The position numbers and the translations under genes are program-made. A stretch of 64,000 bases of DNA, taken from the NCBI RefSeq assembly GCF_030247195.1, contig NC_080671.1, positions 298,936,917 through 299,000,916 of the forward strand. The letters run 5' to 3'. The notes below the pieces were generated by a model that saw only the letters and a program-made list of their open reading frames with translations, was not told where the DNA came from and searched no databases. This DNA comes from Topomyia yanbarensis (lineage: Eukaryota; Arthropoda; Insecta; Diptera; Culicidae). Shown piece after piece: positions 1-64,000 of this stretch; positions within the stretch are counted from its first letter, which is position 1, and every line of letters starts with the position of its first letter.

Positions 1-1105
1 TTACACCTAACGAAGGCTAACATTTTTCTCGTTGTTTCACTTCATATAGTTTCGTAGTAAGTAGGGTAATGTGGTCGGTTGCCGTCACTGGTCGGTTGTC
101 GACATTGATTCGTAGGTTCTGTACTACAACCAAAATATTTGTTGAACAAGTGAAAACCTGCTTAAAAGTTTTTTTTTGGTCATTTGCTTAGTGCTATAGA
201 AAGAAGCAGATCGATCAAAAAAGTATGCCCATGGAATATTTACGAGGTGAATTAATTTTATATTGCGGTTTAAAAATTGAATGCCACCGAAACGTTCGCC
301 ACAATTGTTTTTATTCTGCTTTTAAAAAGGTTACTAAATCGGTTGTCGGTTCCCAAACATGGTCGGTTATGTGCACCCCATTTTTGTGGCAAGTGCTTAA
401 TTCTCTCTAATCTAATCAATATGGGTATTTTCGGAGCAGGCTTTACGAGTAAATAGCAGAGATCGATTTTGGACGCAATTCTGAAAACCAAGATGGCAAC
501 TTCCGGTGAACCGTTTTTGATAATTTACATGGGAAAAGCCCATGGGTCGTGTTTTCACCGCTGGGTAGTGCTGTATACACCAAATTGTCACGACCAGAGA
601 GACAAGGGGCCATTCATAAACAACGTAGACCAAAATTTGATTGCATTGCTTGAAAATCTCCCATCACGGTATTACACTTAAATGAGAGCAATAGGAGCAC
701 GTCTTACCTGTGAGGCGATCGTAAGCAAAAAGGTTGCTGCGATCAATCAGCCCTTTGGCTCGTCTTTGCTAACGCTGGTGTGCGTATACGAGCAATGCAA
801 TAATGACTTAAAAAAATCGTGTTGCTCAAGGCATTTAGCTGAATACAATGCGGTCGTCCCGATCTACCATGCCAAACTTTGTAGCGGTAATATTTTATGC
901 TGACGGCCATTTTGTTTTAGTCTTACGATTGATTATATGCAATTATGCGATGTCATTATGCTAGAACAAAAGGAAAACTATTTGTTTTGTGATTTGAATA
1001 TAATGTGGTTGTCCCGAACCGTCATGCCTAATTTTCAATGCGGCAAGGTATTTTTTGCTGATGCGAGAGCTTTTTTTTATTCAATTGCGATGTGGCGTAC
1101 TATAA
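1..1105. other. Gene-free repetitive DNA
   Basis: No convincing gene. Around 430-560 the sequence resembles, in the opposite orientation, the satellite at 4.0-4.6 kb (regulatory-looking phrase 'aagatggcaacttccggt'). At 605-630 there is a lone copy of the AGGGGCCATTCAT-type terminus found at 1106. The short ORFs here have no recognisable domains. Confidence 0.5.
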
Positions 1106-2886
1106 GGGGCCATTCATTTACCACGTGGACAAAAAACCTTTTTTCTGACCCCCTCGTGGACAAGTGTGGACAATTCCTAAACCCCTACCCCTCCCTACGG
1201 TGTCCACAGCGTTGCCAACATTTTTTTCAAAAAAACTGGAACCTTTCTTGAAAAAAAACTGGAAAAAACTGGTTACTTGAAAAAAATCTACTTTGCCCTT
1301 ATATCACAGACTATCAGACATAACACTCAAAAACAAAGCTTCGCCCGCTTTAACGGTCATTTTAAATATATTTGTAGTTGGGACTGTGGCCACATTTGAA
1401 ATTATGGCGCCACTGACATATGATGAAGCATATGGGGGATAGACCACTAGTGAAAAATTGTTCCCAAACCTGAGGGGTAACCCACCAGTAAATAAGTGTT
1501 TGGGACTGTGAATAAAAGATGGAGCTAGTGTTCTGGAAAAATTGTCGGATCGATGTTTTTTGAAGGAATTCCCTCATAGTGTTATGTCTGTTAGTCTGTG
1601 CTTATATTGTTTAAGTCAACGATGCAATGAACGTAATTTTAAGTAAACACGTATGCTCCATACCTTTTACTGAAAATTTGAGTCGGTTTTTTGATATTGT
1701 TGTCCAAGTTAAAAAAAAATATTAAAACATTCGAATTTGATTGAAATTGTAACATTTGATCGAATTTTATTGTTTTGAACGTTTCAATCTACACATCCAC
1801 AAAATTCTGAATTTAAGACCATTTGTTAAACTCGACGATGCGCTTAAGCCTTTCTGTAGATACCACTATAGCAACTAGCTGAGAATTCAACAAATGTTCA
1901 TTAAAATATTTGACACAATGTACTGCCACCTTTATGTTTGAGTAAAATTCATTTGAAATCGAATCAAAATGTACATTCCCGAACCGTTTTACTCACAAGT
2001 TGTATAAAAAGAGTTCAGGTTACGGTGGATTGAAATCTTATTTTGGGGCACTCGGCATTATCCCATGGCTGGCTTGAAAATTCTATGAATCAAGTTACAA
2101 TTTGTGAGAAAAAAAACCTAATAAATGAATATTTAAAAAAACTGGATAAAACTGGCTCCAATTTAAAAAAACTGGAAAAATTTTCCGATTGTCTGTTTGA
2201 CTGGATGTTGCAAAAAAAACTGGAAAAATCCAGTTTAAACTGGAAGGTTGCCATCGCTGGGTGTCCATGTGGACTTTCAAAAAAAGGGTAGTTTCATAAA
2301 AATGGGATTTAGAAAATTTTCCCATGTGGAAGACTAATATGAAGCAAACCTTATGAAAATCGTTCAAATCTCAACGACTTATGATATTTCAAAGATTCAT
2401 CACAAAATAACCTTTGAATTCTTGAATTGGTTCGTAATTTCAACCTCTAGCTATGAAATCCAAAATTAATGTGATTAGATCATGTTACAGATGATTGCAT
2501 CAAGTGATTTAAATAAAAAATTCTAATTCTTTTTCGTGCGATTTCTTATGATTTTTTCGATGATAGTTGTCATAGATGTTTTCAATTTTCACACGTGATG
2601 CAGACGCACATACTATGCTGTTATAAGCAGAGGTGTGCGTCGCGCCGCCGGCGTGGCGCGCACCTCTAGTTATAAGCACTTGGACTATTTAAAAATCTTA
2701 AAAATATTTGAATATAACCGCTCACACCAATGACAATACAAATTTGTTTCATTTTTTTTTGTAAAAGACAAAAATATGACGACGTGGACATTACCCATAC
2801 CCCACCCCCATCACAATGGACAAGCATGGACTTTCTCGTGACCTCTACCCTTTCCTAAATTGTCCACGTGGTATATGGATGGCCCC
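1106..2886. mobile_element. PIF/Harbinger-like nonautonomous TIR element
   Basis: The left end reads GGGGCCATTCATTTACCACG and the right end is its imperfect reverse complement (…CCACGTGGTATATGGATGGCCCC). The 3-bp TAA at 1103-1105 is repeated at 2887-2889. Three-base TWA duplications and G-rich GGGGCC termini fit PIF/Harbinger-type elements; that assignment is inference. There is no transposase, so it is nonautonomous. It contains a second element at 1305-1600 and, near 1.21-1.27 and 2.13-2.25 kb, stretches rich in 'aaaaaactgg' that look like a further degenerate repeat in its interior. Confidence 0.7.
1305..1600. mobile_element. 296-bp TIR element with 7-bp target duplication
   Basis: TIRs begin CACAGACTATCAGACATAAC on the left, and the right end is the imperfect reverse complement (GTTATGTCTGTTAGTCTGTG). 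CTTATAT at 1298-1304 is repeated at 1601-1607. The body (from about 1370) is repeated at 10546-10785 with high similarity. It has no coding capacity. The 7-bp duplication with CA…TG ends is shared by several elements in this window. P-superfamily elements make 7-8-bp duplications, but I cannot assign the superfamily from sequence alone. Confidence 0.8.
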
Positions 2887-3530
2887 TAAGGTGATTTTTG
2901 CGAAATATAATATATGCATGCGGCTGTTGAGTTTTTTCTTTGCAGGCTACAAAGCAGCCATTTTCATGACAGGTGATCAAGCAGGAATTTTGCTAGTATG
3001 AAAAGGCACGTGGTTTACAAGCTTTCACAATTCACACCTTTCAGTTTACACGCTTTCACTCTTTCCTTATTTTGGTTATTACGTGGGGGATTCTAACTGG
3101 ATTCTTTTTACAATAACCGGCAGGATCGCCAATGTAAGAATTTGATTTTGCCAATGCTCAATCTACTATTAAATTTATTCTACATAATTTTCACATCAAT
3201 TTGAAAACACGCTTGTTTGGAATTATTTTTTATTTGTGATCATTTATCATTATTCCCGAAAATGTGGTGGGAGAGCGGAGTTACCCTTTAGACTCCTCTG
3301 GCTACGTGCCAGCGTGGAATTCAGTCGGATTTGTCCTAATCTTTAGTTGAAATATAGGTTGCCTGAAACTCACTCAATGGCAATGAATGCGATCCGTCAG
3401 TGCAATAGTAGTGCGTAATATTCGCACCAGTTTTTCACATAGGTACATATATTGTGCATCTAATGAAGAATAATGTTCAAAATGCCTTTGATGGTAGTTG
3501 AAATGAATAAATTTCCTTTTTTTAATGCAA
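2887..3530. other. Gene-free AT-rich spacer
   Basis: No gene, RNA or clear element boundary recognised. Confidence 0.4.
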
Positions 3531-5050
3531 AAGACATAGATGTTTTTTGAAAAAAAAATTCTAAGACCTTTGAAATGCAAATAACTTAAAGGAATTTTGG
3601 CAGTTTATTTTTTGCGTGAATTTCGAAATTACCACGGTTTTTTTCAAAAAATATTAAAAAAGTCCTTTTGAATGCAAAAGATTTTCGGAAAGCTGGAGTA
3701 GGTACCAGAAATTGATTTTTGACGCCATTTTTAAATCTAAGGTGGCGACTTTCAGTTTAGCGAAATTCGATATAACCCAATCAGTATGGGAAGTACAAAT
3801 AGCTTTAATTAAACAGTTGAATTTACTAGAATTTTAGCAATGTGTTTAATTTGAATCAATTAAAACCCCCAACTCACATTACATACATCTCTTTCTTCTC
3901 TCATTTCCATTCTCACCGCACTCTTCAGGATGCACACATAAAAATATTTTACATTTCGCTGGTTTATGATTAGATCTTATATTCGAGGATGTTTTGGATG
4001 ATCGCCCAGATTTTTATTCGGGAATTTCGGTTAACCGGAAGTCGCCATCTAGAATTTCAAAATGACGTCAAGCATCGACATTTGTCTCCTACTCGTCAAA
4101 AACCATTCCAAAAATATTCATATTGATTAAGTTGCAATGAATCTCGCTAAGCCGGAAATCACCATCTTGAATTTCAAAATGGCTTCAAAAATCAATTTTT
4201 CATGGACAACCTTGCGTTGAAGATGCAGATTTATTTATTTATTTATTCCTGGCACCTACTCGTTAAGACCATTCCAAAAATACCTATATTTATTGGGTTA
4301 CAGCGAATTTCGCTAAACCGGAAGTCGCCATCTTGGATTTCAACATGGCATCAAACATAAATTTCGGGCACCTACTACCATTCCGAAAACATCCATATCG
4401 CATGGGTTATAGCGAATTTCGCTAAACCGGAAGTTGTCATTTTGGATTTCAAAATGCCGTCAAACATACATTTCTGGCACCTACTCGTCAAGACTATTCC
4501 GACAATACCCATATTGCATGGGTTGTAGAGAATTTCGCTAAACCGGAAGTCGCCATCATGGATTTCAAAATGACACCAAAAATCAATTTCTGGCACCTAC
4601 TCGTCAAGACCATTCAGAAAATACCCATACTGTTGAGGTGCAGGACATAAGGAGTCCAGACCCGTCTCTTCCATCTTTCCGAAAATCTTCTAAGTCGGTT
4701 GCATTCAAAAGGACTAGGCATATTATTTGCAAAAAACGAGATAATTGCGAAATTCGCGCAAAAAAACTGCCAAAATTCTTCTAAGTTCTTTGGATTTAAA
4801 AGGACTTAGCATTTTTGCAGGAAAAAGTCTAAGTCTTTTGCATTCAAAAGGACTTATTTTTGCAAAAACCGTATTAATTGTGAAATCCGTGCAAAAAAAA
4901 AAATATTCTAAGTCTTGTGTTGAGAGTTTTTTTAGGCGGACTTTCGAATTAACGCGGTTTTTTCAAGAGGATTTTCGAATTAACGCGGCTTTTTACGCGG
5001 ATTTTCCAATTAACGCGGTACGTATCCCCCGCGTAAAAAAAACCTGAGTG
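3530..5050. repeat. Long imperfect inverted repeat flanking a satellite block
   Basis: About 3530-3800 contains phrases such as 'gtccttttgaatgcaaaaga' and 'gattttcggaaag'. These recur reverse-complemented at about 4670-4870 ('ctttccgaaaatc', 'ttgcattcaaaaggact'). Between the arms lies the satellite at 4019-4640. This looks like a foldback element that carried, or recombined around, tandem repeats. The arms are degenerate and exact boundaries are not resolved. Confidence 0.5.
4019..4640. repeat. Degenerate satellite, unit about 110-120 bp
   Basis: The phrase 'ccggaagtcgccatctt' followed by 'ggatttcaaaatg' recurs at about 4035, 4156, 4318, 4427 and 4541, with 'ggcacctactcgtcaagacc' between copies. 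Spacing is mostly 109-120 bp, with one ~165-bp step containing an 'atttatttatttatt' insertion. Inverted relatives lie near 3720-3790 and 470-520. Confidence 0.75.
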
Positions 5051-5474
5051 TAATACATTTTCATTATACATGACATGACTTTATACACTATATACAAGAA
5101 ATCAATATTCGAGTTCTAAAATTTTGTAAAAGAAAAGACCAAATCGATAACTTGAACCAGTAATCAGCGGTTTGAGTTTGGTCGTCTTGATCAGCTGGTA
5201 GGAGAAACAGGATAATGTTCGCATAATGTATAGGAAGGATGCCCATATGATCTAAACACCAAAAATGGTTTGGTTAAAATCTCGATGTTTCATGCATTTT
5301 AAAGATATTTGTCATCCCAAATTCAAATTCGATTCCTTAGAATTTTTTAGTACCTTCTTCTATGGGAATTTCCTAAGAGAAGAGAAGACAATCGCGTAGC
5401 CAATTTGATCCAGTCCTAACCTCAATATTGAACCAGCTTCTGATTGGTTGTTTTGCCAGTCAAGAGCGTTCATA

Positions 5475-5812
5475 CACGGTTAAATAAAACAACCTGCAGA
5501 ATAAGTTCTTTTAACTTACTTTTGAGTTGTGCGTCGCTTTCGCACTTATTAGTGTTGTCAAAAACAAAAAGAGAGATTCGACTCAGTCGAGGCCTTTCGT
5601 GGAGGAAGGTACTTTTGAGTTGTTTGGGGTGAACTCAAAATTAGGTAAATTCAACTTAAATTTGAGTATAAAAAACCTATCAATGAGTTGTAATTTTTGC
5701 CGTGGTTAAATGGAAACTACCTTCAACACGGTTTACCTAATTTTAAGTTCCCCCACGATACCACGAGATCGAGTCAAAGGAACTCAATTTTAGGTAGTTT
5801 TTCGTTTCCGTG
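5475..5812. mobile_element. TA-flanked nonautonomous TIR element
   Basis: Ends are ACACGG…CCGTGT type, flanked by TA on each side. Subterminal 'gagttc…ttaacttac' on the left has an inverted counterpart ('ggaactcaattttagg') on the right. It is about 338 bp with no coding capacity. The TIRs are short, so the boundary call is moderate. Confidence 0.45.
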
Positions 5813-6158
5813 TAATATTTTCAAACGGGATGAAAAACAGTGCTGCTGAATTTATTTTCGCTACTTTTCATACACATGAACATTTCATGCAAATTGAATA
5901 AATACCCTGAATGACGATATAACTACATGTAATGTTAAGAGAGACACGAATAAACATAAAATTCAATTTTTAAATGCAGCTAGTATTGTGAATTCTTGAC
6001 AGAAGGTCGATATTTGAGGTACAATTATTTTCAGCAATTGTGAAAAAAACATGCAAATGGAATCTGGCAACGATGGATGCTTGTTGTCTTTGGAATTACG
6101 ACAGGGCCTGGTAGATAAAATTAAGAAGAACAAGAAGCCTGTTGTCGTCTCTTCTCTT

Positions 6159-6974
6159 AAGGCTAGTTTACAGTCCGGAAAACGTGTCACGGGATTTGGG
6201 TCCCTGTGTATTTTAAGGCTAGTTTACAGTCCGGAAAACGTGTCACGGGATTTGGGTCCCTGTGTATTTTAAATGGAGCTCGGGATTTCAAATCCCGTGA
6301 CGGGAAATAAGTCTACACAAAAATGACAGTTTTCCTGAAGTGTAAACCCAACCGCGGGAAACATCACGGGATTTTAAAACTCTCCACACAGAAATTCGGC
6401 CGGGAACAATTCAACACAAATTGTTTCCGACGGGGAAAATAGTATTTTTATAAAGTTTACAATTCGCTGCAAGTTGGATACTGTTTGTATTTTTAAGAAG
6501 CAGCAGAGTTTTTGGTTTGACAGTTTGGAGAGATCTCAGCGGGAAATTTTCCCTGATCAAATCCCGACGCAAATCCCGTGCGAAATCCCGTGATCCATTT
6601 CCCGAACTGTAAACTAGCCTTTAAATGGAGCTCGGGATTTCAAATCCCGTGACGGGAAATAAGTCTACACAAAAATGACAGTTTTCCTGAAGTGTAAACC
6701 CAACCGCGGGAAACATCACGGGATTTTAAAACTCTCCACACAGAAATTCGGCCGGGAACAATTCAACACAAATTGTTTCCGACGGGGAAAATAGTATTTT
6801 TATAAAGTTTACAATTCGCTGCAAGTTGGATACTGTTTGTATTTTTAAGAAGCAGCAGAGTTTTTGGTTTGACAGTTTGGAGAGATCTCAGCGGGAAATT
6901 TTCCCTGATCAAATCCCGACGCAAATCCCGTGCGAAATCCCGTGATCCATTTCCCGAACTGTAAACTAGCCTTT
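6159..6974. mobile_element. TIR element with tandemly duplicated ends
   Basis: TIR AAGGCTAGTTTACAGTCCGG on the left, and the reverse complement (…CTGTAAACTAGCCTTT) on the right. The left 56 bp occurs twice in tandem (6159 and 6215). The right 352-bp unit beginning AAATGGAGCTCGGG occurs twice (6271 and 6623) and looks almost identical between copies. The flank is TTAA-like on the left and TTAG on the right, so the TSD is uncertain. There is no ORF of note. The interior is rich in inverted 'cgggatt/aatcccg' motifs. Confidence 0.75.
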
Positions 6975-7623
6975 AGGGAATTTCATGTGACCGGACGATT
7001 AACAGTTTATATTTCCAGCCCGGGGACAACTTGACAGATAGTGCTTGTTTCGTATATGTACCACTAATTTGATGGTGGCGCTAGTATGCCTTCTCCGTAC
7101 GAGTACCACGAAAAACGAAACGAAATAGTTTCAAGAGAAAAGCGTGTTTCGTTACGTGTGTTATGAACGCCGTCAATGCAGCAAGAACAAAATTTAGAAA
7201 AAGCGTATTCCAAAATAAAGAAAACAAGTATTAGAGATTAAATTTATCCCTAACTGGAAACTGTCAGCAAGGTACATAAATCTTATTATAAATTTAACTG
7301 GAAGTCGTTGTTTTTTTGTTTTATTGTTGTGTGAAGTGTGTAATCGGTAAATCATTTGTGCTTTTCGCCCGAGAAATATGAATGAAAATCATTTTGGCCA
7401 ATGAAAGTAAATCACCAAGCCTAACAATTCGTGAACATATGACATCTTGTTTCAAATTAATTAAGAACGTCAAGAATTCTAGAATTTTATTTGGGAATAT
7501 AAACGAAATATGTAGGATTTTCTACACAGTTAGCAAAATTGGTTTTGGATAGAATTTGTGCGCTTTTACCAGAATTCTGGCAGCAAACCGGTAGTGCCCG
7601 GTTTTAGAATGCTGCCAGGAATA

Positions 7624-8382
7624 GGGGCCATGCATAAATAACGTAGCATTTGGGGGGGGGGGGGGGTAGTGAGGGTATACCAAATTTGTGACAAAGTGTG
7701 ACGAGGGGGAGGGTAGGGCCAGAAGTTGTGCGACGTAGCATTAAGTTTAAAACCCATTGTTTAGAGAAAACAATTTAATGATCCTCCATTATTCCCAAGA
7801 GAAATAAATTTAAATTCAAACAAGTTACTTTTGATGCGGTTTTACGATTCGCGGAATTACAAGTTCACAAAAATACGAAAAGATTTGGTATGCGGATTTA
7901 ACTTGCTAAATTAGTTAGTTAATGTTGCTATTAGACTTAGTTTGGAAGCTGAATTAAATTTTCACTTCAGATTCAACCAAACAAAATTTAGTAATTTAGA
8001 TGAACGTATGCTTCTTAGAATCATTGGCAGCTGCAGGATAGTGAACTGAGAGAACTTCTCTTTATGCTCCCCTTGACATATAAAATTCCAAAAAAAAACA
8101 ATCAACACTATATTTGTGATGAAATGGGCTTATTTTGCACGAAATTTGCTGTTATAATGAAAATGTTGATAACATTTTGAAAGGACATGTATTTAAAATA
8201 ATTGAAAAACATGTAATTTTTTTTTCATCACCCGGGCGCTTTGCATGGGACGAGGGGGAGGGGGTAGGTAAATGCTACGTTATTTACGAGAGGAAGGTTA
8301 AAATTTTGTGACCAAATGCTACGAGGGCGGAGGGAGGGGTCAAAAGTCGCCGAAAAAAGCTACGTCATTTGTGTACGGCCCC
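7624..8382. mobile_element. PIF/Harbinger-like nonautonomous element
   Basis: The left end GGGGCCATGCATAAATAACG and the right end reverse complement (…ATTTGTGTACGGCCCC) are inverted, each followed inward by 'acgtagca/tgctacgt'. ATA at 7621-7623 recurs at 8383-8385, a 3-bp TSD. A run of G lies at about 7651-7666. Its termini resemble the element at 1106-2886. No transposase is present. Confidence 0.7.
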
Positions 8383-8608
8383 ATATACAATTATGTTCGA
8401 CTCTTGCCAGAGTTTTATTCGACTTTTGCAATAATTCTGTTCAAAAGATTTTGCGATAATTTTGGTACGAATTCCTTCAGAATTCATTTCGCATACTGCT
8501 CAGCTCTAGCCCAACAGAAAACTAATTTAACGGCGTCCACCGGAGGATTGCATGTTGGTTCGATCTCGAAGATTTTCGGAAATTTCAATATAAGTGGAAG
8601 TGGCTCGA

Positions 8609-9032
8609 TTTTATTTATTTATTGTCGTCAAACAAGAGTAGACTGTTTTGTTACAACGATAAAATATAGTATACACTTAAAACATAAAATTCTAATAACT
8701 AAACTAAACACTATCTGGTTTACATAGCACTACTTTAGGATGTTCTTTATAAGCGAATAGAATTGAAATATTTTTTTAATTTGCTTTTTGTCATTGTTAA
8801 GTCAATAGCTTCGCAGTGCTTGTTGTAAGTTGCCATCATCTGATTTAATGGTCCAAACTTGGCATAATTTGTACGATAATTGTTTGTTATAAATGTATTT
8901 CGGATTCGTAACTGCCGGGAAGGTATATAAAAATTAAGTTTAGATAGAAGTTCGACTGAATCAATACGACACGAAATTATATCGTTTAGAAATGAAACCA
9001 TTGCATATTCTCGGCGCTCTTTTAGACTATCA
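8609..9032 (-). pseudogene. 3' end of a CR1/Jockey-type non-LTR retrotransposon
   Basis: On the minus strand an open frame from about 9032 to the stop at 8747 reads like the C-terminus of a CR1/Jockey-type ORF2: an 'SLKERREYAMVSFLND' phrase, then 'SRQLRIRNTF' and 'YRTNYAKFGPLNQM'. A short 3' UTR follows, ending in AATA repeats near 8609-8625 that probably mark the element's 3' tail. The minus-strand ORF at 13873-16613 breaks off just before the residues with which this piece starts. The two are probably halves of one copy separated by a later 4.8-kb insertion (inference). Confidence 0.65.
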
Positions 9033-10545
9033 GCACCGGTGCGTAAGCAAATGCGTGTGTATTTTGATTACGCTAAACGATAATATTTTATTTAGACACC
9101 CGTTTTCGCACCGGTCGTTGGTAAATAGGTTGCCAAAATAATAATCTGTTTTTACACCGGTAGTTGTTATTATAGTTACGTTACATTTTTTTGCAATCAT
9201 GCAATAAAATAATCGTTTTTTTAATGATATGGACATTATTCAGTGAAAAAAATATTGCTAGAAAGAAAATACATTTATTTATTGAATTCAATAAAACCAT
9301 TTCAGTAATAAACATCGTTCTCTTTTCTAAAAATATTTTATTGTAATGATTGTAAAAGTATTCAAACTGGAAATGTTTATTGAGATTAGAAGTTAATTAT
9401 TGTTTCAATGAAAAAAAAAATGCTCATACCATTAATTTTGCCGTTTGAAGCAATAAACATTGTATTATTTAATTGAATAAGACATTTTTTGTTCAAATAT
9501 GCTAATATGTAATAAAAATTCTAAGAAATGTTATGGGTTCGGAACGGACAACGAATTCTAATATCTAATGTTTACCCAGAAGTCATTGTCTGAAGCACAT
9601 ACTACGGCCGCTCTGAATCAGGAGTGTAATGAAAAGGATCTCATGCTAGATATTACAAACTTGCGGAGAAGGAACCTTTACGACCATTCAACGATTGTTT
9701 TGCGGAAACAGTTTATACGAACGATCAGTTTCGAATACGCTTTCGTTTTTATGTATTTCGAAGCCTTTGAAGAGGAGCTAATACTATATTGAAAAGCCAG
9801 AGAAAGTTGGGTTTTACCAAATTATACGGAAGCCATCTGACGTACGACCTTCAGACGCTGCAGTCAAATATATTCGGATGGGAGAAAAATTGCGCGTTAA
9901 TGTATGTGAGAATACTGCCATACCCCAAGTAATAGACGTTTACACTGATATTTACATAAATTTTGTAGCCCACATGTCCATCAGCTGTGGTCATATTGTA
10001 GACAGCATAGCCGGGTAAACATATCTGGGTTTTAAGTATATTCAAAGGCAATATTGAATCGCAGAATAGTGGGCTTATTCATGAATACTTGGTAGACTGG
10101 ACTGTAACCATTCGAAATGAAAACATTACTGTACAACATGGGCAGAACAGTATACAGTAAAACAAAAATAATTAAGCGATAGTATTTTATGTGTGGCTTC
10201 AATAATAATATTAACTTGCGTAAAATGCGTTGTTTTCCTAGGTTGATACACGGAGCACGTTGTTATAGTAATCATATCTCATCTAACTAACCTAGAACTA
10301 GAATCAGGAATCAGTAGCGACTGGTTCAAATAGCACGTTCCCCATGTTGATCGGAGATTTGTGCTTAAAAGACAATTATCAAAATTCACGTTGAGAGGAA
10401 GTTCCAAACCAATATTCACCAAACACATCTAGTGCTCGTGAACAAAAGGAGTATCGTCAACTCTTTCGTGACTGCTGTGAATTGCGCTGAACCAACAATA
10501 GTTTCTCCGGAATTTCCCCTCAATGTGGATTTTGAGCCAACGGTC

Positions 10546-10785
10546 ATATGAAATATATTTGTAGTTGGGACTGTGGCCACATTTGAAATTATGGCGCCAC
10601 TGACATATGAACAAGCATATGGGGGATAGACCACTAGTGAAAAATTGTTCCCAAACCTGAGGGGTAACCCACCAGTAAATGAGTGTTTGGGACTGTGAAT
10701 AAAAGGTGGAGCTAGTGTTCTGGGAAAATTGTCGGATCGATGTTTTTTGAGGGAATTCCCTCATAGTGCTATGTCTTAGTCTGTG
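10546..10785. repeat. Second copy of the 1305-1600 element (right part)
   Basis: From 'aaatatatttgtagttggga' to the terminal 'agtctgtg' this matches 1366-1600 with few differences (for example 'gaacaagc' for 'gatgaagc'). The left third differs, so this is either a longer relative with a shared right end or a truncated copy. No left TIR was found. Confidence 0.75.
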
Positions 10786-12559
10786 ATATAACTATCATTT
10801 TTAAGAAAACAACAATTAGTGTCTGTGGTATTATAGAGTCCCGTACAGAGGAATGCGCAACGCTGCCTAAAATGATGCCATCTTCTTTGTTTCTGGCACC
10901 CACAATTTTTGCTGTAACTTTGAGTGACTTCAACCGAGTTACACAATAAATTAATATGGAGTGAATTGAAAACCCACTGTTTCGTGGCTTATAGCACTTT
11001 ATTCTTGATACTATTCCATGTAATTTATTTTACATTGTTACAAAAAAAGCATAATAAACTGAATACAGTGTCTTGTTTCGACGATTGAAATATTTCGCCA
11101 TGATATTAACTAACTAATACATTTCTTGCATGTTCTCCGAAAGATGAATATTTGTTTACTTTGCACGATAGGTAGCCATCTGATTGTTCGATAGGTAGAT
11201 TTGGGTTCACTCTGTGCGAGCCTTTATAACATAAACAAGGCCTTTGGCAACAAGTAGCCGTTAGCCGGCGCTACTATCGGCCAATAGGCTTCCAGTAATC
11301 GATATATGAACTTTGCGTGCACCTATGGGTAAAGTAAAGTTCAATCGGAAATTCTGGTTGGTTCTAATTCGTATTCGTAATTCGTATTCCGGCTGATTTC
11401 CCGAAAAAGCTTAACTGTGTAGTATTCCGGCGCCAATAACACAACTAATTCTAATTACAATCGGTTGTATCGCTGGAGCTGAAATACTAACTACAAATAC
11501 ATCTACTTCAAGAAATAAACATTAAGTGCGTACCCTAGAGCAAATTGGTACACACGAATTTGTGGCAAGTTAATACAGATATATATTAACTGAATTCAAC
11601 ATTTTGTCGTCGATGCGGTAATTCCAAAGATGGAATCAAATAATGAGTTATTGCTCAAAAATTATAAATTTGATTCCAATTTATCAGCATGGCAAATGAC
11701 ATAACACGGAATCTTGCTTTCAAACAACGGTCCTGCGGGGTAGTGCAAAATTCTTAGCGTCAGCGATAAGAATTTTTCCATAATTCGAAGTAGCGTACTG
11801 TGTCTTCAACTTTTAACTCAAACAATTTGAAATTCTATTAGATCTTCGCCTGTCAAATGCATTGGCATCGATGCGATGAGCTGAAGCGACAATAATGTAA
11901 TGTAATGTAATGTTCAGATGTGCTCTTTTGAATATCATCGATGTATTTCTCAAATCGTCTTCGAATTGTTATATTTGTTTGTCTGTGCTTAGAACGAGCC
12001 AAAGCATCATCAGGTGTTTGCCATGGCCTGACACGGGTCTTAATCATAGGTAGGTTAAACAGTGGAACGTTCGAAAATTTTTGAACGTGACGTTCGCTGC
12101 TTACCAAATTGGTCATCAAATCCACATTCTTGTATCCACAGTTTGCATAAAATTGTCGGAGTAAGTCAAAAACTATTGCAATGAATTAACAAAAGTGACT
12201 ATCCTAGAATTATAGGACATTTCCACATTGTTCGACGCGGAATACTTCTAGTAAATTTATAATAAACGTCTTGAAACAAGCAATTTCATGGTCCAACAAT
12301 AAATTATAAAGTTAATTAACATTTCGTGTTACTGTTTCTAAGAACAATATTAGAAATGTTAAAATGTAAAATATTAAAAAATATCATTTTTATAAGTTAA
12401 GTACAACCACCCAACCCCGTCTACTCCCGCCCTCCCCTTATTTACAGACTAAGTGAATTGAATTCCAAGTGCATTCACGTTCATGCATTTCACTATACTG
12501 CCTATGATCGCAAGTTATGAAGATAGGAAATCCCATAGAAAACGATCTTGGGTAGTATA

Positions 12560-12837
12560 CAGTCGTGATTCGCTGGTTGGGCCACAGCCTGGCCCAACTA
12601 ACGAATTTGATTCGCTAGTTGGACCGACTGACAAATGTCAAAAACTCACCAAAGGAGATGTTGGCAGTGTAAATGCATCTGTTCTTATCTCTAAATATTG
12701 TCAGATTGATTGTCAAAGTAAATTTGGCACGAGATTTTGACGTTCAAATGCTTTTTAGGTGGACAATGGTCCAACTAGCGGAGGTCCAACTAAAAAGCGG
12801 TCCAGTTAAAAAGTGTCCAACCAGCGAATCACGACTG
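12560..12837. mobile_element. Tc1/mariner-like MITE, 278 bp
   Basis: Perfect TIRs of at least 20 bp (CAGTCGTGATTCGCTGGTTG and its reverse complement), flanked by TA at 12558-12559 and 12838-12839. Inner motifs 'ggtccaact' repeat in both orientations. It has no coding capacity. The TA duplication and CAGT start fit Tc1/mariner/pogo-mobilised MITEs. Confidence 0.9.
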
Positions 12838-13872
12838 TATACCACAACACAATATTATCCCTCGAAAATATGATGATCCACTGGATGAAATGAGATGGTG
12901 ATGATGTAACAGGTGTGATCTGTGTCCTGCCATGCGTACCTATCAGCAATTAAATCCAGCGTTTTTGAACTAAGCGCTGCAGATTGTGTGATAAACCATT
13001 GTCGTCGTGACCTTCTTTTTACTACTGGTCCTGAATTAAAAACTTTGCGCGAGAAAAATACACGCATTTTCTTTCTTCTCGAATCATAGTTTCCACAGTC
13101 CCCACAATCATCACCATTTGCTCGCAGCGATTTTCGATTTTCGTTGGAAACTATCATTAGCTTTCGTATTGACCTCCACATATAAAATTTTTCGGGCTTT
13201 TGCAAGCTTCAAAGCCAATGAAATTCCGCTTCTTGCTTGCATCCTATCAATCGGATCCTGGGTCACATCATGCCCAGCTTGACATAATGCTACATCTTCC
13301 AGTTCAATCCAAGCTGCTTAGATGCACTCATTTTTACTTCCACGCAGAAAACATACAGCATAATCAAAACTGTGGGTAATTGAATACAAACAAATACTGT
13401 TCAATGTATCAAACGACAAAATAATTGGTGTGAATCGAGGTTTGAAAGTATATTTTCATTAAAGTTACAATAAACTTTTAATTTCAATAATTGTTTTAAT
13501 TTCTGTAAACTTTAATAAAATGTTAATGAATTCAATCAAATAATTTATTGACTTACAACCGATAGTTTTATTTATTGAGCTCAATCCATAATTTTATTTA
13601 AAATAAAAATCTCACGAGTCGAATCAAAATTCACGCAGGACGCTTCTGCATAACATTTTATCGCGAGATCCTATTTTTTACATTTTCCTTTGTTTTGCCT
13701 CCTTTCTGCGAATAGCAACGTTGGCGTCGGTTGGAAGAAGTTACCAAATATAGACACTCGCTGTAAACCGAAACGATAAGTTTCCATTTCCCAACCTGTT
13801 TACCAACCGCCGGTGCGGTGTCGTGTTATGATGACGGTTAGTAAATTGCTTATACCCACGCCCGGTGTTAAA

Positions 13873-16613
13873 ATGATGAGCATACAGCGAGCTTTATAAG
13901 ATGGGAGAGGAAATCGTGTCCAACCTATTTTGCGAAGTGCAAACTATAAAAATTGCCTTTGTACTGATTCTATTCTTTCTTCATGTGTGATTGAGAAAGG
14001 TGACCAAACTATGCTACAATATTCCAGTATTGACCTTACATACGAGATGTATAATGTTTTAATTGTATATGGATCATTAAAATTGTAACTAAAACGCTTT
14101 ATAAATCCAAGCATGTTATTTGCTCTATTGATGATTGTGTTGTAATGGTCAATGAATGTTAATTTTGAATCTAGAATGACTCCCAAATCTTTAACTCTTT
14201 CGCACTTTTGTACCACTTGATTTCCTAGAGTGATTGAAATGTCAGGTGTATTTCGTTTCCTACTAAAAGTTATTGCATTACATTTTTTTACGTTTAGTTG
14301 CAGAAGGCTTTTGTTACACCAGAGGTAAAACATATGTATTTCTTCCTGTAATATCTTTATGTCTTGTTCGTTCCTAATTTCTAAAAGGAGCTTCATGTCG
14401 TCGGCATAGATAAGAACTTTTATGTTTTTGAGAATGTATGATATGTCGTTTACGAATAAAATGAACAAAAGAGGGCCTAGATGGGAGCCTTGAGGAACTC
14501 CTGATGTGACTTGAATGGGATTCGATTTCTTCCCTTTAAATCTAACTATTTGTTGACGGTTAGTTAAATATGATTCGAGCCATTTGAGAAGACCTGATTC
14601 AATTCCTAATTTTTTCAGTTTGAATAATAGCAAGGGTATGTCGATACGATCAAATGCCTTGCTAAAGTCCGTGTAAAGAGCTTCAGTGTAGTTTCCATTC
14701 TCTATTGCAATCAATGAGTAGTTAACGAATTCTAGTAAATTTGTATTAGTTGAACGTCCTTTGAAGAACCCATGCTGCATGTTAGTAATTCTGTTTTTGA
14801 TTTGATTGAATAGTTTTTCGTTAACGATTGCTTCAAAGAGTTTAGGCATACATGACATAATGGCAATTCCACCATAGTTACATATGTCAGATTTTTTGCC
14901 ACTTTTAAAAATGGGTACCAGGTACGAGCTTTTCCATAAATTGGGGAAAATGCCAGATTCAAGCGACATGTTAAAAAGCCAAAACAGAGGAGCTGTGAGT
15001 TCCAACGCTAAGTTCTTCATAAATACGTGTGGGATCCCGTCAGGTCCAGAACCTTTGGAGGCATCTAGTTTGTTTAGAGCCTCCATAATATCTTGCACAC
15101 TGACATGATTGACGCCAATGTCTGTGGTGAATTCTGGGAACAAACCGAAATATTCGCGATCACGATCTTCTTCAGAAAATGTGGTATAGATGTCTTGAAA
15201 GAAGGTTGCGAAAAGATTGCAGATTTGTTCCGCGTTGACACCGACATTTTCTATAAGTTTCATTTTTGAAGGGAAGTTTTCCGATTTTAAATTATTTTTA
15301 ACATGATTAAAGAAATTTTTTGGGCAAGATTTTATTTGAAGTTCGGTTTTTGAGTTATACTCTTCAAATGCTATTTTAATGGATAGGTTTAGTTGATCGC
15401 AAATGTCCAAATAGTTAAATAAGTTCCTTTCATTTCTGTTTTTTTTATACTTTTTGTGGGCCTTTTGTTTACGATTTTTTAAATTTTTAATTTGCTCGTT
15501 ATACCAAACTGGATATTTTGTGTTGCCTTGTCGCCTAATTTTTTTCAGTGGTACTTGTTCAGCTATTATATCAAACAATTTTGTGTAAAAGACGTCTACT
15601 GAATTTTCGATACTTGTTTCATTTCTAAACAACGTTTGCCAATCTATACTGCTTAGTCTTTGTTTTATGTTGTCAAAATTTGCCAATTGAAATTGAAAGG
15701 CCTCTTCGTACTCGCAGTCATCGGGTCTTTTGTTATCATGTACAAATACAGAAAACTCTATTGCTGTATGAAACGCTTCATTTTTCCATAGTGGAGTTAA
15801 TGATTCGGTGACACAGAAGTCTTCAAGAATGTTTGTGAATAATAAATCTAAATAACAGTTTTGCTGATTTCTAACATGATTAATTTGGTTAAGTCCTAAA
15901 CTTGCAGTTTTGTCAAATATGGCCTGCAGAGTTTCGTTATCCCCAACGACTGGAAGTAGAATGCTTTCATTTTCAGTGTCTGGAAAGAAGTCAATGCTTC
16001 GTTGATTGAAGTCACCATAAATATGAACTTTTACCTCTGGGGGGAGCTTGGTTATAATGTCTTCGGCAATAAGAAAAAACTTTTCAAATATATCTTTGCG
16101 GGCATTATTTGGGGGGAAGTACACAGAGGCAAATATATGTGTTTCACCTGCCAGATGGGTTTTAACCCACACATGTTCAAATTCTTTAAATTTCCTTGTA
16201 GTAATGATTTCTGCATTAAATTTTGATGTAATTGCTATTAAAACTCCCCCTCCTGACTTCTTTTCAGACATATGAATGTCTCGGTCAGCTCTAAACACAT
16301 TGTAGCTGTTCCCGAAAACTTCTTCACTTCTAACACTTTCGTCCCAACTAGTTTCTGTAGCCAAAATAATTGTATAGGAGCTACTTAAAATATTCTTGAG
16401 AATTTCATTCATTTTCGATGCACTTTTCATTCTATTAAAATTTTGACAGTAAATTAAAATTTCTACTGACGACTCTACTTGAGGAATCGAGATTACCTCT
16501 TTTTGTTGTCGTTCAATTGGCGTCGAATCTTGGCAAACTGCGATGTCCTCGTCATTTCCTTCTTCTAGGGAATGCGTCAATGTCGTCGAAAACACGAATG
16601 TTGAGAATGGCAC
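13873..16613 (-). pseudogene. CR1/Jockey-type non-LTR retrotransposon ORF2 (endonuclease-reverse transcriptase)
   Basis: The minus-strand ORF of 889 codons carries an apurinic-type endonuclease domain (about residues 50-280; GDFNQ, and the ETSW glutamate) followed by a reverse transcriptase (about 490-780). The RT shows SKAFDRID, SGVPQGS and the catalytic YADD near residue 736. The protein would copy its own RNA at a nicked chromosomal target. A TAG at 13944 interrupts the frame after 'ESVQRQFL', yet homologous coding continues beyond it ('FALRKIGWTRF…') to about 13873, where unrelated DNA begins. The matching C-terminus lies at 8747-9032. It is inactivated by the stop and by the 4.8-kb insertion. 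Upstream DNA (to about 16.9 kb) has a short degenerate ORF that may be the end of ORF1. The clade assignment is tentative. Confidence 0.85.
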
Positions 16614-16959
16614 GCCTTACACAAAACTGTTGACAAGCGCTCCGATGTTGGGTGCATTTGCATCGTCGACCGTGGTAAATCATCCACTGGATAGGGATTC
16701 AATGTCGGTCCTCTTTGAAACTGAATTGTTGGCCTATAGTTCGTGGGGGTCCTGAGAAATGATCTTTTGCAGCCGCAAGAAGCACTCTATCCGGTGGCAG
16801 GAAACTATTGTTGTAGTGACTACTCGTATGGTTTTTGTTATAGTGGGTGTTGCCGGCCCTAAATGTGATTCTGCGATTGGTATTACTCGTATGGATTTTG
16901 AAAGCCATCTTCTTGTATTTCTGAAAATCGATTTATTTTTCTTGGATTTTTAGATCCAA

Positions 16960-18251
16960 AATGGAATCTATGTTTCTGTTAAGGTATGGACAGTTTTTAA
17001 TTTGAACAGCAAAATAAATTTGGCGATAGAAATGCTTAAATTGTTCATTTTTTACAGCTAAAGAAAATAATAGATAAGATGCGCCTTTTTTAAATTTTGT
17101 TCCATTCGAGCCGCCATGACATCACCAAATCACCACAAAATTTGCTTATGAGTTCAATATATGGGAGCTGTCAAGTTGTCCCCGGGCTGATATTTCCGGA
17201 ACCATACCATCACCGAGAAACTGATAACAGCAAAAATAACCCGAGAATAGTGAAAAACTGTATTGGAGCGCAATGAAAACTTGAACGCCCTATTTATCAT
17301 ACAACTGCGCTCATCAATTAGCAACCATCCTACCAGATGCGAGCCCAAGAGCACACTGACGCCAAAACTTCGTTGACGGTGGTACACGCATTCTTGAAAG
17401 AAGCTTATACAACAGGTAAAAGAAGCGAAAGAGATAGCATGTCTGGGTGCCGACCACATGTTGTGAGAATGGGAATTTATTTCAGCCAACTGCATGCCCC
17501 CACCATCATTGAACGAATGAGAAGCGCGATTGACAGATATGTATGCGTAGAGGGCAGTGCTACCAAAAGTACAGATGTTTCTATAAAGCTGCAGATTATT
17601 TGAATTGTATAGGTACAGATTAAAATGATGTCTAAGGAAACTACAGCATAGTACATATTTTTGGAGATAAAATGGTTTTTCTTTGGTGTGTAATACAAAT
17701 ATATTTTGTAATATGACTACTCCAAACATATGATTTGCTGGCGAATGAACTTATTATTGAAACCTTAACAATAGAACAAATGATTTTTGCACTAAGCACT
17801 CAGTGTTTTTTTTATTTATTATTGACGGAAAAATAAAGCGAGGTTGAAAAGGTTGATGTATAAAACACCCAAATTAACCAAATATTATTCAACTAGCAAA
17901 ACGTTTGCATTAACTTATTGCTGTAAATTTCGGTACAAATTTTCTGAAAAAGTAGTGCGATTTTTTTATTCCCGTTAAATAATATAAAATGTGGCATCAC
18001 TGGTACCAGCTTATTTTAGTTTCTCTTTGCCGCTCAGCACCGAGAGGGGAATGGGTGTCGCAGCTCTCCAACGTGCAATGTTGCATCCAAAGTTTTGTAT
18101 CACAACATATCAAAACTTTCTTTTGCTCACCGAAAAAAATCGCGGCGGCCATGTTTAACTCAACAATTTGGTCATCGATGACCAATTGTTGAGCAATGTT
18201 GAATTTCGAAACACGCCTAATGCTGGTATCTATGTTGTAAAACAGTAACAG
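16960..18251. other. Gene-free DNA
   Basis: No gene recognised. A phrase at 17165-17190 (GTCAAGTTGTCCCCGGGCTG) is repeated in inverted orientation at about 7018-7040, next to the MITE multimer, suggesting remnants of one repeat family. The overlapping ORFs at 17154-17729 have no domain. Confidence 0.4.
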
Positions 18252-19715
18252 CAACGACACGACTCGACACTGGAGTTCCAAAACTGCATCGCAAATCTGA
18301 CTACCCCTCAGTGACTCAGGTAACTGGTACTGTCAAATATGACTTTTGGTTAAAAAATGCATGAAATTAGCAACACTGAACGGTCTTGTTATTTTTCCAA
18401 ATAACCTGGTGTATCCCTTGGTTACGCAGGGGAAAACGAATACACAACAATACAAATCTTGCGTTTGAAATAATTAATAAGGGTAGGAAAAAATAACTTG
18501 GTTTGGATCGAAAAAATCTCGGAAATTCTGTGACTAGTGCGTTAATGTTTTTACTATTTTCAGCGATCAAGATACAACTTATGGATAGTCTAGAAGAATA
18601 CACCACCGCCGCCCATACCGTCAACCGGTCCGCTTCCAAAATCGTAAATTAATACGGTTGAAGCGATCGCAAAAATTTGTACTCGATTTCTAGCTATTCA
18701 AATCCTGGTTACCAAATACTCCAACTCTGCTTGCGATGATACCACTCGGATTGACAAACCCGGAAGAAGTAGGATTTCGCTCTAATTTATTCGAAAAAAG
18801 ATACAGCTGGAACAACTCAGATTATATATACGATGCAGTTAGAGTGCAGCTATCAGGTTCTTCAATTATTCCACAAGCCCCTTACTTCGACACAGATCTT
18901 TCATTAGGGCCTAAGTCGCAATGTACTCAAATGGAGAAAAATCAGTTTCAACATTCAGGGATGCTTTTCTAAATGTAGTGTTTATTGCAGGTATAAATTA
19001 CTTTATGACCATGTTTTTCCGGAAGCATATTTGGTTAAACCTTACGACAATATAACAAAGAATTTAATTCCTATGTGCTTTTACTGGGTAGAAACTAAAA
19101 AAATGCTTACGCCCAATTTGCATCCCAGTCGTGATTTCGCCCTTCAGCAACCACCATTTGCGGAAGGGCTAAACTGTGTACATAATTTTCGGAAGGGCGC
19201 GGTAAATGGGCTAAACTGACTCTGTCTTGCTGGTTAGGGCTGGGTAAATGGGCGAGCTTGACAGTATACTTTTTAATAGGGCTCAGCAAATGGGCGCATA
19301 GAAACCCAATGTAAATGAAAGGGCGCGTGCATCTTTTCTTCGAATTACATGAAAATATCGAAATATTCGAATGTTTATGTGCAACAACTATCGAGTAGAC
19401 ATCATCATAGTAGATATTGCTTATCATTTCGCCGTTTAAAGAATAATTCTGTGAATAATAACCGTACGCCCGGTTCTGTCAAAAAAATGTAAGTTTAGCC
19501 TTTATATTCCATATGAGAAGAAGGGCCTAAGTCGAAATCTCGAAGAAAATGCACGTTTCGCCGTTTTGTTTTCCTCAATTATAAATCGAACTAAAAACCA
19601 TTTTAACTAATTTTCACCTCAATCTTGTAGTATTTTTGTCGCATAATGTCATAATAGCGAAAACGCAGTTTGTTTACATTTGCGATTTAAGCCCTAATGA
19701 AAGATCTATGTCGAC

Positions 19716-20220
19716 TTACTGTATGCTCATTAAAATAAAAATTTTCCCAGTTACATATTCGTTCTGCTTGTGAATGTAGATAACAATCAATCATTTTTAT
19801 TTGGTTCATATCTTCATCAGTACCTGAAACGTCAATATATTCCGCATTTATTTAGTCACAATGACTTCAGCGTAAACTATTGCAATAATTAGATATTTTT
19901 TGTAGAATATGTACCGATCGGTATCTGCTATGAAAATTTGATAGTTTCTCGTAATTCATTAATTAGCGGAATTGCAATAAATGTTTATCTATGCAGAATT
20001 TTCATAGCAGATACCGATCGGTACATATTCTACAAAAATATCTAATTATTGCAATAGTTTACGCTGAAGTCATTGTGACTAAATAAATGCGGAATATATT
20101 GACGTTTCAGGTACTGATGAAGATATGAACCAAATAAAAATGATTGATTGTTATCTACATTCACAAGCCGAACGAATATGTAACTGGGAAAATTTTTATT
20201 TTAATGAGCATACAGTAAGT
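19716..20220. repeat. 505-bp palindromic foldback element
   Basis: The left arm (19716-19937) begins ACTTACTGTATGCTCATTAA and is reverse-complemented almost perfectly in the right arm (19997-20220). The spacer is about 59 bp. It sits inside a ~65-bp segment that is itself an inverted copy of 18856-18922: the halves lie at about 19677-19718 and 20214-20252. No coding capacity. Confidence 0.9.
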
Positions 20221-20809
20221 AAGGGGCTTGTGGAATAATTGAAGAACCTTTGGACTGATAAATTCCCTTAAAGCTTCTCCAACGGAAGCAACATGCCATC
20301 AGAAATCTGTGACAATGGCTCTAAAACACTCCGTGAGTTTAATGACTAACTCGGGCAGTGTCATATAAATGATCCAGTTTCAGGAAGAGTCGATGTACTG
20401 AAAGTAAAACAAAAATCCACTAAATGCAATGGCCGTTGGCAGCCAGTGCGACGTAAATTTCATTGAGGTTCAGTAAGAGCTGTTTTAAATTCTAATACAT
20501 TACACTTTATGCTTTGTTTTGGACTCAACACGGTTTACCACTCCCGAAAACCAGGAATCAGTTTATCCATAAGCTGTTCAACGCTACCGGATCTTCGTTG
20601 AACTCTCCTTTCTATCTGGTCAAACGATAACAAAAGTTGTTAATGCCATGTTACGAGTGCCAAAATTATAATGAAATTCAATAGAGTAAACCTACCTCAA
20701 ATGGACGCAAATGCAACATTTGAGATATTAAAATACGCATTGAGGATAGGGTAGGCGATAACTATCGCACTTCCGTCGATTTGTAGCGAAACAAATGATA
20801 AATTTATAC

Positions 20810-21081
20810 CACAGATAACAGACGTTTAGGCTAGAACAAAATTTCTTCAAAAACCTGTGTAAACTTTCAAATTGATAAACGTTGGAAATCCGTGTTTCAC
20901 TATTGCCATCTGCGCAACTGTTTGCTACACGTGTTTGACAGCTGCACTCTAACTGCATTGTATCGATCACTGCGCCATCTACAAACGTTTGCCAAACGTG
21001 TTTCAAACGTCCGAATCATTCGGAATTTCAGTAGCGGGTATTTACACACGATTCAAATTGAGCCTAAACGTCTATTATGTG
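20810..21081. mobile_element. 272-bp TIR element with 7-bp target duplication
   Basis: The left end CACAGATAACAGACGTTTAG and the right end reverse complement CACATAATAGACGTTTAGGC are similar. TTTATAC at 20803-20809 recurs at 21082-21088. The left terminus closely resembles those at 38833 and 53820. The interior has inverted 'aaacgtttgccaaacgtg' motifs. Confidence 0.85.
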
Positions 21082-21088
21082 TTTATAC

Positions 21089-21984
21089 TATGTTAGTTAA
21101 AAACGTTTTAACTCGTAGTCTGAACGTAGTATTAGTATTGAGCACCTATTTTGATACTGAATTCTTGTTTTTTTTAATTTGTAGTTTTATTGCGTACGAA
21201 AATCTGTTAGTTTACACTGTACATCAGGTCAAGAAAACTTTTAATTGAACTTTAGGCAAACTAAATATGTTACTGTACATATTTTTGTTTGTTTGCTTAC
21301 TGTAATATTATTCAATTTGTTTGATGTTTAGTTTTAAATGTCCGGTATTACAGTTCTCGACAAATTTAATAGGATCGTATAAAAAAGATAAATGTTTAAC
21401 CATGTTTTTTCACTTCATCTCAAGCCTTTTCCATATGTTTTAAGATTGATATCTGACTAAAACTACGCCATTTAGCTGATGGCTCTACGGCTTCGATATA
21501 TTCCAATGTGAGTTCGTGAACCGAATGAGTAGAATATATGAAGGCCAAATATTATAGCCAATCTTGCATTGAAGGTACAAAACTAGGGCAATGCAGCTTA
21601 TCCATGTAATTCTTGTAGGGACCTCAGGAGTGGAGTATTAGCCCTTCTTGAACTCGGCACGCCAGCAGTTTATCAATGATGACTTCGTGACCCTTTTTGC
21701 AGGGCTCCGTAACAAATCTAGGCATCGTACGCAAGATAGTTTCTCGCCCTGTATGTTCTGAGTATGAAGGACCATCGCATCCTAACGTTAGATAACGCTG
21801 GCTCTTCGATGATAGCATTTCAAACATGGAATTATGCCTCTATTGTAGAACTATCTATCCTCCATCTGAAAATAGACATTGTTAAACTATTTAATGCTAT
21901 TACCTTTCGTTATCTCATTTTTAAAGCCATTTGGGTACGGTATTTACACCACAGTCAAACATTTTCACGGGAAGATGATGGCAT
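21089..21984. other. Interior of copy A without a recognised gene
   Basis: A minus-strand ORF at 21624-21827 contains 'CKKGHEVIIDKLL', which could be a decayed ankyrin-like repeat from a host gene. This is too short to name. Nothing else is recognised. Confidence 0.3.
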
Positions 21985-22145
21985 GATAACCACGCATAGT
22001 AATAAAATAAAATCAAAACAGTGTTGCTCGAGAAATTCATTTTTTATCTTTTCCGAGGGGTAGCTCAATGCACTGGTGACTAGCGATAAATGACTCGGGC
22101 ACTTTTTCTTTGAAATGTTTCATGAAGTTTCACGTCGTGTCGTTG
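21985..22145. repeat. Right-terminal sequence of the gene-capturing family, copy 1
   Basis: 'gtgttgctcgagaaattcat…gggtagctcaatgcactggtgactagcg…catgaagtttcacgtcgtgtcgttg' aligns with 22905-23066 and 31245-31381. It ends with the 9-bp GTGTCGTTG terminus. Confidence 0.8.
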
Positions 22146-22164
22146 CTTGAATCTTATCTTCTCT

Positions 22165-22775
22165 AGCGCATCTATGTGACGTTGTTTGACCGAGTCCGTC
22201 GAGCGTATCCACGTTGACATCGTGACGCAGAAGCACATCCATAATCTATATATTTTTCTCGTTCAACTGTGCACCATTACGAATCAAAATTTCGAGAATT
22301 TTTCGCTTCGGATACACTGAGTGAGCTACTGTACGGATGTACTACTTTGATATTTTCGGCTGAGGTTCTTTTTCAGTCACTGGATATCAGCCCGACAAGC
22401 ATCCAGCCAAAAGTGCTCCTTATATTCATCTGAAAATTTGCGTTCAAGATTCAAAATATTGCTATATTTTATAATTAAAATTTGAACTCACATGTAATTT
22501 TTTTCCTGCAGTTCTGATTCAGTTCGGGCACTTCAAAGTACCAAACGAACAGGCATTGTGCAGCGGAACAAGACATAACTTGGAATTAACGTCGGCATCA
22601 TGCTGCAGCAGAATCTGCACGACCCATATACGACTGTAACCGGCAGCCAGATGAAGTGGACGGATTTGCGCCCGTCAATTGCACGACCGTTCACATTCAG
22701 CAGTTCATCCTTTCTGTACTCACCCAGTCCGGGTGAGTACAGAAAGGATGAACTGCTGAATGTGAACGGTCGTGC
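22165..22775 (-). pseudogene. Tnks: Tankyrase ankyrin-repeat fragments (captured)
   Basis: Read on the minus strand, broken frames match the start of the ankyrin region of tankyrase, the poly-ADP-ribosyltransferase of telomere and Wnt/axin control. In order: 'YRKDELL' and 'DGRKS', '[14 protein letters not shown]' with '[12 protein letters not shown]', then after an intron-like gap (GTGAGT near 22495 to TTTTCAG near 22435) 'EYKEHFWLDACRADIQ', 'YPKRKILEILIRNGAQLNEK' and 'DTLDGLGQT'. Phase changes and internal losses (between DELL and NVN, and around the histidine-leucine motif) make it non-functional. The retained intron-like segment points to a genomic rather than an mRNA source. It lies between the two right-terminal repeats of copy A, so it was probably carried by the element. 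The assignment rests on recalled family motifs. Confidence 0.75.
22681..22775. repeat. Perfect 45-bp-arm hairpin in tankyrase DNA
   Basis: GCACGACCGTTCACATTCAG… (22681-22725) is perfectly reverse-complemented at 22731-22775 with a 5-bp spacer. The arm is tankyrase coding DNA (the DELLNVNGR segment), so a snap-back inverted duplication has occurred. An RNA across it would fold into a 45-bp stem. Confidence 0.95.
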
Positions 22776-22889
22776 AAGTGACAGTCCGTACAGGAGTCTG
22801 CCAAATTCAGTTGATTTATTTTCCGAATTTCTTATATTCGGCACCATGTTGTATAGCAGTGCAATTCAAACATAAATTTTTTCTTTGCT

Positions 22890-23066
22890 TGCGAATGGTT
22901 GCTATACAACAACAACAACCGAAAATCCAATAAACAAAGAAGTGTTGCTGGAGAAATTATTATTTTGGTCGCATCGAGGGGTTACTCAATGTGCTGGTAA
23001 CTGGCGCTAAATTACTCGGACACTTTTTCTTCAGAAGATTTAATGAAGTTTCAGGTCGTGTCGTTG
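22890..23066. repeat. Right-terminal sequence of the gene-capturing family, copy 2
   Basis: Starts near 'ggttgctatacaacaacaac', matching 31218-31240 of copy B ('ggttgctatacagcaac'). It ends TTTCAGGTCGTGTCGTTG at 23066, where 177-bp satellite begins at once (GTAAAATGC…). Confidence 0.85.
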
Positions 23067-23695
23067 GTAAAATGCTTTCCCTTTGCATGTAGAAATCGTT
23101 CATAAGAAGTGACCAGGGAATTTGTCGGCGCAGTAGAAATGAAATACCAAGTGTTTAGATATTTAGTATAGGTCCTTAGCGATCTAAAAAGTATAGTGTA
23201 GTCGGACCCAAAGAGTTCTATGATACTCTTGGGTAGTATAAGATAAAATGCTTTTCACTTTGCATGTAGAAATCGTTCATAAGAAGTGACCAGGGAATTT
23301 GTCGGCGCAGTATAAATGAATTACCAAATGTTTAGATATTTAGTATAGGTTCTTAGCGATCTAAAAAGTATAGTGTAGTCGGGCCCAAAGAGCTCTATGA
23401 TACTCTTGGGTGGCATATGGTAAAATGCTTTTCCCTTTGCATGTAGAAATAGTTCATAAGAAGTGACCAGGAAATTTGTCGGCGCAGTAGAAATGAAACC
23501 ACAAGTGTTTAGATATTTAGTATAAGTCCCTAGGGATCTGAAAAGTTTGGTGTAGTCGGGCCCAAAGAGCTCTTTGATACCCTTGGGTGGCATAAGGTAA
23601 AATGCTTTTCCCTTTGCATGTAGAAATCGTTCATAAGAAGTGACCAGGGAATTTGTCGGCGCAGTAGAAATGAAATACCAAGTGTCTAGATATTT
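23067..23695 (-). repeat. 177-bp satellite, segment 1
   Basis: About 3.5 tandem units of 177 bp (59 codons). The unit is recognised by 'cgttcataagaagtgaccag', 'gtcggcgcagtagaaatga' and 'gtcgggcccaaagagctct'. Read on the minus strand it stays open as repeats of 'MPPKGIKELFGPDYT…'. It continues at 26093 after the LOA-like insertion. Confidence 0.95.
23682..23695. repeat. 14-bp target-site duplication (left copy)
   Basis: GTGTCTAGATATTT is repeated exactly at 26093-26106 on the other side of the LOA-like element. It is satellite sequence. Confidence 0.95.
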
Positions 23696-26092
23696 TTTTT
23701 TTTTTCATACGTTTATTTGACACGGCATTTGCAATAGCTTTTTACGCCAGTTTCTTTTTTTTACATAGCACGTTACAAAAATCCTTAAGACTAATTTTAA
23801 CTATACTAGTACTTTGTCTAAAACTAACACTGAAATCACTTTATTGTTTGCTTTTTTCCTTACATTGTTGTATTTCATACTGATCTAGTATTTTCGGGTG
23901 TATTTATTTACTTTTTTTCTGTTATTGTCTAAATTTAAAAACTAAATATTCTAGGACCCTTTAATTGGTGAATGATTAGCCTTGGATGAGAGTATGAGGA
24001 GATGAATTTAATTAAATTTTGACAGACGCTGTTTTTAGAAAATGATAGATAAGTTCCATGTATAGAGGATCGCGATACGCCAGGATGTCTCTAACAGGAA
24101 CATGGATTGGTCTTCCTCGGACTTGTAAAGAATCTACTAATTGTGATCTGGCTTCACGATATTCAGTGCAGGACCAAACAACATGCTCAATGTCATGGTA
24201 ACCTTCTCCACAAGCACAATGATTACCCTCAGCGAGCCCAATACGACGGAGATGCGCATCTAAAGTATAATGATTGGACATGAGCCTAGACATCACACGG
24301 ATGAAGTCCCGACTTACATCCAATCCTTTGAACCATGCCTTCGTTGATACTTTAGGGGTAATTGAGTGTAGCCATCGTCCCATATCTCCATTGTCCCAAG
24401 ATGTTTGCCAACTAGCAAGTGTCCTCTGTCGAGAAGCGCTATAAAATTCATTGTAAGCGATGGGTCTTTCATATATTTCACCATCTAGTGCACCAATCTT
24501 GGCTAAATTATCAGCTTTCTCATTGCCCGCAATAGAGCAATGGGCGGGGAGCCACACTAGGGTAAATTTAAAACATTTTCTTGTCAGGTTACTCAGAGAT
24601 TCTCGTATCTTCCCCAAAAAGAACGGATCGTGATTATCAATCCTCTTTGAGCGTAGAGCTGCAATTGTGCTGAGACTATCAGTGAGGATAAAGTAATGGT
24701 TCGGGGGTAAAGTATTAATTATTTGCAAACTATAGTGAACTGCTGCTAGTTCCGCTATATAAACAGAGGCGGGTTCTGCAAGTTTGAGAGAAATTGAAAA
24801 ATTATTGTTGAAAATACCGAAACCAGTGGCCTCACTGATTCGTGACCCATCAGTGTAAAACATTTTAAGACAGTCTATGTGTTGATATTTACTTGTGAAT
24901 ATTTTAGGGATCTCCCGCGAGCGTAGATGACCCGGAATTCCACGAATCTCTGCTTGCATGGACGTGTCGAAGAATAAAGTGGATTCAGGAATATCTAGTA
25001 TATTGACGTATGTGGGAACATACCTAGCAGGCGTTATTTCTTGTGACATGTGATTGAAATACACTGTCATGAATCTGGTTTGGGGTTGAAGCTCGACAAG
25101 TCTTTCAAAATTTTCAATTACCAGTGGGTTCATAACCTCACATCGAATAAGTAAACGAGAAGAGAGATCCCAGAATCGGTCTTTTAAAGGAAGAACTCCC
25201 GCTAGTACTTCAAGACTCATCGTATGGGTCGACTGCATGCATCCTAAGGCAATTCGTAAACAGCGATACTGTATCCTTTCCAGTTTAATAATGTGAGTGT
25301 TCGCAGCTGAACGGAAACAGATGCACCCATATTCCATTACTGAAAGTATTGTTGTTTGATACAATCTTATCATGTCACTTGGATGAGAACCCCACCATGA
25401 TCCAGTTATTGTTCGCAGAAAATTTATCCTTTGTTGGCATTTCGTTATTAGATACCTAATGTGGCCTCCCCATGTGCCTTTAGAATCGAACCAAATTCCA
25501 AGGTATTTAAAAGTCAGGACTTGGGCTATCGTTCTACCAACCAACTGAAGCTGAAGCTGAGCTGGATCACGCTTCCTTGAAAAAACAACCAACTCTGTTT
25601 TCTCCGTAGAGAAATCGATGCCTAACTTCAAAGCCCAACTTGATAAATTATCCAAACTATCTTGCAGTGGTTGTTGTAAATTTAAGGCTTTTGGTCCTGT
25701 AACAGAAACCACGCCATCATCTGCAAGTTGCCTTAGAGTGCATGGGCTGACAATACAATTATCAATATCATTCACGTAAAAATTGTAGAGAAGGGGGCTT
25801 AAACAAGAACCTTGTGGGAGGCCCATGTAACTTATTCTGAATGTTGCCAAATCGCCATATGAAAAATGCATGTGCTTTTCTGACAATAAGTTGTATAAAT
25901 AATTATTTAATATTGGTGAAAGACCACATTGATGTAGTTTCTCTGAGAGAACATCAATGGAAACAGAGTCGAATGCTCCTTTTATGTCTAAGAACACAGA
26001 CGCCATTTGTTCTTTTTTTGCGTAAGCTAGTTGGATTTCTGACGAAAGTAGCGCCAGACAATCATTCGTTCCCTTTCCCCTCCGAAAACTAG
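23696..26092 (-). mobile_element. 5'-truncated LOA-like non-LTR retrotransposon
   Basis: 2.4 kb inserted in the satellite and flanked by the exact 14-bp duplication GTGTCTAGATATTT. On the minus strand it ends in a poly(A) (T run at about 23693-23705) after a ~300-bp 3' UTR. Its 5' end is cut off inside the reverse transcriptase domain, as is usual for target-primed reverse transcription. The intact TSD and uninterrupted frame suggest a recent insertion. Confidence 0.92.
24012..26092 (-). CDS. Partial reverse transcriptase-RNase H of LOA-like element
   Basis: The frame is open from the 5' truncation at 26092 to the stop at 24012. It begins inside RT with a 'FRRGKGTNDCLALL' motif and continues with FLDIKGAFDSV, GLPQGSCLSPLLYN and the catalytic box LADD (instead of the common YADD). 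A thumb region follows, then an RNase H domain (FYTDGSRISEATG; ILTDSLSTIAAL; LPAHCSIAGNEKAD) and a C-terminal cysteine/histidine motif (HCACGEGYHDIEHVVWSC). The role is copying element RNA and removing the RNA strand. RNase H plus that Cys-His tail fit the LOA/I group; the clade choice is tentative. No endonuclease remains, so this copy is dead but undamaged where present. Confidence 0.88.
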
Positions 26093-26871
26093 GTGTCTAG
26101 ATATTTAGTATAGGTCCTTAGCGATCTAAAAAGTATAGTGTATTCGGGCCCAAAGAGCTCTTTGATACCCTTGGGTGGCATAAGGTAAAATGCTTTTCCC
26201 TTTGCATGTAAAAATCGTTCATAAGAAGTGACCATGGAATTTGTCGGCGCAGTAGAAATGAAATACCAAGTGTTTAGATATTTAGTATAGGTCCTTAGCG
26301 ATCTTAAAAGTAAAGTGTAGTCGGGCCCAAAGAGCTCTTTAATACTCTTGGGTGGCATAAGGTAAAATGTTTTCCCCATTGCATGTAGAAATCGTTCATA
26401 AGAAGTGATCAGGGAATTTGTCGGCGCAGTAGAAATGAAATACCAAGTGTTTAGATAATTATTATAGATCCCTAGGGATCTAAAAAGTATAGTGTAGTCG
26501 AGCCCAAAGAGCTCTTTGATACTCTTGGGTGGCATAAGGTAAAATACTTTTCCCTTTACATGTAGAAATCGTTCATAAGAAGTGGCCAGGTAATTTGTCG
26601 GCGCAGTAGAAATGAAATACGAAGTGTTTAGATATTTAGTATAGGTCCTTGAGAATCTAAAAAGTATAGTGTAGTCGGACCCAAAGAGTTCTATGATACT
26701 CTTGGGTAGCATAAGATAAAATGCTTTTCACTTTGCATGTAGAAATCGTTCATAAGAAGTGACCAGGGAATTTGTCGGCGCAGTATAAATGAATTACCAA
26801 ATGTTTAGATATTTAGTATAGGTTCTTAGCGATCTAAAAAGTATAGTGTAGTCGGGCCCAAAGAGCTCTAT
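26093..26871 (-). repeat. 177-bp satellite, segment 2
   Basis: About 4.4 units continuing segment 1. A 207-codon frame (26712-26089, minus) runs through more than three units. It is broken at 26871 by insertion of copy B within 'gagctctat|gatactc'. Confidence 0.95.
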
Positions 26872-27065
26872 CAACGACACGACTAGACACTTGCATTCCG
26901 AAACTGTATCTCAAATCTGACTACCCCTCAGTGACTCAGGTAACTGGAAATGTCAAATTTGATGTTTGCTTAAAATATTCATGAAACTAGCAGCTCTGAC
27001 GAATCTGTTGCTATTAGGTTTTACACCAACCGACATAACCCCACAAAATGAGTCGGATGAACTTT

Positions 27066-27190
27066 GTTTGACAATTCTCGGTGGTTTGTTTACATGGGAG
27101 TTACGTGAGTTCGAATGTAACAGATGAGCACCCGTTGCACTCGCACTCACGCAATTGACAAAGTAAACAAACCACCGAGAATTGTCAAAC
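27066..27190. repeat. Perfect 28-bp inverted repeat
   Basis: GTTTGACAATTCTCGGTGGT… (27066-27093) is perfectly reverse-complemented at 27163-27190. Similarity extends a few bases outward ('atgaactt' and 'aacttcat'). Probably a small foldback MITE in the left arm of copy B. Confidence 0.85.
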
Positions 27191-27415
27191 ATGAACTTCA
27201 TTCATCATAAGTTCATTCGTGTCGTCATCTTGTAGAACTCAATATTTTTTTTTTCTAATAACAGTAACCCATGGTTACAATATTGTGACTATAAATAAAC
27301 TGGTTGGAATCTTCAATTCTTTAAAATTAATTTTATGATTATTGGTGAACAAATAAGCTTCCCGGCGCCGAATTTGCTCATTCCAGAGGTCAATTAGCTT
27401 GGGTGCGGAGAGAAA

Positions 27416-28371
27416 ATGGTATCAGCTAACGAGAATCAACTGCGCTACGATGGCCGGTTCCCGCGGTGCAAAGGTTGTGGTGAATGATTTGGGTGGCAAT
27501 TTTCACGGTCAGGGCAAATCGAATGCAGCCGATAATGTGGTACAGGAAATCCGAGCGGCTGGCGGAACCGCGGTTCCAGATTACAACTCCGTAGTGGATG
27601 GGGATAAAATTATTCAGACTGCAATGGAAGCATTTGGCCGTGTTGATGTTTTGATTAACAATGCTGGAATTTTGCGAGACAAGAGTCTTGCTCGCATTTC
27701 CGATGAGGACTGGAATCTTATTCATGATGTGCACTTGAAAGGTAGTTTCCTAACGACGCGAGCTGCCTGGGCGATCGTGAAAAAACAGAACTATGGTCGA
27801 GTAATTATGACATCCAGCAACTCCGGTGTCTATGGAAATTTCGGCCAAGCCAATTATAGTGCCGCCAAACTAGGATTGGTCGGGTTAGCCAACACAGTCG
27901 CAATCGAGGGAGCTAAAAATAACATTCAATGCAATGTAATCGTTCCAACGGCTGCGTCAAGGATGACCGAGGGAATACTTCCAGAGGTTTTGTTCAATGA
28001 GCTTAGTGAGTTTCATTGAATTTAAAACTGGCGAAGTAAATTCATTTTTTCTTTTTCAGAACCTAAATTGATTGCTCCGGTCGTTGCTTATCTGTGTCAT
28101 CAATCCTGTCAGAATACGGGGGTAATAATTGAAAGTGCAGCTGGTTGGGCCACATAGGTCCATTTTGTTAGGGGAAAAGGATCAATTCTCCGTACATCAA
28201 TCGATGATGATGTTACACCAGAGTATGTTAAGAGTGTTGGAATAAAGTCACTGACATGTCCGATGCGAAACATCTTAATGCCATCAGTGAAGCCAACATA
28301 TCTTTAGTAGACGTACTGGAAAAGTTACGCGAGGGAAAGCATGCCGAAAATTCCGTTACAGAAACATTTAA
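27416..28371 (+). pseudogene. Mfe2: MFE-2 / 17-beta-hydroxysteroid dehydrogenase 4 N-terminal fragment (captured)
   Basis: MFE-2 is a peroxisomal beta-oxidation enzyme; its N-terminal short-chain dehydrogenase domain oxidises 3-hydroxyacyl-CoA. An ATG at 27416 gives '[14 protein letters not shown]'. The segment that should hold the TGxxxGxG nucleotide-binding motif is then missing, with a frame change, and coding resumes at '[12 protein letters not shown]'. [10 protein letters not shown], the catalytic YSAAK (in 'NYSAAKLGL') and SSNSGVYGN follow. A 54-bp GT-AG intron (28006-28059) joins in phase to 'PKLIAPVVAYLCHQ'. A TAG at 28155 and a frameshift near 28240 follow, yet recognisable coding continues ('VTDMSDAKHLNAISEAN', 'LEKLREGKHAEN') to about 28371. 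The intron shows a genomic origin. It ends where antisense SSRP1 3' flank begins. Non-functional. Confidence 0.88.
28006..28059 (+). other. Retained 54-bp spliceosomal intron in MFE-2 fragment
   Basis: GTGAGT at the 5' end and a pyrimidine-rich TTTTTCTTTTTCAG at the 3' end. Removal joins the flanking coding sequence in frame. Confidence 0.85.
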
Positions 28372-28563
28372 GTTTAACTTTAAAGTTGTTATAGCGCATT
28401 GCGCACATAATAAGTGCGACTAAAAGTGCGGAAGCGTAAATAAAACTGCGCTTTTACATTGAATTGTCTTGGTGTCTATTACGCACTTATGTATTATCCA
28501 ACTGTGCAAACGTGAGAATATTTAGGTCAAAGAGAATCCATTTTTCGCTTCCGATAGTTTACT

Positions 28564-31213
28564 TTAGTCGCTGCTTGCTTCATCCGCTTCCTCCTCTTCC
28601 TCGGCGGATTCACTTCCCGACGCTTCTGATTCAGGCTCCGAGTCGGATTTTTCAGATTTCTGTTGAATAAAAATAATCAAATAAAACATTTCGAGCACAG
28701 TTACACTACACTGATAAAAAAGGCTTAAGAATTTCTTAAGTCAGGACTTATGAACCTGCACAATATTGATTCCATTAGACGATTATGTATTTCATAAGTA
28801 TGGCTAACGGAATTTGTTTGCGGGTTTTATGTTTATCTTAACATTGTTATTGTGAAAATTTCATTTCAGCATAGTGAAAATGAAAAACAAAAAACTATTG
28901 TTGGAAACGGACTTATTCTGGCACTCTGTTTCAAGTTGGTGGAATCAATGTAACTGTTGTAATCTACTTTTTTATACTTTTTGCTTCATAAAATTTTGTT
29001 TATTTTGCAGAAAATAAATATTGACACAACAGAAGCATAACTAGTACTTAGGCGATTGTGAGCTCCTTTGGAAATATCAGGTTTCTTCAAACTCACCCAG
29101 CAAAATAACGCAATGTAAGCTTAGCTAACAATATTTTGTTCTCGGAAAAAAAAAACAAATATTAGTATTTATTTCTTTTTACGATCCAAATGCATATAGT
29201 ACACCTATGAACATCAAAGAAATTCCTATATAAAATTCATAAAGCATTTCAATGATTTACGTGGGTACATCATAAACCTCTTAAGAATGTCTTAAAAATT
29301 TCATAAGTACCACTTATGAAATTCGATAGGGACTGAATGGCCAATTTTCCTTTCAGTCATAAGTAAAACTTATGATTTCCATATGGGAAACTTGTGGCGC
29401 AAAGTCATAAGTAGTTCTTATGAATTTCGATAGTTATTTTATCTCGGTGTAGATAACATACCTTCTTCACTTCCTTTTTCTTATCGTCTTTCTTACCACC
29501 CTTCTTCTTATCATCTTTAGTGTCTGATTTGTCCAGATCTGACCCTGATCCGGATTTTTTCGCTTTCTTAGTGTCCTTATTGTCATCGTCACCGCTGCTA
29601 CTGGAATCATCGCCGGAGATGTACTCCTTACTCTTTAAGCCGCTTCTTGGGGGAACTTGCTTCCTTCTTGCGCTTCTTGGTCGCTTTTCCACCATCATCT
29701 TCGCTTGCTCCGCCGCCACCATCGCCTCCTGCTTCCTTGTAGGCTTTCAATGCTTCTGCATACTCCTCTTTTGCCTTGGCTGCTTTCTGTTCCCATTCAT
29801 GCTTGTCCTTCAAATCCTTCCACATCTCACCACCCTTTTTGGCAATTTCGGTGACGGAGATTCCCGGATTGTCCTTCTTTATCTTCTCCCGACTTGCGTT
29901 CAACCACATCATAAAGGCCGTAGCCGGTCGCTACCAGCATCATCCGAGCCGTCATCGGAGATAGATTCCACATTTGAATCAAACTCGTCCGCCACATCCG
30001 ATTCTGCCTGGTTCGGGTTGAAGTCCTCATCGGTCGATTCTTCCGAATCATCATCGTCATCGTCATCATCTCGCTCCTTTGCTTCGGCCTTTACCCTCGC
30101 CAGATAGGCATCCGGTTCAGCCTCATTATCCGAATCGGCAAAGTCCTCCTTGTAGTTGCTTTTGCCATCCTTTCCAGTGTTCTTCACGTGCAATTTCTTG
30201 GACGAGATGAAATCGAACAGTTTCCCGTACTCTTCCTTCTCGATACTGCTGAACGTGTAGATGTTGCCTGCTTTTAGCTCGATTTCAAAATCAAAACTTC
30301 GAGTGGAGCCACCACTGCGAGCAAAGTTCACCGATGTAATTTCCTCGAAACGAATGTGAACCGGTGGCTTGTGGACGTAGATGAATCCTCGTTCCAGTGG
30401 GTAGAGATAACCTGCAGCTGCCTTGAAAGAACATCCAATTGCAGGAGTTCCCGAATGACTGAAAACGAGGCAAAATATATTTAAATTAAATTAGCCCGAC
30501 TTAAGCCGTTAGGGATTGGGATTCAAATAAAGCAAAGCTCACCCGATAAAAGTTCCCGGTCCGGTCAGCTTTGGGATTATGATGACTTTCATAATCTTTC
30601 CGAGTACTTCGTACACCGGTCCAGCGAGCTCTTTAGTAAGTTTATCCTCATACTTTTCCTTCAATTCCTCCTCGGTGAAGGGTAATTCGATGTTTGTTTC
30701 CTGGTCCATCTGGAACAGCGTCACCAGAAAGTGGTAACGAATTTGACCCTGCTTTGTCGGCGGATCCAACGAAATGACGAAAAACATTTGCCGGTTGTCC
30801 TTATGCGGCAGCAGGAACAACCGCAGCACCGACGACGTCGGAATCTTAAAATCATACGTCTTACCGTGCAGCTGGAAAAAGCTCTGGAATACTTTAATGT
30901 CGTAGCGACCGCGCGGTGTCAGGCAATGTATCTCTCGGAATATAGCAATTGCGTCACCGGCGTCACCAGACGCAGAAATTACGGAAGCCTGTCTCATCAC
31001 CTGCTCCTGGAATGTTTCGACAGGGTCAATTTCAGCCGATTCCGCTGTTGGAATGGGGAACCGCATTTCCATCAAATTCACCGGAGCTTCATCGTTCTGG
31101 TGAAATTCGACTGTAACTTCGTTCTTTCCGGCATTACACTGGGAAACGATTCAGCGGGATTTCAAAGCTTGTCTTTCCTTCCACATCGAACGAAAGAACG
31201 CTACCTGTAAACA
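28564..31213 (-). pseudogene. Ssrp: SSRP1 (FACT complex subunit) genomic fragment (captured)
   Basis: SSRP1 pairs with SPT16 in FACT, the histone chaperone that loosens nucleosomes. The minus-strand fragment begins at an intron 3' splice site (TTTACAG, exon from 31204) at 'GSVLSFDVEGKTSFEIPLN', so it lacks about the first 170 residues. It continues through the middle domains ('NLMEMRFPIPTA', 'IFREIHCLTPRGRYDIK'), an 84-bp intron (30459-30542), 'VNFARSGGSTRSFDFE', the acidic region, an HMG box ('MWLNASREKIKKDNPG') and a basic tail. A large intron (28660-29461) precedes the last exon, ending …EADEASSD at 28564. Lesions: a frameshift near 31140; loss of the lysine-rich linker and start of the HMG box near 29940, with a frame change; and a frameshift near 29645. 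It is a decayed genomic copy. Confidence 0.92.
28709..29449. mobile_element. TA-flanked MITE inside SSRP1 intron
   Basis: The left end CACTGATAAAAAAGGCTTAA and the right end reverse complement CACCGAGATAAAATAACTAT are related, both flanked by TA. The interior is full of 'cttatgaaattc' and 'cataagt' motifs in both orientations. It accounts for most of the length of the last captured SSRP1 intron. Confidence 0.65.
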
Positions 31214-31217
31214 TAAA

Positions 31218-31381
31218 ATGGTTGCTATACAGCAACAGAAAATAAAATAAACAAAAAGTGTTGCTGAAAAAAATATTTTTTGGTCGTATCGAGGGGCGAC
31301 TCAATGAACTGGTAACTGGCGGTAAATTACTCGCACACTTTCTCTTCAAAAGATTTCATGAAGTTTCAGGTCGTGTCGTTG
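31218..31381. repeat. Right-terminal sequence of copy B
   Basis: From 'ggttgctatacagcaacag' to GTGTCGTTG this matches the two right termini in copy A. SSRP1 intron DNA ends just inside it, marking the capture junction at about 31214-31218. Confidence 0.85.
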
Positions 31382-32770
31382 GCTCTATGATACTCTTGGG
31401 TGGCATATGGTAAAATGCTTTTCCCTTTGCATGTAGAAATAGTTCATAAGAAGTGACCAGGAAATTTGTCGGCGCAGTAGAAATGAAACCACAAGTGTTT
31501 AGATATTTAGTATAAGTCCCTAGGGATCTGAAAAGTTTGGTGTAGTCGGGCCCAAAGAGCTCTTTGATACCCTTGGGTGGCATAAGGTAAACTGCTTTTC
31601 CCTTTGCATGTAGAAATCGTTCATAAAAAGTGATCAAGGAATTTGTCGGCGTAGTAGAAATGAAATACCAAGTGTTTAGATATTTAGTATAGGTCCCTAG
31701 GGATCTGAAAAGTATAGTGTAGTCGGGCTCAAAGAGCTTTTTGATACTCTTGGGTGGCATAAGGTAAAATGCTTTTCCCTTTGCATGTAGAAATCGTTCA
31801 TAAGAAGTGACCAGGGAATTTGTCGGCGCAGTAGAAATGAAATACCAAGTGTTTAGATATTTAGTATAGGTCCTTAGCGATCTTAAAAGTATAGTGTATT
31901 CGGGCCCAAAGAGCTCTTTGATACCCTTGGGTGGCATAAGGTAAAATGCTTTTCCCTTTGCATGTAAAAATCGTTCATAAGAAGTGACCATGGAATTTGT
32001 CGGCGCAGTAGAAATGAAATACCAAGTGTTTAGATATTTAGTATAGGTCCTTAGCGATCTTAAAAGTAAAGTGTAGTCGGGCCCAAAGAGCTCTTCAATA
32101 CCCTTGGGTGGCATAAGGTAAAATGTGTTCCCCATTGCATGTAGAAATCGTTCATAAGAAGTGATCAGGGAATTTGTCGGCGCAGTAGAAATGAAATACC
32201 AAGTGTTTAGATAATTATTATAGATCCCTAGGGATCTGAAAAGTATAGTGTAGTCGAGCCCAAAGAGCTCTTTGATACTCTTGGGTGGCATAAGGTAAAA
32301 TACTTTTCCCTTTACATGTAGAAATCGTTCATAAGAAGTGGCCAGGTAATTTGTCGGCGCAGTAGAAATGAAATACGAAGTGTTTAGATATTTAGTATAG
32401 GTCCTTGAGGATCTAAAAAGTATAGTGTAGTCGGGCCCAAAGAGCTCTTTGATACTTTTGGGTGGCATAAGGTAAAATGCTTTCCCTTTGCATGTAGAAA
32501 TCGTTCAAAAGAACTGACCATGGAATTTGTCGGCGCAGTAGAAATGAACTACCAAGTGTTTAGATATTTAACATAGGTCCCTAGGGATCTAAAAAGTATA
32601 GTGTAGTCGGGCCCAAAGAGCTCTTTGATACCCTTGAGTGGCATAAGGTAAAATGCTTTTCCCTTTGCATGTAGAAATCGTTCATAAGAAGTGATTAAGG
32701 AATTTTTTGGCGCAGTATAAATGGAATCACAAGTGATAAGATATTTAGCATAGGCCCCTAGGGATCCGAT
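31382..32770 (-). repeat. 177-bp satellite, segment 3
   Basis: About 7.8 units. A single 370-codon frame (32468-31356, minus) crosses more than six units without a stop. The last unit degenerates and ends 'taggcccctagggatccg' at 32751-32769, where the 3' side of a retrotransposon remnant starts. Confidence 0.95.
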
Positions 32771-34623
32771 TAACAGTAGTCTGGCCGAGACTGGCTCGAA
32801 AAACTACAAGGGGCAGCCCTATGGGGTTGCACAAACTGTAGACGTAGGACTTTACTACTTATATAAAAGATTTATTTTCTTAGTACATTTAATAAATAAT
32901 AATAATAATTGTTATTGTTTTTTATTAACGACACTTTACACCTAAGGGTGCATTCGTGTCGGATGAAAATTGGTTTCTATAATCGTATCAACATCTCATA
33001 ACAATTTACAATTCAGTATTTTTATATTCATTTGTACAAATTAGTTTCTTTTAGGAAACTTAGCAGTTTGTCTTCGGCGTCCCCGTCGTTGCCTAGAGCC
33101 ACTCGCAGGCTGGTCGAATCGATGTTGTGCATCCTTCTAGCATCGTCGTGTTTTCGGCACTGCAGAATTACATGACGAACATCTACGGTTACCCCGCAGC
33201 AGGCGCAAACTGGTGGGGTTTCTCTCTTCAGAAGGAAGTCGCGCGTCAATCGGGTATGCCCTATTCGCAACCATGTGAGCACTCGCTGATCAGCCGAACT
33301 CTCGCGCTCAGTCCACTTCACCGTATCGAATTTTATTTCGCGAATCTTCACTTCAGTGGAAGCAGACCATCGACGGTACCACTGATTTCGGATAGCTGAT
33401 TTTACCTGATTGTTGGCGTCTGCTCCCGGAACGGCTATTTGCAAAGGGACATTACCCCTGGCTTCTCCTGCGAGGCGATCTGCCTCTTCATTCCCGCGAA
33501 TTCCAGCGTGTCCTGGAATCCAGCAGAGATTGATTGGACGATGTCGTATCATGGTTTCAATCTCCTGGATCCACGGATGCTGGGACGTGCCAGCTTCAAT
33601 TGCCGATAAACAACTGCCTGAGTCTGTCATTATTAGCAGATCATTGGAAGTGTAGTATGAAGTTACCGCTGTTTTAATTGCAAACGCCTCGGCCGAAAAC
33701 ACGCTGCACTGTGACGGAAGACCAATCGACTGCTGGAGATGTTCTCCAAACATTCCCGCGCCTACTGCGTCGTCGTCTTTCGATCCGTCGGTATACACAA
33801 CCGTTGAGTTGCTGAAGCGAACATTCAGGAGTTCCTGAACGACAGGACGGACCACTTCAGAGGGATCTCCGGCATTCATACATCTTTTGATATCCCACGC
33901 GACGTGGAGCTTGGGCTCGGCACTTTCGGGTTGCTAGTCGCGTTCGAGTACAAATATTTGATAGGGGCATTCTGATCACCTCTGACAGTTCTTCGGAAGC
34001 TCGGCGTACTAGTGGGAGATCCGCATTATTTCTGCTTTTTTCCAACATACGGATGGACAATCTGGTTATGCTTTGGGGAACGAGGAGATCAAATGGTAAG
34101 ATGTCTGCTTTGGCCATGATGGCTAAGATCGGACTTGTAACGAATGCACCAGATGCAAATCTTACCATCCTGTTGTAGGTGGGCGCGAGAGTTTTGGTGA
34201 CGGCATCTCCGCCCCGACTAACGAGTCCCATTTCATACAATAGTCGCGAAGTGACAATGGCGGAGCCGATTCGTAGCAAGGAGGTTCGTTGACCACGTGG
34301 TAGCTTTGCTCCGATCATTTTCAGGATACGCAGCCTGGATTCACATGCCTTCTTCGTTAGCTTGCAATGCGCTTTGAAGTTCAGCGATCTGTCGAGAGTG
34401 ATACCGAGGGTTTTCAGTTGATTTTGTGACGGTATAGCTACTGTATCTATCCTGATGGATTGCGTGGGCTCATGGCGGGCATTCGGGCTACAGTAAAAGA
34501 TGTTGGATTTTGTTGCTGATATCGTGAATCCAACACTTTTCGCCCATCTATGAACGGCTTTTACTGCTGACTGTAGCTTTCGAAAGAGTGGTTGTTCTTT
34601 TTAGCACCGCGCTACAAGAAGTA
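32771..34623 (-). mobile_element. 5'-truncated I-clade retrotransposon, copy 0
   Basis: Contains the 3' part of ORF2 (33028-34615), a 3' UTR with 'taacgacactttacacc', a mixed TAA/CAA-type triplet tract near 32887-32920, and a further ~115 bp ('gattaacagtagtctggcc…ctgtagacgta') that copy 1 also has. The 5' end is lost near 34615, next to a MITE. Confidence 0.8.
33028..34615 (-). pseudogene. I-clade ORF2 remnant: RT C-terminus and RNase H
   Basis: Minus-strand frames 34318-33857 and 33879-33028 give the RT thumb/connection region ('MIGAKLPRGQRTSLL') and an RNase H domain (VYTDGSKDDDAVGAG; MTDSGSCLSAIEAG; WIPGHAGIRGNEEADRLA). A Cys-rich tail follows (PVCACCGVTVDVRHVILQC). A frame change near 33870 and loss of everything upstream of 34615 make it non-functional. 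It is roughly 80% similar at protein level to copies 1 and 2, by eye. Confidence 0.85.
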
Positions 34624-34724
34624 TACCCAAGTAACAATTGAAGTTTTATAGCATGCTACAAGTGCAATCTAAGTTTTATCACTGGCTATAAAACTACCAT
34701 AAAACCTCAATTGTTACTAGGGTA
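34624..34724. mobile_element. 101-bp palindromic MITE
   Basis: TACCCAAGTAACAATTGAAG on the left, and the reverse complement of TACCCTAGTAACAATTGAGG on the right. The inner 'gttttatag' is also inverted. It sits exactly between I-clade copies 0 and 1. Confidence 0.8.
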
Positions 34725-35002
34725 GGCCCCTAGGGATTTGATTAACAGTAACCTGGCCGCGACTGGTTCGAAAAAACTACAAGGGGCAGCCCTATGGGGT
34801 TGCACAAACTGTAGACGTATGACTATACTATTTATAAAAAATATTTATTTTCTTAGGACATTTAATAAATAATAATTGTTGTTGTTGTTTATTAACGACA
34901 CTTTACACCAAGAAGTGAAGCATTCGTGTCGAAAGAAAAATAATTTACCTGGAAAATGTTTCAATGCGGTTGTTAGTTATCAGTTACAATTCAAAATACA
35001 AG

Positions 35003-38000
35003 TTACAACATATTGAACAAGTTAGTTTCCTTGAGGAATTTTACCATACTCTCCTCATTTTTCCTGTCGTTGCACAGAGCCGCTCGCAGACTAGTCGACT
35101 CGATGTCGTGCTTCCTTCTAACGTCGTCGTACTTTCTGCAGTGCAGGATCACATGGCGGACATCTACAATGATCCCACAGCAGTCGCACACTGGTGGTGA
35201 GGTTTTCTTCAGAAGAAAGTCGTGTGTTAGCCGAGTATGCCCTATTCGAAGCCGGGTAAGCACTCGCTGTTCGGTCGAATTCTCGCGGTCAGTCCACTTC
35301 CCTGTGTCGAACTTAACTTCGCGAAGTTTTACTTCAGTGGACGCAGACCATCGACGGAACCATTGATTTCGGATAGCTGTTTTCATTCGGTTGTTCGCGT
35401 CTGCTCCCGGAACGGCTATTTGCAAAGGGGCATTACCCCTGGCTTCTCCAGCGAGGCGGTCTGCCTCTTCGTTGCCATGGACACCAGCATGACCCGGAAT
35501 CCAGCACAACTTGATTGGACGGCCTCGTAGCATGTTTTCAATCTGCTGAATCCACGGGTGTTGCGATGTGCCAGCTTCTAATGCCGATAAGCAACTGGCC
35601 GAGTCAGACATAACCACCAAATCACTGACCGTGTTATGTGTTGCTAGCGCCGTTTTGATTGCAAACGCTTCTACCGAGAAGACGCTGCATGACGATGGAA
35701 GACCAACCGATTGTTGGAAGTAATCTCCATACATTCCTACACCTACCGCATTGTCGTCTTTCGAACCATCCGTGTAGACGATAGTTGAACGGTTGAAACG
35801 ACCTGCTAGGAGCTCCTGAAAAGCAGGCCGAACAATTTCCGAGGGGTCACCAGCTTTCACACGTCTCTTTATGTCCCACACGATCTGGGGCTTGGGTTCG
35901 TGCCATCTTCGTGCAGCTACACGCGTACGAGTGCAAATATCTGGAAGAGGGATTCCGATCACCTCTGCCAGACGTTCGGATGCTCGATGTGCCAGTGGGA
36001 GGTCGAGGTTATCCTTGCTTTTTCCTAACGTATGGATGGCCAACCGGGCTATACTTTGAAGAACGAGAAGGTCGAATGGTAGGGTTCCTGCTTCTGCCAT
36101 AATTGCTAGAATTGGGCTCGTGACGTATGCACCGGATGCAAACCTTACCATCCTGTTGTATGTAGGAGCGAGCGTTTGGATGACGGCATCTCCTCCTCTG
36201 CTTACAAGTCCCATACCGTAAAGGAGTCGCTAGGTAACAATTGCGGACCCGATTTGCAGTAAAGAAGCGCGTTGACCACGGGGTAGCTTGGCACCGATCA
36301 TCTTCAAGATACGCAGCCTGGATTCACACGTCTTCTTCGTCATTTTACAATGCGCTTTAAAGTTGAGTGATCGGTCGAGGGTGACACCGAGAGTTCTCAG
36401 CAGCGTTTGTGTCGGAACGGCTACACCATCTACCTTTATCGCCTGCATGGGTTCACGGCGTACGTTGGGGCTGCAATAGAAGATGCTGGATTTCGTTGCA
36501 GATATCGTAAATCCAACACTTCTCGACCATTTATCGACGGCTTTTACTGCGGCCTGAAGTTTTCGAAGGAGCGACTGTTCTTTCTTTCCCCACACAAGAA
36601 GCAGAATATCATCGGCGTACAGAAACACTTGTACAGAGTTTGGAACCACGCGGAAGATGGGTTGGATGGCCACGAGAAATAGTGTCACAGAGAGCACTGA
36701 GCCCTGCGGCACACCATTTTCCAGCGGATGTGCTGGCGACAAATGCCCCTCTACGTTGACCTGGAACGTTCTCTCTGCCAGAAAACTGTTGACAATGTTT
36801 ATCATCCTTCCGCGTATTTGCCATTTCTGCAGTGTTCGTAGGATGCCATATCTCCAGGTGGTGTCGTACGCCTTGGCCAAGTCTAGCGACGCTATCAGAC
36901 AGTGCTCGCACGGTCTCCAACTCTCCAACTCCGCAAAGTATGTGTCAGTACCCCGACCCGATCTGAAGGCATGTTGTCGTTTGTTGAGACGCCCGTTCGA
37001 CTCTAGCTCGGTGGTTAACCGTCAGTTGACAATTCGCTCGAACACCTTCGCCATACAACTAGTTAACGTGATTGGACGGAATGCAGCTGGACCCGCGTCA
37101 TCCGAGCTTGGCTTTGGAATTGGTACGATCATTCCGGTTCGCCAACAGGGTGGGAATACGCCACTGCGCACGGACCGCTTGATGACAGTTGGGCGGTGTT
37201 GGCGTTTCCCTCTCAACGTGTTCACTGTCTGCCACATCTCCGACGTAGTTGAACTTGGAGATATCTTCGCACCAAATCTTCCCATGATTTTTTCTTGGCA
37301 TGATTCCTGGAAGCTTTTCAGTGAATCCGATTTTCGTGGGTCCTCTGTTGGTATACGTTTTAGTGCTCTAAGTGCTTTTCTCCGATTTTTGATAGCTGCT
37401 TTCACCTCCGGACACCACCACGGAACCGCTTTGGGACCGACTCTGCCGGTAGTGCGAGGTATCGCGGTATTTACTGCTCTAATCAACCGGTCAACGAAAC
37501 AGTCGATTGATATTTCGACGCCCGGTCGTATAGCGTTGGCGGTCAATCGCTCGTAGGTTGTCCAATCTGCTTGGTCGTAAATCCATTTCTGTCATTTCGT
37601 TGGGATAGTCGACAGTCCGGGAATGGAAACGAGAATGGGAAGTGATCACTGCTGTGGGTGTCCGGAAGTGTTCGCCAAACAAATATCGAAGCCACCGATT
37701 CTGAGCAGATCGAGAGGCCGAAGTAATACCGGTAGCTGGATCAATCCGAGTGTGCGATCCGTCGTCGAGGATGAGTAATCGTTCCGATAGCGTTTTTTCG
37801 GCGATGAAGTGGCCTAGTGCGGTAGATTTCGTAGAACCCTAGCAAATATGGAGTCGCCTAGTACCAGCACTGGACGTGGAAGCGTTTCGAGGAAGTCACC
37901 CAGCTGTTCTTGACACTGTTGAGTATTGGGAGGGACGTAGATCGATACCACTGTCATTTGTTGTGGCAGTTGGATCCGAACTGCGATTGCCTGTATATTG

Positions 38001-39774
38001 TCGTCGACATCGATTCGTTCGAAGGGTACACCATCCCGAATGGCAAGACCTACTCCTTGTTGCCAGTATCGACAGCTACCAGTTTTCAGCAGGAGAGTAT
38101 AGTTGTTACCGATGAAGTCTGCTGGAACTACTCGGTTGTCCACTTTTGTTTCCTGTAGCGCTATCAGACTCGGTCCGTATTCGCAGAGCAGCTGTTTAAG
38201 CTCGCTGATGTTGGTTCGCAGGCCCCGGATGTTCCATTGAAGGGCGAAGCATCTGCTGTCTCGATTGGCGAAAGTCGCTGACGAAGACGATGTTGATGGC
38301 GAAGGTGATTGCCTGCGAGTTCTCGCCGGTATGTTTCGTTGGTACCGGGACGTGGTTGCGCTGATTTCAACCGGGATATCGGTGCTCTGATGCTTCTGCT
38401 GTTGTTGCGATGTATCTTCGCCGGCGGAAAGCCACGAGGAGAATTGCGAAAACTGTATATCCGGGAGGTAGGGACAGTCCTCTTCCCCCCGGTCGATCCC
38501 TTCATGATGAAGTGGGGAAGCTACTTTCTTCTCTTCTTCCCCAAACCGGTTACTTGTTCGATGCGTGCTGGTCACATCTGTAACGGGATAAACCGCAACA
38601 GAATCCGTTCGTAAGCGAGGTGGAATAGGACTGACCTGTGGGACGTCTAGCCCCACAGTGCCAGCCGCTGTCGAAACTACTACACGATTACTTCCAGAAT
38701 TGCCGACAGCGACCGGCACTGGGGAAAGATTTTGTGTAGTTTTCGTTGTCTGCTTCGTCGCTATTGTTGTGGTGACAGCTGTTCCATCTCGAAACGGATA
38801 TCTCGATGGACCTTCTCCGGGCGACAGCGAGTCACAGAGAACAGACGTCCATCTTCAGCATTCAACTTGTGTAAAATCTCTAACGGTTTCGAAGGTAGTT
38901 TGGATATTTAAACCAGGTGCGCTGCTGTCGTCATGTTTTTTGTGGCTGAGTGCGACAGAATTGACAGCGGTTATTCCTCTACCCAGTCAAACTAGTCCGG
39001 AACCGATTCGGACTTCCAGCATGAATTCCAGCTCAAATGCGTCAACCGATAGAGTCGGAATCGGTTGTTTTCTTTGAGCAAGATTCCATGCTGAATCCAT
39101 CCAGGATTTCGAACCGGTTCCTGAATCGATTTAACGGATAGTTGGGATAGGTTGGTGCGGCGGCGCTAGTGTTTTTCGTATATTAATTCAAATGTTTACA
39201 CACGTTTTTTAAATATTTTTGTTTGATCATGGATGTCTGTTCTCTGTGAGCGAGTGGTGATGTGGAAGGAGCGTGTCGTCGATGTTGTCAGTCAAACCTG
39301 GAAGAACATCAGAACAAGCAGCACCTGCCAGGGGATTGACAATTTCGGAACTGAACTGAGGAAGGTCCAGCCCCACAGTGCCAACCGCTGTCGTACAAAC
39401 TACACTATTATGCTCACGAACACCGACTGCGGTCGGCACTGGGGATAGACTTTATGTAGTTCTGCTGATATCTCCTTCTGTTCGTCGATCGTGGGTTTTT
39501 GGTCTGCTGGTTTACAAGTTGTAGTAGTGAAATCGGTGTTCCTATCGGCCACAGAGGTGAATTCACTATCAACGGGTTGGTGTATGACGGCCCGGATAGT
39601 TCCTTCATCCTGCTGTGCTTGCGTTGGAAGGAGTACTACACTTTCCTCTCTTCCAAACCGATCTATCTCGTGGTCAGTATTCGTGCGTGGGTTGTCGTTG
39701 GTATCCAAACGTTGATGAAAATGAGAATTATCGAAGAGGCTGGCTAGGAGGCGTCTCGGTAATCTCAATTTCAT
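35003..39774 (-). pseudogene. I-clade ORF2 (endonuclease-RT-RNase H), copy 1, broken
   Basis: Pieces on the minus strand: N-terminus (39774-39400), endonuclease (38719-37814; 'FALQWNIRGLR', 'VLVLGD' then frameshift), linker and early RT (37546-37022), RT core (36928-36230; LDLAKAYDTTW, NGVPQGSVLS, YADDILLLVWG) and RNase H with Cys tail (36214-35003; YTDGSKDD, WIPGHAGVHGNEEAD). Lesions: a stop between 36230 and 36214; a frameshift in the endonuclease near 37820; an internal deletion of about 110 residues near 37180, seen by comparison with copy 2 (junction 'HRPTVIKRS/RSGVFPPCW'); and a MITE insertion at 38833. Non-functional. Confidence 0.85.
38833..39248. mobile_element. 416-bp TIR element with 7-bp target duplication
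   Basis: CACAGAGAACAGACGTCCAT on the left matches the reverse complement of the right end at 19 of 20 positions. AGCGAGT at 38826-38832 recurs at 39249-39255. It is inserted in ORF2 of I-clade copy 1. No ORF of note. Confidence 0.9.
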
Positions 39775-40982
39775 CGTCTGAATATTCCATAGTTTCGTTG
39801 GTGGTAGTGGCAGCGGTTCTTTTTGGTGGTGGGCTTAAGTTATCCGGTGAGGTTGTCGTTGGTTTGCTGAACGGGGTGTGTTGTTTCTGTGATCTTCCTC
39901 GTTTTGAATCCGCATTTATCGCTGGTGAACTGTTCCTGGATCTAGTTATTGGCCCGGCCGTCTTATTCGTTGGTTTTTGTTCTTTACTGTGCTGTGGCGG
40001 GATGTTGTTTGATGTACGCCATCATTTGCTCAATTTTCTCGTCCTTGCGTTTGTTCTCTGCCAGAAGTTTAACGATCTGCTCATCCTTCTTCTTCATTGT
40101 CTGCTCCAGTTCTTTCAATTTATTCAGGATCTCGCTTGATTGCGCTGTAGCCTGGGCGTAACTTCCAAGATTTTGCTGTTCAGCTCGTTTGCGCGCTTCC
40201 GGGAATGTCAAATTGTCGCGGATTTTTATTTTGATGACCTCTACTTCTTTTTTGTAATTTGGACATTGGCGGCTTGTTGGTTGGTGATCTCCTTTACAAT
40301 TTAGGCAAAACTGGGGTGCTCGACATTTTTCATCGCTTTGATGTTCTCCAGAGCAGTTAGGACAACGTTGCGGGCCAGGACAGCGAACACGCGTATGGCC
40401 GTATTTAAAGCAACCATAGAAGAGCATCGGGTTTGGGAAGTACGGACGAGTTGGGACGCGAAGCAAACCGATCTTCATCTATTCCGGGTATGTGGTCTTG
40501 CAGAAAGTCAAGATGAGTGCTGGCGTATTCACTCTGTTTTCGGCTTCTTTACGTGTAATTCGCTGCACACGAATCACTCCCTGGCTTAGAATTTCTTGTA
40601 AGACTTCCTTTTCTTCCAAGTGAATCAGATCGTAGCAGGAAATTACGCATCTGCTTACGTCCAGATTCGGATGGGATTCAACCACAACATCAGTACCGTC
40701 AATTAGCTTGGTCATTTTCATTAGTTTGGCTACTTGGACTGGATTCCGAACTCGAAGGGTATACCGTGTCCCTTGAGCTTCAGTATTCGCACCTTCAATT
40801 GGGCCTCCAGCGACAACCTCCACCGATTTACCAATGACGAACGGGTTTCTTGGCAAAGGTACACCGTCTTTACCTGCCAGCTGCAGGAACGTCAATTCGC
40901 CGAATTTGTTCGTCGGATCCATGTATACCGGCAATCTTCTTTGACTTGACCCTCCCGGATCACCGCTACTAGCGGCCGCCAT
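39735..40982 (-). pseudogene. I-clade ORF1 (Gag-like, zinc knuckle), copy 1
   Basis: The start at 40982 ('MAAASSGDPGGSSQRRLPV') matches copy 2. A stop just after 'TFCKTTYPE' at 40479 falls where copy 2 has a tyrosine codon. The frame then continues with CCHC knuckles (CFKYGHTRVRCPG, CPNCSGEHQSDEKC, CLNCKGDHQPTSRQC) and a coiled-coil-like stretch to 39984. Further loss follows. It binds element RNA in intact relatives. Inactivated by the stop and downstream damage. Confidence 0.85.
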
Positions 40983-41720
40983 CTTACGCCACCAGACGTT
41001 GGAAACTGCTAAGTGGCACGGTCACCCGATACCAACTCCAAATGGACAAAAAGGTGAAGAAAAGGAAAGATCTTACCTTATTTGCCCCTTCAACGTCGAC
41101 TTTTTCGAAGTGTTCCCACACTTTTGGGACACACTGTAGGTGAGCAGTGTCGCTACTGCTTGTTTTCCACTTCTACACAGCCAAGAGAAGCGAATTGAAT
41201 GAATTTTGCCAAGAAAAAAAACGCACTTGACGCCCTTTTTATTGTTCCAACTTTTTTGGCACGCACTGAAACGTCCAATTTTTTTGATCCGCACTGTACT
41301 ATATTCAACTACCACCAAATAACAAGTGAAAAAAATTACCGAATTTTCCAACTTTTTACGTTTTTATGGCTTCAAAAATATCTCCCGTTCAGAGCACCGT
41401 CACTCTCACGACTGGCATCCACAGCAAGTGAATGAACTGGCCGGGCAGCCACGCGGGTAGGCACAGCGATGGCTGTTTGTTTACCTATAGCACCGCGTGG
41501 GCAAAACTAAAAATTCACTTTTTTCAGCCATTTCTTCACCGATTTACGTCAATCTTTCACTGTTCACCACTAGAGAACCACTTCACTCGTCTATTCGTCG
41601 TTGTTGTTGTTGTTTATTAACGACACTTTACACCAAGGAAGGGTGCATTCGTGTCGGAAGAAAAATATTTTACCTGTAAATTTTACAATGCAGTTATCAG
41701 TTACAAATCAAAATATAATT

Positions 41721-44700
41721 TTATAGCAATTTAAATAGGTTAGTTTCCTTGAGGAATTTTACCATACTCTCCTCATTTTTCCTGTCGTTGCGCAGAGCCG
41801 CTCGCAGACTAGTCGACTCGATGTCGTGCTTCCTTCTAACGTCGTCGTACTTTCTGCAGTGGAGGATCACATGACGGACATCTACAATGATCCCACAGCA
41901 GTCGCACACTGGTGGTGAAGTTTTCTTTAGCAGAAAGTCGTGTGTTAGCCGGGTATGCCCTATTCGAAGCCGGGTAAGCACTCGCTGTTCCGCCGAATTC
42001 TCGCGGTCAGTCCACTTCACTGTATCGAATTTAACTTCGCGAAGTTTTACTTCAGTGGACGCTGACCACCGACGGTACCATTGGTTTCGGATAGCTGTTT
42101 TGATGTGCTTGACGGCGTCTGCCCCCGGAACAGATATAGCTAATGGAACAATGTTCCTCGCTTCTCCTGCGAGTCTGTCAGCCTCCTCGTTGCCACGGAT
42201 GCCAGCGTGACCTGGAATCCAGCAAAGCTTGATTGAACGATTTCGTAGCAGGTTTTCAATTTCCTGGATCCACGGGTGCTGGGATGTGCCGGCTTCGATT
42301 GCCGATAAACAGTTTGCCGAATCGGACATTATTACTAAGTCGCTGACCGCGTTGAATGTTGTTAGCGCTGTTTTTATTGCGAATGCCTCTGCGGAGAAGA
42401 CACTGCATTGCTGTGGAAGACCTCGTGACTGTTGGAAGTGTTCTCCAAATACTCCCGCGCCTACTGTGGTATCGTCTTTCGAGCCATCAGTGTAAACGAT
42501 TGTTGAACGGCTGAGATGATTTGTCAGGAGCTCTTGAACAACTGGATGAACAATACCCGAGGGGTCTCCAGCTTTTACGCGCTTCTTGATTTCCCAAAGG
42601 ATCTGGGGTGTGCGGTCGTACCACTTTCGATCAGATAGTCGCGTTCGGGTGTAGATGTTTGGGAGAGGAGTTCCGACTATTTCTGTCAAACGTTCGGAAG
42701 CTCGGCAAACCAGGGGAAGGTCAGCATTCTTCCTGCTGTTTCCCAACATTCCGATGGCTAATTGGGCTATAGTTTGGAGAATGAGGAGATCTAACGGTAG
42801 AGTACCTGCTTCAGCCATAATGTCTATGATCGGACTGGTGACGTATGCTCCAGATGCATATCTAATCATCTTGTTGTATGCGGGTGCCAGGGTTTTGATG
42901 ACAACATCTCCACCCCTACTAATGAGCCCTATGCTATACAAAATTCGCGAAGTAATAATTGCGGATCCAATTTGCAGTAAAGATGAGCGTTGACCACGGG
43001 GAAGTTTGGCACCGATCATCTTCAGGATGCGTAGCCTAGATTCGCATGCCTTCTTCGTCAATTTGCAGTGCGCTACGAAGTTGAATGATCGATCGAGGGT
43101 GACGCCGAGAGTTTTCAGGCGTGTTTCTGTCGGTATAGCAACTCGATCTATCGTAATTGCTTGGCTGGGTGCACGTCGGGCATTAGGGCTACAATAGAAG
43201 ATGCTGGATTTCGTTGCAGATATCGTAAATCCAACACTTCTTGCCCATTTATGGACGGATTTTACTGCTGACTGAAGCTTTCGATAAAGCGGCTGGTCTT
43301 TCTTCCCCCAAACTACGAGTAGGATATCATCGGCGTACAACAGGATCTTCACAGTGTTCGGAACCACGCTAAAGATGGGTTGAATGGCCACGAGAAACAG
43401 CGTAACCGAGAGCACTGACCCTTGTGGCACACCGTTTTCCAGCGGATTCACGGGCGATAAGTAACCCTCTACATTCACCTGGAATGATCTTTCTGTCAGG
43501 AAACTGTTCAGCACGTTGATCATTCTACCTCGTATCTGCCATTTCTGTAGTGTTCGTAGTATGCCATACCTCCAGGTGGTATCGTAAGCCTTGGACAAGT
43601 CAAGCGACGCTATCAGACAGTGCTCGTCACGGTCGGGTAATGACCTCTCCAACTCCGCAAAATATGTGTCAGTGCCCCGACCGGACCTGAAGGCATGTTG
43701 TCGTTTGTCGAGACGCCCGTTCGCCTCTAGTTCAGTGGTCAGCCGTCGGTTGACTATTCGCTCGAAAACCTTCGCCATACAGCTCGTTAGGGTGATTGGA
43801 CGGAAAGCAGCTGGACCCGCGTCATTCGAGTTTGGCTTTGGAATTGGTACGATGATTCCAGTTCGCCAACAGGGTGGGAATACGCCACTACGCCATATTC
43901 TATTGAATAGTTCCAACATGGCAGTTTTCACCGACAATGGCAGTCGCTGAAGCATTGGATAACCGATGCAGTCCGGGCCTGAAGAGCCACTTCGTCCTCT
44001 ATCGAGTGCCCACAGCAGCTCGTTCAGAGTGAAGTCTGTGTTGTAAGTATCGTCGGTATCTGGCGAGAAATTCACGCGGTTTCGTTCGGCCTTTTCCTTC
44101 TCTCTTTGGAACAATGGCAAGTAGCTGGAGGTGGCGGATCGTTCGCTGTAATGTTGTGCCAGTTCTTTAGTTACTTCTTCAGCCTTATCCGTGTAGCCGC
44201 TGGATCGCTTGATGACAGTTGGTCGATGCTGACGTTTCCCCCTTAGCCTGTTTACTGTCTGCCACATCTCCGTCGCAGTGGAACTCGAAGATATCTTCGT
44301 GACGAATTCCTCCCACGATCGCTGTTTGGCATCATGGATCGACTTTCTTGCAGCTGCGCGCGCCTCTTGGAAGTGTTTTAGTGCATCAGCTTTCCGTGGG
44401 TCTTCTGCTTGAATACGCCTTAGTGCTCTCAGTGTTTTTCTTCTCGTTTTGATGGCCGCTTTAACCTCCGGACACCACCACGGAACCGCTTTTGGACCGA
44501 CTCTGCCGGTTGTGCGGGGTATCGCAGTGTTTGCTGCTTTAATCAAACGGTCAACGAAACAGTCAATTGCTATTTCGGCACCCGGTCGAATAGCGCTAGC
44601 GGTTAGACGTTCGTAAGTTGTCCAATCCGCTTGGTCGTAGATCCATTTCTGTCTTTTCGTTGGAGTATGTGACAGTCCGGGAGTGGAAACGAGAATTGGA

Positions 44701-46482
44701 AAATTGTCACTATTATGGGTGTCCGGGAGAGTTCGCCAAGTAAATTTCAAGGCTACAGTTTCAGAACAGATAGAGAGGTCAATAGCTGAAGTGACACCGG
44801 TAGCTGGATCAATCCGGGTGTGCGATCCGTCGTTGAGAATGACTACGTTGTATCGGCGATAAAGTAGCCTAGTGCAGTTGACGTTCCGACAATGTTGTAT
44901 CGGCGATAAAGTAGCCTAGTGCAGTAGATTTATTGGAACCCCAGCAGATATGGTGCGCGTTGAAGTCGCCCAGTACAAGTACCGGACGTGGGAGCTGTTC
45001 AAAGAATTCTCCCAGAAGCTCTTGACATTGTTGAGTACTGGGAGGGACGTAGATCGACATCACCGTCATTTGATGTGGCAGTTGTATACGAACAGCGATT
45101 GCTTGAATATTGCCACCGACCTCAAGTCTCTCGAAGGGTACACCATCCCGAATGGCGAGCCCTACCCCTTGTTGCCAGTATCGGCGACTCCCAGTCTCAA
45201 GTAGTAGAGTGTAGTTGTTACCGACGAAATCTGCTGAGATCACTCGGTTGTCCAGCTTTGTTTCTTGTAACGATATCAAGCTCGGTTCGTATTGGGCGAT
45301 CAGCTGCTTAAGCTCACTGATATTGGAGCGCAGACCCCGAATGTTCCACTGCAGTGCGAAACTTTTGCTGTTGCGAGTGGTGATTGTCGCTGACGACGAC
45401 GATGTTGATGGCGAACGTCTACGAGATCGTATTGGCTCGCCGACAGGGTTCCTCGACGTGGTTGGGAGATCGGTGTTCTGGAACTGCTGTTGTGATGTGC
45501 CTTCACCGGCGGAAAGCCAGGAGGAGAATTGCGAGGACTGTATATCCGGAGGGTAGGGACAGTCCTCTTCCCCCCGGTCGATCCCTTCATGATGAAGTGG
45601 GGAAGCTACTTTCTTCTCTTCTTCCCCAAACCGGTTACTCGTTCGATGCGTGCTGTTCACATCTGTAACGGGATAAACCGCAACAGAATCCGTTCGTAAG
45701 CGAGGTGGAATAGGACTGACCTGTGGGACGTCTAGCCCCACAGTGCCAGCCGCTGTCGAAACTACAACACGATTGCTTCCAGAATTGCCGACAGCGACCG
45801 GCACTGGGGAAAGACTTTGTGTAGTTTTCGTTGTTTGCTGCTTCGAAAATAGAGTAGTGCTGCTAGTTGAGTCATCTCGGTACGGGTTTCTCACGTTTGG
45901 ATTCATACTGGTAACATCGTCTTGATGCGGGTCTCTCGATGAACCTTCTCCGGGTGAAGTCAGAGGTGGAGGTGAAGCATGGATATGTTCTTCGTTACCA
46001 GTCAAACCTGTAAAAATGTTAAGGACAGCAGTATCTGCGAGGTGGTTGACGCTATTAGAACTGACCTGAGGAAGGTCCAGCCCCACAGTGCCAACCGCTG
46101 TCGTACAAACTACACTATTATGCTCACGAACACCGACTGCGGTCGGCACTGGGGATAGACTTTGTGTAGTTCTGCTGATCTCCTTCTGTTCGTCGATCGT
46201 GGGTTTTTGGTCTGCTGGTTTACAAGTTGTAGTGGTGAAATCGGTGTTCCTATTGGCCACAGAGGTGAATTCACTATCAACGGGTTGGGGTATGACGGCC
46301 CGGATAGTTCCTTCATCCTGCTGTGCTTGCGTTGGAAGGAGTACTACACTTTCCTCTCTTCCAAACCGATCTATCTCGTGGTCAGTGTTCGTGCGTGGGT
46401 TATCGTTGGTATCCAAACGTTGATGAAAATGAGAATTATCGAAGAGGCTGGCTAGGAGGCGTCTCGGTAATCTCAATTTCAT
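41721..46482 (-). pseudogene. I-clade ORF2 polyprotein, one frameshift
   Basis: The first frame, 46482-44869, has a long low-complexity N-terminus and then the endonuclease (FALQWNIRGLRSNISELKQL; SLQETKLDN; VLVLGDFNAHHICWG). The second, 44750-41721 (1009 codons), has the end of the endonuclease ('SDNFPILVS'), RT (LDLSKAYDTTW, GVPQGSVLS, YADD near residue 472) and RNase H from about residue 751 (YTDGSKDD, WIPGHAGIRGNEEAD). A Cys-rich tail follows (PVCDCCGIIVDVRHVILHC). The frames are disconnected by the 47-bp duplication at 44848-44941. Apart from that lesion, catalytic residues look intact. The protein would nick target DNA and reverse-transcribe element RNA. Non-functional as it stands. Confidence 0.9.
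44848..44941. repeat. 47-bp tandem duplication causing frameshift
   Basis: 'ttgtatcggcgataaagtag' starts at 44848 and again at 44895, a period of 47, which is not a multiple of three. It lies in the endonuclease part of ORF2 of copy 2. Confidence 0.9.
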
Positions 46483-47698
46483 CGTCTGAATATTCCATAG
46501 TTTCGTTGGTGGTAGTTTTTCTTTTTGGTGGTGGGCTTAGGTTATCCGGTGAGGTTGTCGTTGGTTTGCTGAACAGGGTGTGTTGTTTCTGTGGTCTTCC
46601 TCGTTTTGAGTCCGTATTTATCGCTGGTGAACTGTTCCTGGATCGTGTTATTAGCCCGGCCGTCTGATTCGTTGGTTTTTGTTCTTTACTGTGCTGTGGT
46701 TTTTCTTGGCTGGCGGAATGTTGTTTGATGTACGCCATCATTTGCTCTATTTTTTCGTCTTTGCGTTTGTTCTCTGCCAGAAGTTTAACGATCTGCTCAT
46801 CCTTCTTCTTCATAGTCAGCTCCAACTCTTTCAGTTTATTTAGGATCTCGTTTGATTGCGCTGTAGCCTGGCCGTAACTTCCTTGATTCTGCTGTTCAGC
46901 TCGTTTGCGCGCTTCCGGGAATGTCAAATTGTCGCGGATTTTTATTTTGATGACCTCTACTTCTTTTTTGTAATTTGGACATTGGCGGCTTGTTGGTTGG
47001 TGATCTGCTTTACAATTTAGACAAAACTGGGGTGCTCGACATTTTTCTTCGCTTTGATGTTCTCCAGAGCAGTTAGGACAACGTTGCGGGCCAGGACAGC
47101 GAACACGCGTATGGCCGTATTTAAAGAAACCATAGCAGAGCATCGGGTTTGGGAAGTACGGGCGAGTTGGGACGCGAAGCAAACCGATCTTCATGTATTC
47201 CGGGTATGTGGTCTTGCAGAAAGTCAAGATGAGTGCTGGCGTATTCACTCTGTTTTCGGCTTCTTTACGTGTAATTCGCTGCACACGAATTACTCCCTGG
47301 CTTAGAATTTCTTGTAAGACTTCCTTTTCTTCCAAGTGAATCAGATCGTAGCAGGAAATTACGCATCTGCTTACGTTCAGATTCGGATGGGATTCAACCA
47401 CAACATCAGTACCGTCCATGAGCTTGGTCATTTTCATAAGTTTGGCAACTTGGGCTGGGTTCCGAACTCGAAGGGTATACCGTGTCCCCTGAGCTTCGGT
47501 ATTCGCACCTTCAATTGGACCTCCAGCGGCAACCTCAACCGATTTCCCAATGATAAACGGGTTTCTTGGCAATGGTACACCGTCTTTACCTGTCAGCTGC
47601 AGGAATGTCAGTTCACCAAATTTGTTCGTCGGGTCCATGTACTCTGGTAGTCTTCTCGTTCTCGACCCACCCGGATCACCGCTACTAGCGGCCGCCAT
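46436..47698 (-). CDS. I-clade ORF1 Gag-like nucleic-acid-binding protein
   Basis: 420 residues, intact. The basic N-terminus begins 'MAAASSGDPGGSRTRRLPEY'. A central domain is followed at about residues 187-245 by three zinc knuckles of CCHC type (in 'GHTRVRCPGPQRC', 'CSGEHQSEEKC' and 'CLNCKADHQPTSRQC'). Then comes a lysine/glutamate-rich coiled-coil-like stretch ('LKELELTMKKKDEQIVKLLA') and a serine/proline-rich tail. In the I clade, ORF1p coats element RNA in cytoplasmic particles. It overlaps ORF2 by 47 nt in another frame, suggesting reinitiation or frameshifting for ORF2. The start is chosen because copy 1 shares it. Confidence 0.9.
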   Translation of the reverse strand: MAAASSGDPGGSRTRRLPEYMDPTNKFGELTFLQLTGKDGVPLPRNPFIIGKSVEVAAGGPIEGANTEAQGTRYTLRVRNPAQVAKLMKMTKLMDGTDVVVESHPNLNVSRCVISCYDLIHLEEKEVLQEILSQGVIRVQRITRKEAENRVNTPALILTFCKTTYPEYMKIGLLRVPTRPYFPNPMLCYGFFKYGHTRVRCPGPQRCPNCSGEHQSEEKCRAPQFCLNCKADHQPTSRQCPNYKKEVEVIKIKIRDNLTFPEARKRAEQQNQGSYGQATAQSNEILNKLKELELTMKKKDEQIVKLLAENKRKDEKIEQMMAYIKQHSASQEKPQHSKEQKPTNQTAGLITRSRNSSPAINTDSKRGRPQKQHTLFSKPTTTSPDNLSPPPKRKTTTNETMEYSDDEIEITETPPSQPLR

Positions 47699-48427
47699 CT
47701 TGGATTACACCACCAGACGTTGGAAAATACTCTTTGGCACGGTCACCCGATACCACCCCCAAATAGACAAAAAGGCAAAAAAAGAAAGATCCTACATTAA
47801 TTGCCCCCTCAACGTCGATGGTTTACAAGTGTTCCCACAATTTTGGGACACACTGTAGGTGCGCAGTGATGAATCTTCTCGCTTACTAGCTTCTACGCAG
47901 CCACTAGATAGTAATACGAGCAAGAAAAACACACTTTGACGATTTTGATTTTTGTGCCGTTCCAACACTTTTGACACGCACTGTACCGTACTAATATTGA
48001 TACACACTGTATTGGTATCTCAAATACCACCAAATCCAACGTCAAAAAAAATTCAATGTTTTTTAAAAACTTTTCACTTTTTTACGGCTTCAAAAATATC
48101 CCCCGTTCAGCACACCGTCACACACGCGACCGGCATCCACAGCGAGTGAATGACACGGGCCGGTCGACCCAGTAGGTAGCACTGCGATGGCTGTTTATTT
48201 ATGCCTTAGTACCGCGTGGGTAAAAACTAAAAACCACTTAATTTAGCCGTTTCTTCACCGATTTTCACAATTCTTTCAACGTTAATCACTGGAGAATCAC
48301 GTCACTCAGCTATTTGTCAGCACTTAGACCGCGGATAGCGCGAAAAACACTGAAAAAACACTGTGTTTAATTCCCGTATGCGCGTTGTTGATACCGTACG
48401 GCCCGGTGTTTCCAACTCAGATGAATA

Positions 48428-48638
<211 letters not shown>

Positions 48639-48639
48639 C

Positions 48640-50288
48640 AAATATATTAATAAATATCTTACGTATAGTTTAAGCACAACCAATCAACATCGAATGTTGC
48701 ATATTGAACCAAACCTTCTTGGTTAGCAGGTCATTTCATTTGTAGTAGGTGATCGAATCCGATTAAACTTATTTGAGGAGATCTGAAGAAAGAAGACAGA
48801 AAACCGCGACCGAACTAATATCTGGATCTAAGTCTTTATAGCACAAGATCAGCTTTTAAAAATTGTAAAAACTTTTCGATAGTGTGTGGTAAAAAACCCG
48901 GACCGGCGAAGAAAAATCAAATTTTAGACAAAATAATCACATTTTTTATATAGACCAAGCTTTCTATTTTGCCATTATTGTAACTTTTCTGAAGTACGCA
49001 TACAAACAAGCATACAAATGTAGCGAATGTATTGGTCTTAATCATATATCGAAACTATAAATATACAAGAATCGAAAACAATTTTATATATGGACTTAGA
49101 TGCGTTTTGCAACGGTTTTTCGAGTGGCAGTATATTCATTCATAGATAGGCTTTGTAGTATGTACCTATTAGCAGAATCAAAAGAGGATAGGTTGAGTGG
49201 AAATGAATCACGTCAAGTGGAAATGAATCAATGAATTGTTGAACTTTCCTTATGCTTTCCATCGATCCGCCTAACTTTGTTGTTAAGAAAGTTTTCGTCT
49301 TTGCGCAACGAAAGCACAGATAGCTAGCATGCAGGTTGCGCATGCAACCGCTAACAAACAGGAATGCCACATTGAAATCTGTGCTTCGGTCAAAAATATC
49401 TTTTTACCATCTGTGATAACTGAATCAGGAAAAAAACTATGAAAATCTGTGATAAATTTCCGAAAAATCTGTGAAAAATCACAATGTTACCAAAAATCTG
49501 TGAAATTTTCATCAAAATGTCAAAAATCTGTCATCCCTACACATTCGCCTCAAACAAGCCAAGCGCATAAGGCAAAATGAGTCAACGCTGATAATGATGG
49601 GTAGAGCGAAAGAGACAACTAGTACCACGACACTACGTTAACCGTGTCTGCAAATGGAGCTCGAATGTACAAGCTATTTTGTGTACGAACGGACTTCTAA
49701 CTCAGCTACACTGGCTGTGAAAACACACAGCGCAGTGATCTGCTCCGCCTGCCGTTCAATAGACAACTGAGCTTGTCCGGCCAAATCCTTTCTTTAAATA
49801 TTCGATGATGACGTCATTCATAGAAGCGTAGCGCGCTAGGTACACGAATCTGTCGTGCCGGACTTGGGAAGCGCTATCTTCTTTGTAAATGCGTGTTATT
49901 TTGACTAGGTTGTACATTATGTATGTTTTTAATGCCGTAATATAAAAAAAATCTTTGGGTTTATCTATTGGAATCTATTCTTAGAAATATTTCGGAGCGA
50001 TATGCGCAAAAAATTTGAAAATTTATCGTGAGATGGCTGAATTATATGCGTTGAAAATTGGACCACTTTTCGTTACATACCATTTACGAAAAATTTTCAA
50101 AGTGCACCCCCACATCGAAAACAAAGACGTAGTCCTACGTCAAAATTTCAAGATAGCCAACATATAGAAAGACACTTTGTTCCGCCAAACTATGTGATTC
50201 GACACCGCAAGCAACTTTGTGAAATATTCCAAAAACGTAGGAGAATAACTAATAAAGATATCATGAAATAACTAATTTTAAGAGGCCA
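48640..50288. other. Gene-free DNA
   Basis: No gene. 49400-49550 contains repeated 'aaaaatctgtga' phrases, a degenerate short tandem or dispersed repeat. The minus ORF at 49140-49370 has no domain. Confidence 0.45.
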
Positions 50289-50643
50289 CCCGAATAGAAT
50301 TTTACAATAGTATTTACCCTTTAAACAATCATAAAACAATAAATATTGTAGTTATTACTGTTTTAACATTGTTCGACGCTGAGTTATTGCAGTAGATTTG
50401 CAATAAAATTCCATATAACAATCAATTTTACTGTTCAGCAAAAAACTGATACAGTAAATTCACATTAAATTTTACTGTTTCCGAGAAAAAAATGCATGGA
50501 GAAAAATCAATTTTTTCAATGTTAAGATAAATAACGTGAAAGTTTATTGTTTTTGGGTTGTAGAATTTACTGTAAAATATTGTGAAATTATTGTACAGCC
50601 ACAGTGAAAATTATGGTTTTGTTAATGTATATTTCTATTCGGG
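50289..50643. mobile_element. MITE with CCCGAATAGAA termini, copy 1
   Basis: CCCGAATAGAATTTTACAAT on the left and TTCTATTCGGG on the right, with CA on each side (2-bp TSD). AT-rich interior with 'acagtaaa' motifs in both orientations. A related copy in the opposite orientation lies at 53184-53604. Confidence 0.75.
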
Positions 50644-50710
50644 CATTCACATAGCATGTTCTATAACTCTAAAGCAATTAAAGTTATGTATATAGTGTCT
50701 TCAGAAATTA

Positions 50711-52700
50711 TACTAAATATCTAAATACTTGGTATTTCATTTCTCCTGCGCCGACAAATTCCCTGGTCACTTCTTATGAACGATTTCTACATGCAAAGGG
50801 AAAAGCATTTTACCTTATGCCACCCAAGAGTATCAAAGAGCTCCTTGGGCCCGACTACACTATACTTTTCAGATCCCTAGGGACCTATGTTAAATATCTA
50901 AACACTAGGTAGTTCATTTCTACTGCGCCGACAAATTCCATGGTCAGTTCTTTTGAACGATTTCTACATGCAAAGGGAAAGCATTTTACCTTATGCCACC
51001 CAAGGGTATCAAAGAGCTCTCTGGGCCCGAATACACTATACTCTTTAGATCCCTAAGGACCTATACTAAATATCTAAACACTTGCTAGTCCATTTCTACT
51101 GCGCCGACAAATTTCCTGGTCACTTCTTATGAAGGATTTCTACGTGCAAAGGGAAAAGCATTTTACCATATGCCACCCAAGGGTACCATAGCGCTCTTTG
51201 GGCCCGACTACACTATACTTTTCAGATCCCAGGGGACCTATGTTAAATATCTAAACACTTGCTAGTCCATTTCTACTGCGCCGACAAATTCCCTGGTTAC
51301 TTCTAATGAACGATTTCTACATGCAAAGGGAAAAGCATTTTACCTTATGCCACCCAAGGGTATCAAAGAGCTCTTTGGGCCCGACTACACCATACTTTTC
51401 AGATCCCTAGGGACCTATGCTAAATATCTTAATACTTGTGGTTTCATTCCTACTGCGCCGACAAATTTTATGGTCACTTTTTATGAACGATTTCTACATG
51501 CGAAGGGAAAAGCATTTTACCTTATGCCACCCAAGGGTATCAAAGAGCTCTTTGGGCCCGACTACACCATACTTTTCAGATCCCTAGGGACCTATGCTAA
51601 ATATATAAATACTGGTGGTTTCATTTCTACTGCGCCGACAAATTCTATGGTTACTTTTTATGAATGATTTCTAAATGCGAAGGGAAAAGCATTTTACGCT
51701 ATGCCACCCAAGGGTATCAAAGAGCTCTTTGGGCCCGACTACACCATACTTTTCAGATCTCTAGGGACCTATACTAAATATCTAAAAACTTGGTATTTCA
51801 TTTCTACTGCGCCGACAAATTCTATGGTCACTTTTTTGAACGATTTCTACATGCAAAGGGAAAAGCATTTTACCTTATGCCACCCAAGAGTATCAAAGAG
51901 CTCTTTGGGCCCGACTATACTATACTTTTCAGATCTCTAAGGACCTATGTTAAATATCTAAACACTTGGTAGCTCATTTCTACTGCGCCGACAAATTCTA
52001 TGGTCACTTCTTATGAACGATTTGTACTAGTAGAGGGAAAAGCATTTTACCTTATGCCATCCAAGGTTATCAAAGAGCTCTTTGGTCCCAACTACTCCAT
52101 ACTTTTCAAATTCCTAGGGACCTACGATAAATATCTAAATACTTGTGATTTCATTTCTACTATGGTCACTTTTTATGAACGATTTCTACATGTAAAGGGA
52201 AAAGCATTTTACCTTATGCCACCCAAGGGTATCAAAGAGCTCTTTGGGCCCGACTACACCATACTTTTTAGATCCCTAGGGACCTATGCTAAATATCTGA
52301 ACACTTGTGGTTTCATTTCTACTGCGCCGACAAATTCTATGGTCACTTTTTATGAACGATTTCTACATGCGAAGGGAAAAGCATTTTACCTTATGCCACC
52401 CAAGGGTATCAAAGAGCTCTTTGGGCCCGACTACACCATACTTTTCAGATCCCTAGGGACCTATGCAAAATATCTAAACACTTGTGAATTCATTTCTACT
52501 GCGCCGACATAGTCACTTTTTATGAACGATTTCTACATGTAAAGGGAAAAGCATTTTACCTTATGCCACCCAAGGGTATCAAAGAGCTCTTTGGTTGCGA
52601 CTACTCCATACTTTTCAAATTCCTAGTGACCTATGCCAAACATCTAAACACTTGTGATTTCATTTCTACTGCGCCGACAAATTCTATGCTCACTATGCAC
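50711..52700 (+). repeat. 177-bp satellite, second array (opposite orientation)
   Basis: About 11 units of the same satellite, now with the open frame on the plus strand (for example 51347-51667 and 52000-52512). Units repeat 'atgccacccaagggtatcaa' and 'tctactgcgccgacaaattc'. Some units have small indels that break the frame (50970, near 51835 and near 52160), others not. It ends at about 52700, just before the Ty3/gypsy LTR. Confidence 0.95.
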
Positions 52701-52718
52701 TCAGGATTCAATGGGAGC

Positions 52719-52905
52719 TGTTGTAATTGCGTCCAGTCTTCTCGACAGTCACACCAAAAGCTCCCCTCTCATTCCAAGACGCACCTACCAAAGGTGTGCG
52801 CATTCTTCAACGTATTTCAAGGTTCATAGAAGGTCAAGGTAGTAATTATTAGAGGTTAATGTTTATAGACAAAAAGAAGAAGTGAAATGTGGCTAATATA
52901 CTACA
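52719..52905 (-). repeat. 3' LTR of Ty3/gypsy element
   Basis: 187 bp, TG…CA. Differs from the 5' LTR (57925-58113) at roughly seven positions, including a 2-bp indel. Confidence 0.95.
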
Positions 52906-53183
52906 ATCCCAGTTTTTATTTACTTGCTTAATAATCGTCTGAAATGGTTCTAACAAATCTGTTTAATATGTGACATTGTCCTGATAACGTACAGGTTGAT
53001 TAGTAACCCGTTTAGAAATTGATTCTCGATTAGCATTGTAGGTCTCAATCGTGGGATTGCCCAAAGATTTCTCTAGTGATTCATTAGTTTCAATACCTGT
53101 TATAGCATTTTCAGAATTCACGCTATCGTCCGTTAATTCTCTGTTGCCCACTTTTTTCAGGTGAGTGGAACTGCGTCTGTACT

Positions 53184-53604
53184 CCCGAATAGAAATGTAC
53201 AGTAACAAAACCATAATTTTCACTGTGACAGTACAGTAATTTTACAATAATTTACAGTGAGTTTTAGTGTTATGCTACAATACAAAAACAATAAACTTTA
53301 ACGTTTTTAAGTAAATTACAATGTAAAATAGACTTTTACAGTAAAAAAGGGGGGTGGTTATGTATCTTAACATTAAAAAAATCGATTTTTCTCCATTCAT
53401 TTTTTTTCTCGAGAACAGTAAAATTCAATGTGAATTTGCCGTATCAGTTTTTTGCTTAACAGTAAAATTTATTGTTACATGAAATTTTTTTGTAAATCTG
53501 CTGTGAAAAGTTTGCATCAAACAATGTTGAAACAGTAATAACTATAATATTTATTGTTTTATGATTGTTTGTAGGGTAAATGCTATTGTAAAATTCTATC
53601 CGGG
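53184..53604. mobile_element. MITE with CCCGAATAGAA termini, copy 2
   Basis: CCCGAATAGAAATGTACAGT on the left, TTCTATCCGGG on the right, CT on each side. Inverted relative of 50289-50643. It is inserted in the 3' part of the gypsy element. Confidence 0.8.
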
Positions 53605-53819
53605 CTGTTTACCGCTTTCTTTCGATTGAATTATTGTATCGGTACCTGCCTTTCGTTTAACAATACACTCCTCATTAGTAAAGTCGCTATCCACCTTACT
53701 CGCTTTCCGCATACGTTTTACAAGTACAGCATCGCCCTCCTGTAGATCGTGCTCTCTAGCATGACGCTTCTTATCGCTATATTCCTTCCCTTTTTCTTTG
53801 ATAACAGCATCCCTCTCAC

Positions 53820-54089
53820 CACTGAGAACTGACATACAAGTAAAGTTTTCAACTTGTGTAAGAAATTAAACTGTCGCTTTGAAATGACAACAGCAAGTAG
53901 CAACTTGCCACTGGTCGGCGCTTCGATCGGCCAGCAATCGCTATACGGGACTTGTGTGCAAACTTGGATACAATGGTGATTCACGCATGCAAACCTGTAT
54001 GAGATGGTGATTTTCAACGTATTTTCATTTAAATGTTTACACAGGTTTTTCGGGAAACTTTGACCTAGCTTATACGTCTGTTCTCTGTA
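53820..54089. mobile_element. 270-bp TIR element with 7-bp target duplication
   Basis: The left end CACTGAGAACTGACATACAA and the right end reverse complement TACAGAGAACAGACGTATAA are related. CTCTCAC at 53813-53819 recurs at 54090-54096. Its termini match the 38833 and 20810 elements. It sits in the integrase region of the gypsy element. Confidence 0.85.
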
Positions 54090-55364
54090 CTCTCACGTAC
54101 ACAAGCATCTTCGTCAAAGTTGATCACAGTAGTCAATTTACTTTTTATATGACGGCCAAACATAAGCTCTCCTGGTGATTTTTCTGTGCGGTTTTGACGT
54201 TCCACTTCTCCGTTTGATTGTGGCCAATAAGGAATAGTGCTCAGGAGATTTATACCATTAGTAACACAAAATTCACGGAATTCAGTGCATTCCACCAAAC
54301 GTTAGTTCTGAGATGGTTCTTCATCATAGTGATACCTGGATGTCCTTCGTGTGCTGTTGCTAAGACTCTTTTTCGAAGCAAACATGGCAATACGATCACC
54401 TCGTAATAAAACGTTCTGATATACACTCAACTCATTAGCGCAAACACGGTATTCTACAGATAAGTTCTGAAGGTGACCTGTATCCAAAGTGTTCATGACC
54501 TGTTGTATTTCGCTATCGGTTAACGTAGATTCAGTTATTTCTCTCCAAGTAAGTGCTGCGCATCCAGCAGCGTGCATGGATACTTCATGTATGATAATCT
54601 CTTTATTGACATCAAACGGTTTCGCTTCTCGCACTGACAAGCGCGATAGGGTATCTGCTATATTATTCTTCCCCGCTACATAGACTACTCTATATTCAAA
54701 CATTTGCATCCTAAGCACCCACCGCTCAATGCGAGCGCATGGTTTAGATCGCTTGGAAAATAGAAGCTCTAAAACTTTGCAATCAGCGATCAAATCAAAT
54801 GTTTTCCCTATGAGGTAGTACTGAAAGCGCTCTGTTCCCCACACGAGGGCTAGTGCTTCTCTTTCTGTTTGACAGTAGCGCCGCCGCTGTCAATGATTTC
54901 GAAGCAAAACTAATCACTCGGTGGTTTCCATCCGCATCGAACTGTAACAGAATCGCTCCAAGTCCTACAGGACTTGCGTCAGCTATCACAGCAATATCAT
55001 CCTCTACTTTGTAAAACCCAAGGTTCTCGGTTCTACACAGTGCTGCTTTAATATCATTGAACGCATTAGAATGTTCATCCGTCCATTCCAACTTTGCGTC
55101 CTTAAGCAGCAATTTTCTTAGTGGTTCATCGATTGTAGCAAGGTTCGGGATGAATCTGTTCATATAGTTTGCCAACCCCAAGAAGCTTCGTACTTCTGCT
55201 TCGTTTTGAGGTTGGCGAAATCTGTGTAGCGCTGCGATTTTTGACTCTGATGGGCTTATTCCATAATTACAGATCTTATGGCCTAAAAATTCAATTTCGG
55301 TAACCTTTAACTTGCATTTTTCCCAATTGAGCTCAACAGATCGATCTTTCAAACGGGACAGAAC

Positions 55365-55450
55365 CTAAAATAAAACAATTACTTTTTTATTTCCTTGTAT
55401 TTATTTGTACCTCTCTTTTGATCATATAATAAAAAGTATCAATCAACTAC
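55365..55450 (-). other. Intron-like 86-bp GT-AG segment inside RT
   Basis: GTAGTTGATTG at the 5' edge contains an in-frame stop. The 3' edge is TTGTTTTATTTTAG. Excision keeps the reverse transcriptase frame and joins sequence conserved in gypsy-type RTs. It is AT-rich compared with the flanks. Confidence 0.65.
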
Positions 55451-56312
55451 CTTCTGTAGGCGGTTATCATGCTCCTCCACATTCTTTCCCTCGATGATGA
55501 TGTCATCGAGGTAGCAATATACCCCTTCGCAGCCTGCCAGGATCTCATCCATTGCTTTTTGGAACAGTTCGGGAGCTGTAACAAGTCCGAAGGGGAGTCG
55601 CTTGAAGCGAAACAACCCGCGATTTGTAATAAAGGTTGTGAGGTCTCTAGAATCCTCTGCCAGTTCGATTTGCAGAAATGCCTCCTTTATCCCAAGTTTA
55701 CTCCATATGTTTCCTTGACCAAGACGTGCAATATAATCTTCCACTACGGGCATAGGGTGATGTTCTCTGAGCACAGCTTCATAGACACGGCGTAAGTCCA
55801 AACACAATCTTGGCTCCCCATTTGCCTTTCCGACAATCACCAATGGAGACACCCAGTTGGTTGGGCCTGATTTAACTTCGATTACGTCACGCTTCAATAG
55901 TTCATCAATTTTTTTGCTAACAGCTTCCTCGAGCGGCAAAGGAATCCTGCGCATCGGTTGAAAAACAGGTTTTATATCCGGATTTGCTTGAATGTTCACC
56001 TTAATGCCTTTAATTTTACTAATCCGTCGTGACGCTTCTCTCACCTGGCTGATGTTTATTCCTACACGTAGCACACCTAGTTGCTTAGCGGTTTTGTCAC
56101 CTAGTAGGCAACGTTGGCCTTCTTCCACAACCAGAAATTCTGACCGGATAGTTCTCGTACCAGTGGTGACATCAGTGGTGATTCCAAATCCTCCGATAAC
56201 GCTTGGTATTACGTTGAACTCGTTCCCCGTGTAAAATGCGTAATAAACTTTGTCCTGAGCTGGGCGTTCGGGTGGATCTTTGTTCGTAGGAGTATCACCT
56301 AGTACATCAGTC

Positions 56313-57203
56313 TCAACGGTACGGATCTGCAACAGAAATAATCAGCGAATGCTGTGCAAAACATATACAACATACCTGTTTAGTATATGGCGCTTTTCCC
56401 TCTTGATGCTTACGCTTCCTACAAAGCTTTTCGAAATGTCCGAAACTTTTGCAGTTGTGGCACTGTTTCCCACGGGCTGGACAAATTGCCGATACCGAAA
56501 TGTGCCCTAAACGACCGCAATTGTAGCAAGTTTTTTCCTTCGTTTTACCAGCGATTCCACTACTGATCCTGCGGTGGCCTACTTTTTGCTCTGCCACTTT
56601 AAATATTTTTTCCGGTCGTTGTTCAACAATTTCTTCAACCTGTAAGTCAACGCATTCTTGCGATATATCAAGGGCTTCTGTCTCCGAGAGGGGCAGATCC
56701 TTCAAAAGAATCATTTTTCGAACTTTGTTTGAAGCGCATCCTTCAACAACAGCATCCGTAATATAAATGTTAGATAAAATTTGTCCCACTTCTGTTCTAT
56801 ATCTGTCAAATCCGCACTCCGAAGCCTGCTGCTTCAAGCGTATCATGAAATCAGCAAATCTCTCGCGTTTTGTTTGTTTCATCTGGCGAAGTTTTCGGCG
56901 TTCAGAAGTATTCTGATGGCGCGGTTCAAAGAACTCATCCAGTTCCTCTATGGCCATGTCGTAAAACTTTGGATCCAACGCAACTATGGGTACATGATCG
57001 TGTTCTCCGTGGTTTCTGAATAAGGTTTGAAGTGCGGATCCTCCCAGGTGTAATAGCTTCGCTCGTTTCACTCTTTGATCGGTAATACCGTAGGCCTCAA
57101 AGTAACAATCGAGTGATTCCTTCCACTTTCGCCATTCTTTGGCTAGCTTACCCGTCTCTATACAATCGCACCGGAAAGGGGGAACAGCTCGTGATTCTTC
57201 CAT
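56313..57203 (-). CDS. Gag-like protein of Ty3/gypsy element
   Basis: From the ATG at 57203 ('MEESRAVPPFRCDC') about 297 codons encode a retrotransposon capsid-like domain ('WRKWKESLDCYFEAYG', 'FYDMAIEELDEFFEPR', 'ERRKLRQMKQTKRERFADFM') and two zinc knuckles (CYNCGRLGHIS…C and CHNCKSFGHFEKLC). The ORF track of the strand is open further upstream, but the ATG before the conserved domain is the sensible start. The last ~17 codons, after 'APYTKQ', lie in a GT-AG segment and look non-coding. The end overlaps the pol frame by 20 nt. Confidence 0.85.
   Translation of the reverse strand: MEESRAVPPFRCDCIETGKLAKEWRKWKESLDCYFEAYGITDQRVKRAKLLHLGGSALQTLFRNHGEHDHVPIVALDPKFYDMAIEELDEFFEPRHQNTSERRKLRQMKQTKRERFADFMIRLKQQASECGFDRYRTEVGQILSNIYITDAVVEGCASNKVRKMILLKDLPLSETEALDISQECVDLQVEEIVEQRPEKIFKVAEQKVGHRRISSGIAGKTKEKTCYNCGRLGHISVSAICPARGKQCHNCKSFGHFEKLCRKRKHQEGKAPYTKQVCCICFAQHSLIISVADPYR
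56327..56375 (-). other. Intron-like GT-AG segment at the gag-pol junction
   Basis: On the minus strand: GTATGTTG at the 5' edge, TTATTTCTGTTGCAG at the 3' edge, 49 bp. Removing it would put gag in frame with pol. At 49 bp it is short even for insects. The gag and pol frames also overlap, so ribosomal frameshifting is the alternative. Confidence 0.55.
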
Positions 57204-57924
57204 TTGAAATAAGGTATATATACATATCCAATTAGTTACTGTAACCTCCACATCAATCATTTTTTTTATTATTCTCCCTACTATCCATCTGGTCTCATAA
57301 GCGTAATTTCACCAATACAATAAACCAGAAACCAATCTCTTAGTGAACATCAACCAAAACAATCCATCGTCAATGTGTTTCTACAATCGTCGTCTTCAAC
57401 TGAACCTTGTATGTGTTGGAGCGATTAAATCAACATCAACTAATAAACGTCAACTACAAACCCGCAGCATCATGCACCTTGTCACACAACCTAGTACATC
57501 TGTAGAGGTGAAATCGAACGCTAAACGTCATTCGCCTTTTCTTTCATGTGGATGAGTTTTACCGCTATCTTAGAAATCCGTGATTTCTGCTACCGCCCGG
57601 AAAATCCAACTGATTCTCGCAAACTTTCTACATGAAGAATCCTTCTGATTCTTGCACTTCCAACTGGAGAAATCCATTGATTTCTGCCTGCTCCATCGAA
57701 CTCTACTAATTAATATCAAGTTCGCCTCTGGAGAACACTCTTTGTTCTCGCCTGTTAGTGATACATCTTTTGTCGGAACAAAAAATATATCCTTGCTTCT
57801 GCCCATATACGATATGGCTCTGTGTTTCATTAAATTCATAAGCAATGAATTGAAAACAGTAACCTTGTAAATCATCCTCGTTCCGTTCCGGCATACTTAC
57901 ATTTTCCGTTTTCTCGTCGCCAGT

Positions 57925-58113
57925 TGTTGTAATTGCGTCCAGTCTTCTCGACAGTCACACGCCAAAAGCTCCCCTCTCATTCCAAGATGCACCTACCAAA
58001 GGTGTGCGCATTCTTCAACGTATTTCAAGGTTTATAGAAGGGCAAGGTAGTAATTATTAGAGGTTAATGTTTATTGACAAAAGGAAGAAGTGAAATGTGG
58101 CTAATATACTACA
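57925..58113 (-). repeat. 5' LTR of Ty3/gypsy element
   Basis: 189 bp. On the minus strand it precedes the leader and a TGGCGACGAG primer-binding-like site. Confidence 0.95.
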
Positions 58114-58118
58114 GGAGC

Positions 58119-59920
58119 GGATCGACCGGTATGACGAAAGCGAGTCGATTTATTCTGTGATCACTCACACCACTCATGTAAGATTCATCTTACAAATACC
58201 AAAGTGCCATCTTTGCCATATCTCTATATACTGCATTAGTCGGATAATTTGGATCTGTCCACGGCTCACAGAAACGACGCTTGCTACTCCGCGAATTGAC
58301 AGTTTTCAGTGACGTCAGAGAAATCGTTGCGATAAACAAACGGATTTCTCGAAAGTTGTTAATTGACAATATTTGAGCTCTTGCGGTGGAAAAAATAGTG
58401 TGCAATGGATTCTTGACGTAAATTATCCCATAATTACACTAGACACAGAGGATAATCAGTGCATCTATGTGATTACTAGCGTAAATCGGGACTTATCCCA
58501 CTGTAATTTTCTGTTCACAGCAAAGGTTTTGGACATCGGCATAGCTTCCTTGTGATTTATCAGGTGTCGTTAGCAGCAAACAATATATGAATTTCATGTA
58601 ATTGTTTTCGCCGACGATTTCTTTGACGCGCGCTCGTCAAATGTTTACACTAAGCTACCAGTACACTGTTTGTCCTAACGTGAAATATTTGATGAAGCAA
58701 AATTTGATCAAATAAACGTGTTTGACAAACAAATTTGACAAGGTTAGTACACGAGATCAACTGTTTAACAAACTTTTTTCATCAAATATTTGCATTGATG
58801 CGTTACCGGACGTTACGCCTAATATTGTTTGACAAACATAATAAAACAAGTTTGATGGATCAGTACACTATTTGTCAAATATAGTCAAACCGGCGATACG
58901 TCAAACAAATCGCCATGCGAAAAAAAATTGGTGCTGTTTGAACTTCGTGAATTTTCAAGAGTGCAAACACATGAAATATTTGTGTTAGCGCAGGGATGCC
59001 AAATGATTTTCCAGAAAATTTGATTTATTTTTATGAATGGTCGAAGCAACTATATCGCACTCCTTTGTTCGTGATTATGCAGTGTGATCAAATACAAATT
59101 AAATACGCCAAGGTCCCATACAAAAGGGTAATCATTTTATGACTCACCACGCAATCAAATTTGTCTACCCTTCGTGTTGACAGGTCGAATTGTAGAAGAA
59201 AAATTAATTTGGAAGCGCTGTTCGATCAAAGCATGCTCTTCATATATGATTATATAGAGTACTTGGCAATCTGTAACTGCATTTGTGTGTTCAACGATTC
59301 TAGTTTTAGTTGATCAATATTTAATCTCGTTAAGAAATGTCCAACAGTACCAACAGTAATAGCCCTAATTAATCCCCCCCAATCTTAATAAAATTGAACC
59401 ACTCCTAGTTAATAAGCTTGTAAAATGTCCCCCTTAGTTAATATTTAATTGCTCCAACAATCTCCCTTCTAAAAATCATAAAGTGCATTGCTATACAAAG
59501 AACACACAAAATGACCCCCTAATCTTACGAATATTATATTATCCTTTCTTGTATATGTATAAGTTAGCTGTAAAATTCCTTTAGTTTCATTATATAAAAA
59601 CAAAATTATATTAAATGTGTAACCTCCTAGTTTTAAGCAATTCAAAATATAAAACAAAGAAATAATGGCACCTTTAAGCTAACGCAAACGTGCCTTATCA
59701 AATAAACGAATTGAATAAAAAAAAGAGTGAGAGACCGTCCACGGTGGTTTGCGCCGGGCACTCGTTTCGTCTGACCTTTAACCGTTATGTGTCCGACGGT
59801 GTACCCAGGTACCTTTTTAAGTTTCAAATGATAAAATTCCAATGTTTTATCCATAGCTGAAAATTGAAACTTTTCCATATAAGACAATCGATTTACCAAC
59901 TACACTATGCCCGACCTCGA
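58119..59920. other. Gene-free DNA
   Basis: 58620-58900 has repeated 'tttgacaaac', 'gtttgtcaaa' and 'agtacact' motifs in both orientations, probably an old TIR element with unclear ends. Around 59750 there is 'aaccgttatgtgtccgacgg', which looks like a dispersed repeat. No gene. Confidence 0.4.
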
Positions 59921-60140
59921 AATTATATTTTATTATATTATATTATATTATATTATATTATATTATATTATATTATATTATATTATATTATATTATATTA
60001 TATTATATTATATTATATTATATTATATTATATTATATTATATTATATTATATTATATTATATTATATTATATTATATTATATTATATTATATTATATTA
60101 TATTATATTATATTATATTATATTATATTATATTATATTA
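59921..60140. repeat. (TATTA)n microsatellite, left block
   Basis: About 220 bp of perfect pentanucleotide repeats up to the left end of the TIR element at 60146. Confidence 0.98.
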
Positions 60141-60145
60141 CCGTC

Positions 60146-62286
60146 ATCGGGGGCTACTTTATGCCAAAATTAAAGAATGGCACTTGAGCTTCTAGTTCAA
60201 ATTTAACGTTATATTTTGACAAAAACAAAACATTCGCTGGTTCAACACAAATATAAAAAATGGAAATAGGTTTAAGAAAATGATTGTAAATAATCGTAGT
60301 AGGCGATGAAACTGAAATGTAAAATATACGCAAAAAGCATTCTAACTTAAATTTTCTTGGGAAAGTGTGATATAATAGTCAAATTATTAGATAAGAGGAT
60401 ATAGATTACATGAAATTAAACTGACAATGTAAAAGAATTATTTGTGTTTGTAATTTTTGTCGAATTTTTGATTTTTTGGTAATTGGTGACCATATGTCCA
60501 TTTTATCTAAAATTGGGGCTACTTTACGCCAAGCTTTACTTAAGCCTATATTGCACAATCTTAAATTTGAAAAATAACAGTAATCGGTAATTTACAAGTT
60601 GAGTAGTGTAGTTGCAATGGAGGCAAACATATAAAAACGCCATCGTTTCTAGAAGTATTTAAACTAGGGGAGAGAGGGTAACAGTGGATCAGCAGGAACT
60701 ATGAAACATTCGCAATAAAATCATAATGCTTGATCAGAATCGTCTCATTCCCTCATATTTCACGATTTCCAATTCTTTACACGTGTTGCTATATTTTGGA
60801 AGAGATCTGATAACTGTATCTCTTTTAATGGATATTTGTTTGTTTTGTGATAACCAGAGTAAATTTGCAATGAAAAACATTATTCCACCTTTATGAGTTA
60901 CCATTCATTGAATAAATGTTTGCTATTTATAGCAAATTTTATGCTCAACATTTGCAGCGAACAAAGTTTTTTGGTAACTTCTCATGGTTCTGTGTAATTT
61001 CACAATTTTCATGAATAGACCCATTGGGTAACTGTGGAACGATGGAGTATGGGGAACAGTGATTTTTTTTTGTTTTTTTGGTCTGTCTCAAAATGTGAAT
61101 GGGTTCCGATTTACCACAGTAAATACTACTCATATAGTGCAAAATTAGTAAATTTGGGCAAGTTTTGTAGAAATTGTCTCTTATTTCAGGATTGTAGCAA
61201 ATATGCATATATGGTGGTTCGATGTTACGCGATGATATAGTGGATTCTTTTGTAAACAAACGATTTTCGCCTCAATATGACTTTAATTCAAAGCGTTAGG
61301 ATCATTCTTCGTCAAAACAAAAGAATAAAATTTATAAGTAGAATATTTCACTATAGACGACATCGTGTTTCATAGTTCCTACCCATGGGGCACACTGATA
61401 CATTTTACCACCGACTGTTTATTATCCAAAAAAAATTATTTCCCGTCAATTTTACCAGCTGGAAAAAATATATGTATTAGTTAACAACAGAGTGGCACTA
61501 TGGATCACTTTTGGTTACACAAATAACAAGTATTATCATCAAAATTAAATTGTAGAAAAAATGTGTTTTATTGTTACCCTCTCTCCCCTATGTGTATTGA
61601 AGCAATTCGTCGTGGAATGACAGAATAAGCAGCGGGGAATAGTTCTGCAGTGTAGGCGAATGAACTTATGGTTAAAAGCTTACTGAACAAAAAGGTCATC
61701 AATATATTGAATGAACTGACCTGACCATTAAATATAACAGTACCATTCGCATTTCTGTTGAAAAAACCTTTGCACTCCGGAATACAACTACTCCGGAATA
61801 AAACTACTTTTAGAAAAATACTAAAACAAGGTTGCCTAATTCATAAGGCTCAATGAAACAACATATAATGAAGAGCGTTTTTTCTCAGCTTGTTTTTAAT
61901 TGTAGGACCTATTGACTCTCCAAAACAAGATTATTGTATGCGTGGTATGCAGTTCTTGAACATACCCTTTTTATTTTTACGAGCACGACATTCACTTAAA
62001 TTCACACATAAATGACGATCATAATCTATAACAATAAATCAAGAAGTTAACATGATTTTGAAAAAAAAAACTTTTTGGTGTAAAGCAGCCCCCTGACTTT
62101 ACGCCATTTTTTAGTTCTTTACATCCCATGTTCAATCTTGATTTACCAAAAGTTCTTCTCACTGACTTTGGACGTACTTCTGCTATATGTAAAACATCAA
62201 CCAGTTTCAAGTTTGAAGTTGCGTGATCGTAGTTCTTGAGTGAAATTTGCAAAATGTTCTATTTTTGGCGTAAAGTAACCCCCGAT
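60146..62286. mobile_element. 2.1-kb TIR element between two TATTA arrays
   Basis: ATCGGGGGCTACTTTATGCC on the left, and the reverse complement of ATCGGGGGTTACTTTACGCC on the right. The same motif recurs inside in both orientations (60513-60530, 62072-62106). There is no transposase. It contains another TIR element at 60667-61588. Confidence 0.8.
60667..61588. mobile_element. Nested TA-flanked TIR element, 0.9 kb
   Basis: GGGGAGAGAGGGTAACAGTG on the left, TTGTTACCCTCTCTCCCC on the right, TA on both sides. Relatives of this terminus also occur as phrases inside ('ggtaactgtggaacgatgga'). No coding capacity. Confidence 0.85.
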
Positions 62287-62515
62287 TATATTATATTATA
62301 TTATATTATATTATATTATATTATATTATATTATATTATATTATATTATATTATATTATATTATATTATATTATATTATATTATATTATATTATATTATA
62401 TTATATTATATTATATTATATTATATTATATTATATTATATTATATTATATTATATTATATTATATTATATTATATTATATTATATTATATTATATTATA
62501 TTATATTATATTATA
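62287..62515. repeat. (TATTA)n microsatellite, right block
   Basis: About 229 bp of perfect repeats between the TIR element and the BEL/Pao LTR. Confidence 0.98.
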
Positions 62516-62777
62516 TGTTCGCGATAGCGAAGATTTGCTTCAACCAGAATGTTCTCCGACCAGAACATTCTCTGACCAGCCCGACACACCACTCAGCGAA
62601 ACATCTCGATCCCAGCAAACTGCGCAATTTGCTAGCAACGCTACGAACGAGGGAGAAAAAAAAGGATGCGCACGCGCCAACATGCCGCAGCACGCCACAC
62701 ACCGATGACGCCATCCTGAGCGTTGATTGGTGGGCCAATCAGCGTCAGCCATTCAGTTCGCCGAAGCAGCAGTTCAG

Positions 62778-62788
62778 GTATAAATACA
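62778..62788 (+). promoter_or_regulatory. TATA-like box in BEL/Pao LTR
   Basis: GTATAAATACA about 260 bp into the LTR, on the coding strand of the element. Confidence 0.5.
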
Positions 62789-63078
62789 AGCGTCCTGTTC
62801 TCAATGATTCATTAAGTTTTAAACCTCTGTAAAGGTAATGTAAAATAAAAGTGAAAAAGTCAAGCTGATTTGGAATTATTGAACTCCGAACGTTCCTGCT
62901 CCGCCTGGTGCTAACTTTGCTGCAGTGCATCGTTGCTCGCTGCAATGTAAAGAGTTTAGCAGTGTTCTTTTCAGAACGCTTGCACCCGCAGTCGTTTGCA
63001 AATGCACTAGTATAGCAACACGTTAGCCTGTCAGTTGCAGTTCGCCTCCATCCAGCCGGAATTCCTTCGTCGCATTTT

Positions 63079-63159
63079 GGAAGCGGCGCCAGGGGAATTT
63101 ACCCAGTATTGAAAGTTTGGATTCTCTCGTCGTATAAGGAAGCGGCGCCAGGGGAATTC
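63079..63159 (+). repeat. Duplicated 21-bp motif in BEL/Pao leader
   Basis: GGAAGCGGCGCCAGGGGAAT at 63079 and again at 63139 (period 60), each preceded by 'ctcgtcg/ttcgtcg'. It may duplicate a structured leader element or a primer-binding region. Confidence 0.7.
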
Positions 63160-63468
63160 ATCGATGTGAAGTGCCAACTGACCGTTCCCGTTGCACCCGA
63201 ATATGTCTTCTTCCCTTATGTTGGTAGCGACACCAACATAATTATGGTCCTTTGAGCCGGATGGAACGCGTGAAAATTATACTCAATGTAGTAAGAAGAA
63301 ATATCCCACTGCAAGTGATTTGTGAATGATAAAAAAGTGAACTGAACAGAAAACCTTTAAACAAGAAACAGTGACATTTACCTAGTGAAGAACTATTCTC
63401 TAGAAAAGGTGTGCTATTGTTGGTGACTCAAGTTGTGTTCCGCTTCCTGTAGCAACATTCCATTCCCG

Positions 63469-64000
63469 ATGCCACTAGCTCACACCCCAGACAAGAAGCC
63501 AACCACCATGGAAGATGCGAAGCCCCTCATCCATCAACGTGGCCAAGTGAGAGCAAAGGTCACCGCCATCATAAGGCAAATTGAAAAAGTAGAACGAGAT
63601 GCTTCTCAGGTGAGTCTCCCATTGCTGAGAGTTTATTCCAGAAAACTTGATGCACATTATGATGAATTCAACGCGCTCCATAAAGAGATTTTAAGCGCGA
63701 TTCCTTTTGGTAAAATTGATGATCAAGACGAAAAATTGAATGAATTTGAAAACATCCACACTGAAGCTATGGTACGTGTGGAATACTTAATTGAATCCTT
63801 ATCAAAGCCTTCTCCCTATGCAGTTGTGCCAATCCCTTCTACCAGTTCCGGTCTCCCAGCACAAGTAATTGTTCAACAGCAACCTCTTAAGGCTCCCATT
63901 CCTACATTTGATGGTAAATACGAAAACTGGCCTCGTTTCAAAGCATTGTTTACAGAAATCATCGGTCGTTGCACAGATTCCGATGCAATCAAGTTGCATC
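63469..64000 (+). CDS. BEL/Pao Gag-like ORF, runs off window
   Basis: The ATG at 63469 opens a frame of at least 177 codons to the window end with no stop. It begins 'MPLAHTPDKKPTTMEDAKPL'. A coiled-coil-like stretch follows ('RAKVTAIIRQIEKVERDA'), then at about residue 145 the hallmark 'IPTFDGKYENWPRFKALF', close to the PxFxGxxxxWxxFxxxF motif seen at the start of the conserved Gag region of BEL/Pao elements. An alternative start is the second ATG (63508). It forms the capsid of the element's particles. The overlapping minus-strand ORFs are shadows. Intact as far as visible. Confidence 0.8.
   Translation, partial: MPLAHTPDKKPTTMEDAKPLIHQRGQVRAKVTAIIRQIEKVERDASQVSLPLLRVYSRKLDAHYDEFNALHKEILSAIPFGKIDDQDEKLNEFENIHTEAMVRVEYLIESLSKPSPYAVVPIPSTSSGLPAQVIVQQQPLKAPIPTFDGKYENWPRFKALFTEIIGRCTDSDAIKLH

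Follow-up and report, generated by a model that had tools for sequence, protein, structure and literature searches.

Structure of element C and its cargo

Within the 64,000-bp stretch of Topomyia yanbarensis DNA analysed here (the window), a unit designated element C carries pieces of two host genes, MFE-2 and SSRP1, between inverted ends; its features and those of its neighbours are presented in Table 1. The terminal inverted repeat (TIR), CAACGACACGAC, is exact at 26872-26883 (plus) and 31370-31381 (minus), and the 7-bp target duplication (TSD) is exact on both sides, as the preliminary description had reported. The end pattern of the element family was defined as CAACGACACGACNNGAMAC. The exact terminal 12-mer occurs five times in the window (18252+, 22134-, 23055-, 26872+ and 31370-), and when up to two mismatches were allowed 13 matches were found, against a mean of 3.58 (maximum 9) in 100 shuffles. 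The arms common to the family reach far past these 12 bp (143 bp on the left, about 165 bp on the right), while the two arms match each other as inverted repeats over about 12-33 bp only. When the flanks of element C were joined with the 7 bp retained once, they differed at a single position in 394 bp from the satellite at 23199-23592, which bears out the empty site proposed earlier.

Table 1 Features of element C and related sequences in the window
Feature	Positions	Strand	Basis or remark
Whole element C	26872..31381	+	4,510 bp; exact 12-bp inverted ends, 7-bp TSD, 14 other fetched two-gene copies
Left copy of target duplication GCTCTAT	26865..26871	.	Read from sequence
Right copy of target duplication GCTCTAT	31382..31388	.	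Read from sequence
Left arm, first 143 bp	26872..27014	+	Identical at 14 places in the genome, counting the window
Inverted-repeat-bearing insertion, about 227 bp	27015..27241	.	Absent in 14 other two-gene copies
Captured MFE-2 piece	27334..28393	+	Matches native MFE-2 1578-2701
Spacer between the two captured genes, about 106 bp	28394..28499	.	No origin assigned
Captured SSRP1 piece	28500..31211	-	Residue ~115 to stop codon plus 3′ flank, introns kept
Nested insertion inside SSRP1 piece, about 744 bp	28708..29451	.	Copy comparison
Right arm (about 165-176 bp)	31206..31381	-	Comparison among family members
Paralogous empty site, target once, in 177-bp satellite	23199..23592	+	Sequence match
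Element A, same family, other content	18252..22145	+	Identity to C: left arm 86%, right arm 79%
Second right arm of the family and preceding ankyrin-repeat gene piece	22146..23066	-	Arm 22894-23066, gene piece 22146-22893

The cargo was identified by PDB sequence search. The frame 27357-28016 (plus) matches Drosophila MFE-2 (3oml, E 7.7e-89, chain residues 36-224), the frames 30542-31150 and 29912-30490 (both minus) match SSRP1 (E 8.2e-78 and 7.7e-62); a Pfam scan placed the HMG box at 29631-29930 (minus). These matches confirm the two genes originally named, which lie tail to tail with introns present in both. The MFE-2 piece, whose exon borders were read from the window sequence, comprises 5′ flank, the ATG at 27416, exon 1, an intron at 28006-28059 and part of exon 2; it is frameshifted in the window copy, where 59 bp of exon 1 in the dinucleotide-binding part are missing. 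No transposase was recognised among the listed frames of element C (two scanned by Pfam, three by PDB sequence search), in agreement with the first reading of the element.

Two further sequences of the family precede element C. Element A possesses both arms and no matching TSD, and one short peptide from its content gave no Pfam match. The ankyrin-repeat piece beside the second right arm probably belongs to tankyrase, an assignment of moderate confidence: a 51-residue piece matched Pfam Ank_3 (E 7.8e-08), a 32-residue piece had no match, and the PDB list placed designed ankyrin-repeat proteins first and Tankyrase-1 fifth.

Copies across the genome

Other copies with the same ends, the existence of which the preliminary description had left to a genome search, were found: a first look gave 558 candidate loci, and among the best 40 scored, 14 (window included) were 100% identical over 143-151 bp. 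At least 15 copies hold the two-gene cargo, namely the window copy and those at 14 of the 20 fetched loci. A 7-bp duplication was found in all 23 elements with matching flanks, with 22 different sequences, and an 8-bp flank match in none of the 22 elements checked. These 23 insertions are spread over three large contigs. Internal deletions are frequent among the copies, and at 7 of 28 loci no right end was found in the stretch read. The 744-bp nested insertion is full also in L010, L018 and L021 and at most partial in the remaining two-gene copies; a stretch related to the 27015-27241 insertion lies in opposite orientation within L009.

Diversity (pi) is 0.0056 in the left arm, which served as the search query so that its low value is ascertained, and 0.0033 in the right arm, which was no query, against 0.0092-0.0211 in the cargo exons; the MFE-2 intron has 0.0076 (49 columns). 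Singletons per kb per copy show a smaller contrast than pi, with 2.8 and 1.6 in the arms, 3.2-6.5 in the cargo exons and 2.8 in the nested-insertion stretch. Variable sites fall on codon positions 1:2:3 as 21:13:18 in MFE-2 exon 1 (15 copies) and as 6:11:11 in one SSRP1 exon (12 copies). With no codon pattern at these sites and no sign of selection at the protein level, the cargo looks like passenger DNA.

Parental genes and capture from DNA

The cargo was aligned with its parents, whose possible adjacency had been raised in the preliminary description. Native MFE-2 (L033/L034) and native SSRP1 (L030/L032) were found on different chromosomes, C2 and C3, respectively. The native sequence captured amounts to about 1.1 kb of MFE-2 and about 2.1 kb of SSRP1, the latter covering native 1339-3461. 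In the copy at L016 the MFE-2 piece is contiguous and 98.1% identical to the native gene over 1,124 bp, intron included; a native-to-copy distance of 3.2% obtained for MFE-2 was set aside, as it was thought inflated by badly aligned gapped regions. Since the introns are kept, the capture came from DNA.

The location of the parents leaves hardly any room for a segmental duplication or an assembly artefact of a region with MFE-2 beside SSRP1. Nothing was found in favour of it, and it is contradicted by the paralogous empty site and by the spread of the 23 insertions over three large contigs, with 22 distinct 7-bp TSDs among them. Scattered gene pieces in many copies could also be produced by retrocopying or by Helitron capture, yet the retained introns (in both MFE-2 and SSRP1) and 5′ flank speak against it, and inverted ends with 7-bp TSDs suit neither process; this explanation is extremely improbable as well. 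What was found is a pair of ends and a TSD enclosing host-gene DNA, parents located elsewhere, and a multicopy unit of the same structure with distinct TSDs. Element C is very probably a Pack-TIR, a TIR transposon that is non-autonomous and captures genes, and the P superfamily is the one to which it most likely belongs. It probably arose by fusion of two elements and would have been mobilised in trans.

Target sites and the likely mover

The insertion sites of the family follow ANAGTwNwACTNT. Among the 23 sites, the motif letters were counted as A(-2) 17, A(0) 13, G1 17, T2 15, A6 17, C7 13, T8 12 and T10 20. At least five of the eight letters are present at 20 of the 23 sites, compared with 4.0% of 20,000 random positions, for a motif recognised after the first 18 of these sites had been seen; in those 18, the letters A0, T2, C7 and T8 fail correction for 132 tests. 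In the available text of PMC4168063, the palindromic ANAGT...ACTNT is the target tendency of P and 1360, and GTANTAC is the target of Galileo; the target of the element C family matches the former and is close to the latter. Galileo also shares with the element C family a 7-bp TSD and ends better conserved than the rest (PMC4168063, PMC2775673, in the parts available), while its TIRs are long and internally repetitive, unlike the briefly matching arms of element C.

The TSD of the family falls within the 7-8 bp of the P superfamily, from which it differs in that its elements carry no transposase. The genome contains 135 matches of a P-type transposase domain, and several of them have long open frames. 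The TIR is absent, at up to two mismatches, from both of the P-transposase loci read (L043 and L044; 2 of the 135 matches), no P-type transposase was recognised by eye among the longer frames listed for L026, L027, L035-L037, L040 and L041, and the ends were not linked to any autonomous copy. Because the insertion sites follow the target tendency of P and 1360, the family is likely to be moved by a transposase of the P superfamily.

The ends themselves, 12 bp long and not diagnostic, and the lack of a linked transposase would suit a mover of another TIR superfamily, such as MULE/Phantom, hAT or Dada. We consider this improbable, as the TSD is 7 bp in all 23 elements, the target motif is the one given for P and 1360, and the genome is rich in P-type transposase domains. 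TSDs are 8 bp long in hAT elements and 8-11 bp in MULEs, and the 8-11 bp characteristic of Pack-MULEs was seen in none of the 23 elements. The animal equivalent of Pack-MULEs envisaged in the preliminary description is supported as a gene-carrying TIR element, though the P superfamily is likelier than MULE.

Origin of the two-gene cargo

Two loci are candidate intermediates. L031 is an SSRP1-only element with its own TSD, and compared with element C its right arm is 98.9% and its left arm 86% identical. Its SSRP1 piece extends further on both sides (native 1093-4091 against 1339-3461), and the loss of native 2058-2189 is common to both elements. Five fixed differences, all at third positions, are common to L031 and the two-gene copies; these may be changes in native SSRP1 and by themselves do not prove a single capture. 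Three short peptides from positions 139-943 of the L031 element gave no Pfam match. The other locus, L009, has a C-type left arm and MFE-2, with no SSRP1 in the part read and no right end in the 9.5 kb read. Its MFE-2 5′ flank is longer (from native 1479 against 1578 in C), and it carries an internal MFE-2 deletion. L009 could be an MFE-2-only element or, alternatively, could have lost SSRP1.

Together, L031 and L009 suggest a fusion of two capturing elements. An ancestral element would have copied SSRP1 sequence running from its 3′ flank to a point ahead of the first exon, and the 5′ part of MFE-2 would have been acquired by a second element with a different left arm. A chimera made of the left half of the MFE-2 element and the right half of the SSRP1 element may then have formed through recombination or template switching. 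A P-type transposase whose gene lies elsewhere would have mobilised this chimera in trans, and its copies would have decayed by internal deletion with the ends remaining functional. The same transposon might instead have taken both genes stepwise, with L009 and L031 as later losses. Internal deletions are indeed common among the copies and L009 itself has one in MFE-2; however, L031 retains more SSRP1 on both sides, its left arm is clearly different while its right arm is near-identical, and L009 retains more of the MFE-2 5′ flank, so that we regard stepwise capture as the less likely course, with perhaps a minor chance of being right.

Comparison with known systems

Multi-gene capture by TIR elements is common in plants, where Pack-MULE and Pack-TYPE copies with more than one gene exist. 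According to the available part of PMC8903248, these TIR elements are non-autonomous, as is element C, and likewise capture coding DNA and shuffle it. They belong to superfamilies other than the one likely for element C. To the question whether animal DNA transposons capture and spread genes as in plants, the element C family contributes a multicopy two-gene case for which native parents, an empty site and candidate intermediates are at hand. Sequence alone therefore suffices to follow capture and fusion step by step. In nature, the family also allows one to test whether such cargo is neutral, which is how it looks here, or forms chimeric genes or feeds the silencing of its parents.

Tentatively, and with somewhat more doubt than belief, the family may be a general gene shuffler of the P superfamily at the scale of plant Pack-MULEs, with repeated capture (MFE-2, SSRP1, a tankyrase-like gene and others), recombination into multi-gene cargo and genome-wide spread, and chimeric transcripts or small RNAs directed at the parental genes may be produced from some of the copies. 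The available text of PMC8277862 mentions gene capture by P elements in two studies with artificially activated transposase; if the mover is confirmed, natural gene capture would be linked to this superfamily.

Judged by the literature listed, such capture is little described in insects. Animal Pack-TIRs were described in 2021, and that screen, in the text available, gave none in birds or in insect reference genomes and 4 multicopy cases, with a median duplicated size of 224 bp and 87.2% assigned to hAT or TcMariner (Tan et al. 2021, PMC8277862). Among the literature matches listed (titles and abstract starts, few subscription journals), no insect case of a gene-carrying TIR element was found besides PMC8277862, and the terminal repeat sequence had a sole match in papers, one on Streptococcus agalactiae. 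From the same partly available source, Ssk-FB4 of Drosophila melanogaster involves a single gene, is present as four copies at three loci, and has long TIRs and TSDs of 9-10 bp; it and the other animal Pack-TIRs resemble element C in having TIR ends around copies of host-gene DNA with the parent elsewhere, and in the multicopy cases distinct TSDs show repeated transposition, as for the element C family (PMC8277862). Element C differs from them in carrying two genes that come from different chromosomes, in the length of these pieces (about 1.1 and 2.1 kb of native sequence), in having at least 15 copies, and in its 7-bp TSD and P-type target. Turmoil-1 of C. elegans, as presented in the accessible part of PMC2572040, is an animal element with two captured protein-coding sequences, as in C, and there, unlike in C, the capture lies within the inverted repeats themselves.

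Structure of element C and its insertion site

Element C terminates in perfect 12-bp inverted repeats at 26872 and 31381 (CAACGACACGAC), and GCTCTAT lies directly outside the element on both flanks. The insertion breaks a 177-bp satellite, and a paralogous empty site was found there: the flanks of element C, joined with one GCTCTAT (394 bp), correspond to an uninterrupted stretch of the window with one mismatch. Inside, the 5′ part of MFE-2 and SSRP1 from about residue 115 through the stop codon, HMG box included, are oriented tail to tail. No transposase was recognised in element C or in the other family members read. The preliminary description had reported the ends, the duplication, the empty site, the cargo and the missing transposase from the sequence alone, and all of them were borne out.

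Positions of features in the window
Feature	Positions	Strand	Remarks
Element C	26872-31381		4,510 bp
MFE-2 5′ part, frame	27357-28016	+	Drosophila MFE-2 3oml, E 7.7e-89
SSRP1	inside element C	-	
Empty site	23199-23592		
Further exact 12-mer	18252	+	
Further exact 12-mer	22134-22145	-	
Further exact 12-mer	23055-23066	-	
Element A	18252-22145		same family
Ankyrin-repeat gene piece	22146-22893		probably tankyrase
177-bp satellite (59 codons)	23066-23695, 26093-26869, 31382-32766, 50709-52694		one frame open across many units
Satellite frame	31356-32504	-	382 codons
LINE-like insertion	~23697-26092	-	reverse transcriptase and RNase H (Pfam)
Non-LTR-retroelement-like frames	33028-41021	-	by eye
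Non-LTR-retroelement-like frames	41721-47704	-	by eye
LTR-retroelement-like frames	54302-57308	-	by eye; several pieces
Two tandem 352-bp units	6268-6975		TRF, 100% match

Parental genes

A search with the MaoC domain gave native MFE-2 as the sole match (C2, 197.19 Mb), while a search with the POB3_N domain, absent from the cargo, gave two places, native SSRP1 (C3, 80.79 Mb) and locus L031 on C1. C1, C2 and C3 are the large contigs, treated as chromosomes (218, 470 and 429 Mb of a 1.168-Gb assembly). Thus, the parents lie on different chromosomes and are not neighbours at one native locus, an arrangement that the preliminary description had linked to segmental duplication. As also proposed there, the cargo contains an intron: aligned to its parent, the MFE-2 piece covers native positions 1578-2701, unbroken and with the intron included (98.1% over 1,124 bp in the copy at L016). 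The SSRP1 piece corresponds to native 1339-3461 with deletions (96.3% over the 1,285-bp aligned part of the window copy).

Copies across the genome

The genome was searched with the 151-bp left end of element C, which gave 558 first-look candidates, and the best 40, the window included, were scored. Twenty-eight of the other 39 were read, in sets of 20 and 8. The element is not alone in its ends. The right end lay within the stretch read at 21 of the 28 loci and was not found there at L009, L013, L015, L028, L038, L039 and L042. Perfect 7-bp target duplications flank all 23 elements (those at the 21 loci, element C and the L031 element), in 22 different sequences, and an 8-bp match was found in none of the 22 checked, a set that did not include L031. 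At L025, among the 21, the left terminal repeat differs by one base.

MFE-2 and SSRP1 occur in the same arrangement at 14 of the 28 loci, all from the first set of 20, making 15 copies with the window. Apart from the left arm (the conserved terminal stretch beyond the 12-bp repeat), what L009, L013 and L015 share with these is limited to MFE-2 sequence or the flank 5′ of it, and neither gene was seen in L026-L028 and L035-L042 (11 of 28). The two-gene copies vary by internal deletions, with most of one SSRP1 exon block lost in L014 and L019, and by a nested insertion of ~744 bp, which four carry in full (window, L010, L018 and L021) and the others at most in part. The shared arrangement, the nested insertion and the spread over C1, C2 and C3 indicate one composite amplified by transposition, and copies already containing the insertion were so copied again. 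Given the 15 copies, the 23 of 23 target duplications and the separate parents, we conclude with high confidence that element C is a capturing transposon, as had been proposed, and that it was multiplied in this way.

The element at L020 is partly tandem-duplicated, with two right halves each ending in the same right arm. L026, L027, L035, L036 and L037 form a subfamily whose interiors are ~65-97% alike in aligned parts, and they may be what is left of an ancestral element that was once autonomous.

Candidate intermediates

The element at L031 (3,671 bp) is flanked by a 7-bp duplication of its own and has SSRP1 as cargo; no match to native MFE-2 was found in it. Its SSRP1 extends further both ways than that of the two-gene copies (native 1093-4091), and the loss of native 2058-2189 (±4 bp) is common to both. 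Compared with element C, its right arm is 98.9% identical and its left arm only 86%. L031 and 12 aligned two-gene copies also have five differences from native SSRP1 in common, all at third codon positions, which may reflect change on the side of the native gene and carry little weight. At L009, the left arm is identical to that of element C over 143 bp, and more MFE-2 5′ flank is present (from native 1479), with the TGAGAGLG motif intact; SSRP1 is absent from the part read. As the simplest reading, we infer with moderate confidence, the right end of L009 not having been found, that an MFE-2-capturing and an SSRP1-capturing element fused, so that the product would have its left half from the former and its right half from the latter. 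No long microhomology was seen at the element junctions examined; alignments overlap by 4-6 bp at two internal junctions, and a ~106-bp spacer separates the two pieces. Positions 139-943 of the L031 element match neither native SSRP1 nor the compared elements, contain short protein-like frames and are possibly a third captured gene.

The preliminary description saw an animal equivalent of the gene-capturing plant TIR elements, which is right in substance. Tan et al. 2021 described gene-carrying TIR transposons in animals, though none from insect reference genomes, and Turmoil-1 of C. elegans has two captured coding sequences (PMC2572040); the principle is therefore already known in animals. 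As far as literature searches show, what this family adds is a multicopy cargo of two genes drawn from two chromosomes, together with candidate intermediates and a target signature of P type.

Target motif and transposase

The 23 target sites share the palindromic motif A-N-A-G-T-w-N-w-A-C-T-N-T, with A(-2) in 17, A(0) in 13, G(1) in 17 and T(2) in 15 sites, and A(6) in 17, C(7) in 13, T(8) in 12 and T(10) in 20. At least five of the eight letters are present at 20 of 23 sites versus 4.0% of random positions (20,000 in the first 20 loci read, elements included). All eight agree with the tendency ANAGT...ACTNT described for P and 1360 in PMC4168063 and PMC2775673, where Galileo is given the target GTANTAC and 7-bp duplications. 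This match was noticed after the first 18 sites, not beforehand, and at those sites A0, T2, C7 and T8, half of the eight letters, fail correction for 132 tests. There is good support, from target length and motif and not from a linked transposase, for placing the family in the P superfamily.

The P-type transposase domain has at least 135 genome matches among the 150 candidates scored out of 172, and some of these matches lie in long open frames. Family ends were absent from both such places read (2 of 135 matches). Several matches have equal score and open-frame length, which suggests P-like families that were active recently.

Variation among copies

MFE-2 exon 1 (648 bp, 15 copies) has 52 variable sites, divided 21:13:18 among codon positions 1:2:3, and is still open in 7 of the 15. 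One SSRP1 exon has 28 (6:11:11) in 12 copies, L014, L019 and L024 being omitted since parts of SSRP1 exons are missing there. As the variable sites follow no codon-position pattern, selection at the protein level shows no sign among the copies. Fixed differences from native number eight in this SSRP1 exon (1:1:6) and only three in MFE-2 exon 1, the latter pointing to a MFE-2 capture that would be young. Nucleotide diversity (pi) is 0.0033 in the right arm, 0.0056 in the left arm, which as search query is partly ascertained for low diversity, 0.0092-0.0211 in cargo exons and 0.0076 in the MFE-2 intron; the right arm, left arm and cargo exons have 1.6, 2.8 and 3.2-6.5 singletons per kb per copy, respectively. 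The lower arm variation is as expected if solely copies with working ends continued to move.

Other family members and repeats in the window

Around the three further 12-mers, similarity to the arms of element C (left, 128 bp, 86%; right, ~140-173 bp, 79-86%) runs inward past the 12-mer, so at least two further members are partly present in the window. Element A has both arms without a matching target duplication. From 18252 to 23066, a single left arm is followed by two right arms, one of them preceded by the ankyrin-repeat piece. Satellite borders this series only on the right, and a matching 7-bp duplication was found for neither left/right pairing with up to one mismatch. The arrangement could reflect two insertions that rearranged with each other, or an element that is both nested and truncated.

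The LINE-like insertion lies in satellite. The open satellite frame, which at 382 codons extends into the right arm of element C, could be repeated peptide-coding sequence or chance. The two non-LTR-like stretches are related, one with open frames of 1064, 555 and 422 codons and the other more broken.
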